From Myxococcota bacterium (GTDB lineage: Bacteria > Myxococcota > JAJVIH01): DNA of 64,000 nucleotides. The first letter of the stretch is position 1; each line of letters starts with the position of its first letter. Made by a program: the position numbers and the translations under genes. Where the stretch lies: NCBI GenBank assembly GCA_022072125.1, contig JAJVIH010000016.1, forward strand, positions 167,205-231,204, given 5' to 3'. The notes below the pieces were generated by a model, which saw nothing but the letters and a program-made list of their open reading frames with translations, searched no databases and was not told where the DNA came from. Below are positions 1-64,000 of this stretch, piece by piece.

Positions 1-52
1 CCGTTTTTCCGGCTATGATGCCCCCGAAACCCCTGACCCCGGAGATTTCCCG

Positions 53-661
53 ATGGGCTATATTCCGTTTGTCATCGAGCAGACTCACCGCGGCGAGCGC
101 TCCTACGACATCTATTCGCGGCTGCTGAAGGATCGCATCATTTTCATCGGCACGCCGATTGACGATCATGTCGCCAACCTGGTCATCGCCCAGTTGCTGT
201 TCTTGCAGAGCGAAGACCCCGAGAAGGACATCAACATCTACATCAATTCGCCGGGCGGCGTGGTCACCGCGGGGCTGGCCATCTACGACACCATGCAGTT
301 CGTCAGCAACGATGTCTCCACCATCTGCATCGGGCAGGCCGCCAGCATGGGCGCGGTATTGCTGGCCGCTGGCGCCAGGGGCAAACGCTACGCCCTGCCC
401 AACAGCCGCATCATGATTCACCAGCCGCTGGGCGGCTTCTCCGGGCAGGCCACCGACATTGAAATCCACGCCCAGGAGATCCTGAAAATCCGCAAGCGCC
501 TGGAGGAAATCCTGGCCCACCACACCGGCAAGGACTACGAAACCATCCACAAGGACACCGAACGGGATTATTTCCTCGGCTCGGATGAGGCCAAGAAATA
601 CGGACTGATTGACGACGTGGTGGTCTCCACCAAGGATCGCGTCAAGAAGGAAGAGAAATAA
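53..661 (+). CDS. clpP: ATP-dependent Clp protease proteolytic subunit
   Basis: This is the serine peptidase of the ClpXP/ClpAP complexes, which degrade unfolded or tagged cytosolic proteins in a tetradecameric chamber. The 202-residue length is normal for ClpP. The catalytic triad is visible: Ser98 in GQAASMGA, His123 in IMIHQP, and Asp172 after the DTER turn. The INSPGG oxyanion-hole loop is at about residues 65-69. There is no long propeptide. A GGAGA ribosome site lies about 8 nt before the ATG. No clpX or trigger factor gene follows; the next gene is rsmE after about 200 nt, so a partner may lie upstream of the window. Confidence 0.97.
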
Positions 662-863
662 CCCCGGATCGTCCGGCGGATGGGGCTTTTGACGTTGCTG
701 CGGGGCCGTGTTCATCGCGTCTGGCGGAGTGAAGGAAGGAACCCGGGATGGCGCCGGTTTGTCATGCGGCGTTCGCCGCCCTGGCGATGGATTCCCCGCC
801 CTGGATGAACAGGATATCCCGCGTGGCCGTGGAAATTGAGAACATGCGGGCCGGACGCTGACC

Positions 864-1628
864 ATGGCGCGCTGGAGCCAGCAGGAACTGCGCGTCCATG
901 TTCCGCCGGCGGAACTGGACAGCGATGCGCCCCGGGTGGAGGCGGAAGAAGCCCGCCGCCTGATCTCGGTGTTGCGCATCGAAGGGGGAGAGCGCGTCCA
1001 CCTGTTCGATGGAACGGGACGCAGCCGCAAGGCGGTGCTGCGGCGCGGCGGCAGGCATTTGTTCTGCGAACCCGCGGGTCCGGTCATGACGGCGCCCGCG
1101 CCGCGCGCCGTGATCACCCTGGCGTTTGGTCAAGTGAAAAAGCCCGCGCTGGAATTTATCCTCCAGAAGGGGACCGAACTCGGCGTTCACCGCTTCCAGC
1201 CCATTGAATGCGCGCGTTCCGTCGCCGCGTGGGAGGAGGATCGCGCGGGCCGCAAACGCGAACGCTGGCAGGAGCTATGCCTGCACGCGGCCCGCCAGTG
1301 CGAACGGGACGACACCCCGGAATTGCGGGCGCCTGTCCCCCTCGCCGGCTGGCTGGATACCCCCCGCGCCGCGTGCTTCGCCGCCATCGAGCGCAGCCAG
1401 GCGCCCCGGCTGGACATGGACGCCTTGCCGTCTCTTGCCGGCGAAGTGGGGTTGCTGACCGGTCCGGAAGGCGGTTTCGAGCCAGCGGAGATGGAACGCA
1501 TCCTCGCCGCGGGCTGCGCGCCGGTGTCGCTGGGCTCGCGCATCCTGAGGGCGGAAACGGCGGCGGTTGTTCTGGCCGCGCTGGTTCTGTATGGTTTGCA
1601 GGCTTTCAGCCCGGAGAAGAATCCATGA
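864..1628 (+). CDS. rsmE: 16S rRNA (uracil-1498-N3)-methyltransferase
   Basis: This is a SPOUT-fold methyltransferase that modifies U1498 of 16S rRNA using S-adenosylmethionine. The 254 residues have the usual RsmE order: an N-terminal PUA-like RNA-binding part, the KKPALEFILQKGTELGV segment at about residues 92-108, and the C-terminal knot signature LLTGPEGGFEPAE followed by SLGSRILRAETA, which forms the cofactor pocket. The 3' end overlaps the next gene in an ATGA junction, which suggests translational coupling to the aldolase-like gene. Confidence 0.93.
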   Translation: MARWSQQELRVHVPPAELDSDAPRVEAEEARRLISVLRIEGGERVHLFDGTGRSRKAVLRRGGRHLFCEPAGPVMTAPAPRAVITLAFGQVKKPALEFILQKGTELGVHRFQPIECARSVAAWEEDRAGRKRERWQELCLHAARQCERDDTPELRAPVPLAGWLDTPRAACFAAIERSQAPRLDMDALPSLAGEVGLLTGPEGGFEPAEMERILAAGCAPVSLGSRILRAETAAVVLAALVLYGLQAFSPEKNP

Positions 1629-2383
1629 TGATGTTTCCCCAGCCCGCTGAATCCCCGGAACACGAACGGCTGCTGCGCAAGCAGAAACTGGCCGCCGCTT
1701 TCCGCCTGTTCGCCAAACTGGGTTTTGACGAGGGGGTCGCTGGGCATATCACCGCGCGCGATCCCATCCGGCCCGATCATTTCTGGGTCAATCCGTTCGG
1801 CGTTCATTTCGGCGATATCCGGGTCGCCGATCTGGTGCTGGTCAACCACGACGGCGACGTGGTGGAAGGCTCGCGCGCCATCAACGTGGCGGCGTTCGCC
1901 ATCCACTCGCAGGTCCACAAGGCCCGTCCGGATGTCATCGCGGCGGCGCACGCCCACTCGATATTTGGACGCACCTGGTCGGCGCTGGGCCGGCATCTCG
2001 AGCCGATCAACCAGGACGCCTGCGCCTTCTACCAGGATCATGGTATTTTCCCTCATTTCAGCGGCGTGGTGACGGATATCGAGGAAGGGCGGCGCATCGG
2101 CGAGGCGCTGGGTCCGCACAAGGCGGTCATTCTTCAAAATCACGGTCTCCTCACGGTCGGGGATACGGTGGACGCCGCCATCTGGTGGTTCATTTCGATG
2201 GAGCGCTGCTGCCAGTCGCAACTGCTGGCGGAAGCGGCCGGCAAGCCCACCCGGATTGACGGCGCCAATGCGGAGAAAACCCATATGATCGTGGGATCGC
2301 CGCTGGCAGGCTGGTTCAGCTTTCAGCCGCTCCACGCCCGGATTGTGAAGGAACAGCCGGATTTGCTCGAAGCATCGCGCTGA
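1625..2383 (+). CDS. Class II aldolase/adducin family protein
   Basis: This is a 252-residue zinc-dependent aldolase or epimerase fold of the L-fuculose-phosphate aldolase/adducin family. The metal-binding histidines are in AAAHAHS (about residues 105-109) and in the ILQNHGLLTVG strand, and GVAGHITARDP near the N-terminus is typical of the family. The substrate cannot be read from sequence: homologues act on sugar phosphates, methylthioribulose phosphate or aldol adducts. The frame is open upstream inside rsmE, but the ATG at 1625 is chosen because it overlaps the rsmE stop in ATGA and gives the family length. No sugar kinase or transporter lies nearby. Confidence 0.85.
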   Translation: MMMFPQPAESPEHERLLRKQKLAAAFRLFAKLGFDEGVAGHITARDPIRPDHFWVNPFGVHFGDIRVADLVLVNHDGDVVEGSRAINVAAFAIHSQVHKARPDVIAAAHAHSIFGRTWSALGRHLEPINQDACAFYQDHGIFPHFSGVVTDIEEGRRIGEALGPHKAVILQNHGLLTVGDTVDAAIWWFISMERCCQSQLLAEAAGKPTRIDGANAEKTHMIVGSPLAGWFSFQPLHARIVKEQPDLLEASR

Positions 2384-2412
2384 ACACGGCGCCCGCCGTC
2401 CGCCATCGCCCG

Positions 2413-3648
2413 CTACGGCGCGCCGCCGGTCTGAAGGGGAAGCAATTCGCCGGACCAGTGCAGGCCGCTGGTGAAGGTGATCGCGGGCGGCGCTCGCCCG
2501 CCATTGGCCGCCGCCCCTTCCCCGCCGGCGAAAACCACGCCGATCTGCAGCGCCAGCGGCCCCCACAGCCGCAAAACAAAGCCCGTGGCCGCGCGCAGCA
2601 GGACGCCATCCTCCGTCCGCGCGGCCCGGACCCGGATCCACGAAGCCTGCGCGTCGCAACGCCAGCGGAAACGATCATTGCCGGTGATCCAGTGCGCGCC
2701 CGCGGCGCTCTCGCCGCCCAACGCCCCGTCGCCAAAACCGGTGTGGCGGTATTGCAGCGACGCGCCCGCCGACATGGGGTTGCGGAACCGCCAGTCCCAA
2801 ACCAGCCAGCCCGCGCCCCGCCGGTCCGGCGCCGCGTCCGCCGGCCGCCGTTCATTCACTGGCGATTGATCAAAAGCCCCGCCCAGTTCCAGCACGTGCC
2901 CGGTCTCCGCGCGCTGGAAAATCCCGGCGATCCGGTGTTCCGTTTGCGCCGGCATGGGGCCATCGTCACAAACCCCGCCCTCCGCGCAGGCTTCGGGATT
3001 GGGAGGCGGCAGCGCGTCCGCCATGGCGTCCCGCAGTTCGCTGATCAACTCAGGCCGGGCGCGAAAATCGCGGGTGTTGAAAAGCTGCACACGCACGCCC
3101 GCGCTCCAGCCGGAGATCCTGCCGCCAGGGGCCGCGGCGAAGGACAGGCGCAGGCTGTCCGCGACCGCTGTCCACCAGCGTTCCGCGCCATCCAGGCCGC
3201 GCCATTCGTGAAGGGTATGATGGCCGGTCCACAACAGGCGCAGGGGGGAAAATTCCCCGGAGATGGCGGGACGCATGTCCCCGCTGGAATCGAGCACGGC
3301 CCCCAGCGCGGCGGTGATGTCGAGCGTGGTGACAGGCGCCGGCGACAATCCGGATACGGCGCCGGCCAGCAGCGCGGCGGGCGATCCGGGCAGGCTTTCC
3401 GGTGGGGGAAAATTGCGCGGCGGCGGGATCGCCTGCCAGGGCGCCGCCACGGCGGCGGGGCGCGAATCATCTTCTTTCGCGTTTGCGGGCCGGGAAAGCG
3501 GCGCGGCGCGGGCGGGTGCGGTGATGGGCGGAGCATCCGCCGTCCTCGCGGGGTGATCCGGCGCGATCGGGATGGAATCCTCAGCGCGGGCATTCGCTGG
3601 CGCCGCGAGAGCCGTCAGGAAAATCCAGATGGTCAGCAACAATCGCAT
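2413..3648 (-). CDS. Secreted protein of unknown function, possible outer-membrane barrel
   Basis: I do not recognise this 411-residue protein. It begins with a Sec-type signal peptide (RLLLTIWIFLTALAAPANA). A Pro/Ala-rich linker follows, up to about residue 80. The rest has alternating polar/apolar stretches with many Trp, Tyr and Gly, such as GWLVWDWRFRNPMSAGASLQYRHTG, which would suit beta strands of an outer-membrane barrel. The ATG at 3648 is preferred because GGAG lies 7 nt upstream; a TTG two codons earlier is also open. It is the last gene of a four-gene minus-strand group. Confidence 0.6.
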   Translation of the reverse strand: MRLLLTIWIFLTALAAPANARAEDSIPIAPDHPARTADAPPITAPARAAPLSRPANAKEDDSRPAAVAAPWQAIPPPRNFPPPESLPGSPAALLAGAVSGLSPAPVTTLDITAALGAVLDSSGDMRPAISGEFSPLRLLWTGHHTLHEWRGLDGAERWWTAVADSLRLSFAAAPGGRISGWSAGVRVQLFNTRDFRARPELISELRDAMADALPPPNPEACAEGGVCDDGPMPAQTEHRIAGIFQRAETGHVLELGGAFDQSPVNERRPADAAPDRRGAGWLVWDWRFRNPMSAGASLQYRHTGFGDGALGGESAAGAHWITGNDRFRWRCDAQASWIRVRAARTEDGVLLRAATGFVLRLWGPLALQIGVVFAGGEGAAANGGRAPPAITFTSGLHWSGELLPLQTGGAP

Positions 3649-3768
3649 GGTCAAACTCCGTGGATGAAGGTGAAGACGGCCCGCCCCGGCGCGAAGCGGC
3701 GGGGCGGGCCTGAATGGCGATGCGGGAATGAGCCGCGCTTCCCCTGCGGCGGAGAAGCGCGGGAAAAT

Positions 3769-4161
3769 TCACTCCGCGGCGGCGAGGCGCAGGCGGATGC
3801 GCTTGCGCACGCTGTTTTCTTCCGGCGGGAAGGGCCCTTCCGCCGCGCGCGGATAACCGGCGAGCGTTTGTCCGCGCTGGCTGGGGATGATCTCGAACTT
3901 CCAGTCCTCGCGGCTCCCTGGCGGCCTTGCGATGACGATGGACAGATCGAGCAGGCGTCCCGCCAGTTCAGCGGGATCGCCCAGTTCGAGGATTTCGCCA
4001 TCGGGCCGGGGCTGGATGCGCCGGACCAGGCTGGCGGGTTTTCCATCCTCTCCGGAAGACCAGATGTCAGCGGCGATGGCGGCGGGATGCTGGCGTTCGA
4101 CGCGGACGCGGCAGGTGACGGGTCCGCGGCCGGGCGCACAGGCGATCGGTGGAAATTTCAT
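3769..4161 (-). CDS. Hypothetical protein, 130 aa
   Basis: This is a small, basic, soluble-looking protein with no signal peptide, membrane segment or recognised motif. The start ATG lies after AGGAGAAC. It sits between a two-TM membrane protein and a secreted barrel-like protein on the same strand, so it may belong to the same transcription unit. Base composition here is GC-rich like the chromosome, unlike its upstream neighbour. A function cannot be proposed; real-gene status rests on strand, spacing and ribosome site. Confidence 0.5.
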   Translation of the reverse strand: MKFPPIACAPGRGPVTCRVRVERQHPAAIAADIWSSGEDGKPASLVRRIQPRPDGEILELGDPAELAGRLLDLSIVIARPPGSREDWKFEIIPSQRGQTLAGYPRAAEGPFPPEENSVRKRIRLRLAAAE

Positions 4162-4233
4162 GTGGGTTCTCCTTGTGGAGCAGTTGGCTCACGAAACGGA
4201 TATTTCATGGAATATTTGTTCAGGTTTTTTGAT

Positions 4234-4737
4234 TTATTCATTGCGCTGATCATGACGCGGCCTTTGGTATCGGCCGTAACCGTAACCTCCCATTCCTCCA
4301 ATAATGAACGGAATCAGGATTTTCATGAGTTCCATCAACATCTCATATTTTTCTTTGTAAACAAGAAGGACGGAAATGATCATGATGAACGAGCCTGTCA
4401 TAATAACAATACCATGCCGGAAACCAGCATTTCTGGTTTCGCTTTCATGCATCCGCTTATTCTCTGCTTCCTGATTATCCAGCGTCTTCAGGAAATATTG
4501 AAAATTGCGCTCGTCCGATTTATCCACATTGGCGACAACGTCCTTCTGTATGTCGTGAGGAAGGTTGGGTAGGGCGGCGATAGGCGTCAAGATCAGATTG
4601 TTTTGGGTATACTGAACCCCTGACGGCGGAGTTGGAACCGCCATGTTTGCTGGTTGCGGATTCTGGTGTTCCGCCGCCTGGTTTGTTGGCGCGGGTTCTT
4701 TCTTTTCCAGTTCATCGCCCATTGAGTCACCCGCCAT
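4234..4737 (-). CDS. Predicted membrane protein with two C-terminal TM helices
   Basis: This 167-residue protein has a Pro/Gln/Asn-rich N-terminal region (residues 1-50), then a charged helix containing ERNFQYFLKTLDNQEAENKR (about 75-95). Two hydrophobic segments follow: GIVIMTGSFIMIISVLLVY and MKILIPFIIGGMGGYGYG. The layout, helical cytosolic part plus a C-terminal TM hairpin, loosely resembles DUF2335-type proteins, but I cannot confirm this. The gene is clearly less GC-rich than its neighbours, which suggests acquisition. Its start overlaps the stop of the upstream 95-residue gene by 11 nt. Confidence 0.65.
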   Translation of the reverse strand: MAGDSMGDELEKKEPAPTNQAAEHQNPQPANMAVPTPPSGVQYTQNNLILTPIAALPNLPHDIQKDVVANVDKSDERNFQYFLKTLDNQEAENKRMHESETRNAGFRHGIVIMTGSFIMIISVLLVYKEKYEMLMELMKILIPFIIGGMGGYGYGRYQRPRHDQRNE

Positions 4738-5014
4738 TCATGTCCGGGTATGAACGAAAGTTCTCGATATAATATTTCGGTGCTTCATCGGCGGGAATGA
4801 CCGACACCTCCAGTTGCCTGTCTTTTCGGGCAAGCCGGTGAACCACCACCCAGCCGGGATATGCCGCCTGAACGGTTTGTTTGTAGTGGCGGATTTTTTC
4901 CAGATTGTCGCGGTTGAACTCCAGCCTGAAGCGGAAGGCGCCGCGATCACCTATCCGTTCTGCTTCGCCTGCCTTTAGAGGCTGGATGGAATAGATGCTT
5001 GTGTAACCCTTCAT
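4727..5014 (-). CDS. Hypothetical protein, 95 aa
   Basis: This is a small soluble protein of unknown function and first gene of the minus-strand group. It is mixed alpha/beta by eye, with no Cys, signal or membrane segment. It overlaps the two-TM protein by 11 nt, so the two are probably translated together, and it shares the lower GC of that gene. It faces dapA divergently across 260 nt. The start ATG has only a weak purine-rich site upstream. Confidence 0.55.
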   Translation of the reverse strand: MKGYTSIYSIQPLKAGEAERIGDRGAFRFRLEFNRDNLEKIRHYKQTVQAAYPGWVVVHRLARKDRQLEVSVIPADEAPKYYIENFRSYPDMNGG

Positions 5015-5274
5015 GGCTGTTCAAGGAAAAGAGCCGCGCCGCGAACCACACAACATCCCGCAGCTATTGGAAATTTTATGTCTTTGAGCTGGAATTGGCA
5101 AGAATCCCAAAATTTTTTGAACAGGCTTCGATAACCCCTGCGAATTCCTCGCGCTGATCCCGCTGCCGGGGAATGCATCTCCGCCCGGACCAGGCGCTTT
5201 GCCGCATCCGCCGGGGTTGGTGTATAGAAAACCTTCCGCCATTTCACGCGGACCATTGAACGGAGCCTTGTCCC

Positions 5275-6162
5275 ATGATTTTCAAAGGATCGATGACCGC
5301 GCTGGTCACGCCATTCCGCCACGGCGAATTTGACGCCGCCGCTTTTCGCGATTTCATCGAATTTCAGATTGAAAAAGGAACCGACGGCATCGTCCCCTGC
5401 GGCACCACCGGCGAATCCGCCACCCTCTCCCACGCCGAACATGTCGCCGTCATGCGCGCCGCCGTGGAGGCCGCCCGGGGCCGCGTGCCCGTGCTCGCGG
5501 GCACCGGCTCCAACAACACCCGCGAAGCCGTTGAACTGACGCGCGCCGCCAAGGAAGTCGGCGCCGACGGCTGCCTGCTCATCACTCCCTATTACAACAA
5601 GCCCACCCAGCAGGGTTTCATCGAACACTGCAAGGCCATCCTCAAGGAAGTTCCGCTGCCCATGGTGGTGTACAACGTGCCGGGCCGCACCTGCTTCTCG
5701 ATGACGGTGGAGACCATCGCCGAACTGGCGCGCATCCCCAACATCGTGGGCGTCAAGGAAGCCACCGGGGACATGGTCTTCGCCTCGCGCGTGCTGGAGG
5801 CCATTCCGCCCGGATTTTCCTTCCTCTCCGGCGACGATTTCACCTTCCTGCCCTCGCTGGTCCTGGGCGGGCACGGCTGCATCAGCGTGACCTCGAACGT
5901 GGACCCCGCCGGCGTCGCGCGCATTTACGACCTCGCAACCGCGGGCGACTGGAAGGCCGCCCGGCAGGAACATCACCGGCTGACGCCCCTGCACACCGTC
6001 CTGTTCAGCGAGACCAACCCGATTCCGGTCAAGGCCGGCGTGTCCATGCTCGGCATGTGTACGGAGGAAATCCGCCTGCCGATGACCCCCGCGGCCGCCG
6101 CCACGAAGCAGAAGCTGTCCGCGGCGATGCGCGAACTCGGGCTGCTCCCGCAGGAGAAATAA
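5275..6162 (+). CDS. dapA: 4-hydroxy-tetrahydrodipicolinate synthase
   Basis: DapA condenses pyruvate with aspartate semialdehyde, the first committed step to lysine and meso-diaminopimelate for peptidoglycan. The 295-residue TIM barrel has the usual landmarks: GTTGES at 43-48, Tyr133 in VVYNVPGR, Arg138, and the Schiff-base Lys161 in GVKEATGD. A CGGAG site precedes the ATG. The gene ends in TAA directly abutting the dapB ATG, so the two form a tight operon. Confidence 0.97.
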   Translation: MIFKGSMTALVTPFRHGEFDAAAFRDFIEFQIEKGTDGIVPCGTTGESATLSHAEHVAVMRAAVEAARGRVPVLAGTGSNNTREAVELTRAAKEVGADGCLLITPYYNKPTQQGFIEHCKAILKEVPLPMVVYNVPGRTCFSMTVETIAELARIPNIVGVKEATGDMVFASRVLEAIPPGFSFLSGDDFTFLPSLVLGGHGCISVTSNVDPAGVARIYDLATAGDWKAARQEHHRLTPLHTVLFSETNPIPVKAGVSMLGMCTEEIRLPMTPAAAATKQKLSAAMRELGLLPQEK

Positions 6163-6981
6163 ATGAGCCAGGTCGGCATCGGCGTGATTGGCGCGGCGGG
6201 AAAAATGGGCCGCCGCATTGTGTCGTGTATCCTCGTCAACCCAAAAGCGAAGCTGTCGAGCGCGCTGGAAGCCGCCGGATGCGCGGCCTTGGGATCCGAC
6301 GCGGGCGTGCTGGCGGGCGCCGCCGCCTGCGGCGTGAACGTGCTCTCCGATCGCAACGCGGCCTTCCGCGGCAGCGATGTGATGATTGATTTCTCCAGCG
6401 TCGAGGCGTTCGAGAACAACCTGGAGACCGCCGTGCAGTTGCGCATTCCGCTGGTGGTGGGCGTGACCGGCATGAGCCGGGAGACCATGAAAAAGGCCGA
6501 GGACGCCTCCAGCGCGATTCCGCTGCTGATCGCGCCCAATATGAGCCTGGGCGTCAACGTGGCCTTCGCCATCGCGGGGATGATCGCCAGGGCCCTTGGC
6601 GATGATTACGATATCGAGGTGGTCGAGGCCCATCACCGCCTGAAAAAGGACGCCCCCTCGGGAACCGCCATGGAACTGGGCCGCGTGCTCGCCGCCGCCC
6701 GCGGAACCACCATCGAGCAGGCGGGCGTGTTCGAGCGCCACGGCAATATCGGGCCGCGCGTCAAGGGAACCATCGGCCTGCAGACCCTGCGCGCGGGAGA
6801 TATCGTCGGCGACCACACCGTCCTGTACGCCGGGCAGGATGAACGCATCGAGTTGACCCACCGCGCCCACAGCCGCGACGCTTTCGCCCGCGGCGCCGTC
6901 GCCGCCGCGCTCTGGCTGGCAGGCCGGGAGGAAGGCCTGTACTCCATGCGCGACGTGCTGGGTCTCGCCTCCATCAAGTAA
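6163..6981 (+). CDS. dapB: 4-hydroxy-tetrahydrodipicolinate reductase
   Basis: DapB reduces the DapA product with NAD(P)H in the diaminopimelate/lysine pathway. The 272-residue protein starts with the nucleotide-binding GVIGAAGKMGR loop (residues 8-18) and has the catalytic segment EAHHRLKKDAPSGTA at 155-169, with the His pair and Lys that protonate and bind substrate. The start codon directly follows the dapA stop. A histidine kinase gene follows after 6 nt, so the two-component pair may be read from the same transcript. Confidence 0.97.
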   Translation: MSQVGIGVIGAAGKMGRRIVSCILVNPKAKLSSALEAAGCAALGSDAGVLAGAAACGVNVLSDRNAAFRGSDVMIDFSSVEAFENNLETAVQLRIPLVVGVTGMSRETMKKAEDASSAIPLLIAPNMSLGVNVAFAIAGMIARALGDDYDIEVVEAHHRLKKDAPSGTAMELGRVLAAARGTTIEQAGVFERHGNIGPRVKGTIGLQTLRAGDIVGDHTVLYAGQDERIELTHRAHSRDAFARGAVAAALWLAGREEGLYSMRDVLGLASIK

Positions 6982-6987
6982 CAGGCC

Positions 6988-8160
6988 ATGTCCGCGGAAG
7001 GAACAGGACGCAAACCGTTTGAAGGACGGGCGCCTTTTCTGGTCTTCATCGGCATTGTGCTGTTCAGCCTGGCCCAGCTCACCTGGTGGATTGTTCTGTT
7101 GCGCGGCCACGGCGCCGAGGCCCATGGCGAAACCATCCGCCGGGTTCAGGCCGAATGCATCGCGGCCACGGCCATGCTGGCGCGCCTGGGTCCTGTGGAT
7201 GAAGCCGCGGCCGGCGCCCTGCTGGACCGCCATTTCCCGCACCTGCGCTACAACCCGGATTTGCCCGCGGACCGGCTGCCCCCCGGCGTGGGAAGCTTCC
7301 ATCTTTCCGGCGGAGTCGAGCCGCGCCCGGAATGGGTGGCAGAACAGGAAGCCAGGCTGCGGCGGCGCATCATCATGTTCGCTAGCGAGGCCTCGTTTTT
7401 CATTGTCGTTCTGCTGGCGGGATTCGCCGTGGTCTACCGCGCCTACAACCGCGAGTTGTTGCTGAAACGCCAGCAGGTCAACTTCGTCAACATGGTCAGC
7501 CATGAACTGGCGACCCCGCTGGCGACCATCCAGGTGTATCTCGAAACCCTGCGGCGGCGCGCCGCCGGGCGCGAGGATATCCTGGAAACCGCGGCGGTGC
7601 TGCGCGACGAAACCCGCCGCCTCAACGCCATGGTGGACAACCTGTTGTTCGCCGGGCGCTTTCAGCGCGGGGCCTTCGCCATCCACCCGGAGGATGTGGA
7701 CCTGAGCGAACGCACGCGCCGCGCCGCCAATCTGGCGCGCGAACTGGCTGAGCGCATGGGCGGCGGCCTCGAACTGGATGTGGCCGATGGCGTGATGCTG
7801 CGGGCCGATCGGGCCGCCATCGAGAGCATCCTCTCCAACCTGCTGCAGAATGCGCTCAAATACGGCGGCGCCAACCCGCGCATCCGCGCCGGGCTGCGCG
7901 CTGAAAACGGTTTCGCCGTGCTCACCGTGAGCGATCAGGGCATCGGCGTGCCGGCGGAGGAATTGCCGCGTCTCTTCCAGATGTTTCACCGCGCCGGCGG
8001 CGAGAAGGTGCGCGAGCGCCCGGGCTCCGGCCTTGGGCTCTACCTGGTGCGGCAATTCGCGCGCGCCCACGGCGGCGAGGTTACCGCGGCCAGCGAGGGG
8101 CCCGGCAAGGGAGCGGTATTCACCGTGCGCCTGCCGTTGCGTCCGCAAGGGCTGGCGTGA
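6988..8160 (+). CDS. Sensor histidine kinase, two TM segments
   Basis: This is a membrane-bound two-component kinase. TM1 is at about residues 17-38 and TM2 at 128-150, enclosing an approximately 90-residue periplasmic sensor region without a recognised fold. The HisKA helix carries phospho-acceptor His172 in MVSHELATPLAT. The ATPase domain has the N box NLLQNALKYGG, the G1 box GIGVPAEE and the G2 box GSGLGLYLVRQFA. The partner response regulator begins 45 nt downstream. The signal is unknown; lying directly behind dapAB hints at, but does not show, an envelope or cell-wall input. Confidence 0.92.
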   Translation: MSAEGTGRKPFEGRAPFLVFIGIVLFSLAQLTWWIVLLRGHGAEAHGETIRRVQAECIAATAMLARLGPVDEAAAGALLDRHFPHLRYNPDLPADRLPPGVGSFHLSGGVEPRPEWVAEQEARLRRRIIMFASEASFFIVVLLAGFAVVYRAYNRELLLKRQQVNFVNMVSHELATPLATIQVYLETLRRRAAGREDILETAAVLRDETRRLNAMVDNLLFAGRFQRGAFAIHPEDVDLSERTRRAANLARELAERMGGGLELDVADGVMLRADRAAIESILSNLLQNALKYGGANPRIRAGLRAENGFAVLTVSDQGIGVPAEELPRLFQMFHRAGGEKVRERPGSGLGLYLVRQFARAHGGEVTAASEGPGKGAVFTVRLPLRPQGLA

Positions 8161-8205
8161 ACCACGCCGGAACGGATACACGGACAACATGGAGACACCG
8201 CGGAC

Positions 8206-8901
<696 letters not shown>

Positions 8902-8931
8902 CTGGTCTTCAGGCGCGGGAAGCGGCTCCCC

Positions 8932-8968
8932 GGCCCCCCCCCCCGGCGCCGGGCGCCGGGGGGGGGCC
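8932..8968. terminator. Extreme GC palindrome, probable bidirectional terminator
   Basis: A run of 11 C, then GGCGCC, one G, GGCGCC and a run of 9 G, flanked by GG and CC, forms an almost perfect inverted repeat of about 37 bp. It lies between the convergent response-regulator and fic genes, where a shared terminator is expected. There is no T tract on either side, so it may pause polymerase or serve as an RNA 3' stabiliser. Confidence 0.5.
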
Positions 8969-9003
8969 GCAAGCACGGCGCATTCCATCCGCATGAATCC
9001 GCC

Positions 9004-10167
9004 CTACTCCGGCATGGGCAGTTCCGCGCCCCGCAGCAGCAGGTCCAGATAACGCTGGTAGCGGTACACGCGGTTGCGGCTCTTTCCGCTCGACTCGCGC
9101 ACCACCCCCGCCATCTCCAGCACCTGAATCGTGCGCAGCGCCGCATTGGTGGAGACCGACAGGCGCGCCTCCACCATATTCGCGTTGAACACCGGCATGG
9201 CCGGGATCAGCTCGAACAGCCGGAGCGGCAGCACGCTGTTCTGGCGGACCTCCAGCACCCGCAACCGGTCCTCGCTGATCACGGCGTGGAGACCGCGGAT
9301 CAACTCCGTGGTCTCGCGCGCCACCCATGCCGCGCCTGTCAGGAAGTAGGTCAGCCATTCTTCCCAGCGGCCGTCGGCGTGGGCGGCGTCCAACAGGCGG
9401 TAGTACTCCCGCCGGTGCTGCTTGAACCAGGAGCTGAGGTGCAGCACCGGCTGGCGGATCACCCGCCACTCGCGCGCCAGCACGCCAATCAGCAGGCGGC
9501 CCATGCGGCCATTGCCGTCCAGGTAGGGATGAATCGCCTCGAACTGCGCGTGGACCATGCCGATCCTCAGCAGCGGGGGAGTTTCATCCTTTTGGTGGAT
9601 GTAATGCTCCAGATCCGTCAGCAGATCGGGCAGATTTTCGGCCGGCGGCGGCACATACACCGCCCGCCCCGGCCGGGCGCCGCCAATCCAGTTTTGCGAC
9701 CGGCGGATTTCTCCCGGGTGCTTCAATTCCCCCCGCACGCCCTGCATCAACCGGAAATGCGCATTGTTAAGCAGGCGCATGGAAAGCGGCAGGCCTTTTT
9801 CATCCGCCAGTTCCCGCTCCACATACTGCAGCGCCTTCAGGTAGTTGGTGATCTCCTGGATGTCCGGGTTGGACTCCTTTCCCGCTTCCGTCTCCAGCAG
9901 ATCAAGCAGGGTCGCCTGGGTTCCCTCGATCTGCGAGGTGATGGTCGCCTCGCGCTTGTGCAGCCCCAGAATGAGCTGCTCCATGGATGGAACCATGTCG
10001 CTGGCGACATTCAGCACCTCAATCGCCTGGCTGGCTTCCAGCAGGGGTTGATGGAGCACCGGCATCTCCAGCGGCGGTCTCTCCGGCGGCAGCTTCGGGG
10101 GGATGAACGCCTTGACGGTTTCCCCCAAGACGTTGATCTCCTTGTACTCACCCCATTTTCTATTCAT
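9004..10167 (-). CDS. Fic family protein (probable AMPylase) with C-terminal winged helix
   Basis: This 387-residue Fic protein probably transfers AMP (or another nucleotide) to a target protein. An N-terminal Fic_N-type region carries the inhibitory-helix motif T77-SQI-E81-G82, matching [ST]xxxE[GN], so it is a self-inhibited class with the inhibitory helix ahead of the core. The catalytic loop HPYLDGNGRMGR is complete at 213-224. The C-terminal quarter resembles a winged helix (STNAALRTIQVLEMAGVV), suggesting DNA binding and autoregulation. GAGAGGAAG lies about 8 nt before the ATG. Upstream DNA carries three copies of a dyad. It is adjacent to the phage-like cassette but separated from it by an AT-rich stretch and a hairpin. 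Confidence 0.93.
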   Translation of the reverse strand: MNRKWGEYKEINVLGETVKAFIPPKLPPERPPLEMPVLHQPLLEASQAIEVLNVASDMVPSMEQLILGLHKREATITSQIEGTQATLLDLLETEAGKESNPDIQEITNYLKALQYVERELADEKGLPLSMRLLNNAHFRLMQGVRGELKHPGEIRRSQNWIGGARPGRAVYVPPPAENLPDLLTDLEHYIHQKDETPPLLRIGMVHAQFEAIHPYLDGNGRMGRLLIGVLAREWRVIRQPVLHLSSWFKQHRREYYRLLDAAHADGRWEEWLTYFLTGAAWVARETTELIRGLHAVISEDRLRVLEVRQNSVLPLRLFELIPAMPVFNANMVEARLSVSTNAALRTIQVLEMAGVVRESSGKSRNRVYRYQRYLDLLLRGAELPMPE

Positions 10168-10211
10168 GGCGCCACACTTCCTCTCTGGCTCACGTTTGTG
10201 ACTATATCAAG

Positions 10212-10225
10212 TTCATAAATATGAA
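10212..10225. promoter_or_regulatory. Operator-like dyad, copy 1 (TTCATAAATATGAA)
   Basis: An inverted repeat with 5-bp arms TTCAT/ATGAA, flanked by G on the left and TC on the right, lies 45 bp upstream of the fic start. Two more copies with the same arm spacing follow at 10408 and 10510. The site nearest the gene would suit autorepression by the Fic protein's winged helix. Confidence 0.5.
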
Positions 10226-10407
10226 TCAAGGAAACAACATATTCATTCTTGGTGAAATTGATCGATCTTTTTTTCGTTGTGATTTCCTGACAGCAAGCAG
10301 GTGTTTTCACTAATTAACGAAATAGAATTTTTTTATTTCTATTATGTGAATCAGGATGTTTCATGATTCAAAGGTCTTTCTTATTTGCTATGAATGAACT
10401 TAGTTAG

Positions 10408-10421
10408 TTCATAATCGTGAA
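10408..10421. promoter_or_regulatory. Operator-like dyad, copy 2 (TTCATAATCGTGAA)
   Basis: Second member of the GTTCA-N6-TGAAT family, with arms TTCA/TGAA and the same outer G and T flanks as copy 1. It is 196 bp from copy 1. Confidence 0.45.
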
Positions 10422-10509
10422 TTAATGATCCGGTGGTTTGGCGGAAATGGAACGAGTTCCCGGTTTTCCAAGAGGTAGAGCGCAAAATGCCACCCCACAA
10501 TTTCTCTGG

Positions 10510-10523
10510 TTCAACAATATGAA
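10510..10523. promoter_or_regulatory. Operator-like dyad, copy 3 (TTCAACAATATGAA)
   Basis: Third member of the GTTCA-N6-TGAAT family, 102 bp beyond copy 2 and 40 bp before the cassette-end hairpin. Arms and flanks match copies 1 and 2; the six central bases differ. Confidence 0.45.
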
Positions 10524-10562
10524 TCATGCTAGTTTCCTTTTGCGAACCATGAATATTCCCCG

Positions 10563-10599
10563 GGCCGCAGGCGGGTGGTTCAACCACCCGCCTGCGGCC
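10563..10599 (-). terminator. Perfect stem-loop after the virion cassette
   Basis: Eighteen-base arms (GGCCGCAGGCGGGTGGTT and its exact complement) are separated by a single C, giving in practice a 16-bp stem with a 5-nt loop. It begins 12 nt beyond the last cassette gene, where a terminator is expected. No T tract follows on the minus strand, so termination would be atypical. Confidence 0.6.
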
Positions 10600-10611
10600 G
10601 TCATTCTGCCT

Positions 10612-10836
10612 TCAGCCGTCGCCCCCAAAACGCTGCTTGAACCAGGCGCCCAGCAGACCGGCCACGGCGCCCACTCCGCCCGTGATCGCGGCGAGGCGGC
10701 CCTCAATGCCGTTCACCTTGCCCGAGAGTTCCCGCACCTCGACCCGCAGGCGATCCATGTCGCCGTGCAGCCGTTCGAGTTGCTCCTCCACCGAGGCCAT
10801 GTGCCGGTTCAACCCGTCGCGAAATTCGATCTCCAT
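10612..10836 (-). CDS. XhlA-like coiled-coil membrane peptide
   Basis: This peptide of about 74 residues has an acidic/basic heptad helix (SVEEQLERLHGDMDRLRVEV) and then a single hydrophobic segment, ITGGVGAVAGLLGAWF, near the C-terminus. The layout matches the XhlA family of phage holin accessory proteins. The ATG at 10836 is preferred because GGAGG lies 5 nt upstream; an ATG four codons earlier (10848) is also open. It is the last gene of the cassette. No endolysin accompanies it, so its lytic role is uncertain. Confidence 0.6.
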   Translation of the reverse strand: MEIEFRDGLNRHMASVEEQLERLHGDMDRLRVEVRELSGKVNGIEGRLAAITGGVGAVAGLLGAWFKQRFGGDG

Positions 10837-10854
10837 GTCGTCCTCCATGGCGGA

Positions 10855-11862
10855 TTATCCGTTGTTGCCGGTGAGCCACACGCTGGAAGAACCGTCGCCG
10901 CCGGCCGCGGTGGCGAGCACGCGCAGCCACATATGGCTCTGTCCGGACAGCGCAATCGCGGCGGTGTCTCCGGCCGCCAGCGCGGCGAATGACGTGACAT
11001 CGCCATTGGCCCAGTTGACGCCGTCGGGGCTCACCTGAACGGCGCACGCCGTGAACGCATTGGATGGGTGCGTGTTCTTCACGGTGATGCTCAAATTGGG
11101 AATGTTGAGCACGTAGACCGGCGCCAGAATCTGCTGTGCGGCGCCGGTGATCACGGTGTCCTGGCGCGGCGGGGCGAAGGTTCCCACGCTGTTTTTCTCC
11201 ACGCGCAGGCGGCCCAGGCCATCGGTGTTTGGGGTGTCGGCGGCGCTGGCGGGCCGCGCCTCCACGCAGATGGAAAACCCCGATGGCGATCCCTGGATAT
11301 TGCGGACCTGGGCGATGATTTCCTGGCCGGCGAGGCCGTGGACGCGGTAGCGCCGTCCAGGCCGCGCGCCTTCAATATCATGGACGCTGATCCACTGATC
11401 GGCCTGGGGACTGTAGCGCCACAGGGTGATGTCGCAAGAGGGCGCGCTTCCGCCGTCGAACTGGATGAACACCTCCGCGCAGGGTTCGCTGTTCATCGCC
11501 AGACCCGCCGGTTCGATGATGTAGCGGGTGGCGGAGGAGAAGGCCTGCGTGAACACGCGATCCAGCGTGAGCGCGTCTCCGGTGTTGGAGACGATCAGCG
11601 CGCTCGTCATGGATGCGCCCGGCGGGCTGGCGGCGTTGGGGCCCTTGAGCACGAAGACTGCGGCGCCCGCCGTTTCGTTGATGTTCCAGGTTCCGGTGTC
11701 TTCGATCGTGGACGTGGTTCCGCCGGTGGCGGACAGGCCTTGGGGCTTGCCGGTTTTGGCGGTGGAAAGCGCGGCCACGGCGGCGGGGGATGCGTCGTCG
11801 TGCGCGCCCGCGCGGGAGCGCAGAAGAACGCCGCTGGCGATGGGTCCTGAAATTCTTGGCAT
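10855..11862 (-). CDS. Virion-associated fibre/decoration-type protein
   Basis: This 335-residue protein is rich in Gly, Ala, Ser and Thr and predicted mostly beta. The C-terminal half (ITVKNTHPSNAFTACAVQVS and NWANGDVTSF) resembles the beta-sandwich domain called DUF6385, found in surface and fibre-like proteins; this is recognition by eye only. AAGGA lies ahead of the ATG. Its place near the end of the structural cassette, where receptor-binding or decoration proteins often sit, supports a fibre role. Confidence 0.55.
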   Translation of the reverse strand: MPRISGPIASGVLLRSRAGAHDDASPAAVAALSTAKTGKPQGLSATGGTTSTIEDTGTWNINETAGAAVFVLKGPNAASPPGASMTSALIVSNTGDALTLDRVFTQAFSSATRYIIEPAGLAMNSEPCAEVFIQFDGGSAPSCDITLWRYSPQADQWISVHDIEGARPGRRYRVHGLAGQEIIAQVRNIQGSPSGFSICVEARPASAADTPNTDGLGRLRVEKNSVGTFAPPRQDTVITGAAQQILAPVYVLNIPNLSITVKNTHPSNAFTACAVQVSPDGVNWANGDVTSFAALAAGDTAAIALSGQSHMWLRVLATAAGGDGSSSVWLTGNNG

Positions 11863-11918
11863 GGGGGTTCCTTCTGGAAAAAGCGGCGCGGCGGCGTTTG
11901 ACCGCCGCGCCAGGGTTG

Positions 11919-12185
11919 TCAGACGAGCAGCGCGGCGGCGGCGCCGGGCGCTCCAAAGGCTTCGGCGATCAGGCGGCGGCGGGCCTGCCGCCGGGCCTGT
12001 TCACGGTCCATCGCGTCGTCTCGCGAGCGCGCCAGCTCCAGTTCGCGCCGCAGCGCTTCCTGGCGGCGGTCGCGCTGGTCGGCGAGCAGAAGCTGGATGA
12101 CCTCAAGGTCGGGTTTGGTCAGCCGTCCCTCGATCAGCTTGCGCGCCTCGTCGAGGGCGATCTGGTTGATGCTGCTGGTTTCCAT
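11919..12185 (-). CDS. Small charged helical protein of virion cassette
   Basis: This 88-residue protein is dominated by Arg, Glu, Ala and Leu, with a helix of residues about 45-75 (RREALRRELELARSRDD type) likely to form a coiled coil. AGGAGA precedes the ATG by 5 nt. It lies between the 327-residue and 335-residue virion genes. No family is recognised; a chaperone, linker or small ejection protein are all possible. Confidence 0.6.
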   Translation of the reverse strand: METSSINQIALDEARKLIEGRLTKPDLEVIQLLLADQRDRRQEALRRELELARSRDDAMDREQARRQARRRLIAEAFGAPGAAAALLV

Positions 12186-12208
12186 GATCTTCTCCTGGGG
12201 TGGGGTGA

Positions 12209-13192
12209 TTACTTCAGGCGCGCGAGCAGCTCGACGGCGCTGTCGTAGCCGAGAAATTCGATGACCCGGCGCGCCTCGGATGGCGTGTACAGCCCGGTCG
12301 AGACCAGATCGTTGACGAGCTGATCCTCGCGGGTCTTTTGCGCCGCGGCCTCCGGGTCTTCGCCGAGCACCTTGTTTTCGCGGGCCGCGCGCAGGCGGGC
12401 GAGCAGGCGATCGCGCTCCTCCGCGGTGATTTCGCCGCGCGCGTGGTCGTCTTCAATGCGGCGGCGCTCCGCTTCCCACGGGTCCGAGGCGGTGCCGAGC
12501 TGGGATTGCAGGGCGCGATCCCGCGCGGCCTCCTCGCGCGCGAACTCGCGCTGCCGATCGTTGTCGCGCAGGCGATCCGAGGCCAGCCCGCGCTCCAGAT
12601 CGCGGTTGAGCTGACCCTCGCGCGAGCGGAACCGGCGATCCGCCGCGTCCTGCGCCAGGCCTGCTTCCAGACCGAGCGCGCGCAGGCCGAATTCCGTGGC
12701 GTCGCGCCACTGTTCGCGCCGGAGCCTGGCGTCCTCGGCGTCGAGTTCGCCGCGCAGGCCCGCCAGGCGCGCGCCGGCTTCGCTTTCCAGTCCGGCCGCG
12801 CCCGCGAAGAACACCCCGCTCTGCGCGAGGCCGCGCGCACCCAGTTCGCCGCGCAGACGCTCGATGGCTGCGTTCCGCGCGGAAGAGATGGCCTGGGCGC
12901 CGCTGTTGAGCCGCGCGTTGTATTCCGCGGGCCCGAGTCCGGACAGCCGCTCGTTCATCAACGACTGCAGTTTCGCGCGCGCGCCGTCCAGTTCTCCGGA
13001 TCGCGCGGCGCCGGTGTCCAGCCCGGCGAGGGCGCCCGCGCCGGGAAAAAATGAAACGCCGGAGGCGGGAGCCAGTTGGACTCCGCGCAGGCGCTCCGTC
13101 AGGGTGGGAGCCAGCGCCGGGACGCGGAACGGCGCGCGGTTGAACGCGCTCCTTTCCGGCGTCAGCGCCGGCGGGGACCAGGGATTCTGCAT
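12209..13192 (-). CDS. Long helical virion protein, possible internal/ejection protein
   Basis: The 327 residues are mostly Ala, Arg, Leu, Glu and Gly, forming long helices such as AARLRREQ-type and RLRDNDRQREFAREEAARDR repeats (residues about 120-260). A short apolar N-terminal part includes VSFFPGAGALAGLD. Podovirus internal virion proteins have this composition and position, but I see no specific signature. AAGGAGAA precedes the ATG by 4 nt. It is far too short for a tail tape measure, supporting a short-tailed particle. Confidence 0.55.
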   Translation of the reverse strand: MQNPWSPPALTPERSAFNRAPFRVPALAPTLTERLRGVQLAPASGVSFFPGAGALAGLDTGAARSGELDGARAKLQSLMNERLSGLGPAEYNARLNSGAQAISSARNAAIERLRGELGARGLAQSGVFFAGAAGLESEAGARLAGLRGELDAEDARLRREQWRDATEFGLRALGLEAGLAQDAADRRFRSREGQLNRDLERGLASDRLRDNDRQREFAREEAARDRALQSQLGTASDPWEAERRRIEDDHARGEITAEERDRLLARLRAARENKVLGEDPEAAAQKTREDQLVNDLVSTGLYTPSEARRVIEFLGYDSAVELLARLK

Positions 13193-13208
13193 GGGTTCTC
13201 CTTTCCGG

Positions 13209-13727
13209 TCAGGCCGCGTGATGGGCCTTGAAGATCAGCGTCACATCCACGCCTGAAGCGGTTCCCGTTCCAGCATGGGGCGTGATGGTGACAGTCAGGT
13301 TTGCGGACGCCGCGATGGCGCCATCGGCGATGGTTCCCGCCGCCGGCGATTTTTCCGCGGTGATGGCGATGGGCGCCGCCAGCACGGAAACGCCGTTTTC
13401 CTTCACATCCACGCGCACCTCGGTCAGGCCGCCCAGCAGGGAAACCCGCGCCACGGCGCCCACGAGCGTGCAGGGGGCGGGCGGCGCGCGCATCCACAGG
13501 CCATCGGCGTCGCCGTAGGAATCGGGAAGGCTTTCCTTCGAGAGCGTGACCAAGAAATACGCGCGCGGGCTGGCCAGCTTGGAGTTGGCGACGCCCGCGG
13601 AGGGCGACAGGTTGCCGTCGTCGAGCCCGCCGTTGACGGCGTCTTCCACCTGGGCGAACGCGGTGTTCAGCGCAGCGGCGCCCAGCACCGCGCCATCGGT
13701 GAAGTCATTGACATTGAGAGTGGCCAT
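13209..13727 (-). CDS. Virion-associated beta-rich protein
   Basis: The 172-residue protein has an N-terminal stretch (MATLNVNDFTDGAVLGAAAL) typical of phage fibre or head-decoration proteins that anchor through their first residues, then beta-rich sequence. The ATG at 13727 shares its last-read base with the TAA stop of the upstream gene (TAATG), so the two are translationally coupled; the frame is open further upstream but inside that gene. Confidence 0.55.
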   Translation of the reverse strand: MATLNVNDFTDGAVLGAAALNTAFAQVEDAVNGGLDDGNLSPSAGVANSKLASPRAYFLVTLSKESLPDSYGDADGLWMRAPPAPCTLVGAVARVSLLGGLTEVRVDVKENGVSVLAAPIAITAEKSPAAGTIADGAIAASANLTVTITPHAGTGTASGVDVTLIFKAHHAA

Positions 13728-14020
13728 TACCAGTTCTCCTCCCAGGCCAGGGTTGGCGGCGTGGCCAGGGTGACCGCGAAACGCCCCCACGCCGCCCGCT
13801 CGTTCGCGCCGGCGGATCCGCCTTCGCGGCCAAAGCAGATGGCGATGTAGCGCCGCGCGGGCGGTCCCGCGGCAGGCTCCGTCCACGCCGCGATCTGACC
13901 CGGGCGGCCCGGGCTGCGCGGCGAGGAGATCACGCGGATTTCCGCGCGCGCGAAAGGGTTTTCAATGGACCGCCGGAGCGCCTCGCGGTCTTCGGGGGTC
14001 AGGGTTTCCGTTGGTTTCAT
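13727..14020 (-). CDS. Small virion cassette protein, unknown
   Basis: About 97 residues with no recognised domain. The central part contains RRYIAICFGREGG and the C-terminus LATPPTLAWEENW, probably beta strands. The start at 14020 has GGAGG 5 nt upstream; an ATG four codons earlier is also open, the same start ambiguity as in the XhlA-like gene. It is coupled to the next gene through TAATG. It directly follows the hub-type protein, so a minor tail or head protein is likely. Confidence 0.55.
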   Translation of the reverse strand: MKPTETLTPEDREALRRSIENPFARAEIRVISSPRSPGRPGQIAAWTEPAAGPPARRYIAICFGREGGSAGANERAAWGRFAVTLATPPTLAWEENW

Positions 14021-14053
14021 GATTTCCTCCATGGTTGGCGGGTTGATGGTCCG

Positions 14054-16153
14054 TCAGCGCGCGAGGGCCTGAAACCGCAGGCCGAATCCGTGCAACACAA
14101 GCGGTTGCGGCGTGGCCCCGGTTTCAAACGTGAGCTGGATTTCCTGGCCCACCGCCCGCGACAGCGCGGTCCCGCGCGCGCGAATCCGCGTGCGCGGCGT
14201 CAGGCGGAAACCTTCCGGCCCGCCAACGCCCAGCTTCAGGTTCGCCCCCGGGACTCCGGCGCCATCCGGGGCCAGCGTGATCGCGCGGCGGATGCGGTGC
14301 AGCCGGATTTCCTCCGGCCGCACCTGGGCGGACAGCGCCGCTAGCATGTAGAACTGGACCCAGAAGGCGCGGACGCCGCCATAAACCTCCGGCTCCCACA
14401 GACCGGGCAGCTCCCACTCCACAATGCCGGAGCGCGCCAGCGGAGCGCCGTTGTGCGAAGAGCCGTCGCGCAGGTTCGGCAGCGGGGCCCACCCCAAGGG
14501 GGTGCGGTATCCGCCCTTGAGATCAATCACGGTGGTGTTGGCGTGCGCCGGCGGCCATCCGCCCGCGCTGAACACAAACTCCACGCCGCCAAAGGCGGTG
14601 TCCGATCCAATCAGGATCATGCCGCCGTCCTGCGCGGCGGGCAGCGCGTCGAACCGTGCGAAGGTGGCGAGGTTGTTGTCGCCGGCTTCGCGCGTGGCGT
14701 CCTGCAGCGTCAGGCCGTGATCGGCGGAGGTGAACACGAAGCGCGGCGCGGCGGTCGCCTCGCTGGCGCCGTCGAGTCCCCATCCCACGTACAGCGTTTG
14801 CCTGCCCGTGGCTTCCACGATCGGCGCCGCGCCCCGGAACCGCTTGCGCCGCCGCGCGCCGCCGTCAATCAGTTGAGTGCGGATGTACGCGGACACCGGA
14901 ACCGGATCGCCGCCCAGCAGGTCCTCGCAGAGATGATGCAAGCGATAGACGCCGGAATGGATATGTCCGGATCCGGAGAAAAACAGTTCGCCGTTTTCCC
15001 CGTTGACCTCGCCCGCGGCGATGCGATCGCAGGGGATTCCGGAGAGGATGCTGTACGCCCGCTTTTCCGCGTCCAGGCAGATGACCGCGTTGTTGCGCGT
15101 GGACGAGGTGGTTGAAATTCCCCACCAGATGCGCGGGCTGGCTGGCTCCGCCGCGCCGGTGATGAAGGAGATGCGGCCGCGGTTGACGCGGCCGCGCCAG
15201 GTCTCCGCGATCTCGCGGGAGATCACGCGGGCGCTGAAGCCGTCGGTCACGGCGAAACCTTCGTCCGAGACGAAATAGAGCGCGCCGTCCTTTTCGACGA
15301 TGGAATGCTCCGACGCGCAGCCCAGCGCCCCGGGCAGCCGCGTGATGACGCCGGGCTCGTCGAGCGGATGCCCCCCCGAAATGCGGAAGATGGCGTCGCG
15401 CGTGAACACGATCAGCGCGCCGCCGAGCGAGGCGAGACCGGTCACGCGGTCGCCGCCGTCGAGGTCCAAGTTGTAGAACGCGAACGCGCGGTAATGCGCC
15501 GGACGCAGCACGTCGGAGAAGATGATCCTGCCCGGCCCTTCGGCGTTCTGCAGCCCCGCGAACACCACGCAGCCCTGGTGCAGCGTCACGCAGCGGGCGG
15601 GCGGCAGCGATCGCAGGTAAGGCGCCGCCGCGCCGCCGGGAGTTTGCACGGGCTGCCGCGCCATCAGCCATCCCGTGAAACCCAGCCCCAGCGCCTGGTT
15701 CAGCTCTTCCGTGTAATGAGCGGCGGCGATGGGCTCGTCCACGCCGTTGGTCAGAATGACCGACGGAACGCCGTCCTGCCGCACGGTGACGTGCTGGAAC
15801 GGGCGCGTGGAGTCGTTGCTGTGAATGATCACGGGCGAGGCGAGCGGGCCGGGAAGCCCGTTGAACGGCCCGCCGTTGCGCGCCGCGAACAGGCGCAGCG
15901 TGTTGGGGCCCTCGCCGGAAATCGCCGCCAGGGATCGCTCCGCCGCCGAGGCTTCGTGGGTGAACAGCGCCACCGGCGATTGCGTGGCGTCGAGGCCCGC
16001 AAACCGCCGCACGCCGCGCCGTTTGACCAGGGCGCCGCCGCGAATCTCCATGTTGATCAGTTCGCAGGGCTGGTTGATGTCCGCCTCGCCGGGCAGTTCG
16101 TTCATTCCGCCGTCGAGGGAGATGCGTTCAATATGCTGGATGGGCGTAGGCAT
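14054..16153 (-). CDS. Tail hub/stopper-type protein
   Basis: This 699-residue beta-rich protein begins with a short lead (SLDGGMNELPGEADI) followed by CELINMEIRGGALVKRRGVRRFAG. That beginning is typical of podovirus head-completion or hub proteins such as P22 gp10-type or T7 tubular-tail-type proteins, which dock under the connector and close the DNA channel. Repeated beta blades (SLGGALIVFTRDAIFRISGG, KDGALYFVSDEGFAVTDG) suggest a propeller-like body. It follows the connector gene directly, as expected. Exact family unproven. Confidence 0.65.
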   Translation of the reverse strand: MPTPIQHIERISLDGGMNELPGEADINQPCELINMEIRGGALVKRRGVRRFAGLDATQSPVALFTHEASAAERSLAAISGEGPNTLRLFAARNGGPFNGLPGPLASPVIIHSNDSTRPFQHVTVRQDGVPSVILTNGVDEPIAAAHYTEELNQALGLGFTGWLMARQPVQTPGGAAAPYLRSLPPARCVTLHQGCVVFAGLQNAEGPGRIIFSDVLRPAHYRAFAFYNLDLDGGDRVTGLASLGGALIVFTRDAIFRISGGHPLDEPGVITRLPGALGCASEHSIVEKDGALYFVSDEGFAVTDGFSARVISREIAETWRGRVNRGRISFITGAAEPASPRIWWGISTTSSTRNNAVICLDAEKRAYSILSGIPCDRIAAGEVNGENGELFFSGSGHIHSGVYRLHHLCEDLLGGDPVPVSAYIRTQLIDGGARRRKRFRGAAPIVEATGRQTLYVGWGLDGASEATAAPRFVFTSADHGLTLQDATREAGDNNLATFARFDALPAAQDGGMILIGSDTAFGGVEFVFSAGGWPPAHANTTVIDLKGGYRTPLGWAPLPNLRDGSSHNGAPLARSGIVEWELPGLWEPEVYGGVRAFWVQFYMLAALSAQVRPEEIRLHRIRRAITLAPDGAGVPGANLKLGVGGPEGFRLTPRTRIRARGTALSRAVGQEIQLTFETGATPQPLVLHGFGLRFQALAR

Positions 16154-16219
16154 GTCCGGCTTTCTCCGGCGCGCGCGCCGGGGTGGAGGGTGAAGCGGAG
16201 AAAATATTCCGTGGCGTGA

Positions 16220-16873
16220 TCACCAGCGGGGACCCGCGTCGCGGGCGAGCACGGGCCCTGCGTCCATGCGGCCGCGGCCCGCATCCCGTTCGGCGAGTTG
16301 CATGCGCGCACGAAACGCCTCGCGCATTTCCTCGGCGCTTTCATCGCGGCTGGCCCGGCACAGGATCGCCGCGCGCAGCGCGATCAGATCATGCGCGTCC
16401 GGCGGGATGTCCGGCGCCGCGGAGTCCTGGGTCAGCGGGGCGAACGGCGGGACCCAGGTGATGCGCCATTGGAGCGGCCGCGCCGGAACCGGGTCGGTCA
16501 GCAGGGAGTCGCCGGTGAAGAACACGCGGTATCCGGGCGTTTCATCCGCGGGCGATCCGCGCCGCGAAACGTCGGCGAGAGGAACCACCACCGGCAGGCC
16601 GGCCCCGGCGGAGATATCCTCGATCTGGATGATGCGCACGGCGCCCGCCAGCGGGGCGTGCAATGAGGCCAGCGCGGCCGCGTGCTGGCCGGCGGGAAAG
16701 GTCACGTTGACAGGCGGCGCGGCCAGCACGCGGCTGTCCAGCGCGAGATAATTCGCCCGCAGTTCGCGGTACGCCAGGTTGATGAAACGGATGATGGTCT
16801 CATCGCTGTATTCGGCGGCGATGGGCTCATCAATCCATTCGCGGACGTGTTCGCGCAGTTCAAGAAGGTTCAT
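16220..16873 (-). CDS. Head-tail connector/adaptor protein
   Basis: The 217-residue protein starts with MNLLELREHVREWIDEP, then FINLAYRELRANYLALD, a helical beginning common to phage head-tail adaptors (HK97 gp6/P22 gp4-like families). A beta-rich middle and a C-terminal helix follow. The ATG overlaps the stop of the preceding 168-residue gene as ATGA, and GGAGAATCC lies upstream. Position between capsid and hub genes fits an adaptor ring binding the portal. Confidence 0.7.
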   Translation of the reverse strand: MNLLELREHVREWIDEPIAAEYSDETIIRFINLAYRELRANYLALDSRVLAAPPVNVTFPAGQHAAALASLHAPLAGAVRIIQIEDISAGAGLPVVVPLADVSRRGSPADETPGYRVFFTGDSLLTDPVPARPLQWRITWVPPFAPLTQDSAAPDIPPDAHDLIALRAAILCRASRDESAEEMREAFRARMQLAERDAGRGRMDAGPVLARDAGPRW

Positions 16874-17376
16874 GGATTCTCCAGGCGGTGTTTGGGTGAG
16901 GGGGAAGAGGCGGGTTGCGCGCCCGCGAACACCAGGCGTCCGGAAAGCGCGGCGCGCAGGTCCATGGCGGCGTCCTCCGCCGCGTCGAGGGCCGCCCGCG
17001 CGCGCTCCCGTCCGGCTTTCTCCGCACCGGCGCGCAGGTGCGAGATCCATGCGCGGGCGCCGCCGAAGCGGGCGTGATCGTGGTCCCGCAGCGCCTGTTC
17101 GATGCGGCCGTCCCAGGGCCACGGCGAGACAAAACGGCCCCGGCCGTCCTCCAGCGTGAGCACGCGGTATTCGCCGTCCTCCATGCCGGCGAGGGTTCCG
17201 CCGTTGATCGCCCCCAGCAGGACGGGACGGCGCTCCATCATCACCACGCACCAGCGGCGGCGCGGTTTGAGCCAGCGGAATTCGAGGCGCGGATCAATCG
17301 CGCGCAGGCGTGAGCGGGCTGACGCGCCAGGGGCGGGAACGCCCGGCGGCGCGGCGGGTTCGTGAATGCGTTGCAT
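16870..17376 (-). CDS. Hypothetical virion cassette protein, 168 aa
   Basis: No known family recognised. An N-terminal Pro/Ala-rich part is followed by a compact region with several Trp and Arg (FRWLKPRRRWCVVMMERRPV and FVSPWPWDGRIEQALRDHDH), then a helix rich in Ala, Arg and Glu. It lies between capsid and connector genes, where small decoration or head-maturation proteins occur. It is coupled to the connector gene by an ATGA overlap and has a GGAGA ribosome site. Confidence 0.55.
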   Translation of the reverse strand: MQRIHEPAAPPGVPAPGASARSRLRAIDPRLEFRWLKPRRRWCVVMMERRPVLLGAINGGTLAGMEDGEYRVLTLEDGRGRFVSPWPWDGRIEQALRDHDHARFGGARAWISHLRAGAEKAGRERARAALDAAEDAAMDLRAALSGRLVFAGAQPASSPSPKHRLENP

Positions 17377-17473
17377 GGCGTCTCCAGAAAGGCCTCCGGC
17401 CGGCCCATCCGGAAAATTTTCCGGATGGGGGCCGGAGGGGTGTTGTCAGTTGGTCAATGACGCGCGGACGCCG

Positions 17474-18697
17474 TCACGCCGCGGCGGTGATGTCGTCAAT
17501 GCGGCCGTGGGCGTTGCAGCGCGTGGTTCCCAGGTTGCCCATGAAGTACACGGTGAACTCATAGGCGAAGCTGTCGCCGACGCGCGCAAGCTGCGAGCCG
17601 TCCCGGTCCATGAAGGTGAAATCGTTCACCTGGAACAGATGGATGTGATCGGTGTTGAGCAGGAACATGCGGTTGTAGGGCGCGAAGCGATCCTTCACGA
17701 CCTCGATGTCCCGCCCGCCGCCGGAGAACGTCAGCCTGCCCACGCCGCCCTGCAGCGCGGCGGAGGAGAAGCGGCGGTTCTGGTGCAGCAGTTCCGCGTA
17801 CTTCTCCCAGACGCTGGAGTGGCAGACGATCAGGTTGGGCTGCTCGCCCGAGCTGTTTTCGATGGCGTTGACCGCCTTGAGCATCAGCTCGATGGTGAGC
17901 GCGCGGTTGTTTCCGCCGTTGCCGTTGACGTACGCCTTCCACGCCGGGTTGGCGGCGCGGCTGACGCCCTGGTAGGAGGCGGCCAGTCCGCCATCATCAA
18001 CCATCGCCTCCACGCCGGTGAGTTCGTGGAAATTGTTGGCGTCGCGCACATCCGCCCGCGTGATGAAGTAGTTGTCGCTCAGCGTGGCGGGAGCGGACAG
18101 CTCGAACTGGGTTCCGTTGGCGATGCTGTCAATGACGAGGTTGTTGGCCTCCCGCGCGGCGCCGGCGGCGCGGCTGCTCCACACGTCCAGCTTCATGTGG
18201 CGGTGCAGGAACCGGGTTCCGGGGTTGTCCACGGTCACGGTCGCGGCGTTGTTCACGGCGCCGTTGATCTGCGCGAGCACGCCGTCGCCGCGGCCCCAGA
18301 TCTGGCGTCCCGCCTCGACGACGATGTCGGTTTTCAGGCGGGTCATCTCTTCGAGCAGCAGATCGCGGAAGGCTCCGCGGCTGGTGCGCGCCTGCTCGAT
18401 GGCCTCGCCTGTGATCCGGCCGCGCGCGAGGATGGTTTTCCGCTCGACCACGGCCTCCACGTATCCCTGCGCCTGGGCGCTGGGCAGTGCGCCGCCTTCA
18501 GCGGCCGCGCGCACCGCCTGGCTGCGCTCCAGATGCACGGGGAACACGTAGCGCCGTCCGGTCCAGCCGCGGGTGCGGCGGCGGATGCGGTTGAACAGCG
18601 GCAGTTCGTCATTGAGCTGCCGGGCCAGCGCCGGACCGTAATAGTCCTTGAGAATGGCGTTGGCGAGGGTCAGGGATTGCTGCGTTGGCGCAGGCAT
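17474..18697 (-). CDS. Phage major capsid protein (HK97-fold type)
   Basis: The 407-residue protein has the layout of a widespread tailed-phage capsid family: an N-terminal arm with ILKDYYGPALARQLNDELPL, then an E-loop-like region (RYVFPVHLERSQAVRAAAEG), a long spine helix (RGAFRDLLLEEMTRLKTDIV) and AGRQIWGRGDG. The A-domain-like C-terminal half contains LIVCHSSVWEKYAELL, typical of HK97-fold capsids. There is no large N-terminal scaffold extension, and a separate scaffold candidate precedes it. GGAGAC precedes the ATG. Expected to be the most abundant product of the cassette. Confidence 0.82.
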   Translation of the reverse strand: MPAPTQQSLTLANAILKDYYGPALARQLNDELPLFNRIRRRTRGWTGRRYVFPVHLERSQAVRAAAEGGALPSAQAQGYVEAVVERKTILARGRITGEAIEQARTSRGAFRDLLLEEMTRLKTDIVVEAGRQIWGRGDGVLAQINGAVNNAATVTVDNPGTRFLHRHMKLDVWSSRAAGAAREANNLVIDSIANGTQFELSAPATLSDNYFITRADVRDANNFHELTGVEAMVDDGGLAASYQGVSRAANPAWKAYVNGNGGNNRALTIELMLKAVNAIENSSGEQPNLIVCHSSVWEKYAELLHQNRRFSSAALQGGVGRLTFSGGGRDIEVVKDRFAPYNRMFLLNTDHIHLFQVNDFTFMDRDGSQLARVGDSFAYEFTVYFMGNLGTTRCNAHGRIDDITAAA

Positions 18698-18784
18698 GTT
18701 GTCTCCTTTCCGGTTGTTGATGGGCGGCGCGGAACCATTTCCGCGGCGCGCCCTTGCGGTCTATTGACAGAGTGTCATTGCTGA

Positions 18785-19636
18785 TCAGAATCCGGCGCGA
18801 AGCAGGAACTCCTCGGCCTTCTCGGCGGCTTCGTCGAGGGTCCTCGGCGCCGGGTTCGCCGGACCGGCGGATGGCCGCGAGGTCAGCAGGCCCTGCGTGG
18901 CCGCGGTGTTCCGCGTGACGGCCTCCGCGCGGGCGCGCTCCGCGGCGGGCGATCGCCGGGGCTGGAAGGTCTTGTCCACCAGCGCCGCGACGGTGCGCAC
19001 CGGCACGTCCACTCCCAGGCCCTCGCTCAGGCCGAGAACCGCGAGCGCGAACAGGTTGGCCTCGCCCGCCCAGTGGGGATAACGCGCGAGTTCGTTCTGA
19101 ATCGCCGTTTTCTGCTTCTGGTACTCCAGTTCGATCAGCGCGGACGCCGCTTCCCTCCGTTCGCGGCCGCTCAGGCGCTGCTCGACGGCCGCCAGCCTTT
19201 CGGCCATGGCCTGCTGCGGGTCCGCGGGCGGAGCGGCGTTGGCGGGAGCCTCGCCGATCACCGCCTCCACCAGCGCGCGGGCGTGGCCCAGGCGCTGGAG
19301 TTCCGCCTCGATGACCGCGATGCGCCGTTCAATCCGCTCCGCCTCCGCGGCGGTGGGCGGGGGTTCTTCCGCCGCCGGTTCCGGGGAGGCGGGGCCCGGC
19401 GGGTTTTCCGGCGGGGCGCCGGAAGCTCCGTTTTCACGCGGCGGCGCGGCGGCGGATGGCTCCGCTCCCTTCGCGGATTCGCCGTCAGGCGCGGCGCCGG
19501 CGCCCTCCAGTTCGCGCAGCGCGGCGGTGTCCCCGATGAAGGCCTCGGCGATTTCCGCGCGCTCCAGCAGGCCCGCGGTCCGTGCGTCCGCTTCGGCGAG
19601 ATTGCCGGGGGATTTGTTTTCGCCTTGATTTTCCAT
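18785..19636 (-). CDS. Capsid scaffold candidate
   Basis: The 283-residue protein is acidic and helical, with a long Pro/Ala/Gly/Glu-rich disordered part (about 45-100), a coiled coil (RIERRIAVIEAELQRLGHAR and MAERLAAVEQRLSGRERREA, about 102-170) and a basic C-terminal tail. Low complexity, coiled coil and position between portal and major capsid genes are the usual marks of a procapsid scaffolding protein. No protease signature is visible. AGGAGA precedes the ATG. Confidence 0.7.
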   Translation of the reverse strand: MENQGENKSPGNLAEADARTAGLLERAEIAEAFIGDTAALRELEGAGAAPDGESAKGAEPSAAAPPRENGASGAPPENPPGPASPEPAAEEPPPTAAEAERIERRIAVIEAELQRLGHARALVEAVIGEAPANAAPPADPQQAMAERLAAVEQRLSGRERREAASALIELEYQKQKTAIQNELARYPHWAGEANLFALAVLGLSEGLGVDVPVRTVAALVDKTFQPRRSPAAERARAEAVTRNTAATQGLLTSRPSAGPANPAPRTLDEAAEKAEEFLLRAGF

Positions 19637-19663
19637 GGTGTCTCCTGTTGGTGGATGGGTGGT

Positions 19664-21208
19664 TCAGCCGTTCGATGCGCGCGGCGCGGGTCCGCGGTGT
19701 TCCGGCGGCTGGTTGAGCAGCCGCGCGGCGAGATCGCCCGCTGGCGTTCCAGACATTCCCGCGCGCTCCAGTTCCATCAGCGTCTGCGCGCGCGACACGT
19801 TGCTCGCGCCCAGGCCGCTGCCCGCCTCCGCGACGACATCAATCTGCGCGGGAATATCGGCGGCGTTGAAGGCGATCGTCTCCACCGCCATGCCGCGGCC
19901 CACCACGCGCAGCACGCGCGGCGCCGTGTAGAATTGCTGGGCGCGCAGCAGCATCAGCCTGCCCAGCGCGGCGATGGACTGCTCGAAACGCCGCCGCACG
20001 GGGGAGAAGCGCGATGAATCCGCCTCCTGCAGGGCCGCCAGCGCGCGCCACGCGGTCACGCCGGCGGAGATTTCCCCCTCGCTCACCTCGTGAACGCCGG
20101 AGATGTCGCGGATGCACCGCCGGTGCTCCTCGATCTGCCGCCAGATGGATTCGGCGAGCGGCGGCGGGTACAGCACGCTGGGCGTGAATCCGCCGCTGTA
20201 ATGCAGGATTTCCCCCGGCGCGCTGGTGATTTTGTCGAGACCCACGCCCGCCTCGCGCGGGACCAGCCATTTGCCGTTCATGGTCAGGCGGTGATGCTCG
20301 TGGATGCGCGTGAGCGCGCCGTTGTACGCGCGCTGCAGGGGAATCACGTGATCAATCACCGCCTGTCCCCAGAAGCCGTGCTCGACCCGCAGATCGCTGA
20401 AGATCACGAACGGCAGGTCGCGATCCATGAACGGATTGGGGCCCCATTCCGCCGCGCGGCCATCCACCGTGATCGCCCTCAGACCGCATGGAAACTGGGG
20501 AGACGGGCGCTCCCACAGTTCAACGGCCATCACCGCGGCGTCATCGCCATCGCCGGGCGCCTGGTCGAACGCGGCGGGGTAGCGCATGAACGCCTCGGCG
20601 GCGGGCATGGCGCGCGCATGGATGGCGTAGCGGGCGCCGCGCAGGTCGCTCGCCTGCGGATCCACGAGGAAATCAAAGGGCGAGAGCGCCTCGACGGAGA
20701 CCTCGCCCGCGCGGCGCTCCATGCCGGAGCCGCTGGCGCCGTCTTCTGGCTCCGGGTCGCCCGCGTGCGGGTCCCAGCCGGCCTTGATGATTCCGGTTCC
20801 GGTTTTGAAGGCCCATCCCAGCGCGGTTTCGATCACGCCGTGCAGGCCCAGCTTGCGCCACAACGCCTCGATCAGCGCGTCGCAGGCGCGGGCGGCCCGC
20901 TGATCTTCCTCGTCCGCCGTGGCGGGCGCCACACGCACCACCGGCCGGGCGCTCAACAGGCGCGCCTTGTAATGCTCCACGATCGGCATCACCAAGTTGG
21001 CGGTGATGCGCGGCGGCGTGTTCTGGCCGGGACGCGCGGCGGGCGCGGCGTCTTCGGGCCATTGCCGGCCTTCGTAAAACTCCAGGTTGCGGCGCCAGCG
21101 CTCCAGATGCGGATCGCGCGCCTGGGCCGCTTCGTGAAGGCAGCGGCCGGCTCGCCCGGCGATGGCGTCGCGGTCCCACTGCAAGGTTGCTTCATCGGTA
21201 TTGTCCAT
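19664..21208 (-). CDS. Phage portal protein (podovirus type)
   Basis: The 514-residue protein resembles P22/T7-like portals. The N-terminal helix includes LERWRRNLEFYEGRQWPED; then RITANLVMPIVEHYKARLLS, AWGFKTGTGIIKAGW-type and LSPFDFLVDPQASDLRGARY segments are characteristic of portal wing and stem. The long helix ESIWRQIEEHRRCIRDISGVHE would line the DNA channel. The portal ring sits at one capsid vertex and is the docking site of the terminase. The ATG at 21208 follows GGAGAGATC; the frame is open upstream but overlaps the terminase gene. Confidence 0.85.
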   Translation of the reverse strand: MDNTDEATLQWDRDAIAGRAGRCLHEAAQARDPHLERWRRNLEFYEGRQWPEDAAPAARPGQNTPPRITANLVMPIVEHYKARLLSARPVVRVAPATADEEDQRAARACDALIEALWRKLGLHGVIETALGWAFKTGTGIIKAGWDPHAGDPEPEDGASGSGMERRAGEVSVEALSPFDFLVDPQASDLRGARYAIHARAMPAAEAFMRYPAAFDQAPGDGDDAAVMAVELWERPSPQFPCGLRAITVDGRAAEWGPNPFMDRDLPFVIFSDLRVEHGFWGQAVIDHVIPLQRAYNGALTRIHEHHRLTMNGKWLVPREAGVGLDKITSAPGEILHYSGGFTPSVLYPPPLAESIWRQIEEHRRCIRDISGVHEVSEGEISAGVTAWRALAALQEADSSRFSPVRRRFEQSIAALGRLMLLRAQQFYTAPRVLRVVGRGMAVETIAFNAADIPAQIDVVAEAGSGLGASNVSRAQTLMELERAGMSGTPAGDLAARLLNQPPEHRGPAPRASNG

Positions 21209-21246
21209 GATCTCTCCGGGTTGGCCGCGGAAACTTTCCGCGGTGT

Positions 21247-22788
21247 TCACAGCCACGAATCTCCGCCGCCGGAAGGCTCCAGCGCGCTGCGCCAGAAGAG
21301 GTCCTGCGGCGCGGAGGGCTTCTGCGCGCGGGGGTTGAGGGGCGGCCATTTCAACGCTTCCGCGCGCGCATGCAGGCAGATGGCCCGTGCGAAGACGCGA
21401 TCGTCATGCTGGCCATGACGGCCCGCCGGCCGGTTGTGGGCGTCGCAAATGAACGCGGCCAGTTCATCGAAGGTCTCCCGCGACGGCGTGGCGGCGTCCG
21501 GATCCCCCAGCGCCTCGCGCAGGCCGTGCAGCAGCGCGTGGCGCGCGCCGTGGGTCATTGTGAGGCCAGGCCGCATGGCGCCGGGCCTGCCCGGAACGCG
21601 CTCCATGTAGAGGCGCGGATACGCCGGCCCTGGCGCGCCGGAACCGTGATTTTCTCCCTTCAGCGCCTTCAGGCAGGGCTGGCCGGGTCCGTTGGCCTCG
21701 ACCGCGATCAGCGCCTGGTTGAAGTGGCGGCCCAGCGGAACCAGCACCTGCTCCGCGAGCGCCGCCGGATAAATCCGCCCATGCCATTCGGCCACGGTGC
21801 GGCCCGTCTCCGCGCAGCTCACGTCCACGGCGCTGAAATCCCCGCCGGTTTCGCCCCAGGAAGCGTCCGCGCCGATGACATAGCGGCGCGGCGGATCGGG
21901 CTCTTCCCACACGCTCAGGCGGCCGTCCGCGCGCGCGGTGAAGCGGCCTTTCGCATCCAGTTCGCCGCGCCACGCGGGAGGGCGCACGGTCGCGCGCAGC
22001 CGCTCCAGCACTTCGGGCGGGAAAAAATTCTGGCTGTCGCCAGAGGTGAATTCGCCGTGCAGGCGCGAGCGCAATTCGTGTCCGGGCAATCCGGCCATCG
22101 TGAATTCAATCGCCTCGGCGGGCACATGGGGGTTGTCCCGCGTGCTGGCGCGGAAGACGCGGCTGCCTGGACGCGGCTCCGCGAGAAAATCCCGGTGAAC
22201 CCAGGTGAACCCCTTCAGCGGCGTGAGCGTCAGCCACACATGGCCGTGGGTGTCGAGGGTGCGCAACAGACATTCACGGTAGATGTCTTCCGGCGGTTCT
22301 TCATCGAACCAGATCCACTCGCGCGAGACGCCCTGGAACAATTCGCGCCCGGCTTCCGCGCTCATCAGGCCGATGGTCGAACCGTTGCGGAAAACCCAGC
22401 GCCGTTCGGATGCGCGCCACTCCGCCGCGCCCGGCGGCAAAAACCGCGCGATGGTTCTTTCAATCACCTCGCGGCCCAGGTTATGGCTGGGCGTGACGAC
22501 CCACCCGTGGTTGGGCGTGGCGCATTCGCGGAATGGATGCACGCCGAGGGCGCTCCACAGGGCCTCGACGGCGCCGGCGGTGGTTTTGCCCGAGCGGTTG
22601 CCGGCGATGAACGCGCGACGCCGCTCCGTTCCGCGATGAAACTCCAGTTGCCGCGCGTGGGGCTGATAGGCCAACAACGGCCAGGCCCCGCCGTGCGCGC
22701 CGCGCCGCACGCGAAGGGCGGCGGCGATCCCTCCGCCGGCCAGCGCGATTTCGCGGCCGCCGGACGGGTTTTCGTGTGTGTTGCTCAT
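21247..22788 (-). CDS. Phage terminase large subunit
   Basis: This 513-residue DNA-packaging motor has an N-terminal ATPase with Walker A AGNRSGKTT (62-70) and Walker B WIWFDEE (158-164), a coupling-type LTLTP motif at about 186-190, and a C-terminal RNase H-like nuclease with acidic residues in GADASWGETGGDFSAVD (Asp308, Asp317). Both activities look intact, so DNA cutting and packaging are chemically possible. The ATG at 22788 overlaps the stop of the small upstream gene as ATGA; the longer open frame upstream is inside that gene. Confidence 0.92.
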   Translation of the reverse strand: MSNTHENPSGGREIALAGGGIAAALRVRRGAHGGAWPLLAYQPHARQLEFHRGTERRRAFIAGNRSGKTTAGAVEALWSALGVHPFRECATPNHGWVVTPSHNLGREVIERTIARFLPPGAAEWRASERRWVFRNGSTIGLMSAEAGRELFQGVSREWIWFDEEPPEDIYRECLLRTLDTHGHVWLTLTPLKGFTWVHRDFLAEPRPGSRVFRASTRDNPHVPAEAIEFTMAGLPGHELRSRLHGEFTSGDSQNFFPPEVLERLRATVRPPAWRGELDAKGRFTARADGRLSVWEEPDPPRRYVIGADASWGETGGDFSAVDVSCAETGRTVAEWHGRIYPAALAEQVLVPLGRHFNQALIAVEANGPGQPCLKALKGENHGSGAPGPAYPRLYMERVPGRPGAMRPGLTMTHGARHALLHGLREALGDPDAATPSRETFDELAAFICDAHNRPAGRHGQHDDRVFARAICLHARAEALKWPPLNPRAQKPSAPQDLFWRSALEPSGGGDSWL

Positions 22789-23024
22789 GGCGAATCTCCA
22801 TCGGGAGGCGGCAGCGAAACGCCGTACTGCTCGCGCAGGTATTCGCGGATGGCGATCCACGCAGCCGGTTCGCTCAGGAACCGTTCCGCGCTTCCGGCGC
22901 CGGCCTGCTCCTCGCAGATGCGCAGGGCCTCCTTCAGCGCGGCCAGGCGGATGCGCTCGTCTTCCGAGTGGACAAGTTCCGCCAGGCGCTCCATCAGGTA
23001 TTGCTGGTTCAGAACAGGATTCAT
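22785..23024 (-). CDS. Small terminase-subunit candidate
   Basis: A 79-residue helical protein (LMERLAELVHSEDERIRLAA, then ALKEALRICEEQ) is translationally coupled to the large terminase through ATGA. Small terminase subunits normally precede the large one and recognise DNA, but most exceed 100 residues and carry a clear helix-turn-helix, which I cannot see here. It could be a reduced TerS or an unrelated first gene. GGAAGAC lies before the ATG. If reduced, DNA recognition may be relaxed, as in gene transfer agents. Confidence 0.6.
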   Translation of the reverse strand: MNPVLNQQYLMERLAELVHSEDERIRLAALKEALRICEEQAGAGSAERFLSEPAAWIAIREYLREQYGVSLPPPDGDSP

Positions 23025-23397
23025 CGCGGTGTCTTCCCGGGGGTTGGGGTTTCGTTCCGGGGCCTGCGCGCGGCTTTTTCCCCGTTGGATTCGAGGCTCC
23101 GGAAAACCAGGGGCCGCACAGGCGTCCAAATTGAATTTCTATCAATGTCATGGGTTGTGATGGATTGTTTCCGGAGTGGTTTCCCGGCTTTTTCCGCCTG
23201 ACCGCCCGGCGTTCCCTGGCCGCCAAACCGGGCTTCGCCGCCAGGCGATCGGAGAGGCGGCGCCGCGCTCCGCTCCACTCCAGCCCGGCCCCCGCCCCGC
23301 GCGGAATAACCGGGCATTCTCCACATGGAAAGCGACGGGAAATCCGCCGCAGAACAGATCGGACGATCTGGATGAAATCCTTTTTTTTCCTTGTGAT

Positions 23398-23411
23398 GAT
23401 GAATATTCATC
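23398..23411. promoter_or_regulatory. Perfect 14-bp palindrome (GATGAATATTCATC)
   Basis: A fully symmetric 14-mer follows a run of eight T in the divergent region. Its half-site ATGAA also occurs in the fic-side dyads, but in the opposite arrangement. It may be an operator for the cassette promoter. Confidence 0.4.
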
Positions 23412-23431
23412 GCGCCGCCTTTCAAACCCGG

Positions 23432-23462
23432 GCGATCGGGATTTTTTTCCTCGCCCGATCGC
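23432..23462. promoter_or_regulatory. Inverted repeat, arms GCGATCGGG/CCCGATCGC
   Basis: Nine-base perfect arms are separated by 13 nt containing a T run. As DNA it is a possible operator. As RNA on the plus strand the T run would lie in the loop, so a standard terminator is unlikely. Confidence 0.4.
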
Positions 23463-23563
23463 TGACCGTTGGAACCAATTATGGTGATTTTCATGGGCAA
23501 ACCGTAAAAAATCGTATTTTCTCAATCAATCCGGATGGTTGGAAGCGCCTCAATTCCGCGGCT

Positions 23564-23593
23564 TGTCACCTTTTGTCACCTTTCAAGGTGACA
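23564..23593. promoter_or_regulatory. Operator array: TGTCACCTT direct repeat plus palindrome
   Basis: TGTCACCTT occurs at 23564 and again at 23574, and the second copy forms a perfect 20-bp palindrome (9-base arms, 2-base centre) with AAGGTGACA at 23585-23593. The array ends 13 bp before the -35 box of the regulator promoter, a usual position for an activator or autoregulator. Confidence 0.55.
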
Positions 23594-23606
23594 CGCCGTT
23601 CCCGTA

Positions 23607-23651
23607 TTGACATTCGGTAAAGTCAAACCTAATGTACGTTACAGATGTACA
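23607..23651 (+). promoter_or_regulatory. Sigma70-type promoter of the regulator gene, with start-site dyad
   Basis: A perfect -35 TTGACA (23607-23612) is followed after 17 bp by TAATGT (23630-23635) as a weak -10. Around the expected start lies TGTAC-N9-GTACA (23633-23651), a dyad well placed for repression. The gene starts 28 nt further on after an AAGGAG site. Confidence 0.5.
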
Positions 23652-23679
23652 GTAAATTTCCCGCCAAGGAGCATCTGTC

Positions 23680-24372
23680 ATGAATCAGGTCCAACCCAAC
23701 CCTGTCGCCCTTGATCATTGCCTGTCCTTCGATGAAATCGATCAACACCGCCACCTGTATTGCCGCCACTACGACGATTGCCTGGACGAAATGGAAAACC
23801 GCGTGGGCTTCACCTGCATGCACTGTCCGGTGTTTCACCAATGGCAGCGCCAGGGCTCGCCCGCGCCGGAGCGCGAAACCCGGGAAAGCAGCCCGCTGAT
23901 CGCGGAGAGCCTGACGCTGAACGTCTCGCATCTGAAACATTTTCCGGTTCCGCTTCGTCCGGCGTTTTCCGAAACGCTTGGCAGGGCGGCGAAGATGGCC
24001 GGGGTCCAGGCGGAACAGGCCGCCGCCGGAGGGTCGCTCAACCAGGAAATCCGCGAACTCACCGCGCGGCTGGTGGTGGAGATGCTGTCCTCCCCCGCCA
24101 TCATCCATCACCTCGATGAATCACTGACGGAACGCATGGAGGATCTGCGAAAAGAACGCATGAAGATGGGCATGCTGAGACGCCGCCTCAATGTGAAGGG
24201 GCTGGATCAGGCCGCCAGGGTGCTGGGCGTGTCGCGCCGCACGGTGCAACGCCTGATGAAACAGGGCGCTCCCATCCGGCTCTTTCGCGGACGTTATTTC
24301 GCCAACCGGAGCGAACTGATCCGCTGGCGTCAGTCGGCGTTTGGGGAGAAGATCCGTGACGGCCGGGAATAG
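23680..24372 (+). CDS. Putative DNA-binding regulator: four-Cys motif plus helix-turn-helix
   Basis: The 230-residue protein has an N-terminal Cys cluster, Cys28-x5-Cys34-x11-Cys46-x2-Cys49, with His residues 23, 25, 30, 48 and 53 around it; this could bind zinc or an Fe-S cluster. The middle (about 75-165) is helical and charged. The C-terminal part (LDQAARVLGVSRRTVQRLMK, then RGRYFANRSELIRW) is a clear helix-turn-helix with an excisionase/MerR-like recognition element. It is transcribed away from the virion cassette across a dyad-rich region, so control of that cassette is the natural hypothesis. AAGGAG precedes the ATG. A metal, redox or oxygen signal through the Cys cluster is speculation. 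Confidence 0.75.
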   Translation: MNQVQPNPVALDHCLSFDEIDQHRHLYCRHYDDCLDEMENRVGFTCMHCPVFHQWQRQGSPAPERETRESSPLIAESLTLNVSHLKHFPVPLRPAFSETLGRAAKMAGVQAEQAAAGGSLNQEIRELTARLVVEMLSSPAIIHHLDESLTERMEDLRKERMKMGMLRRRLNVKGLDQAARVLGVSRRTVQRLMKQGAPIRLFRGRYFANRSELIRWRQSAFGEKIRDGRE

Positions 24373-24552
24373 GCGTCATGCGCCGCGGTTTCCGCGATCC
24401 TGGATTCGCGGCGTCCGCAACGACCCCAACGGCTGATCCGGTGAACGCTCAACATGGTTGATCTGGAGAAACCGGCGGTCCGCGCGGGCAAGGAGACGGT
24501 TCGCATCGTCTCCCGCCCGCCGCCGCGGGAGATTGTTCCGCGCAAGGGCGTC

Positions 24553-26676
24553 TTACCTTCCGGCGGTCGAGGCGTTCTGGATGTTGCGGATGGCGACCTG
24601 CGCGGACTTGGTCAGCTCTTCGTTCTTTTCCTTCTGCAGGTTGAGCAGCGCCGGCAGCGCGCGCTGGCTGCGCAACTGCCCCAGCGCCTCGGCGGCGGAG
24701 GCCCGCACCTTCACATCGTGCGCCTGGCCGCCCCCCAGGCTGATGCCCGCGAGGCTGTTGACCTTGCGCTCCAGCGCGGCGATGAGCACGTCTTCCACAT
24801 CCACCTTCATGATATGGCGCTTGGTGACGAGACAGCGGATGGCGCCGATCAGCACGCGGTTGGTCTCGCGGTTCTCCTTGTCGCGCAGCACCCGTTCGAT
24901 GAACAGATCAAAGGCGTCGTCGCTTTCCGGGGCCGCCTCGAATTCTTTAATCGCCTGGTAGCGCACGTTATCATCGGGATCGCGGAGCAGGCGGGCCAGT
25001 TCGGGCAGGGCCAGCCCGCCCATGATCAGGTGATAGGCGTGCGCGGCCTCCATGCGCACCCGCGGGTCCTCGTGGTGGAGGAATTTCTCGATGCGCGGTC
25101 CCTGGCTCATGTCCGCCACCTGCCCCAGGATGTCGAGGAAATTGCGGAGCTGGAACCACTCCAGCTTTTCGTTCTCCATTTGCCGGACCAGGTAATCCAC
25201 CACCACCTGCCCCTGGGTGGCGAGACAGTCAATCAGGAATTTGCGGAGCCAGCGGTCGTTGCTGCGCTTGAGAAATTCGATGAGCAGGCGCAGGCCGGCG
25301 TTGCCCGCCATCATCAGCAACTCCACCGCGGGTTCGCGCTCTTCCTTCTTGGCGCCTTCAAACCAGCGCAGCAGGTTTTCGATGACGCCTTCGTCGTTCA
25401 GGGAGATCAGCCCCGCCCGCGCCAGTTGGCGATCTTCGTCGGTGTCGCCATTGTCGGCGGTCCACACCAGGAACTGGATGACATAGAACGCCAACAGGTG
25501 GCGGTCGGTGGTGGTCAGCAGCTTGAGGAAATAATCGGCCTCGCGCAGGAACGAGGTGAGCCGCGCGCCCTCCAGAAATTGGAAGAATCCTTCCGGGTCC
25601 TGCTCCAGGTACACCACCAGCATGCGCTTGACGAAGGTTTCGCGCATGTTTTCCGGCAGGTCGCCGATATGGATGATCTGCTTGACCAGCAGGATTTCCA
25701 CCAAGTCGATCTGTTTGCTCGCCATGTCGCGGATGAACCGGCGCGCCAGGCGGGGCAGGAGCTGCCAGACCATGTGCTTTTCAAAGTCCAGTATTTCCAG
25801 ATCGGTTCCGGCGGGCGGATTCTCGAATACATCGAGCCGCTGCATCATGAACTCCAGCAACGGTATCACCCGGCGATCGTCCAGGTACTCAATGACCTCC
25901 TGCGACGGATGAATATGCTTGTTGGGGCCGATCGCCTTGTCCACCAGGTCAATGTTGATCAGGGCCTCGTAGAGTTGCGTCTGGTTGATCAGTCCCTTCA
26001 GCGCCTCGCTGTAGAGGTTGGGCTTGACCTTTTCAATTTCCAGCGGATTCTGATCCTGGACCGCCATGATCAGGCGGAAATCCTGCACCAGCTTGGTCAG
26101 CGCCAGGTTGACCCGGTAGCTGAGCTTGCGCATGGCGCCGACGAAATCTTCCTTGAAGATCAGGCGGACGTTGCGGACATCCCGCTTCTCGAACTCGTTT
26201 TTGATGTACTCGTTCTGTTCCTCGACGGAGCCGGTGAGCTTGCCGTTCATCACCTCGAAGAAACGCCCCAATTCCTCCCAGGTCAGCCACGGCAGGAGCG
26301 AGATGGACGCCAGTTTGCGGCGGTCCATATAAGCCGAAAATTTGGGCAGGTAGAGATCGCCCATTCCGGTCGGCAGCACCTCGCGCAGGGAGTAGGGCCC
26401 GCCTTCCAGGCCGTCAATGATGACGTCCGGGCGGTCGCCGCCGGTCAGCAGGGTGAAGGAGATGTATTTGTTCGAGCCTTCCCGGATGGCGCGCTGGAAA
26501 CCGTGGAAAATCTTGTTGAGCGCGCGCCGTCCTTCCGGATGGGAAGGATCGTAATAATTGGTGGTCAGAAGCGATTGGATCCAGTTGAGAAAGAAATCCT
26601 GGACTTCCTGATGGATGCCCTTTTGATTGGGAACGGGAATTCCCGCTTTCGACATTCTTGGCGATGCATCGGCCAT
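24553..26676 (-). CDS. HEAT-repeat protein, unknown function
   Basis: The 707-residue soluble protein has helical repeats, clearest in the last third (for example IEKFLHHEDPRVRMEAAHAY, LARLLRDPDDNVRYQAIKEF and VRASAAEALGQLRSQRALPA), matching HEAT/PBS-lyase-like repeats that form a protein-binding solenoid. The N-terminal 200 residues contain HPEGRRALNKIFHGFQRAIR and look like a separate domain. There is no enzyme motif, signal or TM. HEAT proteins of this kind are frequent in myxobacterial-type genomes. It is probably a single-gene unit. Confidence 0.75.
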   Translation of the reverse strand: MADASPRMSKAGIPVPNQKGIHQEVQDFFLNWIQSLLTTNYYDPSHPEGRRALNKIFHGFQRAIREGSNKYISFTLLTGGDRPDVIIDGLEGGPYSLREVLPTGMGDLYLPKFSAYMDRRKLASISLLPWLTWEELGRFFEVMNGKLTGSVEEQNEYIKNEFEKRDVRNVRLIFKEDFVGAMRKLSYRVNLALTKLVQDFRLIMAVQDQNPLEIEKVKPNLYSEALKGLINQTQLYEALINIDLVDKAIGPNKHIHPSQEVIEYLDDRRVIPLLEFMMQRLDVFENPPAGTDLEILDFEKHMVWQLLPRLARRFIRDMASKQIDLVEILLVKQIIHIGDLPENMRETFVKRMLVVYLEQDPEGFFQFLEGARLTSFLREADYFLKLLTTTDRHLLAFYVIQFLVWTADNGDTDEDRQLARAGLISLNDEGVIENLLRWFEGAKKEEREPAVELLMMAGNAGLRLLIEFLKRSNDRWLRKFLIDCLATQGQVVVDYLVRQMENEKLEWFQLRNFLDILGQVADMSQGPRIEKFLHHEDPRVRMEAAHAYHLIMGGLALPELARLLRDPDDNVRYQAIKEFEAAPESDDAFDLFIERVLRDKENRETNRVLIGAIRCLVTKRHIMKVDVEDVLIAALERKVNSLAGISLGGGQAHDVKVRASAAEALGQLRSQRALPALLNLQKEKNEELTKSAQVAIRNIQNASTAGR

Positions 26677-26881
26677 GGATAATCAAGGGCGCCCGGATGG
26701 CCACACCCCCCCATTTGCATGTCAATAATCTTAAAACAGGAGCCGGTTGAAATCAAAAACACGCCCTGTCAAAGCGTTGATTTTCCGCTGGTGTTTCCGG
26801 CTCGTCCCATGATGGAACAGGTTGTGGAGGCTTCATCCGGCCCCCGCGGCGTTGTAATCCCATTGAACCAGACGGGGGGAT

Positions 26882-27964
26882 TCAGCCCCGCGGATTGAGC
26901 GGGCGGCCGATCCAGCCCTGAATGCGCCGCCCCAACTCCCGGTAATGGGAACGAATGCCCGCATGAAACAGGTGACTGCCCGGGAAGACAGCCAATTCGC
27001 AGTTGAAGTGGTCCGCCAGGCGTTCCGCGTGCCGCAACGGGGTGATGCGATCCATGCGCGCGCCGATGACATACAGGCGATCCCCGGGCAGCCGCGCCGG
27101 ACGATGCAGCGGACTGATCACGCGGTAGGCCTGTTGCAGGGCGTCGTGCAGTTCCTGTCCCTGGGCGCCGGGTCCCAGGCGGTTGTGCGTGCGCAGAAAA
27201 TCGGGAATGCAGGCCAGGGGGATGATCGGGGCCGCGAAGTCAATGCCGTCCTCCAGCGTGGCCAGCAGGGAGGTGGTGTAGCCGCCCAGGCTCATGCCAA
27301 TCACCCCAACCGCGGGCGCGCCGCGTTCGCGCATCCAGCGGATCAGCACCCGCACATCGCGGACGGCCTGGCGGAAGCCCTCGATGGTGAATCGCGGATC
27401 CGGGTTGGGAAAGGGCGGCGGCCCCTTGCGCTCCGGTTCGCCGCGGCGGGCGTGAAACGGGAGTTGCATCAACACGGCGTCGAGGCCAATCGAATCAAAA
27501 TAGCGGAGCGGCCAGACCCGCTGCTCCAGTCCCCACTGGCCGGCCATGTATCCGTGCAGGATGATCAGCGCCGGACGGGGTTCATCCCGCAGGAAAAGGC
27601 GCGCCCATGCGGTGCGGTTGGCGGGATGGCGATCCATCCACGAGTCGCGCAGATCGGGATGCAGGGGCTGGTGATCGCTCTTCCAGGAGGCGTCCCATAC
27701 CTGAACCCCGGATGGCAGGATTTGTTCGCGCCGCGGGCTCAATTCCTCCGGCGGGGGCCGCGGAAAGAACCGTTCCGGATCGCCGCTGTGCGGATGCTCG
27801 CGGAAGAACTGCGTGATGCGCGCCACCCGCTCCATCTTTTCCTGGTGGCTCAGGCGCTCCGCCTGTCCGGGCCTGGGCGCCATGATTTTCATCAGGGCCC
27901 TGTCCACGCCGGCGGACACCGGTCCCACGACCCAGCGGTGGTATGGATGAATCCGTTTTTTCAA
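26882..27964 (-). CDS. Alpha/beta hydrolase
   Basis: The 360-residue protein has the alpha/beta-hydrolase nucleophile elbow GMSLGGYT, an oxyanion-type HGYMAGQW strand turn, a late acid in GARMDRITP and a final His in GSHLFHAG, so the triad looks complete. It resembles the ABHD18-like group of uncharacterised hydrolases. The start is uncertain: the open frame begins with TTG at 27964, overlapping the upstream kinase stop, without a clear ribosome site. Coupling to the ABC1 kinase hints at a lipid or quinone-related substrate, which is inference. Confidence 0.8.
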   Translation of the reverse strand: MKKRIHPYHRWVVGPVSAGVDRALMKIMAPRPGQAERLSHQEKMERVARITQFFREHPHSGDPERFFPRPPPEELSPRREQILPSGVQVWDASWKSDHQPLHPDLRDSWMDRHPANRTAWARLFLRDEPRPALIILHGYMAGQWGLEQRVWPLRYFDSIGLDAVLMQLPFHARRGEPERKGPPPFPNPDPRFTIEGFRQAVRDVRVLIRWMRERGAPAVGVIGMSLGGYTTSLLATLEDGIDFAAPIIPLACIPDFLRTHNRLGPGAQGQELHDALQQAYRVISPLHRPARLPGDRLYVIGARMDRITPLRHAERLADHFNCELAVFPGSHLFHAGIRSHYRELGRRIQGWIGRPLNPRG

Positions 27965-29244
27965 GACAGCGGAACCAGATGGAAAAACGATCGCTCCACC
28001 TCGCGGTAATCCACTTCCACATTCAACCGCGCCAGCACCGAATAGAAGCCGAACTGCAGGCGGTTGAGCAACACCATCTCCGGCGGGATGGCGAAAATCT
28101 CATCGTCCCCCATCTTGCGGGCGGCCATGGTCATCTCCTTCATTTCATGAACCAGTTTCGCGGCGTAATCGCGGGTGATCAGGTAGGGAGAATCAAACAG
28201 CGGATTGAATGCGAAGCGCATGTATTCAACGGCGAGTTTTTCCAGACGGCCGGGTTTCATCTGGAACATCTCGATTCCCCCTTCGCGGAACACCCCGAAG
28301 TTGTTGTGAATGGCGGCGTGGTGAATCTTGCGCGCACATTTCAGGTGATGCGGGTGGATATCCTGCACGCAGCCGAAATCCACGAACGACACGTGGCCGC
28401 TGTCATTGAAAATATAGTTTCCAGGGTGCGGATCGGCGTTGAAGGCCCCGCCCACCAGATTGCCCTTGAACACAAAACGCCAGAGCGTTGACGACCATTT
28501 CCGGCGGTCTGACTCGCTGGCGGCGGCGGCCGCGTCGAAATGGGCTCCATGCATGTATTCCGTGGTCAACACCCGTTCCGCGCTGCGGTCATGAAACACC
28601 CGCGGAATATGGATATGCGGCTCATCCGCGTGAAACTGGCGGAACTGATCGATCCGTTTGGCCTCCAGCCGGTAGTCCAGTTCCTCGCGCAGGCGTTTGC
28701 GCACCTCCGCCACCTGGGCCTTGGAATTGAAGCGGTAACCGCCCATCACATAAATGAGATTGTCAATGACGGTGGAATTGGCGAGGTCGCTCTCCATGGC
28801 CTTGACCACGCCGGGGTGCTGCACCTTGACCGCCACTTCGGTTCCATCGTTCAGGCGCGCCTTGTGAACCTGGCCGATGGATGCGCTGGCGACCGGAATT
28901 TCGTTCCATTCAGCAAACAGCCGGTCGAGGGGCGCGCGCAGTTCTTCCTCTATCAGCCGGTGGACCTCTTCCGGCGAGGAGGTGGGGGCGGCGTTGCGCA
29001 GCCCTTTCATGGCGGCTTCGTAGGTGTCGCGGTGTTGTTCGGGGATCACGCCATCCACATAGCTGGCCATTTGTCCGGCCTTGGCGGCGAGGGCGCGCAG
29101 ATTGCCCAGCACCTCGGCGGTCTGGTTCGCGGTGCTGGAGCCATCCCGCTCCAGCAACAGGCTGGCGCCGGTTTTGGCTCCAGCGGCCGCCAGTTTGGCG
29201 AGGCGCTGCAACCGGCCCGTGGGTATGCGGCTGTGCTTGGACAT
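27961..29244 (-). CDS. ABC1/AarF (UbiB-like) atypical kinase
   Basis: This 427-residue member of the ABC1 family has the KxGQ motif at about 55-58, the Ala-rich nucleotide loop ASASIGQVH, the lysine strand VAVKVQHPG, the catalytic HADPHPGNYIF loop and the metal-binding VDFGCV. Family members are ATPases/kinases linked to ubiquinone or other isoprenoid lipid metabolism. No C-terminal TM pair typical of E. coli UbiB is seen. The downstream hydrolase is coupled to it. The substrate is unknown. Confidence 0.9.
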   Translation of the reverse strand: MSKHSRIPTGRLQRLAKLAAAGAKTGASLLLERDGSSTANQTAEVLGNLRALAAKAGQMASYVDGVIPEQHRDTYEAAMKGLRNAAPTSSPEEVHRLIEEELRAPLDRLFAEWNEIPVASASIGQVHKARLNDGTEVAVKVQHPGVVKAMESDLANSTVIDNLIYVMGGYRFNSKAQVAEVRKRLREELDYRLEAKRIDQFRQFHADEPHIHIPRVFHDRSAERVLTTEYMHGAHFDAAAAASESDRRKWSSTLWRFVFKGNLVGGAFNADPHPGNYIFNDSGHVSFVDFGCVQDIHPHHLKCARKIHHAAIHNNFGVFREGGIEMFQMKPGRLEKLAVEYMRFAFNPLFDSPYLITRDYAAKLVHEMKEMTMAARKMGDDEIFAIPPEMVLLNRLQFGFYSVLARLNVEVDYREVERSFFHLVPLS

Positions 29245-29489
29245 GGCGGCGTTCCTGCAATCCGGTTGTTGAAACTGGCGGCTATGGTACGTGGCCGGCG
29301 GCGAAATTCAATCCGCGCCGGGAAAATAATCACTTTTTGGTTCGCGGACAGGGCGTTGCGGAAGAAAACGGCCGCCATCCGCCCATCCATAACAAGCCGT
29401 GGCTGTTCCCGATCCGCCGCCGCCGGGTCAAACTCCTGTCATGAAGCGGGTTTAATTTTTTCCCGGTATGTGCTTGAATGGAGTTTATC

Positions 29490-30509
29490 ATGTCCACAAC
29501 CAGTCCAATCCGGGCAGTTCCGCTCTGCGTGGCCTTCGCCTGCCTTCTGATCGCCTGTGGCGGCGACAGTGGGTTGCAGGTGGTGCGTCAGGTGGCGGGC
29601 AAGAAACCGGTGAGCGAATCCGGAGAAACCTGCTCCGCCGAAGTCTGCGACGGCGTGGACAACGACTGCAACGGCGAAACGGATGATTTTGTCACGGACT
29701 GCCGCGCCGGAGAAGCCTGCCAGGCCGGAGCCTGTGTTTCCACGGGTGCGGGGGACAGCGGACCCGCTGGCGATTCCGGCGGCGCCTCCGCGCCGGACGC
29801 CGCTGTTCCGCCAGATGCATCTTCCACCGGTGATGTGGATACGGACAGCGGTTCCGCCGCCAGCGACAGCGGAGGTTCTGGCGAAGACGGAGGGGATGCG
29901 GCCGGGGATCCGGATTCCGGCCCCGCCGATAATCCGCCCGCCGACAAGGGTGGACCGGCGGATGTTTCCACACCCTGTCAGGATGAATGTCCATCCCTGG
30001 GTGAAAAGCGCTGCATGGGGGCCGGCGTCTCCACCTGCGGCAACCACGACTCCGATTCCTGCCGCGAATGGGGAGCCATCGAAGCCTGTCCTTCCGGAGA
30101 GAGTTGCAACCAGGGCAAATGCTGCGAAGGGAAGGAGTCCGTTTGCCGGGATCGTCAGTGCGGCAAGGCTTCAAACCGCTGCGGAGACAGCTTTGATTGC
30201 GGAAGCTGCTCCGCCAATTCCACCTGCAACGCCCAGGGCAAATGCGAGTGCATTCCTTTCTGCGGCGGCATGCAGTGCGGCGATGATGGATGCGGCGGCA
30301 GTTGCGGGAACTGCGGCGCCGGACAGAAATGCGCGCAGGGCAAATGTTACCGCGACCTCAAACACTGTGATATTTGCAGTTCGGCGGAGGAATGCCCGCT
30401 GGGAGAAGTTTGCGTGGTCGGCGGCTCCACCCAGAAAAAATGCCGGAGCGCCTGCAAGGTGGGCGATCTCTGCGGCTGCATCCAGGGCGGTTGCCGCTGC
30501 GGGGATTGA
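29490..30509 (+). CDS. Cys-rich secreted lipoprotein with MopE-like metal-binding motif
   Basis: The lipobox LLIAC puts the lipidated Cys at residue 23. Next comes AEVCDGVDNDCNGETDD, the Asp/Asn/Cys-rich motif common in secreted proteins of myxobacterial-type genomes and thought to bind metal. Residues about 85-160 are a disordered Asp/Ser/Gly/Pro/Ala stretch; the remainder has many Cys in disulfide-knot repeats (CGDDGCGGSCGNCGAGQKC). GGAG lies 6 nt before the ATG at 29490; an ATG four codons earlier has none. Likely exposed on the outer membrane; function unknown. Confidence 0.8.
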   Translation: MSTTSPIRAVPLCVAFACLLIACGGDSGLQVVRQVAGKKPVSESGETCSAEVCDGVDNDCNGETDDFVTDCRAGEACQAGACVSTGAGDSGPAGDSGGASAPDAAVPPDASSTGDVDTDSGSAASDSGGSGEDGGDAAGDPDSGPADNPPADKGGPADVSTPCQDECPSLGEKRCMGAGVSTCGNHDSDSCREWGAIEACPSGESCNQGKCCEGKESVCRDRQCGKASNRCGDSFDCGSCSANSTCNAQGKCECIPFCGGMQCGDDGCGGSCGNCGAGQKCAQGKCYRDLKHCDICSSAEECPLGEVCVVGGSTQKKCRSACKVGDLCGCIQGGCRCGD

Positions 30510-30749
30510 CGCCTTCGCGCCAGACGGGAAACCGGCCGTTCCGGTTCTCCATTTCGTGGAATCAAGACAACTCCCGCGGTGAAAGCCGGAACCACTGATT
30601 GCGGCGCCGCCCGCCGCTGTCGCCGCGGAGGGCGCCGCCGCCATGGAACGGAATCACCGCCCAACAGACCGATGACACCGGGGAATTCGCGTGATAGAGA
30701 GCATGCTCCGGACCGGTTGCAAGGAATTGCCGAAGGAGGGCGCAAAGCG

Positions 30750-31973
30750 ATGGGACTGCCGCTGGATGATGTCACGATCCTCGATTTGTCGCGGTTGCTT
30801 CCTGGCCCTTACTGCACGCAGATACTGGCCGATCTGGGCGCGCGGGTGATCCGCGTCGAAAGCATTCCCGGCGGCGATTACCTGCGCCATGTGCCGCCGC
30901 TGCTGGGCGAATGGAGCGGTCAGTTTGTCTCCGTCAACCGCAACAAGGAATCCATCGGTCTGAATCTCAAGGCCTCCGAGGGCGTGGAGGTTTTCCGCGC
31001 CCTGGTGAAAAAGGCCGATGTGGTGGCGGAGGGATTCCGCCCCGGGGTGATGGACAAGCTGGGCGTGGGATACGAGCAACTCCGGCAGGTCAATCCGCAG
31101 ATCATCCTCGCCAGCATTTCCGGTTACGGACAGGATGGCCCGTTGCGCGAGCGCGCTGGTCACGACATCAATTACCAGGCGCTGGCGGGCACGTTGGCCA
31201 TGCTGGGCGAGCCCGATCATCCGCCCGCGTTTCCGGGCGTGCAGGTGGCGGATATCGGCGGCGGCGCGCTGTTTCCGGCGATTGGAATTCTGTCGGCGCT
31301 GCACGGGCGCCAGCGCACCGGCAAGGGGCAGTGGCTGGATTTCTCGATGACCGAAGGCGCGGCGGCGTTTCTGACCATGGCCCATGGCGCGCGGGTCGAG
31401 ACGGGCAGGTTCCCCTTGCGCGGCAAGGAGCGCTTGAGCGGCGCTGTGCCCTGCTACGCCATCTATGGAACGCGCGACGGCAAGGCCATCGCCCTGGGCG
31501 CGCTGGAACCCAAATTCTGGGAGGCGTTCTGCGCCGCCATCGGCCGCGACGATCTGAAAAACGACGGCCTGCTGACGGGCGAGGCGGGCGAACGGGTCCG
31601 CCGCGAGGTCCAGGCGGTCATGAACACCCGCGCCCGCGATGAATGGATGGCGATTCTGGAAAAGGCCGATTGCTGCGCCGAGCCGGTTCTTGAAGGCGAG
31701 GAGTTGATCAACCACCCGCAGCATGTCCACCGCGGCCTGTTCTTCGACATGGAACTGGACGGCGAACGCTATCCCCTGATGGCCACGCCCATCCACAGTC
31801 TGCCCAACAAACAGAAGCCGCGCCGCGATCCGCCGCCCAGGTTCGGCGAACATACCTGGCCGGTGCTCAAATGGATTGGCTACCGGCAGGCGGATATCCA
31901 GCGCCTGATGGAAAGCGGCGTGGTGTATTGCGCTCCCGGTTTTGACAAGGAAAAACACCCCAGCCGGCCTTGA
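30750..31973 (+). CDS. CaiB/BaiF class III CoA-transferase
   Basis: This 407-residue protein moves CoA between carboxylic acids. Family landmarks are LDLSRLLPGPYCTQILADLGA at the N-terminus, ISGYGQDGPLRERAGHDINY in the middle (the Asp in GHDINYQ is the expected acyl-carrier residue), and GKGQWLDFSMTEGAAAF. The length is normal. The start at 30750 follows GAAGGAGG by about 10 nt; the open frame extends further upstream without support. No acyl-CoA dehydrogenase or racemase neighbour shows which acid is used. Confidence 0.9.
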   Translation: MGLPLDDVTILDLSRLLPGPYCTQILADLGARVIRVESIPGGDYLRHVPPLLGEWSGQFVSVNRNKESIGLNLKASEGVEVFRALVKKADVVAEGFRPGVMDKLGVGYEQLRQVNPQIILASISGYGQDGPLRERAGHDINYQALAGTLAMLGEPDHPPAFPGVQVADIGGGALFPAIGILSALHGRQRTGKGQWLDFSMTEGAAAFLTMAHGARVETGRFPLRGKERLSGAVPCYAIYGTRDGKAIALGALEPKFWEAFCAAIGRDDLKNDGLLTGEAGERVRREVQAVMNTRARDEWMAILEKADCCAEPVLEGEELINHPQHVHRGLFFDMELDGERYPLMATPIHSLPNKQKPRRDPPPRFGEHTWPVLKWIGYRQADIQRLMESGVVYCAPGFDKEKHPSRP

Positions 31974-32039
31974 TCCGTGATCCGCCGCTCCGGACCGCTT
32001 CTCCCTCGCGTTGACGGGCCCAGGCCCGGGAGGGCGCCG

Positions 32040-32840
32040 TTGCTCCGCGCCGGTCTTGCGGCGGCCCTTTTCGGCATGATGGCCGCCTGTGAAGAGTGCC
32101 GGATGGAATTTGACTGGTTCAAACCGGGGGTTCCCGCTGGCGCCGCTTCGGATCAGGAAGTGGAGCACCGTCTCCCGGCCGCCGGGTTGAAGCAGGTGCT
32201 GATCGAGAATCCCTGGGGGGATGTGCGGGCGGGCCCGGCGGCGGATGGGGAACTGGTCTTCAGGGGCGTCAAGATCGCGAGGCCCGGTCCCGGAGAGGAC
32301 AAGGAAAAAGCCTTCGAGGCGGTGACCTTTGAAGTGCTGGCGCTGGGCGACGAAGCGGCCATCAAGCCGGTCGCCCTGCGCAAGGATCGGCTGGAACTGC
32401 TCGACCGGGTGGATATCTCCGCGGAAATTCCCGCCTCTCCCGCGCTGTTCATCAAGGCGCGCGATGGCGATGTCGTGTTGCAGCGGCTGGAAGGCGCCAT
32501 CGAGGCGGATCAGGACGAAGGCGATTTCGAAGCCGTGGAGACGGGGCCCCTGATCGCCCGCCTGGGGCGCGTCAACCTGAAACTGCGCGACCCCGGCGGC
32601 GCCGTCAGCATCGAGATCAGAAAGGGCGACGCCCTGCTGGAATGGCGGAGCAACCCCGCGGCGCCGCTGCGGTTGCGGGTGCGCGAGGGATCGGTCCGCG
32701 TGCTGGTCCCGCCGGATTTCAGCGGCCGGTTCGAACTGAAATCACCCCAGCCGGTGAAACAGGCGGTGGCGGGCGGCAGCGGCCCCCTCGTCCAGATTGA
32801 CGCCGGCGGCGGCGTTTCCGTTGAAAAACGCGGGGAATAA
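32040..32840 (+). CDS. Lipoprotein with repeated beta structure (DUF4097-like)
   Basis: A TTG start at 32040 is proposed because GGGAGG lies 6 nt upstream and it gives a short lipoprotein signal, LRAGLAAALFGMMAAC; a GTG at 31977 is an alternative. The body (KQVLIENPWGDVRAGPAADG, then FIKARDGDVVLQRLEGAIEA, then LRVREGSVRVLVPPDFSG) is a repeating beta pattern like DUF4097/adhesin-type right-handed helices. It follows the CoA-transferase closely on the same strand. Role unknown, probably periplasmic or at the outer membrane. Confidence 0.65.
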   Translation: MLRAGLAAALFGMMAACEECRMEFDWFKPGVPAGAASDQEVEHRLPAAGLKQVLIENPWGDVRAGPAADGELVFRGVKIARPGPGEDKEKAFEAVTFEVLALGDEAAIKPVALRKDRLELLDRVDISAEIPASPALFIKARDGDVVLQRLEGAIEADQDEGDFEAVETGPLIARLGRVNLKLRDPGGAVSIEIRKGDALLEWRSNPAAPLRLRVREGSVRVLVPPDFSGRFELKSPQPVKQAVAGGSGPLVQIDAGGGVSVEKRGE

Positions 32841-32911
32841 TCTCCCTCGACCCGGAGTCCGCGTCAGGGCATAATCCCCGGGCGTGTTCATTCCCCACCC
32901 CGGAGCCAGCC

Positions 32912-33982
32912 ATGAAGTTCTCCCTGTTCTACGAAATGCAGATCAGCAAACCGTCCCGCGCCACGGAAGCCCAGCTTTTCCGCGATTGTCTGGAACAGGC
33001 GGTCTTCGCGGAGCAGTTCGGCTATCACTGCATCTGGGAGGTTGAACACCATGGATTGTACGAATACTCGCATTCCTCCGCGCCGGAGGTGTTTCTGTCG
33101 TTCGTGGCGGCGCGCACCAGCCGCATCCGCATTGGCCATGGCGTGACCCTGCTGCCGCACCGGTACAACCACCCCATTCGCATCGCCGAGCGCATCGCCG
33201 TGCTGGATATCCTGTCGGGCGGGCGGGTGAACTGGGGAACCGGCAAAAGTTCGTCGCTGGTGGAGCAGATGGCGTTTGAAAACGACCTCAAGACCCTGCA
33301 CGACCAGTGGCTGGAAGCGGTGGAGATGATTCCGCGCATGTGGAGCAGCGATGTGTTCACGCACAAGGGGCGTTTTTTCAATATCCCGCCCACCCAGGTG
33401 ATCCCCAAGCCCGTGCAAACCCCTCACCCCCCGATCTTCGCGGCGTGCTCCAAGCCGGAATCCGCCGTTCACGTCGGAAAGCTGGGGTTGGGCGCGCTCA
33501 ACTTCGCGTTCGGTTCCGACGATTTCCTGACGCAAAAGGTGCGCGATTACCGCCAGGCGGTGGAGGCCGCCGCGCCCGTGGGCCGTGCGAAAAACAACCA
33601 TTTCGCCTGCACCCCCGCGACCCTGGTGCTCCGCGATGATCGCAAGGCGTGTGAATACGGATTCCGCGGCGCCCGGTTTTTCCTGGAAAGCCTGAACCGG
33701 TATTACAGCGGCGGGGATCGTCCCGTGGGCGAACTCAACGTGCCGCGCGATTTCATGCCCGGCGATGAACTGGAGGAAGCCATGGCGGCGCGCAACCAGC
33801 CGGGTTCGCAGGTCTCCACGATTGTCGGCGATCCCGTTGCGGCGCGGGAGAGCGTGGCGCGCCTTGCCGATGTGGGCGTGGACGAACTCATTCTCGTGAT
33901 GCAGATGGGCACGGTCCCCCACGAACTGATCATGGAGTCCATCCGCACCTTCGGCGAAGAGGTGCTGCCCCATTTCGCGTGA
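32912..33982 (+). CDS. LLM-class flavin-dependent oxidoreductase (luciferase-like)
   Basis: This 356-residue TIM-barrel protein belongs to the bacterial luciferase-like monooxygenase family. Markers are the N-terminal MKFSLFYEMQ strand, EQFGYHCIWEVEHHG, RIRIGHGVTLLPHRYNHPIRIAE, and DILSGGRVNWGTGKSSS, which binds flavin phosphate or F420 in relatives. The C-terminal VGDPVAARESVARLADVGVDEL is also typical. Substrate and cofactor (FMN or F420) cannot be decided. It is probably a separate unit; spacing to both neighbours is about 70-130 nt. Confidence 0.88.
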   Translation: MKFSLFYEMQISKPSRATEAQLFRDCLEQAVFAEQFGYHCIWEVEHHGLYEYSHSSAPEVFLSFVAARTSRIRIGHGVTLLPHRYNHPIRIAERIAVLDILSGGRVNWGTGKSSSLVEQMAFENDLKTLHDQWLEAVEMIPRMWSSDVFTHKGRFFNIPPTQVIPKPVQTPHPPIFAACSKPESAVHVGKLGLGALNFAFGSDDFLTQKVRDYRQAVEAAAPVGRAKNNHFACTPATLVLRDDRKACEYGFRGARFFLESLNRYYSGGDRPVGELNVPRDFMPGDELEEAMAARNQPGSQVSTIVGDPVAARESVARLADVGVDELILVMQMGTVPHELIMESIRTFGEEVLPHFA

Positions 33983-34117
33983 CGGCGCGGACGGTCCGCG
34001 ATATCCATTGAAGCCGCATCATTCCTTTCCGCCGCCAGCGTTTCGCGCGCGCGAACCCCGTGCTTGCCGCGCGGATGCGCGGCCTGATATCGTCCAAGTG
34101 AATTTCCTGCGGGACCA

Positions 34118-35710
34118 ATGCGGATGAAACGGGCTATTCCCCTGGTGATCGGGATTGTGATCGTGCTCGCGGGCGGGCTGTACCTGTTTCTCCTCCGCGA
34201 GACCGGGCGGCCCGCCGTGCGCAATGAAGTCCCGGAAGAAAAGCTGCCGAAGCTGTTGCAGATCATCCCCGCCCGCACCAAGCCCGCGCTCGTCGCCTGG
34301 ACCAGCACGCCGGGGGCCGACTGGGATTTTTACGCCGGCATGCCGCTGCGCAAGGCCGCCGCCCGCGCGGATCGCTTCCGCCAGTTCCTGTCGGACAAAC
34401 TGGGCGCCCATCCGGTGCTGATGCGGCTGCTGGAGGCGCGCGAGGCCGACGGCCAGTTTGTGCGCCTGTTCGCGCGCGGCGCTGGCGGCGCGGTCTATCT
34501 GATTGACGGCAAGCCGCACGCGCTGCTGGTGGCGGAGGCGGATCCCGCATTGCTGGCCGCCGGGAAAATATTCCAGAGCTACTGGAGCGACGCGGACAGC
34601 GCGGAGTTCACCGTCGAAAACACCGTTTGCGTCCACCTGTACAAAAAGGGAACCAAAGACCCCCTGCTGCACTACGCGGTGATGGGCTCCTGGCTTGTCG
34701 CGTCCGATCACCAGCCGCTTCTCGAAGAAACCGTGGCGCGGGCGCGCGGCCGCGAAATCGAGGGGCTGATGGATCTGAAGGTCTTTCCGCAACTCAAGGG
34801 AGACGGCAAAACCGATCGCCTGCTGGGCGTCAATTCGGAATGGCTGAAAGAGCGGTCCGGCGTGCAGAAGCTGGTATTGACCTCGGTTCCCGGCGATCCG
34901 GCGGGGCAGGCGCGCATTGCCTGGGCGCTTCCGGAAGGCGTGACCGTGACCGCCGGAACGGTTCCGCCGGGCCATCTGGACGCCGTGCCGGCCACTGCGG
35001 CGATTTACGTCTCCTGGTCGCCGGCGGCGGATCTGTGGCGCTTCCACGTGGGCGAGTGGCCGGGAGAGACCATCGCCCATTACATCGCCGGCAAGCAGTA
35101 CGGCGGCGTCAACACGGAGAATATGTCCTTGCTGACGGGCTCCGCCGCCGCCGTGGCGGTTCAGGAAACCCGTTTCAACGATCTGGGTCATTATATCCCC
35201 CGCCTGGCGCTGTTGCTGGATTCCAAGGACCCGGGGCTGCTGGCCAGCGCCATCCGCGCCTTTCTGGAAGCATCGGTGTCGGAGGGCTACCGGGGCAACG
35301 ACGACCGCGTGAATGGCATGCGCCTGGCGCATTTTGAACGCGGCTCCAGCGAGCCGAAACCCGGCGTGCTTCAGCTCAGGAATGGCGTGGCGGCCTCGCT
35401 GGACAAGGACATGCTCAAGGCGCTGGCGGACACCGCCGCGGGCGGCCAGTTGTCGCTGGGCGCCGCCAATGTCTTCCAGAACATGAAAGGCGATGTTTAC
35501 CTGCGCATTCATGGTCCCACCATGCGGGCGACCATGGACAGCTACCTGAGCAGCATCGCCCGCCGCCTGCCGCGCGGCGCCGACACCTTCGCGGGCGGCG
35601 ACGTGCTGGCGCTGGCCATGGCCGCGCTTGAATTCCAGACCCTGGACGCCGTGGTGGATTACGAACCCGGGAAGGCCTCCGGCGTGTTGCGCTTCCGCCG
35701 CGCCCCGTGA
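34118..35710 (+). CDS. Membrane-anchored protein of unknown function (DUF3352-like)
   Basis: The 530-residue protein has one N-terminal TM anchor (AIPLVIGIVIVLAGGLYLFLL) and a large extracytoplasmic part. The pattern of a hydrophobic anchor, then IPARTKPALVAWTSTPGADWDF and HYAVMGSWLVASDHQPLLEE, resembles DUF3352 proteins, which are uncharacterised envelope proteins; this is by eye. No catalytic motif is seen. The reading frame ends 50 nt before the TPR protein's chosen start, so they probably form one operon. Confidence 0.7.
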   Translation: MRMKRAIPLVIGIVIVLAGGLYLFLLRETGRPAVRNEVPEEKLPKLLQIIPARTKPALVAWTSTPGADWDFYAGMPLRKAAARADRFRQFLSDKLGAHPVLMRLLEAREADGQFVRLFARGAGGAVYLIDGKPHALLVAEADPALLAAGKIFQSYWSDADSAEFTVENTVCVHLYKKGTKDPLLHYAVMGSWLVASDHQPLLEETVARARGREIEGLMDLKVFPQLKGDGKTDRLLGVNSEWLKERSGVQKLVLTSVPGDPAGQARIAWALPEGVTVTAGTVPPGHLDAVPATAAIYVSWSPAADLWRFHVGEWPGETIAHYIAGKQYGGVNTENMSLLTGSAAAVAVQETRFNDLGHYIPRLALLLDSKDPGLLASAIRAFLEASVSEGYRGNDDRVNGMRLAHFERGSSEPKPGVLQLRNGVAASLDKDMLKALADTAAGGQLSLGAANVFQNMKGDVYLRIHGPTMRATMDSYLSSIARRLPRGADTFAGGDVLALAMAALEFQTLDAVVDYEPGKASGVLRFRRAP

Positions 35711-35760
35711 TTTCCCCCGGCTTTTGTGAAGACCCGGCGGCTGGGGTATTCTCCCGGTCC

Positions 35761-37011
35761 ATGCGCAACCTTCCCCTCCATTTGATATGCGCTGGTCTGG
35801 CGGCGGGTGCGTTGTTGTACCCATGCTCCGGGCTGGCCGGCGACTCCGCGAGTCCGGCGTCCAACCAGACGCCGGACCTGATTCCCGGCATCGAACCGCC
35901 GAAGAGCGACAGCCCCGAGGCCCTCAACTATTTTGAGCGGGCGCGCACTTTCGAGATGTCCGGCCGGCTGGATTCGGCGGCTGAGTACCTGGAGAAGGCG
36001 ATCAAGGCCGACAGCAAATTCGCCGACGCCTGGCTGCTGCTGGGACGCATCCGCGCGATGCAGAAGAACAATCCGGAAGCCATCCGGGTGCTGCAGAACG
36101 GCATTGAAGCCGCCCCGGACAAGGCTGAACTCTACCTGGTCCTGGGCATGCTCTACGACATGGAAGGCAACCATTCGGCGGCGCGGCTGATTTACCGCAA
36201 GGGACTGGCCCGCCAGAAGGATTATTTCGAGTTGATCGTCGAACTCGCCGACACCGAGCTGATGTTGGGCCACGTGAAGGAATCCATCGAACTGCACCAG
36301 CGGGCGGTGGAGTTGCAGCCGTGGAATCCCGATCCCAAGATCAACCTGGGCTACGCGCTGATGCGCGGCAAAAAATTCGACGAGGCCATTGAATCCCTGC
36401 GCAACGCCATCCTGCTGGAAAAGCGGACCGGCCGTCTGGGCAAATCCGCGGCGGCCGCCTACGCGCATCTGGGCGACTGTTACGGCGCCAAAAAAGACTA
36501 CAAAAAGGCGCTGGACGCCTACCGCATGTCGCTCAAGCTCGATGACAAGCAGGGGCGGGTCTACTACCACATGGGATTGCTGCTGGCCGCGACTGGACAA
36601 TATGACACCGCGGAGACCGCGTTCGAGAAGGCCATCATGCTCGATTACCGGGACCCCGCGGTGCTGGCCAGCCTTGGCTCGCTGGAACTGCGCCGCGAGG
36701 ACTACGACAACGCGCTGGCGCATTTCGAGAGGGCGCTGGTGGAAGCGCCGGATTACTTCCGCGCGCATTACAGCATCGCGCTGATTCGCATCGCCAGGGA
36801 GCAGTGGGCCGAAGCGGAGACTTCCCTGAAGGAGGCGCTGCGCATCCAGCCGGAGGACCCCAACGCCATGGCCAGCATGATTGATGTGCTGCGCAAGTTG
36901 GATCGCAAGGCGGAAGCGGATGTACTGGAGAAAAAATACCTGCTGCTCAAGGGCGCGAAGGGACCGCCGCCGCCGCGCCCCACCCCCGGCGGCAAAAAGC
37001 CCACGCCCTGA
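35761..37011 (+). CDS. Secreted/periplasmic TPR protein
   Basis: A signal peptide (MRNLPLHLICAGLAAGALLY) precedes at least eight tetratricopeptide repeats covering about residues 50-390, e.g. LNYFERARTFEMSGRLDSAA and VYYHMGLLLAATGQYDTAET. TPR arrays hold partner proteins together. The ATG at 35761 is chosen over a GTG at 35707 because it begins the signal peptide. The C-terminus is Lys/Gly/Pro-rich (PPPPRPTPGGKKPTP). It follows a membrane-anchored protein on the same strand. Confidence 0.85.
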   Translation: MRNLPLHLICAGLAAGALLYPCSGLAGDSASPASNQTPDLIPGIEPPKSDSPEALNYFERARTFEMSGRLDSAAEYLEKAIKADSKFADAWLLLGRIRAMQKNNPEAIRVLQNGIEAAPDKAELYLVLGMLYDMEGNHSAARLIYRKGLARQKDYFELIVELADTELMLGHVKESIELHQRAVELQPWNPDPKINLGYALMRGKKFDEAIESLRNAILLEKRTGRLGKSAAAAYAHLGDCYGAKKDYKKALDAYRMSLKLDDKQGRVYYHMGLLLAATGQYDTAETAFEKAIMLDYRDPAVLASLGSLELRREDYDNALAHFERALVEAPDYFRAHYSIALIRIAREQWAEAETSLKEALRIQPEDPNAMASMIDVLRKLDRKAEADVLEKKYLLLKGAKGPPPPRPTPGGKKPTP

Positions 37012-37280
37012 ATCCATCAAACGGCGATGCCGGGCGGATAGTCTTGCTTCCAGCGGAGAAATGCGCCGCCAATTACCCCACGCGGGTATTAAAATCCTGG
37101 AGTGATCGCCCCGGATTGTCACAAAACAGTCACCGGTCCTTTTCTTTTCTCCCGCGTGAAATATTTTGTTGACCATGGGCGTCTGAATCGCATAGGTTCC
37201 GCGCCCTGTTCGCGGGAGTCCCCGGCGGAATCGGCCGCCGAGTACTGGCGATAGCTGGTTCTGGTTGTATCTGTACCTGG

Positions 37281-38773
37281 ATGGCCGCTGCACTGACTGC
37301 TCTACCTGTTTCGGGGCGTGACTCGATCGCGGGGCGGCAGGTGCGTGCGCCGCTCTTCGAGTCCATCCAGGCGTTTGTTCATCGCAACCAGGCCGTTTTT
37401 TACTGTCCCGGCCACAAGGGCGGGCGCACCCTCCCCGAAGAGTTCAAGCGCAATATCGCGGCCTGGGATATCAACAATCTCCCGGAAACCGATACGCTGC
37501 ATTGCCCTTCCGGTCCCATCCTGGAAGCGGAAGAACTGCTGGCGGAAGCCTACGGCGTGGACAAATCCTTCATCCTGGTGGGGGGATCCACGGCGGGGAA
37601 TATCGCCGCGATCATGTCCGCGGCGGGCCCGGGCCAGAAGCTGCTGGCGCCGCGCAACGCCCACAAATCCGTGATTGCGGGCATTGTGTTGTCGGGGGCG
37701 CAGCCGGTGTGGATCACACCGGAGTTCGATGCGGGGCTTGGCATCGCCCATGGCCTGTCCGCCGCCAGCGCCGGCGAGGCGTTCCACAAGCACCCGGATG
37801 CGCGCGCTCTTTTCGCCCTGAATCCGACTTATTTCGGCGCCACGCCGGATATCCGCGCGTTGCTCCGGATCAGCCAGGAACATGGCGTTCCCCTGCTGGT
37901 GGACGAAGCGCACGGCCCCCATTTTCATTTCCACCCGGAACTTCCCCTCGCCGCGGAAGACGCGGGGGCCTGCGCCGTGGTTCAGAGCACCCACAAGATA
38001 CTCTCCGGCCTCAGCCAGGCGGCGGTGTTGCACCTGCGCACGGAGCGCCTGGCGGAGACCCATGTCCGCAAGATGCTGCAGTTGATCCAGACCACCAGTC
38101 CGAATTTCGCGGTCATGGCCTCGATTGATCTGGCCCGCCGCCAGATGGCGCTGGATGGCGAGGCCCTGTGGACGGAAGTCTTGCGCCTCGCGCGTGAGAC
38201 CCGCGAGCGTCTGCGCGCCATTCCGGGCCTGCGCCTGCTGGAGAAACCCCCATTCCGGGAGGGCGGCGGCTTCGTCAATCTCGACGAAACCAAAATCGTC
38301 ATGGATGTCACGGAACTGGGCTGGAAGGGCCATGAAGCCCACGAATTTCTCAACAGGCGGGACGTGCAGCCCGAGGTCTCCGGCGAGTCCTATGTGCTCT
38401 GCATCATGACCGTGGGCAGCAATCAGGAAGACTGCGATCGCCTGGTTGCGGCCATGCAGGCGCTGGCCCGCGGCAAACCGCCCGCCCGCATTCAGGAAGG
38501 CGAGGTGGACCCGGCCGTGGTGTTGAGCCGCATGCCCCGCGTCGAAATGACCCCGCGCGACGCCTTTTACGCGGAGACCGTCACGGTTCCCTTTGACGCC
38601 TCGAAAGGGCGCGTTTGCGCCGAGGTGGTGACCCCATACCCCCCAGGCATTCCGGTGCTGATGCCCGGCGAGATCATTGATCGCGACACGCTCGATTTCC
38701 TCCGGCAAGTGCTGATGGCCAGACGCCCTGTCAGCGCTTCCGATCCAACCCTGGGCGTCCTGAGGGTCGTACG

Positions 38774-38777
<4 letters not shown>
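37281..38777 (+). CDS. Orn/Lys/Arg decarboxylase family protein (group III)
   Basis: This 498-residue PLP enzyme belongs to the group III basic amino-acid decarboxylases. The N-terminal YCPGHKGG, the DEAHGPHF turn at 208-215, Schiff-base Lys239 in STHKILSGLSQ and the C-terminal PYPPGIPVLMPGE are all present. It lacks the N-terminal receiver-like wing of E. coli inducible enzymes, like Bacillus SpeA/YaaO-type proteins. The gene overlaps the next one by ATGA; that gene is a diaminobutyrate-type aminotransferase, so the substrate could be 2,4-diaminobutyrate, though Arg, Lys or Orn remain possible. Confidence 0.88.
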
Positions 38778-40135
<1,358 letters not shown>

Positions 40136-40165
<30 letters not shown>

Positions 40166-40999
40166 GGCGGACCATCCGTCTATCCGGCTCCGCAGCGCGC
40201 GCCATTCAAACACGCGGACGCAGTAGAGTTGGAAGACGGGCGGGCTGCCGGAAGCGCAGCGCCCGTCCTCCGGAACTTCCGGACGGCGGAAACCATTCTG
40301 CTGCTCGGCCGCGCTGAGTTCCTCGTCCATCCGGGCCAGTTCGGCCCGCAGTTCCCCCAACGGTCCGCTGTCCGCGCTTTCCCGCAGGACAGCGGACGTT
40401 TTTTTGCGGACGCGGCGGAGCAGTTTCAGGGTCTGCCCGAATTCCGGGTCGAGTTTCTTGTCGCGGTTTTCCACGCGCGCCGATTCGATGTCCTCGATCA
40501 TGCCTTCGGCGGCCAGCATGCGGGCCGCCACCAGCACCTCGCGGATCGGCGCCGCCGGACGGAACAGCAGTTCGCCCAGCGCGTCCTCCGCACCGGGCGG
40601 ATGTTTGGCCGCGGCCATCAGCACCGCATATTTCACCACCCGCGGATGCTGGCTGCGGAATCCCGCCAGCAGTCCGGCGTGCGCCTCGCTGTCCTTGCGC
40701 TGCGAAAGGGTGAAGACCGCCTGTAGTCCCGTCACTTCGTCATCGCCGGACATGGCCTTGATCAGGCGCTCGTTGCTCCAGGTGGCCATTTCATCCACGG
40801 TGAGCGGGGGGGAACGCGCCTGCACCACGGGCAGGGGATCAATGGGAATGGGCGCGGCCGCCGGATCCGGCTCAACCGGGCGCGCGGCGGCGGCTGGCGG
40901 CTGTGGCGGTTGCTCCCGGCATCCGGCGGATATGGCGATCACCGGCGACAGCAACACAAACAGGGAAATGCGCCTCAGCGTTTTTTTCGCGTCCGCCAT
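40136..40999 (-). CDS. Lipoprotein of unknown function, HEAT-like
   Basis: A signal sequence RRISLFVLLSPVIAISAGC gives a lipidated Cys at about residue 26. A Pro/Ala-rich linker follows, then a helical region (SNERLIKAMSGDDEVTGLQA and LLAGFRSQHPRVVKYAVLMA) that looks HEAT-like. The C-terminus has two Cys. The ATG at 40999 begins the signal peptide; the open frame extends upstream without reason. Its 3' end overlaps the aminotransferase gene on the opposite strand. Confidence 0.7.
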
Positions 41000-41351
41000 T
41001 CGAGAGAACTCGCGGCGGGGATGCGGTCCGCTGGCGGGCAGGGCGGCGTTTGTTCCCGGTTGAAGGAATGGCGCCGCCGTGGCGGAGATGATTCCCTGTC
41101 GCGCCGTGATATTCCCCTTCACTTCTTCCATTGCGAACCTCAATCCCGGTCCGGGGGCGTCAACCCCTTTTCATTTCTCGCGGGATGGGCGGGGGAAATG
41201 AAGAGGGCTGGTTCAGATCATCCGCGCGATGCTGGCGGCGCCGCGATTTTGCGGATTCCCCCTCCGCGCCGCAAGGCGCGGAGGGGGAATGCCGGTGTCA
41301 GGAGGCAAGGGCGGGGTTCGCAAGATCAGTTCAACATGGCGAAGGTTAATC
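41000..41351. other. Non-coding stretch after the pilin/PilGHI operon
   Basis: No credible gene is seen. Its one clear element is the stem-loop at 41255-41290. The remainder is GC-rich upstream sequence of the lipoprotein gene. Confidence 0.5.
41255..41290 (-). terminator. Perfect 16-bp stem with GCAA tetraloop after pilI-like gene
   Basis: ATTCCCCCTCCGCGCC pairs exactly with the sequence after a GCAA loop (GNRA class). It lies 62 nt beyond the pilI-like stop. A T-rich tail is missing, so it may act as a stabilising 3' structure or an atypical terminator. Confidence 0.55.
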
Positions 41352-42122
41352 TTACTTGATGTCGCGGCGGTGAAAGACCGCCATGGCCAGCGCCAGCACG
41401 CCGCAGGAATAGGCGGCGGCGTACAGCGCCGCGAACAGGTGATACGCGGGTGGAATCACCCCCCCCGCCGCGATGAAATCGGCGATGGCGAAACGCCCGC
41501 TGTTGGGCAGAATCCAATAGACGGCTTTGAACACCATCTGGAGGGCCGGGAAGGCGATTTTTTTGTTGAGCGCCAGAACATCTTGCGAAAAGGCCCCCGC
41601 CAGGGTGACGCCGATGGAATACAACGAAGCCAGCAGGGGCTGCGTGTAGATGGCGAACATGGCCGACAGGGCGGCGACCGGTGCGATGCGCAGACAGGAG
41701 TGAACCGCCGGCATGAACGGCAACTCGATGGGAACGCCGGATTTCAGGGCGATCAGAACAATCACCAACGCGGCGGCGAGCAGATGAGCGGCGATCGCGG
41801 CGGCGCCGATCATCCAGACGCCCAGCATACGGCCGGACAGGTAGGCGAAGCGGCTGACCGGCCTCGACAGGTAATTGGCGATCTCCTTGCTCTCCACGTC
41901 CCGGCCGATGGTGATGGCGTTCAGGAATATCACCAGGAACGAGGCCGCCTGCGCCGCCCAGCGGACAGCTCCTCCCCAGGCCTGGGCAGGCGTGGCGCGC
42001 ACCCACGCGATATCCGCCAGCACCAGCAGGACAACCAGAAGACCCAGCAGCAGAACCGCCGCGCGGGCGCCCGCATCGCGCCACGACATGCGCCAGGTCA
42101 GTTGGGCCATCCTCCACGTCAT
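41352..42122 (-). CDS. pilI: ABC transporter permease, PilI-like
   Basis: The 256-residue integral membrane protein has about six TM helices (for example AAVLLLGLLVVLLVLADIAW and GAAAIAAHLLAAALVIVLIA), typical of ABC-2-type permeases. It is coupled by ATGA to the ATPase gene upstream and lies in an operon with pilins. In Myxococcus the pilG-pilH-pilI genes next to pilA encode an ABC-type complex needed for pilus assembly; position and family suggest this is the PilI counterpart. The symbol is assigned by context. Confidence 0.7.
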   Translation of the reverse strand: MTWRMAQLTWRMSWRDAGARAAVLLLGLLVVLLVLADIAWVRATPAQAWGGAVRWAAQAASFLVIFLNAITIGRDVESKEIANYLSRPVSRFAYLSGRMLGVWMIGAAAIAAHLLAAALVIVLIALKSGVPIELPFMPAVHSCLRIAPVAALSAMFAIYTQPLLASLYSIGVTLAGAFSQDVLALNKKIAFPALQMVFKAVYWILPNSGRFAIADFIAAGGVIPPAYHLFAALYAAAYSCGVLALAMAVFHRRDIK

Positions 42123-43045
42123 GACTGCATCGCCTTGAGCAATAGGGTTTCCAGGGATTGTTCCCCGCGCTGGATTTCCAGCGGGACCTGATTTTCCTGC
42201 TTCAGCAGCGCAAGAAAAGGCTCCAGGCTGCGCGAGGGAATTTCCACTTCATGGAACGACGGACCGGTGTTGATTTTCCCTCCGTGGTTTTTCACGGCTT
42301 CCGCCGCGGCCGGGGACAGGGTTTGCAGGGCCAGCGTCACCATCGCATCTCCCTGCTGCGAGGCCAGCAATTCCGCCGGAGTTCCTTCCAGCACCATGCG
42401 GCCTTTGGAAAGCAACCCCACCCGGTCGGCCATCGCCTCGATATCCGGCAGGATATGGGTGCATAAAAACACCGTGGCGCCTTCCTTGCGGCGGCGCAGG
42501 ATCAAATCGCGGATTTCCTTCCGGCCCATCGGATCCAGCCCGCTTTGAGGTTCGTCCAGAATCAGCACCTTCGGATTTCCCACCAGCGCGGCCGCGATGG
42601 ACAGCCGCTGCGTCATGCCCTTGGACAAATCCCGCACCAGGGTGTCGCGCGCCGCGGCGATGCCCGCCTGTTCGAGCAATCCTTCCACATCCAATGGCGG
42701 AGCGTTTTTGCCAAGACCCAGCAGCGAATGGTGAAACTCCAGATATTCCTTGCAGGTCAGTCTGGGCGGGATGCGCGGAAACTCCGGCAGGTAGCCGATC
42801 CCTTCCCGTGACTTCGGATTGGCCGGGTCCCGCCCGAGGATGGTCACCCGCCCGGCGGTGGGTTGAACCAGACCCAACATGATGGTGATCAGCGTGGACT
42901 TACCGGCGCCGTTATGTCCCACCAGGCCATAAATCTGCCCCTCCATGGCGTGCAGGGACACATCAAACAGGGCGTCCACCCGTTTGGCCAGGATGCCCAC
43001 CCGGTAATGTTTGCTGACTCCCTCTGCGCGGATGATCGCTTCCAT
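42119..43045 (-). CDS. pilH: ABC transporter ATPase, PilH-like
   Basis: The 308-residue ATPase has Walker A GHNGAGKST, signature LSKGMTQRLSIAAAL, Walker B VLILDEPQSGLD and the H-loop CTHILPDIE. A C-terminal extension of about 90 residues is usual for ABC-2 exporters. The ATG at 43045 lies 2 nt after the pilG-like stop; a TTG at 43051 is an alternative start. It pairs with the permease downstream. The name rests on synteny with the Myxococcus pilGHI cluster. Confidence 0.8.
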   Translation of the reverse strand: MEAIIRAEGVSKHYRVGILAKRVDALFDVSLHAMEGQIYGLVGHNGAGKSTLITIMLGLVQPTAGRVTILGRDPANPKSREGIGYLPEFPRIPPRLTCKEYLEFHHSLLGLGKNAPPLDVEGLLEQAGIAAARDTLVRDLSKGMTQRLSIAAALVGNPKVLILDEPQSGLDPMGRKEIRDLILRRRKEGATVFLCTHILPDIEAMADRVGLLSKGRMVLEGTPAELLASQQGDAMVTLALQTLSPAAAEAVKNHGGKINTGPSFHEVEIPSRSLEPFLALLKQENQVPLEIQRGEQSLETLLLKAMQS

Positions 43046-43047
43046 GG

Positions 43048-44031
43048 TCAATCCACGGGTCTCCGGATGCGGGCCGGTTTTGGACAGACAAATTTTTCGC
43101 CCTGGTGTTGCAGGTTGGAGAGCTTCTCCTTGCCGAACAGGATAAACCGGTTTCCAACGGTGCTTCTGACCTCGCCTTCCTCGTTGAGTTCAAATTGTCC
43201 GCCGGTTGGATCCGCGGGAATCTGTTGAAGATCGCCCTTGGCCACGAGTTCCTGGAGATTCAGGGGCGCCCGGCCTTCGCGCTGCCGGAACGCCGCAACC
43301 AGTTTGTCCAGCCGGTTGATGATCTCCTGCATGTCAATCAGGCGGAGGCGTTCCGCGAAATCCCGTTCGATCTCCCGCCGCTTCTCCGGCGTGAACTTGA
43401 GATTTTTGTTCCCGAGCATGTCCTTCATCTGCGAACGGACCATCTCACGGGCGAAATTCATGTCTCCGCTTTCGGCGGCCAGCCGGCTGGCCAGTCCGCG
43501 AATCTGTCCGGGAGCCGTGGGATTTTCGCTCGCCAGCTTCATGTAGCGCGCGGCGGCGGCGAAATCCCCAAGATGAAAATAGGTGTTGAACGCCAGGAAA
43601 AACGCCGGCTCCCAATCGGTAATCCCGCCTTCGATTCCCCGTTTCATGATGCAGTTGGCCTTGAGGATCAGATCGGCCCTGCGCGCCCGGGTCAGGGCGT
43701 AATGGTACACGAAATACTGGGTAAGAAATCCCGGATCCAGTTCCGTGGTGATGGCGCCGTATCCCCAGGCGTCCTGGAAATCCACTCCCCGCTCGCCGTT
43801 TTTCGACGATCCGGCGTACTGAATCGCCCCAAGCCAATAGAAGTCGCTGACGATCTGCCGGAATCCCAGGCTCAGCTCCAGCAGCGGTATGGGGGGCGGC
43901 AATACCGGCCGGTCAGGCGGGACTTCCGTCGCCGACATCTGGGTCTCCATCCCAATGTCAGCGGCGATGGCGGCGCCCAGACAGGCAAGGACCACGCCCA
44001 GCCATCCCATTTTGGCGGCGAAAGCATTCAT
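43048..44031 (-). CDS. pilG: Membrane-anchored TPR-like protein, PilG-like
   Basis: The 327-residue protein has one N-terminal hydrophobic anchor (GWLGVVLACLGAAIAADIG) and a helical extracytoplasmic body with a TPR-like stretch (FLAFNTYFHLGDFAAAARYM). The C-terminal QELVAKGDLQQIPADPTGGQ plus beta tail resembles pseudopilin-like endings. The ATG at 44031 overlaps the stop of the ligase gene (ATGA). By position it corresponds to Myxococcus pilG; sequence identity could not be tested. Confidence 0.65.
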   Translation of the reverse strand: MNAFAAKMGWLGVVLACLGAAIAADIGMETQMSATEVPPDRPVLPPPIPLLELSLGFRQIVSDFYWLGAIQYAGSSKNGERGVDFQDAWGYGAITTELDPGFLTQYFVYHYALTRARRADLILKANCIMKRGIEGGITDWEPAFFLAFNTYFHLGDFAAAARYMKLASENPTAPGQIRGLASRLAAESGDMNFAREMVRSQMKDMLGNKNLKFTPEKRREIERDFAERLRLIDMQEIINRLDKLVAAFRQREGRAPLNLQELVAKGDLQQIPADPTGGQFELNEEGEVRSTVGNRFILFGKEKLSNLQHQGEKFVCPKPARIRRPVD

Positions 44032-45977
44032 TGGAGTTTGTTGCGCCAGTCCGCAAGCAGGTTTTTCCACGCCGGGAGATCCACCTGCAGAACTTCATGG
44101 CTGTATGGTTCAGTATCCACCGAGGGATGATAGTCAAGGCCTTCCGCCAGGGCAATCGCTTTCGCCAGGCCATCCACGGCCTCCCGCCGGCGGCCTGTAT
44201 CCCACAACAGCCGGTATTTCAGGTCATGAGCCGCGAAATGGTTGCGCTCAATGGCCAGCGCCCGGTCTGCTTCATCCAGCGCCTTCTGGTTCTCGCCCGC
44301 GGCGGCCAGCAGTTTCGCCAACGCCAGCCGGATGATGACATGGGTTGGATTGAGCGCCAGCGCCTTCCGGTAATTCTCTTCCGCCAGCGAGACATACATG
44401 GGCTCGCGGGTCTGGCGCAGGGCTGCATGATAGGTTTCCGCCAGACCCAGCCAGGCTTCATCGGACCGGGGATTCAGCAGGGCGGCCCTTTTGTAACGGC
44501 CTTCCGCGCTTTCAATGGCTTTTGGCGTCTTGTGCTGTTTGTGCAGGGAGAGAAACAGCGCCCCCAGGGAAAGGTGCAGGCGGGCGTTGGTGGGGGCGAA
44601 ATTCAGGGCGCCCGCCATTTCTTCAATGGCTCCTCCGCTGTCTCCCGCGGCGAGTTTCTTCTGGGCGCGGTCCATGCTCCAGATCGAGATCACCGCCGCG
44701 AACGACCAGTAGATCATCAACAGGGACAACAGCGTCAGGCCGGCCCAGGCCCACCGGACAGGCGCCTCAATCCGCTTTTCATCCGCCGGCGGCTGACTGG
44801 ACGCCAGTCCGGTCAGCAGTCCCGTGACCACCAGCATCCATTCATGCGCGAACGGATCGGCGAATTGCCCATGCACCGCGAACGGAACAAAAACCGCCAG
44901 CAACCGCGGTCCTCCACCGCTTTTCCAGATGCGCCGGATCAGAATCCCCAGCGCCGCCAGCGCCAGCAACAAGCCGGGGATTCCGGTCTCCGCCGCGTAA
45001 TGCAGAAAGAGATTGTGGGGAGTCGCGGCGCGCCGTGAATATTGGACGTAGGGATTGCTCGTGGGCTGGGCGTATTGTTCCGCCGCGTACCGGTAATTGC
45101 CCAGCCCCACGCCCAGGGGATTTTCGCGGATGGTGATCAACCCCTGTTTCCAGATGAATGTGCGATCCCAGGCGAAGATATCCTTGCCTTCCGACAATTC
45201 GCGAATGCGTCCGCTCAATGGATTGGGAATCAGAATCAGCGCGGACAGCACCACTGCTCCGGTCAATCCCAGGGCGGGAACCGCCACGCGAAACCGGAGG
45301 TGGGCCAGGATGGCGGCGGCGTATCCCGCCGCCAGCGCGACCGCCCCCCCGCGGGATGCGGTGAGCAGCACCAGCATGGCGCCAATGCCTGTATTGGCGA
45401 GCGCCAGCCAGGGAAAATCCGCATCCCGGGATGAGTTTTCATGCCTGGATCGCCACCCCGCAGGAAGTTTTTTGTCCGCCAGCCAGGCGATCATCCGTTC
45501 AAAACCGGCGCTGGAAGCGATGGCGCAGGCCAGCGCGAAATCATTGGGATTGGTGAACGATCCCGCATTGCGGACCACGCCGCCGGACAGGGTGGAAATA
45601 ACCGCGTGGGTCAGCAGGAAGATCAGAAAGGCGATGTCAATGGCTTCCGGAACAAGCGGCGAGGCCTGGGCGAGTTCGCGGGCGGCGAAACCGGTCAACA
45701 ACGCGGCGGCCCAGACCACCACCCAATGCCATGCGACATACTGGTATCCGGCCATGAGCCACCCCATCAGGAGCGAGGCGGAAAACAGACCCGCGGCGAT
45801 CAAGGCCCCGCGCGTGGCGGCGAAGCGGGAACCCGCGGACAGCGCCAAGACAGACAGGGCCACGGCGATCAGTACGGCGAAAGCGGATTCGGCGGCATGG
45901 GTCCCCCCGCTCAGGAGCGGACCGGCGATGACCAGCAGAAACGCCAGAACCACGAAAACAAGTTGACGCCGGGTAAT
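44028..45977 (-). CDS. O-antigen ligase/pilin O-oligosaccharyltransferase-like protein with TPR tail
   Basis: This large polytopic protein has about 10-12 TM helices in its first 400 residues, then TPR repeats (about 430-640; e.g. MAGALNFAPTNARLHLSLGA). The Wzy/WaaL/PglL loop is visible: WDRTFIWKQGLITIRENPLG, then GVGLGNYRYAA and HNLFLHYAAETGIPG. Lying directly behind three pilin genes it may glycosylate pilin, as TfpO/PglL do, or ligate lipopolysaccharide. The only standard start is GTG at 45953, with no ribosome site; ATT at 45977 has GGAG 7 nt upstream and supplies a basic N-terminus (TRRQ) before TM1, so it is used here. Confidence 0.8.
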   Translation of the reverse strand: MTRRQLVFVVLAFLLVIAGPLLSGGTHAAESAFAVLIAVALSVLALSAGSRFAATRGALIAAGLFSASLLMGWLMAGYQYVAWHWVVVWAAALLTGFAARELAQASPLVPEAIDIAFLIFLLTHAVISTLSGGVVRNAGSFTNPNDFALACAIASSAGFERMIAWLADKKLPAGWRSRHENSSRDADFPWLALANTGIGAMLVLLTASRGGAVALAAGYAAAILAHLRFRVAVPALGLTGAVVLSALILIPNPLSGRIRELSEGKDIFAWDRTFIWKQGLITIRENPLGVGLGNYRYAAEQYAQPTSNPYVQYSRRAATPHNLFLHYAAETGIPGLLLALAALGILIRRIWKSGGGPRLLAVFVPFAVHGQFADPFAHEWMLVVTGLLTGLASSQPPADEKRIEAPVRWAWAGLTLLSLLMIYWSFAAVISIWSMDRAQKKLAAGDSGGAIEEMAGALNFAPTNARLHLSLGALFLSLHKQHKTPKAIESAEGRYKRAALLNPRSDEAWLGLAETYHAALRQTREPMYVSLAEENYRKALALNPTHVIIRLALAKLLAAAGENQKALDEADRALAIERNHFAAHDLKYRLLWDTGRRREAVDGLAKAIALAEGLDYHPSVDTEPYSHEVLQVDLPAWKNLLADWRNKLQ

Positions 45978-45998
45978 ATTCCTGCTCCGGATGAAGGT

Positions 45999-46493
45999 CT
46001 ACTGGCAGTCTGACAAACTTTGGGTGGGAGGGGAATTGTCGTTGGTTTTCCACCCGGACATGGTGGTGTCGTCGTCCGCGTTTCCCCAGGCGATGATGGT
46101 GTAGGCGTTGGCGGTGACCGCCGCGATTGCCGCGTGAGGATGCCCCGTGCAATCGGTTTGCACCGCGGTGTTGTTGGCGTTGGTCAGGGCGCGCGATGCG
46201 ATGATCGTGGCGCCGTCGCAGACGGCGTAGCGGGAGGTATCACGGGTGATGCTGAAACCGATGGTGGCCAGGTTGTCGTAGTGGTTCTTTTCGGCGAACC
46301 AGCCGCCCATGTTGGCGTTCAGCGTCGCCAGGGTTGATTTCGCCTCGGTTTCCTTGGTCCGGCAACTGAAAGACAGGTAGTTGGGGATCGCGATCGCGGC
46401 CAGAATGCCGATGATCGCCACCACGATCATCAGCTCAACAATGGTGAAACCGGATCTGGCGGACTGCGTGCTCAGGAAATTCCGTTTCATCAT
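45999..46493 (-). CDS. Type IV pilin-like protein 1
   Basis: This 164-residue protein has a type IV prepilin leader ending in SARSG, then [20 protein letters not shown], the N-methylated transmembrane helix with Glu5. It shares with pilins 2 and 3 a Cys in the first helix (SFSCRTKETEAK) and the YAVCDG, DCTG and C-terminal SDC cysteines, but it is divergent elsewhere. It is probably a minor pilin, being downstream of a stem-loop. The TAG stop lies just before the ligase gene. Confidence 0.88.
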   Translation of the reverse strand: MMKRNFLSTQSARSGFTIVELMIVVAIIGILAAIAIPNYLSFSCRTKETEAKSTLATLNANMGGWFAEKNHYDNLATIGFSITRDTSRYAVCDGATIIASRALTNANNTAVQTDCTGHPHAAIAAVTANAYTIIAWGNADDDTTMSGWKTNDNSPPTQSLSDCQ

Positions 46494-46536
46494 CCACTTC
46501 CGAAGCAGTTCACAGGGGGGGGCTTTTTCGCACGAA

Positions 46537-46564
46537 GAAAGCCCTGGGGAAACCCAGGGCTTTC
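46537..46564 (-). terminator. Stem-loop between pilin 2 and pilin 1 (attenuator-like)
   Basis: GAAAGCCCTGGG and its complement form a perfect 12-bp stem around a GAAA tetraloop, about 27 nt after the pilin 2 stop. The following minus-strand bases (CTTCGTG) are only weakly T-rich. Partial read-through would give much pilin 2 mRNA and less of pilin 1 and the downstream genes. Confidence 0.6.
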
Positions 46565-46590
46565 GATTGGACAGAGCGGACGCTTGCGAA

Positions 46591-47064
46591 TTACGCGCAG
46601 TCCGAAGCGGCCGACTGAGCGGGCGCGCTGGTGTTGTTCACGTCCCAGTGCGACATGGTGGTGTCGTCATCCACGTTGCCGGTCGCCAGAACGGTGAACT
46701 GGGTGCGGCTGTTGGCGGCGGTCTTCGGGTTGCCGGTGCAGTCAGCCTGAACCGCGGTGTTGTTGGCGTTGGACAGAGCCTTGGAGTCAATGGTGTTGGT
46801 GCCATCGCAGTAGGCGTAACGCGAGGAGTCGCGCTTCTGGTCGAAGCCAACGGTGATCAGGTCGGAGTAGGTCTGCTTCTCGTTGAACCAGGCTTCTTCA
46901 GCGGTCTGGGCGGAGGCCAGCATGCCCTTGGCTTCCGACTCCTTGGTGCGGCAGGTGAACCGCAGGTAGTTGGGGATCGCGATCGCGGCCAGGATGCCGA
47001 TGATGGCGACGACGATCATGAGCTCGACAAGGGTGAAACCGCCATTTTTCTTCAGATTACGCAT
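46591..47064 (-). CDS. pilA: Type IV major pilin candidate (pilin 2)
   Basis: The 157-residue pilin has a short leader (MRNLKKNGG) cut before Phe, then [20 protein letters not shown] with Glu5. All four Cys (SCR/TCR in the first helix, AYCDG, ADCTG, final SDCA) are shared with pilin 3, of which it is a near-identical-length paralogue. AGGAGA precedes the ATG at 47064. It has its own upstream -24/-12-like element and a downstream stem-loop, consistent with strong, regulated expression. It is the best candidate for the main pilus subunit, with pilin 3. Confidence 0.92.
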
Positions 47065-47179
47065 GGTAATTCTCCTGATGGTTGTTGTTGCTGCGCTGTT
47101 GGCCGTCAGGCGAACCCAGAATGGACTCCACCCTCTCAGCCCCCCACGTTGGTTTTTCCACCGTGTTAGCCAAAGCATG

Positions 47180-47195
47180 TTCAATTGCCGTGCCA
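47180..47195 (-). promoter_or_regulatory. Sigma54-like promoter of pilin 2
   Basis: On the minus strand TGGCACG-N4-TTGAA matches the -24/-12 layout, with the strict GC of the -12 element replaced by GA. It lies about 118 nt before the pilin 2 ATG, and pilin 3 has the same element at a similar distance. PilR/sigma54 control of pilA is known in related bacteria. Confidence 0.5.
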
Positions 47196-47540
47196 GATTT
47201 TTATTTCACCAGAAGTTATTTTATAAGATATTGATAAATATAAATATTTTATTTTTATCCCCACGCGCCGCCCAGGTCATTCCTGAATCCGGCCCCAAAA
47301 GTGTCAGAGTCAATTTTTGTCCCGGGGGTTTTCTGTGACGTTTTTTGTCTGCGCGCTTCAATATGATTGAATCGCCAGAGGGTTCTTTCAGATTCAATAT
47401 GAATGCAATTGACCGCATTTTTCATGTGAATGCATCAAACTACCCGCCATGAAGTCACAGGCGGATATTCAATCTCCATTGAAACTCTTGGCGTCTGATT
47501 CAGGCCAGTCTGGATATATGCGCCGCCGGTCCGGAAAAGC

Positions 47541-47565
47541 CAAAACCCCCGGAAAACCGGGGGTT
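47541..47565 (-). terminator. Rho-independent terminator of pilin 3
   Basis: AACCCCCGG and its exact complement surround an AAAA loop; on the minus strand the stem ends in GGTTTTGG, giving a short T tract. It starts about 30 nt after the pilin 3 stop, so pilin 3 is probably a single-gene transcript. Confidence 0.75.
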
Positions 47566-47594
47566 GAAAATGGGGATGCGAAGGAACCGGGGAA

Positions 47595-48068
47595 TCAGGC
47601 GCAGTCGGAGGCCGTTGTCTGGGCTGGCGAACTGATGTTGTTCACATCCCAGTGCGACATGGTGGTGTCGTCATCCACATTGCCCGTCGCCAGGATGGTG
47701 AAACTGACCCGCGAGTTGGCGGCGGTTTTGGGGTTGCCCGTGCAATCATTTTGCGTGGCGGTGTTATTGGCGTTGGACAGCGCCTTGGAGAAAAAGGGCG
47801 CGGTTCCGTCGCAGTAGGCGTAACGTGTGGAATCGCGTTTTTGGCCGAATCCCACCGTGTTCAGATCGGAATAGGTCTGCCTTTCGTTGAACCACGACTC
47901 CTCGGCCACCTGCGCGGAGGACAGCATCGCCTTGGCTTCGGATTCCTTGGTGCGGCACGAAAAACGCAGGTAGTTCGGGATGGCGATGGCTGCGAGAATA
48001 CCGATGATGGCCACGACGATCATCAATTCGACCAAGGTGAAACCGCCGTGATTCCTTGAGTGCTTCAT
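47595..48068 (-). CDS. Type IV pilin candidate (pilin 3)
   Basis: The 157-residue pilin is closely similar to pilin 2, with the same prepilin leader (NHGG before Phe), the same helix, the same Cys positions and the same C-terminal [13 protein letters not shown] motif. Differences cluster in the middle loops (e.g. APFFSK instead of NTIDSK), as in alternative surface-exposed pilins. It has its own promoter-like element and terminator. The ATG at 48068 is chosen for the short leader. Confidence 0.92.
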
Positions 48069-48410
48069 GGTGACTCTCCGTGCGGGCAAACAGCCTGCCA
48101 TTCATTAAATCAATGTCTGGCAGCCCGCTTCAAAGGACATCTATTGTCATTGGCATGACCCGCATTTGTAGGTTATTCAAGAACCATGCCAAAGTACGGC
48201 AGACTGGTTGTTAATCCGATTAAATGAAAAAATTCATTACAAATCAGCTTGTTATATTCCCCATGGCCGGGCGAAGGACAAACCGGCTGGAATGGCGGCC
48301 CATGAAGGGCTGACGATTTTTGTCTCTGTTCGCCGGGTTGCGATTTTTGGGGGCTGTCCCTGGGGAGACCGGGGGAACTTCCGCCATCAATTATCATCAA
48401 TACGGAAAGC
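48069..48410. other. Non-coding region upstream of pilin 3
   Basis: This stretch holds the pilin 3 leader and a -24/-12-like element at 48176-48191. The part near 48411 is the 3' flank of the CNNM/CBS gene, and no clear terminator was found for it. No gene is supported. Confidence 0.5.
48176..48191 (-). promoter_or_regulatory. Sigma54-like promoter of pilin 3
   Basis: Minus strand TGGCATG-N4-TTGAA, about 110 nt before the pilin 3 ATG. It has the same spacing and the same deviation (TTGAA) as the pilin 2 element. Confidence 0.5.
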
Positions 48411-49736
48411 TTATTCTTCCACCCTGGCCGGTTCTTCCGGCGGTTTGGGTGGTGGGACGATGCGGACCAGTTTGACGCGGGTGGGGGTGGCGTCAAGCAC
48501 CAGGATCACCACGCCGTTTTCCAATTCCAGACGGGCGCCCGCTTCGGGAATGCGGCCCGCCCGCGCCATGCACAACCCGGCGATGCTGGTCCACTGATCG
48601 CTTTCCTCCAGGTCCAACTCGTATTCCCGGTTCAGTTCGCGGACCGGAACATTGCCCTGGGCGACAATGGAGCCGTCCGGATCCACCCGCATGGAATCGG
48701 TGGCGGCGGACTTGTCGTGTTCGCTGTAGATTTCCCCGACCAGTTCTTCCACCAGGTCTTCCATGGTGACGATACCCGCCACGTCGCCCGCCTCATCCAC
48801 CACCACCGCCAGATGCCGCCGCTTGGCCTGCAATTCCAGCAGCAAATCGGAGGCGGTCATGGTTTCCGGAACAATCAACACCTTGCGGGCGACATCCTTC
48901 AGGTTGATGGGCTTTTGCTGAAGCGCGAGTTCCGCCAAGTCCTTCAGGGCGACGTAGCCGGTGATATTGTCCAGCACGCCGTCGAAAACCGGCATCCGGG
49001 TGTGTTTTTTTTCCAGAACGATGGCGCGCAACCGTTCGGGAGACGCCTTGATATCCACCGCCACCACCTGCCCGCGCGGCACCATGACATCGGATGCGGT
49101 CAGTTCCGCGAAGCCGAGGGCGCGCACCGCGATCTCCGCCGAATGGGTGTTGATGGCCCCCACCTTGGCGGCTTCATCCAGCAGGGTTTCCAGTTCCTCG
49201 CGGGACAGGCGGGCTTCGGTGAAGGAAGTGCGGTCGCCGAAGACGCCCAGCACGGCGTTGGAACTGATTGTCAGGATGCGCACCAGCGGGCGGAAAAGAA
49301 ACGCCACCGCCTTGAGCGGCTGGCCAATGACGAGGGCGTAAGGTTCGGAGGCCCGCAACGCCAGGGATTTGGGCACCAGTTCGCCCAGCACCAGGGATGC
49401 AAACGACACCAGCAGCACCACCAGAAAGGATGCGGCGCCGCGCGACCAGCTTTCCGGCACGCCGGGAAGCTGGAATATCCGGGCCAGGTCGGAAGCGATG
49501 CGCGCCTCGCCATAGACCGCCGTTCCCATGCTGATCAGGGTGATGCAGACCTGAACCGTGGCGAGGAAGCGCTCCGGGTTGTCGCGCAACGACTGGACCG
49601 CCGCGGCGGCGGGATGGCCTTCATCCACCAGTTCCTTCAGCCGGCTTTTGCGCAGGGCGACGATGGCGATTTCCGCGCCGGTGAACACGCCATTGAGCAG
49701 CGTCAACACCAACAGAATAACCAGGTCGGATAAAAT
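48411..49736 (-). CDS. CNNM/CBS-domain membrane protein (HlyC/CorC family)
   Basis: The protein has an N-terminal CNNM domain with TM helices (opening NGVFTGAEIAIVALRKSRLKE), a CBS pair (ASDVMVPRGQVVAVDI and MTASDLLLELQAKRRHLAVV) and a C-terminal CorC_HlyC domain (SMRVDPDGSIVAQGNVPVRE). Relatives take part in magnesium or other cation efflux, and one subgroup (GldE) is linked to gliding. The only standard start is TTG at 49712, without a ribosome site. ATT at 49736 has GAGAGGA 5-8 nt upstream and restores the usual 14 residues before NGxF, so it is proposed here. Confidence 0.88.
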   Translation of the reverse strand: MLSDLVILLVLTLLNGVFTGAEIAIVALRKSRLKELVDEGHPAAAAVQSLRDNPERFLATVQVCITLISMGTAVYGEARIASDLARIFQLPGVPESWSRGAASFLVVLLVSFASLVLGELVPKSLALRASEPYALVIGQPLKAVAFLFRPLVRILTISSNAVLGVFGDRTSFTEARLSREELETLLDEAAKVGAINTHSAEIAVRALGFAELTASDVMVPRGQVVAVDIKASPERLRAIVLEKKHTRMPVFDGVLDNITGYVALKDLAELALQQKPINLKDVARKVLIVPETMTASDLLLELQAKRRHLAVVVDEAGDVAGIVTMEDLVEELVGEIYSEHDKSAATDSMRVDPDGSIVAQGNVPVRELNREYELDLEESDQWTSIAGLCMARAGRIPEAGARLELENGVVILVLDATPTRVKLVRIVPPPKPPEEPARVEE

Positions 49737-49780
49737 GGCGTTCCTCTCAGATGCCCGTTCAGGCGAAGATAACCAATCCG

Positions 49781-49806
49781 TTCCAGACCCCCCGGAGGGT
49801 CTGGAA
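49781..49806. promoter_or_regulatory. Inverted repeat in leader of CNNM gene
   Basis: TTCCAGACCC and its exact complement flank a 6-nt centre. It lies 45 bp upstream of the proposed start, between two divergent genes, so it could be an operator or a 5' leader stem-loop. Confidence 0.4.
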
Positions 49807-50025
49807 GACGTGTTTGCACGGTCAATGCTACTTCAGCAAAGTAACACAGATGCGCCAGCATTCAAAATGACACGGGCGCGCGCTGCTTTTCCCTTCTCCG
49901 CGGATTTCCCATGTCCGGCAACCGCGAATCCGCCCGCGGCGTTGTCCTCCCCGCCGCCTCCGGCCGATTGTGAGCAAACACATGGAAGCGCGGGGCGCCA
50001 GCATGGACCCTGATTTCAGGAATGG

Positions 50026-50895
50026 ATGAAGATGAATGTGGAGAATAAGCCAATGGAAATGGGGATGAATCAGGCGGTTCATGTGGAGTTTGGCCCCCGG
50101 GAACCGGCGGTTGCAGGCTCGTTTTACTTGGCCCATGGGGAAAAGCTGCGCCGGCAGCTCCGGGTGTGGCTGGCGAGCGATCAGCAGACCATCCCGGCCA
50201 TCGCGGTGATGTCTCCGCACGCCGGCTACGTTTACTCCGGCGCGACGGCGGCTTCGGTATTCCGGCGGATACAGGTTCCAGAGCACGTGATGGTGCTGGG
50301 ACCCAACCATACAGGCGCGGGGCCGGATGTCTCCGTGCGGTCCAGCGGCGAGTGGATCACGCCGGTGGGCGACGCGCCGTGCGACGAAGCCCTGTGCCGG
50401 GCCATCCTGAGGGAGGCGCCCATGGCGCGGGCGGACCAACTCGCGCACCGGCGCGAACATTCGATTGAAGTGCAGCTTCCCTTCCTGCTGGAGCGCAACC
50501 CGCGGGTGCGGATTGCGCCGGTGATCCTGGGGCGCCTGGATGAACCGCGGATCAGGGAGCTGGGGGTTGCGTTAGCCCGCGCCATCCGCTCCATGGGCGA
50601 GCCGGTGCTGATGGTGATCAGCAGCGACATGAACCATTACGAAAAGGCCGATACCGCGCTGCGCAAGGATGACTTGGCCTTGGAGCGTTTTCTCGCGCTG
50701 GACCCGGCGGGCCTGCTCGAAGTCACGCAGCGGGAGCAGATTTCGATGTGCGGGGTGATTCCCGCCGCCGTGGCGTTGCATGCGGCGCTGTCACTGGGCG
50801 CCAGCCAGGCGGAGCTGATCAACCACACCCATTCCGGCATGGTGAACGGCGACCTGTCACATGTCGTGGGATACGCCGCCGCCCGCGTCTGGTGA
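50026..50895 (+). CDS. amrB: MEMO1-family protein (AmmeMemoRadiSam system protein B)
   Basis: The 289-residue protein is of the MEMO family, related to non-heme-iron dioxygenases. Landmarks are REPAVAGSFYLAHG, SPHAGYVYSGATAA, VLGPNHTG, REHSIEVQLPFL, SSDMNHYE and CGVIPAA; the conserved His residues are present. Members usually occur with AmmeMemoRadiSam A and a radical-SAM protein, neither of which is in this window. The exact start is unsure among ATGs at 50022-50032. The 3' end overlaps the convergent antiporter gene by 39 bp. Confidence 0.88.
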   Translation: MKMNVENKPMEMGMNQAVHVEFGPREPAVAGSFYLAHGEKLRRQLRVWLASDQQTIPAIAVMSPHAGYVYSGATAASVFRRIQVPEHVMVLGPNHTGAGPDVSVRSSGEWITPVGDAPCDEALCRAILREAPMARADQLAHRREHSIEVQLPFLLERNPRVRIAPVILGRLDEPRIRELGVALARAIRSMGEPVLMVISSDMNHYEKADTALRKDDLALERFLALDPAGLLEVTQREQISMCGVIPAAVALHAALSLGASQAELINHTHSGMVNGDLSHVVGYAAARVW

Positions 50896-52914
50896 GGGGC
50901 TCCACCCGCCGTGCGCGGAGTCCTGTTCGCAGCGGGACAGAATGGGAAGGGCCTTCGCCACCGCGTCCAGCGACCCCACCAGAAACAGCTTGTCTCCGGC
51001 CTGCAGCGGTTCCCTGGGATCCGGGTTCTGGATGATCGCGCCGTTCCGCGCCATGGCGACAATGGTCACCCCGGTTTGTTGCCGGAGTTGCAGATCAGCC
51101 GGACTCATTCCCACCGGGCCCGAGGGTTCGACCACCACGGTTTCCACCTTGATTTCCGCGAGTTCCGGATGTTCCGCCCAGGCCTTTCTCGGCGCCGTCA
51201 GCCTGCGCTGGTACAGGCCTGTCTTGTCACGCGCGGCGTGGATGCGCTGATCAATGATGTTGCGGGGCAGGTCGAGCCGCCGCAACAGGCGCGCGATCAT
51301 CTCGATGGAGCCTTCCAGTTCCTCCGCGACCACTTCGTTGGCGCCCGCCTCGAACACGTCCGCGCGCTGCTTGACGTAGCGGGTCCGGGTCAGGATGGGC
51401 ACGTTCGGGGCGGCTTCCCGCGCGGCGCGAACAATGCGCTCGGTGGCCCGCTGATCGTTGATCAGCACGACCAGCGCGCGGGCGTTGCGCAGATAGGCGT
51501 GCGCCAGCACTTCGTGACTGGAGGCGTCGCCGTAATAAACATGGGGGGTGATCTGGCGCGCGGCGTGGATGGAGTCCGGGTTGATCTCGATGACCACGTA
51601 GGGAATCCCGCTGGCGGTCAGGGCTTCGGCCGTCAGCCTGCCCGCCAGGCCATAGCCCGCGATCACCACATGATCGTGCAGTTCGCCGGTCTTCCTGTCC
51701 GCTTCGTCAATGCCGCGTACACCAATCAGTTTTTCCAGCGGCGCCAGCAGGCGGGCGCCCGCGGAGACATGGGGCGCCACCCGCACGATGATCGGTGTCA
51801 GGAACATGCTGATGACGCCCGCGGAGAGCAACGGACGGACAAAAGCCTCGTCAGCCACCTTGCTTTCGACCCCCAGGGTCAGCAGCACGAAGCCAAATTC
51901 GCCGAACTGGGCCAATCCGGCGCCCGCCAGCCACGCCACCCGGGCGGGAAAGCGCAGCATCAGCGCCACCGCCGTGGCCAGGGCGCCCTTGAAAAGCAGA
52001 AATCCTCCAAGCAGGGCGGTGGTGAGCACAGGTTGTTCGAGCAGGGTCAGGGGATTGAACAACATGCCCAGCGAAACGAAGAAGACGCTGACAAAGGCGT
52101 CGCGCAAGGGACCGATATCCGTGGCGGCCTGCGCGCCGTAATCGGTGTCCGCGATCACCATTCCACCCAGAAACGCCCCTAGCGCAAGCGAAAGGCCCGC
52201 CAGCGAGGTCAGCCACGACGCTCCGATGCACACTGCAAGCACCGCGAGCAGGAACACCTCGCGCGAACCGGATTCGGCCACCGCGCGCAGGAACCGGGGA
52301 ATCACCAGCCGGGCGCCGCCCACCACCGCGGCCACCACCGCGGCCGCCAGCGCCAGCGCCTTGCCCACCGCGGCCGCCGCCGGAACCGCGCCGGCGTCCG
52401 CCGCCAGCAACGGCGTGATGATCACCATGGGAACCACGCAAAGGTCCTGAAAAATCAGGATGCCGAGAATGATCCGTCCATGGGGCGCCTCCAGTTCGTT
52501 GCGCTCCTTGAGCGCGCGCAACACGATGGCGGTGCTCGATAGCGCCATCACGAATCCCAGCAGCACCGCGCGCGGCAATGGCATGCCGAAGAACAGCGCC
52601 ACGCCAGTGGAAGCCGCCGCGGTCAGCGCCACCTGCAGCACGCCACCCAGCGCCGCCTGTCCCATCATGTTGCGCAGGCGGGAAAGGTTGAATTCCAGGC
52701 CGATGCTGAACAGGAGCAGCACCACGCCCAGCTCCGCCAGCACGCCGATGCTCTCCGGACTGCTCACCAGGCCTAGGCCATGGGGCCCCAGCAGAATGCC
52801 CGCCATGATCAGCCCGGCGACGGGCGGCAACCGCAGGTAGGAAAACACCACGGTCACGCCGGCGCCCAGGGCGGCGATCAGCGCCAGTTCTTCCAGTAAG
52901 GGAATATGTCCCAT
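50857..52914 (-). CDS. CPA2-family cation:proton antiporter with TrkA domains
   Basis: The 685-residue protein resembles YbaL/KefB-type potassium or sodium/proton antiporters. About 12 TM helices (first 390 residues, starting PLLEELALIAALGAGVTVVF) are followed by a TrkA-N/RCK nucleotide-binding domain (VVIAGYGLAGRLTAEAL, about 410-530) and a C-terminal TrkA-C-like domain (about 595-665). The ion is not decidable. The ATG is preceded by a weak purine-rich site. Confidence 0.9.
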   Translation of the reverse strand: MGHIPLLEELALIAALGAGVTVVFSYLRLPPVAGLIMAGILLGPHGLGLVSSPESIGVLAELGVVLLLFSIGLEFNLSRLRNMMGQAALGGVLQVALTAAASTGVALFFGMPLPRAVLLGFVMALSSTAIVLRALKERNELEAPHGRIILGILIFQDLCVVPMVIITPLLAADAGAVPAAAAVGKALALAAAVVAAVVGGARLVIPRFLRAVAESGSREVFLLAVLAVCIGASWLTSLAGLSLALGAFLGGMVIADTDYGAQAATDIGPLRDAFVSVFFVSLGMLFNPLTLLEQPVLTTALLGGFLLFKGALATAVALMLRFPARVAWLAGAGLAQFGEFGFVLLTLGVESKVADEAFVRPLLSAGVISMFLTPIIVRVAPHVSAGARLLAPLEKLIGVRGIDEADRKTGELHDHVVIAGYGLAGRLTAEALTASGIPYVVIEINPDSIHAARQITPHVYYGDASSHEVLAHAYLRNARALVVLINDQRATERIVRAAREAAPNVPILTRTRYVKQRADVFEAGANEVVAEELEGSIEMIARLLRRLDLPRNIIDQRIHAARDKTGLYQRRLTAPRKAWAEHPELAEIKVETVVVEPSGPVGMSPADLQLRQQTGVTIVAMARNGAIIQNPDPREPLQAGDKLFLVGSLDAVAKALPILSRCEQDSAHGGWSPSPDAGGGVSHDM

Positions 52915-53142
52915 GAGCGTGGAATCCGGATCAGCGGAAATTGGAGCGATTGGCCGGGTCCGGGGGCGGAGCCGGACCCTTCCGTCAAACTAACCGCCAG
53001 CGGTCAAACTGGCAATGCTCCGGGCGGAGGTTTTCTCTTGAACCAGGGGGAACTGGCGGGTCATCCGGCGCGGCGATTGTCCGTCCACAACATCCGGCAA
53101 GGGTGTTGCAGCGATCTCGATGGGGGATGATGCGGGAAGGGG

Positions 53143-53218
53143 TGGAGCCGGGAGCGGGACTCGAACCCGCGACCTGCTGATTACGAATCAGCTGCTCTAC
53201 CGGCTGAGCTATCCCGGC
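53143..53218 (-). tRNA. tRNA-Thr (anticodon CGU)
   Basis: The minus strand folds as a full cloverleaf: acceptor GCCGGGA/UCCCGGC, D arm with AGCCGGUAGA loop, anticodon stem GCUGA/UCAGC with loop UUCGUAA giving anticodon CGU (codon ACG), and T arm GCGGG-UUCGAGU-CCCGC. The 3' CCA is encoded. It is 76 nt and not interrupted. A TTGCAT-N17-TACGAA pair just upstream could be the promoter. Confidence 0.97.
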
Positions 53219-53532
53219 CCGGCAGGGGGCCCGGTTCGTAGCACTGTACTCACCCGGATGCAAGGAGGCGTTGGCGGCGCCGGGAAACAGGATCATCGCT
53301 CCTTAACCGCGGGCCGGAAAATCTCCCATGTTCGCCCGCGAGAATCCTTCCGGATTGCTTTTTGTTTTTCCCGCCCCATTGTTGGGGGAAAAAGGGAGCC
53401 GCGCTTTCAGCAAATGGTGGCGGTTTTGCAGGCGATCTTGCCGCCGATTCCCCTGTTCACCGCCGCGCGGCGGTGCGCATCCTTGGGATTGTTGAATGAA
53501 TTGCGGAGGAGAACCGCCTGCCGCCCGCCAAA
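53219..53532. other. Non-coding region between tRNA-Thr and the Kazal gene
   Basis: This 314-bp stretch holds the presumed tRNA promoter and the 3' flank of the Kazal gene. No gene or clear terminator is seen, and no integrase or attachment repeat accompanies the tRNA. Confidence 0.4.
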
Positions 53533-55452
53533 CTATCGCGGGTAGCAGCGGCCGGTGCAGGCGAAGCCCCGCGTGCAGCCCGCGCGCGGATCGCAGTCAC
53601 GCGGCGGCTGGCAATCGCCCCAGTCCACCGAACAGATCTGACCCAGCCGGCATTCGGTGCTGAACTGGCATTCGCCGCCGGTGAAGCGGCACTGGCAAAG
53701 CGGGCATCCGTTGCGGTCGGCCTTGCATTCCAGCACTTCCCCGGGGGCGCAACGCTGCGCCGCGGCCGCGGTGTTGGAAGCAACGCACGCGGCCGGGCAG
53801 GCGCCCTGGCTGAATACGCGCACGCCCGTGCAACTGGCCAGGCACTCGGACTCGTAAGTTCTGCCGTCCTGGCCGCAGACCGGAGCGGAGATCTTCGGAC
53901 AGGAGGAGCAGTTCCGTTCGCAGCGCGGCGGAAGCTGGCAGCCCAGCGAGTCCACCGCGCCATTGATGATGCGTCCGCCGAAACAGAAGTCCGGCGGCGG
54001 CAAAGGCAGCTTTGGGCAGCCTTCGGTCACGCATTCGCAGCGTTCCGGGCAACCATCTGGAAGGAATTTGGGTGAGCAGTTCAACGCCCGGCGTCCGATT
54101 GGGCACACCGCCCGCGGACACACCGGACGCTTGCCGCAGGGCGCCGTATAGGCCACCGCCACCTTGGCGCAATTGGCCTCGCAGACATTCTTGTAGGTCT
54201 TGCCATCCTCGCCGCAGACTTCCTGCACGGCGTCCGAGCAGAAGCAGCCGCAGTCTTCGTCCACGGCGCCGTCGCAGTCGTTGTCGAGGCGATCCCCGCA
54301 GACCTCTGGCTGGGCGACACAGGTGTTTTCGGGCACGCATACGCCATCCGCGTCCGGATGAACCGCCAGCGGCTTGCAATAGAATCCCTTGGGGCAGGGG
54401 ATGCCCGCGATTCCGCCGCATTCCGGCTGCTTCGGACATTCGCCCCTGAAACTCAGCGCGGCGCCCGCGCACTTCAGGGCGCAATCATTGCCGTAGGTTT
54501 TGCCATCGGCGCCGCAGACCGGATCATACAGGTCCGGGCAAACGCAGCCGGGAGGAGGGGGGCCCGCCGGAGCGCCGCACGAGCCGTTGGCGCAGATTTG
54601 TCCGGCGGGGCAGTCGCCATCGGCCGAGCAGGCCACGATTTTGTTGCAACTCCCGGGATAAGCGACCGAGGCGCGGTTACACGCGGCTTCGCAGGCGTTT
54701 CCGTAGGTATTGCCGTCGGAGCCGCACACCGGCGTGAAGTCCTTGGGACAGTCGCACGCGGCGGCGGGTTTCCGGGGTTCGCAGCGGCCTCCGACGCACC
54801 GCGCATCGGCGGCGCAATCGGAGTCGCTGTCGCAGCGGATGAGGCTCCGGCATTCGCAGAGCGCGCATCCCAAATTATCGAGCCGGAACCCGGAGGCGCA
54901 GAAGCGGGTGCACAATATGTCCTCGCAGGCCGGCTCGTCGCAGTGAGCCCCGGAACATTCCAGGGTCAAGCGATACGTTGTGTCCGGATCCGATCGGGGT
55001 TTCATGTGCACGAGCACCAGATAAACCCCGCCACTCGGAACGCGGAACAGAATTTCCGCGGTGGAGCGGCGCATCAGATTGGAGTTGACCTTGACAGGTT
55101 CTCCATACTGTCCCAGTGAATTGCGCGGGCCATACACCGCCAGTTGCGGGATGGCGTCCGTGTTGACCGGGTCCAGGCGGATTTTCAAATCCGCCTCCGC
55201 CTCGGAATCCACCAGGTAAGCCTCGAATCGCGACAGTCCTTCGCCTGTTTCTCCTTCTTTCCACTCACCCGGGTTGATGTGGGAAATCACCTCAACCGAG
55301 GAGTCCAGCCCCGAAGTCAGATTCAGGACCGGCGGCAGGAAAGTATCCTGCCCCTCTCCGCCGCCATCCGCGGGAACCGCGTCTATTGGCAGACCGCAAC
55401 CCGCCATCGTGAGCAGGGCCGCGAGAGACAAACAACTCAGGCGATGCAACAT
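53533..55452 (-). CDS. Multi-Kazal lipoprotein with MopE-like motif
   Basis: The 639-residue protein has a lipobox TMAGC (Cys19), a beta domain (about 40-165) resembling pre-peptidase C-terminal domains, and a very Cys-rich remainder. Four Kazal-type protease-inhibitor units each with VCGxDGxTYxNxC sit at about 233-269, 303-339, 403-439 and 515-552. A MopE-like PEVCGDRLDNDCDGAVDEDC lies at 382-401, and antistasin-like CxxC knots are also present. Such proteins are typical of predatory myxobacteria-like genomes and may protect the cell from host or prey proteases. It is one gene after tRNA-Thr. Confidence 0.88.
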   Translation of the reverse strand: MLHRLSCLSLAALLTMAGCGLPIDAVPADGGGEGQDTFLPPVLNLTSGLDSSVEVISHINPGEWKEGETGEGLSRFEAYLVDSEAEADLKIRLDPVNTDAIPQLAVYGPRNSLGQYGEPVKVNSNLMRRSTAEILFRVPSGGVYLVLVHMKPRSDPDTTYRLTLECSGAHCDEPACEDILCTRFCASGFRLDNLGCALCECRSLIRCDSDSDCAADARCVGGRCEPRKPAAACDCPKDFTPVCGSDGNTYGNACEAACNRASVAYPGSCNKIVACSADGDCPAGQICANGSCGAPAGPPPPGCVCPDLYDPVCGADGKTYGNDCALKCAGAALSFRGECPKQPECGGIAGIPCPKGFYCKPLAVHPDADGVCVPENTCVAQPEVCGDRLDNDCDGAVDEDCGCFCSDAVQEVCGEDGKTYKNVCEANCAKVAVAYTAPCGKRPVCPRAVCPIGRRALNCSPKFLPDGCPERCECVTEGCPKLPLPPPDFCFGGRIINGAVDSLGCQLPPRCERNCSSCPKISAPVCGQDGRTYESECLASCTGVRVFSQGACPAACVASNTAAAAQRCAPGEVLECKADRNGCPLCQCRFTGGECQFSTECRLGQICSVDWGDCQPPRDCDPRAGCTRGFACTGRCYPR

Positions 55453-55548
55453 GGATGTGGACTGCGTCCTCCTGGCTTAACTCCACCTGTCTGGTCAATT
55501 GCAAGGAGCGTGCCGGAACCCATCCTGCGATGGAAGCCCATGATTTTG

Positions 55549-55572
55549 AATAAGAAATCCCCGACCGGGGGC
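55549..55572 (-). terminator. Probable terminator after the TPR lipoprotein gene
   Basis: On the minus strand a CCCC-GGTC-GGGG hairpin is followed by ATTTCTTATT. It lies about 60 nt after the TPR lipoprotein stop. The stem is short, so confidence is moderate. Confidence 0.45.
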
Positions 55573-55624
55573 TTGCGCCAGGAGGGGATTGTCAACCGCA
55601 CTTGTCAGGCGCCATCTTTTCCAG

Positions 55625-57136
55625 TCAGCCCCCCGGGGAGAATCCGAAGTCCAGGCTCAGGCTGGCGCCTTCGTCGCCGGGCCACGCCGCCTTGAGGGCG
55701 GACCCGATGATGAAATTCACCATTTTGTCATCCTTCAGGCTGTCATCCACAATCTCGACCATGGAGGGTATGCCGTCCTTGCCCAGGGTCAGACGGATGG
55801 AGAGCTTGCCCTTGATCCCTGGGGTGGTTTTGAGGCGCGCCTTGTATACGGGCCGCGAAAAGCCGTTGATTTTGCTCCATACCTCGCTGGGGTTCTTGCC
55901 GGTGATGGCGGTGGCGGGGACTTCGTTGTCCTTTTCCCAGGCGGCCAGTCCGGCGACGGCGGGATGCTGCGGATTGAGCTTGCGCACCCGGTTGAGAATC
56001 GCCATGGCCTTGAACAAACGGCCCTGCGATTTTTCCAGGCTGGCGGAACTGGCGAGGGCGTCCACATTGCCGGGATCCAGTTTGAGCAGCCGGGCGTAAA
56101 AGGCCAGGGCGTCGTTGGGGCGGTTGTCCTGCTGGGCGATTTGTCCCATGCGCAGCAGGTAGTCGCGGTTTTCCGGATCGTCCGGCAACAGTTTTTCAAT
56201 CGCCGCCTTTTCCTTGAGGGTTTCGCCGCGCGCCTTGTACAGCGGCAGCACCGCCTTGAGCACTTCCTTGTCGTTGGGCCGGATGGAGGCGGCCCGCTCG
56301 TACCATTTGGTGGCTTCGGCGTCGTTGCCGGTTTCGGCGGTGGTGCGCGCGAGGGTGATGACCGCCTCGTAATCCTTTGGTTCAAATTCGGCGACCTTTT
56401 GCCACGCCTGGAAGGATTTCAGTTTCTCGCCTTTCTTCAGGTAAAGTTTGGCGAGCTTCCGGTGCAGCCCCGCCACGTTGGGCGAACGGGTCAGCGCCTT
56501 CTCGTAGGCGGCGATGGCCTTGTCCGTATCCCCGGCGGCTTCATGGATTTCCGCTCTCGCCAGGGTGACCCAGAGTCCGCCGGGGCGGGCGGCGTCCACC
56601 TTGTCAAACAGTTTGACGGCGTCGTTTTTTTTGTCCTGGCGCAGCAGGTGGTCGGCCAGGAAAAGCTGGATGATGATGTTGTCGCCGCCGAGACTTTTCG
56701 CCTTGGCGAACTCGCGCTCGGCGAATTCCCAGATGCGCGCTTCCGAATAGAGGGCGGCCTTGCCCAGCGAACCAAGGAAGCTGGAGGGATGGGTTTGCGC
56801 CAGCGCCATCATTTCGGTGCGGGCGACTTCACGATCCGGATTGGCCATGCCGCGCAGAAACAGGTTTTCCGCGGTGGCGGAATCGCGCACGCGGTCGCGA
56901 AATTCCAGATAGACCTTGTCCTGGGTATTTTCCAGCAGGCCGCGCCGCAATGTATCCAGATCATCCAGCAGGGCGTTTTCCGGAGTGGGCGTGTTTGCGG
57001 CGGCCGGGGCGGGGGCGTTCTCGCCCGCCTTGAGGTCCTGGTTTTGGGTGTCCGGGGTCGCGGCGGAACCGCCGCATGCGGCGAAAACAAGCGCGGCGAT
57101 AACCGGAACGGACAGGCTGTGGCGCTGAATTTTCAT
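55625..57136 (-). CDS. TPR lipoprotein with AgmX/PglI-type C-terminal domain
   Basis: The lipobox VFAAC puts the lipidated Cys near residue 21. A Pro/Ala/Thr linker precedes about nine TPR repeats (about 60-380; e.g. VTLARAEIHEAAGDTDKAIA). The final 90 residues (GKLSIRLTLGKDGIPSMVEI, then ALKAAWPGDEGASLSLDF) match the TonB-like AgmX/PglI C-terminal domain known in myxobacterial surface/gliding proteins. The ATG at 57136 with GGAG upstream begins the signal. It follows groEL on the same strand, after a terminator, so it is probably independent. Confidence 0.8.
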   Translation of the reverse strand: MKIQRHSLSVPVIAALVFAACGGSAATPDTQNQDLKAGENAPAPAAANTPTPENALLDDLDTLRRGLLENTQDKVYLEFRDRVRDSATAENLFLRGMANPDREVARTEMMALAQTHPSSFLGSLGKAALYSEARIWEFAEREFAKAKSLGGDNIIIQLFLADHLLRQDKKNDAVKLFDKVDAARPGGLWVTLARAEIHEAAGDTDKAIAAYEKALTRSPNVAGLHRKLAKLYLKKGEKLKSFQAWQKVAEFEPKDYEAVITLARTTAETGNDAEATKWYERAASIRPNDKEVLKAVLPLYKARGETLKEKAAIEKLLPDDPENRDYLLRMGQIAQQDNRPNDALAFYARLLKLDPGNVDALASSASLEKSQGRLFKAMAILNRVRKLNPQHPAVAGLAAWEKDNEVPATAITGKNPSEVWSKINGFSRPVYKARLKTTPGIKGKLSIRLTLGKDGIPSMVEIVDDSLKDDKMVNFIIGSALKAAWPGDEGASLSLDFGFSPGG

Positions 57137-57334
57137 AGGCTCCAGAATGGCAAGAAGGAGGGAAACCGGTTGTTGCACAACAATAAAAACGCTTACACCC
57201 GGCTTATCCCCCTGTCAAAAGCGCCATGGCGGTTTTCTCCCTCATTTCGCCGGGCGATCATCCAGGCTGGAGGCGGGGCTCCGCTGGAATCCGCGCCGCC
57301 GTTTCCACCGGTTGCGTCCGGGCCATTGCGGGCG

Positions 57335-57371
57335 AAAAAATCCACCCCCGGGCGCGGGGCCGCGGGGGTGG
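57335..57371 (-). terminator. Rho-independent terminator of groESL
   Basis: CCACCCCCG and CGGGGGTGG form a strong stem around a GC-rich loop; on the minus strand it is followed by ATTTTTTCG. It lies 28 nt after the groEL stop. Confidence 0.85.
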
Positions 57372-57398
57372 AAAGAACAGGCGGAACTGGCGCGGGGA

Positions 57399-59054
<1,656 letters not shown>

Positions 59055-59097
59055 TTATATGTATGTACGGATGCTGAAGCAGGTGATGAGTGATGGT

Positions 59098-59388
59098 TTA
59101 TTTCTCGAAGACAGCCAGGATGTCGTCTTCGCGGACAATCAGGAACTCTTCCCCGTTCACCTTGATTTCGGTGCCCGAGTACTTGCCGAAGAGCACGCGA
59201 TCGCCAGCCTTGACGGACAGCGGCCGGGTCTCGCCGTTCTTCAGGACCGCGCCGGAGCCCACGCTGATGACTTCACCTTCGCTCGGGCGTTCCTTGGCGG
59301 AATCGGGGATGATGATGCCACCCTTGGTGCGGGCTTCTTCTTCGACGCGGCGCAGAAGCACGCGGTCGTACAGAGGACGGACTTTCAT
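59098..59388 (-). CDS. groES: Co-chaperonin GroES
   Basis: The 96-residue co-chaperonin forms the heptameric lid of the GroEL chamber. It begins [20 protein letters not shown] and has the mobile loop with [22 protein letters not shown], and [20 protein letters not shown]. The start at 59388 has GGAGG 8 nt upstream; an in-frame ATG five codons earlier is less likely. Three dyads lie upstream. Confidence 0.97.
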
Positions 59389-59708
59389 GCGGACTGCCTC
59401 CAAACTGATGCATGGAAACCATGCAAGTCGTTGATGGGTAAGGGAAAACCTTTTCGAGGTTTCCCTGTCGCGCGCAAAGGTAACCAGCCCTTGCAGGGTG
59501 GCAAGGGGGGAAGACGGCGATTTTTTCCGGAGGACAATTTTCCTGGCAGGTTGTCACCATCATCCGCAGGGCTATACCCTGAAAAGCCGGTTTTGAATCT
59601 TTCCGCCAGGGGGGCTTTGCCGGGCCGTGGATTTTTTCTGGGAACCCCAGCCATTTGTGTTATTGCTGGGATGGACGGACAGGGGCGGAACTTCATTCAT
59701 GCGGGCGC
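59389..59708. promoter_or_regulatory. groES leader with three dyads; divergent to the FHA gene
   Basis: Upstream of groES lie three inverted repeats: TGCATGG-AAA-CCATGCA (59409-59425), GGGAAAACCT/AGGTTTCCC with one bulge (59442-59465), and CCCTTGC-N6-GCAAGGG (59488-59507). No CIRCE element (TTAGCACTC-N9-GAGTGCTAA) is present. Heat control could come through one of the dyads or through RNA folding. The promoter itself could not be identified with confidence. Confidence 0.5.
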
Positions 59709-61496
59709 ATGGCCTATATTGTCATCACATACGCCAACGAGGAGTCGGAAGCCTATGATTTGCCCCCGCGGGAAATCACTTTGGGGAGGCATACTTCCAA
59801 CGATGTGATTATCGCCGACGCCCATGTTTCCCGCCGCCATGTCAAAATTTTTCCCAGGGGCGGCCGGTTTATCGCTGAAGACATGGGCTCCCGCCATGGC
59901 ACGCTGGTCAATGGGGATCCAATCAACAGCCATACGCTGGTGCATGGCGATATCATCAAACTGGGCGGGACCCGGGTCACCTATTTCGAAGAGGAAGAGA
60001 AGGTCTCCCAGGCGCCGCCCGAGTCTCAGGTATCCGTGAAGGAAGAGCATACCGGAGTCCTGACCGCGAACGCCTTCAAAAACTCGCCGGTTGAAGCGTC
60101 CCAGCATGCCAATATCGTGTTCAAACTGGCCCGTCTCTCGGAAAAGGAAATTTCCTACCACGGTTATCTGAACGAACTGACGCTGATCCTGTTCGAGGAG
60201 ATTCCCGCCGAACGGGTGGTGGTGTTCACCCACCAGAAACATGACAACAAATACCGTGTCGAGATCGCCTGTAACCGCAAGGGCGTGCTCCACCCCAACG
60301 AACACCCGTGGAACCTGGAGGTGATCCACCGGGTGGTGACCAAACAGGAAGCGCTGATTTTCGCGGACCAGGGCGGTCCGAACCGGCCGGCGGTCATGAG
60401 CGCCATGGCGGCGCCGATCCGCCACGGCGAGATCTCCATTGGCGCGTTGTACATGGATCACCCCACGGTCGCGCAACAATTCACCGACATGCACTTGTGG
60501 GTGCTGGTGGTGATGGGGGCCTTCGCAGGCGCCGGCATGGCCAACTCGGTGATCCTGCACCGCCTGAACTCCAACCATGAAAAGCTGGAACGCGCGTTTC
60601 AGATGGGTGCGCCGTCGGTGGGAAAATCGGAGGCCGCCCGCAACCTGCGCCAGCACCTTCTTCGCTTCGCCGGGAACAACGAGACCGTGATGATCGGAGG
60701 CCCCCCGGGTTCGGGCAAGGACACCGCGGCGCGAAATATCCACATCATGAGCGGCCGCGAGCGGGTCATCGCGGTGGATTGCGAGGCCATCCCCGACGAT
60801 CCGCGCATCTGGACGGGACTGCGGGCCAACGCCGATCCGGCCCATCCGGAAGAGTTGATCGGTCTGTTTCAGGAAGCGGCGGAAGGCACCCTTGAGTTGC
60901 GCAATATCGAGCGCCTGTCCCCCACGGGACAGGGGTTTCTGGAACGGGTGTTGACCCAGGGAGCCTATCTCACCCCCGGCGACGCCCAACCCACGCCCAA
61001 CCAGTTCCGGCTGATCGTCACCACCAACCTGACCACGCAGGCCGCCCGCGTCAAATACCTGCGGCCCGGTCTTTATGAAATCCTGTCGCGGAATGTCATT
61101 GAAATTCCTCCCCTCGCGGAGCGCATCGAAGATTTGCAGGAGTTGACGGACTATTTTTCACGCGGGCGTTTCCATGTGCTTGGTCAGGACATCGCGGCCC
61201 GCCTGGCCAGGCTGCCATGGCGCCGGAATCTCGCCGAATTGCGGGACCTGATAGAACAGACTACCCTCGCCTGCGGCGCCAATCCCAGCGAAGCCGAACT
61301 GGAAAAACAACTCGCGCTGTTGCTGGACTGCTCCGGACAGGGCGGCGAGGCCATTCTGCCGCTGGAGGAAGTCACGCGCAGTCATGTGCTCCGGGCGCTG
61401 AACGCGGCGGGGCGGGATATTCCGCAAGCCGCCGCCATGCTGGGGATTCCGGTGGAAACCCTGAAGGCGCTGCTGAAATCATGGGGCGTGGCGTAG
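59709..61496 (+). CDS. FHA-GAF-AAA+ regulator with degenerate ATPase
   Basis: The 595-residue protein has an FHA phosphothreonine-binding domain (20-93: LGRHTSNDVIIADAHVSRRH), a GAF-like domain (about 135-290), an NtrC-type AAA+ region (about 315-530) and a Fis-like C-terminal helix-turn-helix (DIPQAAAMLGIPVETLKALL). Walker A GPPGSGKD is present, but the Walker B position reads GTLELRNI instead of GTLFLDEI, and no GAFTGA sigma54 loop exists. So it is unlikely to be a sigma54 activator. The ATG at 59709 starts the FHA fold. Its 3' end overlaps the next gene by 16 nt. Confidence 0.85.
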   Translation: MAYIVITYANEESEAYDLPPREITLGRHTSNDVIIADAHVSRRHVKIFPRGGRFIAEDMGSRHGTLVNGDPINSHTLVHGDIIKLGGTRVTYFEEEEKVSQAPPESQVSVKEEHTGVLTANAFKNSPVEASQHANIVFKLARLSEKEISYHGYLNELTLILFEEIPAERVVVFTHQKHDNKYRVEIACNRKGVLHPNEHPWNLEVIHRVVTKQEALIFADQGGPNRPAVMSAMAAPIRHGEISIGALYMDHPTVAQQFTDMHLWVLVVMGAFAGAGMANSVILHRLNSNHEKLERAFQMGAPSVGKSEAARNLRQHLLRFAGNNETVMIGGPPGSGKDTAARNIHIMSGRERVIAVDCEAIPDDPRIWTGLRANADPAHPEELIGLFQEAAEGTLELRNIERLSPTGQGFLERVLTQGAYLTPGDAQPTPNQFRLIVTTNLTTQAARVKYLRPGLYEILSRNVIEIPPLAERIEDLQELTDYFSRGRFHVLGQDIAARLARLPWRRNLAELRDLIEQTTLACGANPSEAELEKQLALLLDCSGQGGEAILPLEEVTRSHVLRALNAAGRDIPQAAAMLGIPVETLKALLKSWGVA

Positions 61497-61960
61497 ACAT
61501 CGGGAAGGCGGTTTTCCCAGCCATTCGTGGAATATGTGTCCTGGCGGCGGGATTCGCCTTGGCGGCGTGCGGCGACCTGTATCAGTCCCTGCCGGGAAGG
61601 CCCGTGCCGCCCGGCGATGGCGGCGCGGGCGATTCCTCCACGCCGTCCTTTCCGGTGGTCCCCATGGTGCTATCCCCGGATTGGGGGCGGCAAGGGCAGG
61701 ACCTGGACGTGGTCATCAGTTTCACCGGTTCCGACCTTCCCAATGTGGAGCCCGGCAAGCTCTTCGTGGTATCCACCCCTGACTTTGGCGGAAATATCTT
61801 TTTCAAGTCTTTCCAGGTGGTGAATGGAAAAGTTGAAATGTCCCTGTTCATTGCCGAAAACGCGGCCACTGGCGAACGCCGGGTTCTCCTGACCTTTGAC
61901 GATGGTTCGCGGGTTTTCCAGGGACGGGGTTCATTCTACGTCTTGCCCCGGCTGCAATGA
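61481..61960 (+). CDS. Small lipoprotein, IPT/TIG-like
   Basis: The ATG at 61481 lies inside the end of the FHA gene and begins a lipoprotein signal, VLAAGFALAAC. The mature part of about 130 residues is beta-rich (VLSPDWGRQGQDLDVVISFT, ERRVLLTFDDGSRVF), resembling an IPT/TIG immunoglobulin-like fold. It is probably anchored in the outer membrane and coupled in translation to the FHA gene. Function unknown. Confidence 0.7.
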   Translation: MGRGVDIGKAVFPAIRGICVLAAGFALAACGDLYQSLPGRPVPPGDGGAGDSSTPSFPVVPMVLSPDWGRQGQDLDVVISFTGSDLPNVEPGKLFVVSTPDFGGNIFFKSFQVVNGKVEMSLFIAENAATGERRVLLTFDDGSRVFQGRGSFYVLPRLQ

Positions 61961-62981
61961 CGCGGCGGGGGCGATTTCCGCCCGCCGGTTTCGCGGCGCG
62001 TTTCCTCCCCCATTCCGCCGCCGGGACATCTCCGATCCGGGCCGGGCCCGCCGGATTCTGTTCCTGGCGTTGACGCTCCTGTGTTTTCCCTTCGCCTGCC
62101 GGGCGCAGGGCTCCCCCCTTCCGTCCGCGGCGACTCCTGCCGGCGCATCGGCCCCGGCGCCGGATGAAACTTCCATCACCGGGTCCCTGGCGAACGGATT
62201 GCAATGTTACCGGGAACTGGAATTTGACTGCGCCATCCGCGAATTGGAAAAGGTCCGGCGCGCCCTGCCTTCCGATCGCCAACGGGCGTTGGCCCTGGGC
62301 GGCGTTCCCGCGCTACGCCACCTGGCGCTCTCCCACGCAGCCCTGGGGAACAATCCACTGGCGGTGCAGACCTTCAAGGAGTTGTTGAAATTGGACCCGG
62401 ATTATCAACTGGATGATTCGTCCATCTCTCCGCGCATCAAATCACTGTTGGACAAGGCCCGGCGGGAATCCAGGAGCATCGCCCCGGCGCCCGGTCCCAT
62501 CCAGCCGGTCCCAGCCGGAATCACCGCCTTCCCGCGCTGGGCGGCGCGGCTGCATGGCGGGGCCATTTTGCTGGCGGGCGATGATCAGGATCGCTACACG
62601 CCGGGCATGGCGGTGGATCTGGGCGCCGGATACCGTCCCTGGAAAGACTGGGAATTCAGCCTGAACATCGGCTACCAGAAACCGGATCAGAAACCACGCG
62701 GCGATCTGAACATGCTGGATATTTCAGCGTGCGCCGGTTGGACCTTCGCCGCGGATCGCTTCCGGTTGGCGCTGGCGGCGGGACCCGGATTCACTTTTTT
62801 TGGGATCAACGATCTGGGCCAGGCGTCGGCGTTTTTCTTCCGCGGCGAGGCGCGCCCCGGCGTGGTGCTGGGCGGGGGATTCCGCCTGAGCCTGCTGCTG
62901 CGGCCCGCCCTGTCCGCCGCCAGCGGCAAGGCCAGTTATACCACCGTGATCGGCGCGGGCGCCGAATGGGAGGGGCCATGA
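61902..62981 (+). CDS. Envelope protein with helical repeat region and barrel-like C-terminus
   Basis: A hydrophobic segment (LFLALTLLCFPFACRAQ) looks like a signal peptide, followed by a TPR-like helical region (QCYRELEFDCAIRELEKVRR, PLAVQTFKELLKLDPDYQLD) and a C-terminal half with repeated beta strands (e.g. WEFSLNIGYQ, FRLALAAGPGFTFFG) suggesting an outer-membrane barrel. The start is unresolved: ATG 61902 overlaps the upstream gene by 59 nt and gives an over-long basic N-terminus, while no ATG, GTG or TTG lies closer to the signal; ATT at 61974 is possible. ATGA overlap links it to the next gene. Confidence 0.65.
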   Translation: MVRGFSRDGVHSTSCPGCNDAAGAISARRFRGAFPPPFRRRDISDPGRARRILFLALTLLCFPFACRAQGSPLPSAATPAGASAPAPDETSITGSLANGLQCYRELEFDCAIRELEKVRRALPSDRQRALALGGVPALRHLALSHAALGNNPLAVQTFKELLKLDPDYQLDDSSISPRIKSLLDKARRESRSIAPAPGPIQPVPAGITAFPRWAARLHGGAILLAGDDQDRYTPGMAVDLGAGYRPWKDWEFSLNIGYQKPDQKPRGDLNMLDISACAGWTFAADRFRLALAAGPGFTFFGINDLGQASAFFFRGEARPGVVLGGGFRLSLLLRPALSAASGKASYTTVIGAGAEWEGP

Positions 62982-63877
62982 AGACCTGGGCGCGAATGGC
63001 GTTCGCCGCCGCGCTGGGCCTGATGGCGTCTTCCTGCACGCGGGACGAGGCGGCGGCGCGCCGCGCCCTGGCGGATGATCTCGTGCTCAAACAGGAGTAC
63101 CGGCGGGCGGAGGAACTCTACAGCGCGGTGCTGGTGGATCTGGAGGCGCGCGGCGACGCGCCGCCGCAGGATCGCATCGCCATTCTGAAACGGATCGCCG
63201 AACTGAATGGCAAGACGCTGGGCCGCCCCCGGGAGGCCATCAAATACTACCGGCGGCTGGCCGATGCGGCTCCCAATTCCCCGGAAGGCCGTGACGCCCA
63301 GGCGAATATCGCCTGGATTCTATACAATGACCTGCGCAATTACGAGGAGGCGGTGCAGAGTTACAATATATTGATCAAGAGATCGCCTGCCGATCCGAAC
63401 CTGCCGGAATATCGCTGGAACCTGATCAACGCCTGGTTCAAGCTGCGCAATTACGGGCAGGTGCTGCTGGAAGCCAAGTCCTTCGCCGACGCCTATCCGC
63501 AACACGAACGGGCGCCGCAAGCCCTGCTGCTGATGAGCGACGCCCTCGCCCTGCAGAACCGCCGGCGGGAGGCCATTGCGACGCTCAACTCCCTGCTGGA
63601 GATGTATCCGTCCTCGCCGTTGCGTTCCCAGGTGCTGCTGGATCGCGGCGGCCTGTACGAACAGGAAGGCAACCATGACCAGGCCATGCGAGACTACATG
63701 GACGCGCTGCGGATTCACTCCAACCCGGAGTCGGTGAAGGTCAAGATCGCCACGCTGGAAAAAACCATCAAGGCCAAAACCGAAGACCCGCCGTCCGCCT
63801 TGCGTCCGCGCGCCAATATTCCTGTTCAGGGCGCGGTTTCCCCCGCCACCCGCGCGCGCCGCGCCGTTCCACGCTAA
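62978..63877 (+). CDS. TPR lipoprotein (BamD/YbgF-like layout)
   Basis: The lipobox MASSC gives a lipidated Cys at about residue 20. The 299-residue protein then has TPR repeats (LKQEYRRAEELYSAVLVDLE, GRPREAIKYYRRLADAAPNS, NYEEAVQSYNILIKRSPADP, REAIATLNSLLEMYPSSP) with a layout similar to BamD/CpoB. The C-terminus is basic and low complexity. The ATG overlaps the preceding stop (ATGA). It closes an operon that begins with the FHA regulator. Confidence 0.82.
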   Translation: MKTWARMAFAAALGLMASSCTRDEAAARRALADDLVLKQEYRRAEELYSAVLVDLEARGDAPPQDRIAILKRIAELNGKTLGRPREAIKYYRRLADAAPNSPEGRDAQANIAWILYNDLRNYEEAVQSYNILIKRSPADPNLPEYRWNLINAWFKLRNYGQVLLEAKSFADAYPQHERAPQALLLMSDALALQNRRREAIATLNSLLEMYPSSPLRSQVLLDRGGLYEQEGNHDQAMRDYMDALRIHSNPESVKVKIATLEKTIKAKTEDPPSALRPRANIPVQGAVSPATRARRAVPR

Positions 63878-64000
63878 TCCTTCGCGGGCGCGTGGACGGC
63901 GGAACGCGGTTGTGGCGATCATCGCAGCCAGCCCGGCTCCTCCATCCGCAAACCGGAGGGGAGGTCCCCCGTCCATGACGGGATGGAGGCCCGGACTGGA
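63878..64000. other. Right edge of window, no gene seen
   Basis: The last 123 bases contain a GC-rich flank of the TPR lipoprotein gene and no gene or clear terminator. Confidence 0.3.

Follow-up and report, generated by a model that had tools for sequence, protein, structure and literature searches.

Several systems that have already been described resemble parts of the locus that we analyze here. PrtN is a winged helix-turn-helix (HTH) activator of phage-derived pyocin clusters and acts via a P-box (PMC8609362). XisF4/Pf4r is a divergent, autoregulating, excisionase-type switch of Pf prophages (PMC7379572). The MerR-like protein BldC forms head-to-tail oligomers on direct repeats (PMC5859096), and RdfS, which also forms oligomers, binds the promoter of its own gene (PMC11963761). 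Finally, the small subunit of terminase has an N-terminal HTH and a central coiled coil, and it is encoded just upstream of terL (PMC6854486).

Our locus lies within a 64-kb window (the whole stretch of DNA that we analyzed) from a draft genome in 78 contigs. It encodes a 230-amino-acid protein, which for convenience we call the regulator, divergently from a cassette of virion genes. The resemblance to PrtN is that of a winged-HTH regulator beside a phage-derived particle cassette with a repeated box, although our protein might either activate or repress. Foldseek gave a weak and non-significant match between the regulator and a phage protein annotated as PrtN (probability 0.85, E = 0.14). The regulator begins with a four-cysteine (Cys4) domain, and we know of no such domain in PrtN. 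With XisF4/Pf4r, the regulator shares the excisionase-type protein, the divergent genes, and the common upstream region, but we found no integrase or repressor partner at this locus. BldC and RdfS, too, have a MerR/Xis-like winged HTH and form oligomers on DNA (in the case of BldC, on periodic direct repeats), but these are small single-domain proteins with no Cys domain, and our box mixes direct and inverted sites. The regulator is a new combination of domains within a known kind of protein, the winged-HTH regulators of phage-type cassettes.

A Cys4 domain fused to a winged helix-turn-helix

The regulator gene (23680..24372, + strand) is an open reading frame with a gene-like pattern of GC content across codon positions (0.68/0.42/0.75). 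It is preceded by a strong ribosome-binding site, AAGGAG (23666..23671, +), and by a promoter-like TTGACA-17-TAATGT (23607..23635, +), whose -35 hexamer matches the consensus and whose -10 is weak; this candidate promoter was absent from the output of a stricter promoter scan. The protein consists of a Cys4 mini-domain, a helical middle, and a C-terminal winged HTH.

The original prediction, which was made from the DNA alone, described a C-x5-C-x11-C-x2-C cluster with surrounding histidines, joined to an excisionase/MerR-like DNA-binding end. Both parts hold up. The cysteines are spaced precisely as described, C28-x5-C34-x11-C46-x2-C49, and H23, H25, H30, H48, and H53 lie nearby; all four cysteines are invariant across 14 homologues. 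Even a looser form of the pattern arises in just 7 of 20,000 shuffles of the protein. At the other end, HTH_17 (PF12728) matches above Pfam's cut-off (30.8 bits versus 27, E = 3.5e-7), and there is a match to the PHROG family “excisionase and transcriptional regulator” (phrog_66, 3.7e-8), while NCBIfam's excisionase model TIGR01764 scores 19.6 bits, which is below its cut-off of 28.8. Pfam, PHROG, and AlphaFold together place the winged HTH at residues 172-224 (24193..24351, +); it has a charge of +10 and a predicted two-strand wing. As compared with other HTH_17 or excisionase-MerR proteins, the regulator is distinguished by having this domain at the C terminus of 230 amino acids, behind long helices and with no integrase partner.

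Helices are predicted for residues ~94-171, and the two that lead into the HTH (residues 119-171; 24034..24192, +) are probably an oligomerisation segment. In the AlphaFold model, pLDDT is ~82-87 for residues 121-160. When run on the single sequence, AlphaFold gave an unusable model (pLDDT 49); with 8 homologues of the domain, the pLDDT rose to 65.9, and that model is reliable for the helices and the HTH only. Searches with the fold of the regulator gave no match below E = 0.1.

The fusion itself is rare. We found no full-length relatives in phages, plasmids, or IMG/VR, and the tested relatives of the virion cassette lack it. With the C-terminal 168 amino acids as the query, we recovered only the source genome and one marginal match (E = 0.0095).

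A 119-bp box shared with dispersed repeats

Between the regulator gene and the cassette lies a 119-bp box (23478..23596) that is common, without gaps, to about 14 dispersed repeats. The window's box is identical to the repeat consensus at 88 of 119 positions (mean for the window 30.2, standard deviation 4.7). Its right end is 10 bp short of the regulator gene's TTGACA hexamer, and the first ORF of the cassette is ~450 bp away. In a gapless alignment with 13 other copies over the 119 bp, the similarity is concentrated at the two ends of the box: against the consensus of the other copies, the left block matches at 22/22 positions, the middle at 35/63, and the right block at 32/33, and outside of the box the identity is near random.

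The left block (23478..23499, - strand; ATTATGGTGATTTTCATGGGCA) is a 22-bp sequence that is identical in 12 other copies. This 22-mer occurs 13 times in the genome, always exactly, and we found no near-misses with up to 3 mismatches. On the minus strand it contains CATAAT, a possible leftward -10, although this candidate promoter matches the consensus poorly. We considered whether a leader peptide (MPMKITII...) could instead begin in the left block, and rejected this for two reasons: the lengths of the spacers differ between copies by non-multiples of three, and the 159-amino-acid frame at 23021-23500 does not have the GC pattern of coding DNA.

The right block contains an operator-like array (23564..23593) of three TGTCACCTT sites, at 23564(+), 23574(+), and 23585(-), so that they are spaced by 10 and 11 bp. 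These two direct sites and one inverted site make up the strongest dyad, TGTCACCTTTTGTCACCTTTCAAGGTGACA. The 20-bp palindrome has 17 sites in the genome at up to 2 mismatches, as compared to 0 for a reversed control, and a degenerate form of it was found in 15 places in the source genome and in 0 of 188 other genomes from the phylum. Viral contigs that bear the palindrome or the pair of half-sites lack a related protein. The dyads on which the original prediction drew are thus present and operator-like, but they are not specific to this locus: they are part of a dispersed 119-bp element.

In the other copies (~14), the box marks where a dispersed repeat ends on its right side; this repeat carries a mobile-looking orphan gene. 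One example is at L111:13471-14850 (contig C1 of the source genome, G000; ~141.5-142.9 kb), and there are copies on about 13 further contigs. Most of the copies are at the ends of contigs, where repeats typically fall when an assembly is a draft. To the left of the box, the repeats encode a 226-amino-acid orphan protein (MRVIREWPLLPEWLVEHDPYQ...). The last 226 codons of this ORF are under strong purifying selection (dN/dS of 0.02-0.09), versus ~0.4-0.9 for the first 150 codons. The orphan protein has no significant relative in Pfam, PHROG, PADLOC, phages, or IMG/VR, and it is absent from the 188 other genomes of the phylum. Among copies of the repeat, the divergence is 0.034 in the box, 0.131 in the spacer, 0.09-0.12 in the next 450 bp, and 0.36 in the 60 bp to the right, so the box is 3-4 times less diverged than the sequence that flanks it within the repeats. 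Because the box has diverged so little among the repeats, and because the window's copy retains both end blocks and their spacing, the box is a functional cis-element under constraint, and we predict that it is bound by a protein. We did not expect to find such a concrete element, a constrained box common to the upstream region of the cassette and to about 14 repeats.

How might the regulator act?

Our preferred reading, which we hold tentatively and which could well be wrong, is that the regulator is a sequence-specific DNA-binding protein that controls both its own gene and the adjacent virion cassette via the 119-bp box. The C-terminal winged HTH would bind the three helically phased TGTCACCTT half-sites; spacings of 10 and 11 bp are the geometry expected if dimers or oligomers of a winged-HTH protein sit on one face of the DNA. 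The protein would act as a dimer or oligomer, held together by the helices that precede the HTH. The box lies directly upstream of the regulator's -35 hexamer and also upstream of the leftward promoter-like block. In the simplest model, an occupied array would govern the two directions at once, whether by activation or by repression. PrtN and XisF4/Pf4r are precedents for such control, and BldC and RdfS for winged HTHs that form oligomers on DNA. The N-terminal Cys4 domain would be a mini-domain that was recruited from Myxococcota. Dispersed repeats, about 14 of them, end in this box as well, and the regulator probably acts on them too. The locus is an example of a Cys domain from the host's lineage joined to a phage-type DNA-binding domain beside virion genes, and it is plausible that such a fusion is a step in bringing a particle under host control.

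Several arguments stand against our reading. First, the roughly 14 other boxes have no regulator gene alongside, so the box may be a part of the repeat element that some different protein recognises. Second, the fusion has no homologues, and hence no conserved link between the protein and the site is visible. Third, the candidate leftward promoter is a poor match to the consensus, and ~450 bp separate the box from the cassette's first ORF.

The first argument leads to an alternative that we consider possible, if somewhat unlikely: the repeat may end on its right in the box, or have in it some other cis-site for a protein, and the orphan protein or another host factor may be what recognises it. 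The window's box would then have been left by the repeat element, or taken from it, and would now be no more than DNA near the regulator gene's promoter, while the regulator would use other sites, such as the TTGAC-N9-GTCAA over its own -35. The abrupt fall in similarity between copies just past the palindrome (p-distance of 0.36 in the right flank, versus 0.034 in the box) speaks for this alternative. The purifying selection on the orphan protein fits as well, and so do the palindromes, with 15 in this genome and none in the other 188. However, a decayed relic would not retain both end blocks and the spacing between them while the middle drops to 56% identity, and the window's copy is itself constrained.

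A further, bolder reading strikes us as doubtful: the box could be a shared control or packaging site, and a single factor encoded at this locus would use it to link the phage-derived particle to a selfish orphan gene with about 14 dispersed copies. If so, then either the repeats are satellite-like elements that have borrowed a site for regulation or packaging from the particle, or the particle is wired to many sites in the genome.

The Cys4 domain in Myxococcota

The Cys4 domain occupies residues 4-60 of the regulator (23689..23859, +). Using tblastn with the regulator protein as the query (E <= 1e-4), we found the domain in 117 of 195 genomes of Myxococcota; among the matches listed, the alignments were confined to the N-terminal half of the regulator and none extended into the HTH. 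The homologues that we examined are stand-alone ORFs, mostly of ~70-100 amino acids, with no second fusion among them. With the small Cys4 proteins of Myxococcota (~75-100 amino acids, for example in Anaeromyxobacter), the regulator shares the pattern P-x-P ... HR[NH]-[LV]-x-C-x2-Y-x2-C-[LIV]-...-C-x2-CP and ~28-41% identity over the domain. These proteins stand alone by housekeeping genes, whereas the regulator has an added linker and HTH. Across 14 aligned sequences, the fixed columns are P8, R24, C28, Y31, C34, C46, C49, and P50. The regulator's version has two residues fewer before the third cysteine and has lost a nearly invariant tryptophan.

This family is not represented by any model in Pfam or NCBIfam, and we found nothing specific about it in the literature. 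A scan of genome contigs with the domain yielded 11 loci, nine of which have titles with Myxococcales or Anaeromyxobacter; the remaining two are metagenome-assembled genomes titled “Deltaproteobacteria” and “Proteobacteria.” The named loci coincide with several genomes of the source's own phylum, and from this we infer that the phylum is Myxococcota. Around 13 Cys4 genes, the neighbors include lytic transglycosylase (four loci), RecA, LemA, the S30AE hibernation factor, histidine kinases, and transporters, and none of the 25 most frequent families listed is a terminase, portal, or capsid. In several families, one stand-alone subfamily has a gene for a lytic transglycosylase next to it (L061, L067, L068, and L072), which is a conserved neighborhood, and another (L060 and L071) is flanked by genes for LemA and for a ribosome-hibernation factor (S30AE plus a cold-shock domain). 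The source genome also has a stand-alone paralogue of its own (contig C64, L058:346-612, 88 amino acids), and no TGTCACC site is present upstream of it.

These results bear on a check that was proposed with the original prediction, namely whether homologues of the Cys motif always neighbor terminase genes; homologues mostly away from phage-like genes would refute the prediction. At the loci examined, the homologues are stand-alone and away from phage-like genes, which refutes the phage link for the Cys module. By their alignments and distribution, residues 4-60 are a host-derived mini-domain found across Myxococcota rather than a sensor module from phage. What survives of the original interpretation is a Cys4 DNA-binding protein divergent across an operator-like region; what does not is the tie between the Cys module and phage, and the dyad is common to about 14 unrelated loci. 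It now seems quite unlikely that the protein switches the particle on in response to metal or redox state. Four invariant cysteines with flanking histidines, ahead of a DNA-binding domain, would suit a sensor, but a structural zinc site would explain the invariant C-x5-C and C-x2-C pairs equally well, related cassettes lack the Cys domain, and the domain is a general one in Myxococcota that is located away from phage genes. Most likely, the Cys4 domain is a structural site for (presumed) zinc or a module for contacting other proteins, and not a dedicated phage sensor. Because a majority of the Myxococcota genomes that we searched encode it, any function found for it here would inform many genomes.

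The virion cassette and its surroundings

That the regulator gene is divergent from a virion cassette is clear: the minus strand encodes TerL, a P22/SU10-type portal, an SU10-type major capsid protein, and an SU10 adaptor, and the regulator gene points away from them. The terminase large subunit (21247..22788, -) matches Pfam's Terminase_6N (2.7e-15) and phrog_2 (1.9e-32), the portal protein (19664..21349, -) matches P22_portal (2.8e-24) and SU10_portal (4.3e-22), and the major capsid protein (17474..18697, -) matches phrog_14242 (6.7e-57) and NF033394 (7e-61). The nearest named relatives of the cassette, from phages of Arthrobacter, Microbacterium, and others, are distant (25-35% identity), and a related capsid was found in just 1 of 188 other genomes from the phylum. 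We found nothing specific in the literature about a gene transfer agent (GTA) of this type from Myxococcota. No Rfam RNAs were found within 8000-27000.

The first gene of the cassette is a 79-amino-acid ORF (22785..23024, -) that ends at the start of terL. This is the usual position of terS, and profile searches gave no HTH match. In position and kind, a small ORF before terL with no detectable HTH resembles gp1 of RcGTA (PMC6854486). With the terS position already taken, it is very unlikely that the regulator is itself a packaging-site binder akin to the terminase small subunit; in that case the box would be a pac/cos-type site, and packaging could also start at the dispersed boxes. The box does lie beside terminase genes, the HTH weakly resembles the small subunits in phrog_57 (4e-4), and the predicted fold has some likeness to the DNA-binding domain of lambda gpNu1 (Foldseek rank 2, E = 0.72), which has a similar type of winged HTH and also a terL nearby, and to TerS 7lw0 (E = 1.5). 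But all of these fold matches are non-significant, and the regulator differs from gpNu1 and other small subunits in its order of domains (which is reversed, so the HTH is at the wrong end), in its orientation (divergent from terL), and in its position relative to the operon.

We see hardly any chance that the regulator is an excisionase, that is, a recombination directionality factor: it does match phrog_66, and TIGR01764 below cut-off, but the window has no integrase, and the genome encodes just two tyrosine recombinases, both of XerC/XerD size (~315 amino acids) and both on other contigs (C23 and C69). As for metalloregulators of the MerR family, these have an N-terminal winged HTH, then a coiled coil, and a C-terminal effector domain, and the order of domains excludes the regulator from that group, as its HTH is C-terminal and its Cys domain is N-terminal.

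Some other genes in the window are worth mentioning. On the host side, the regulator adjoins a gene for a 707-amino-acid HEAT-repeat protein (24553-26676, -). Beside the virion cassette is a Fic-family protein (9004-10167, -) that matches PADLOC's SoFic defence model (2.2e-100), and ~450 bp of AT-rich non-coding DNA separates its gene from the cassette. Farther along, three adjacent genes for type IV pilin-like proteins (45999-48101, -) have near-identical N-termini (GFT[IL]...).
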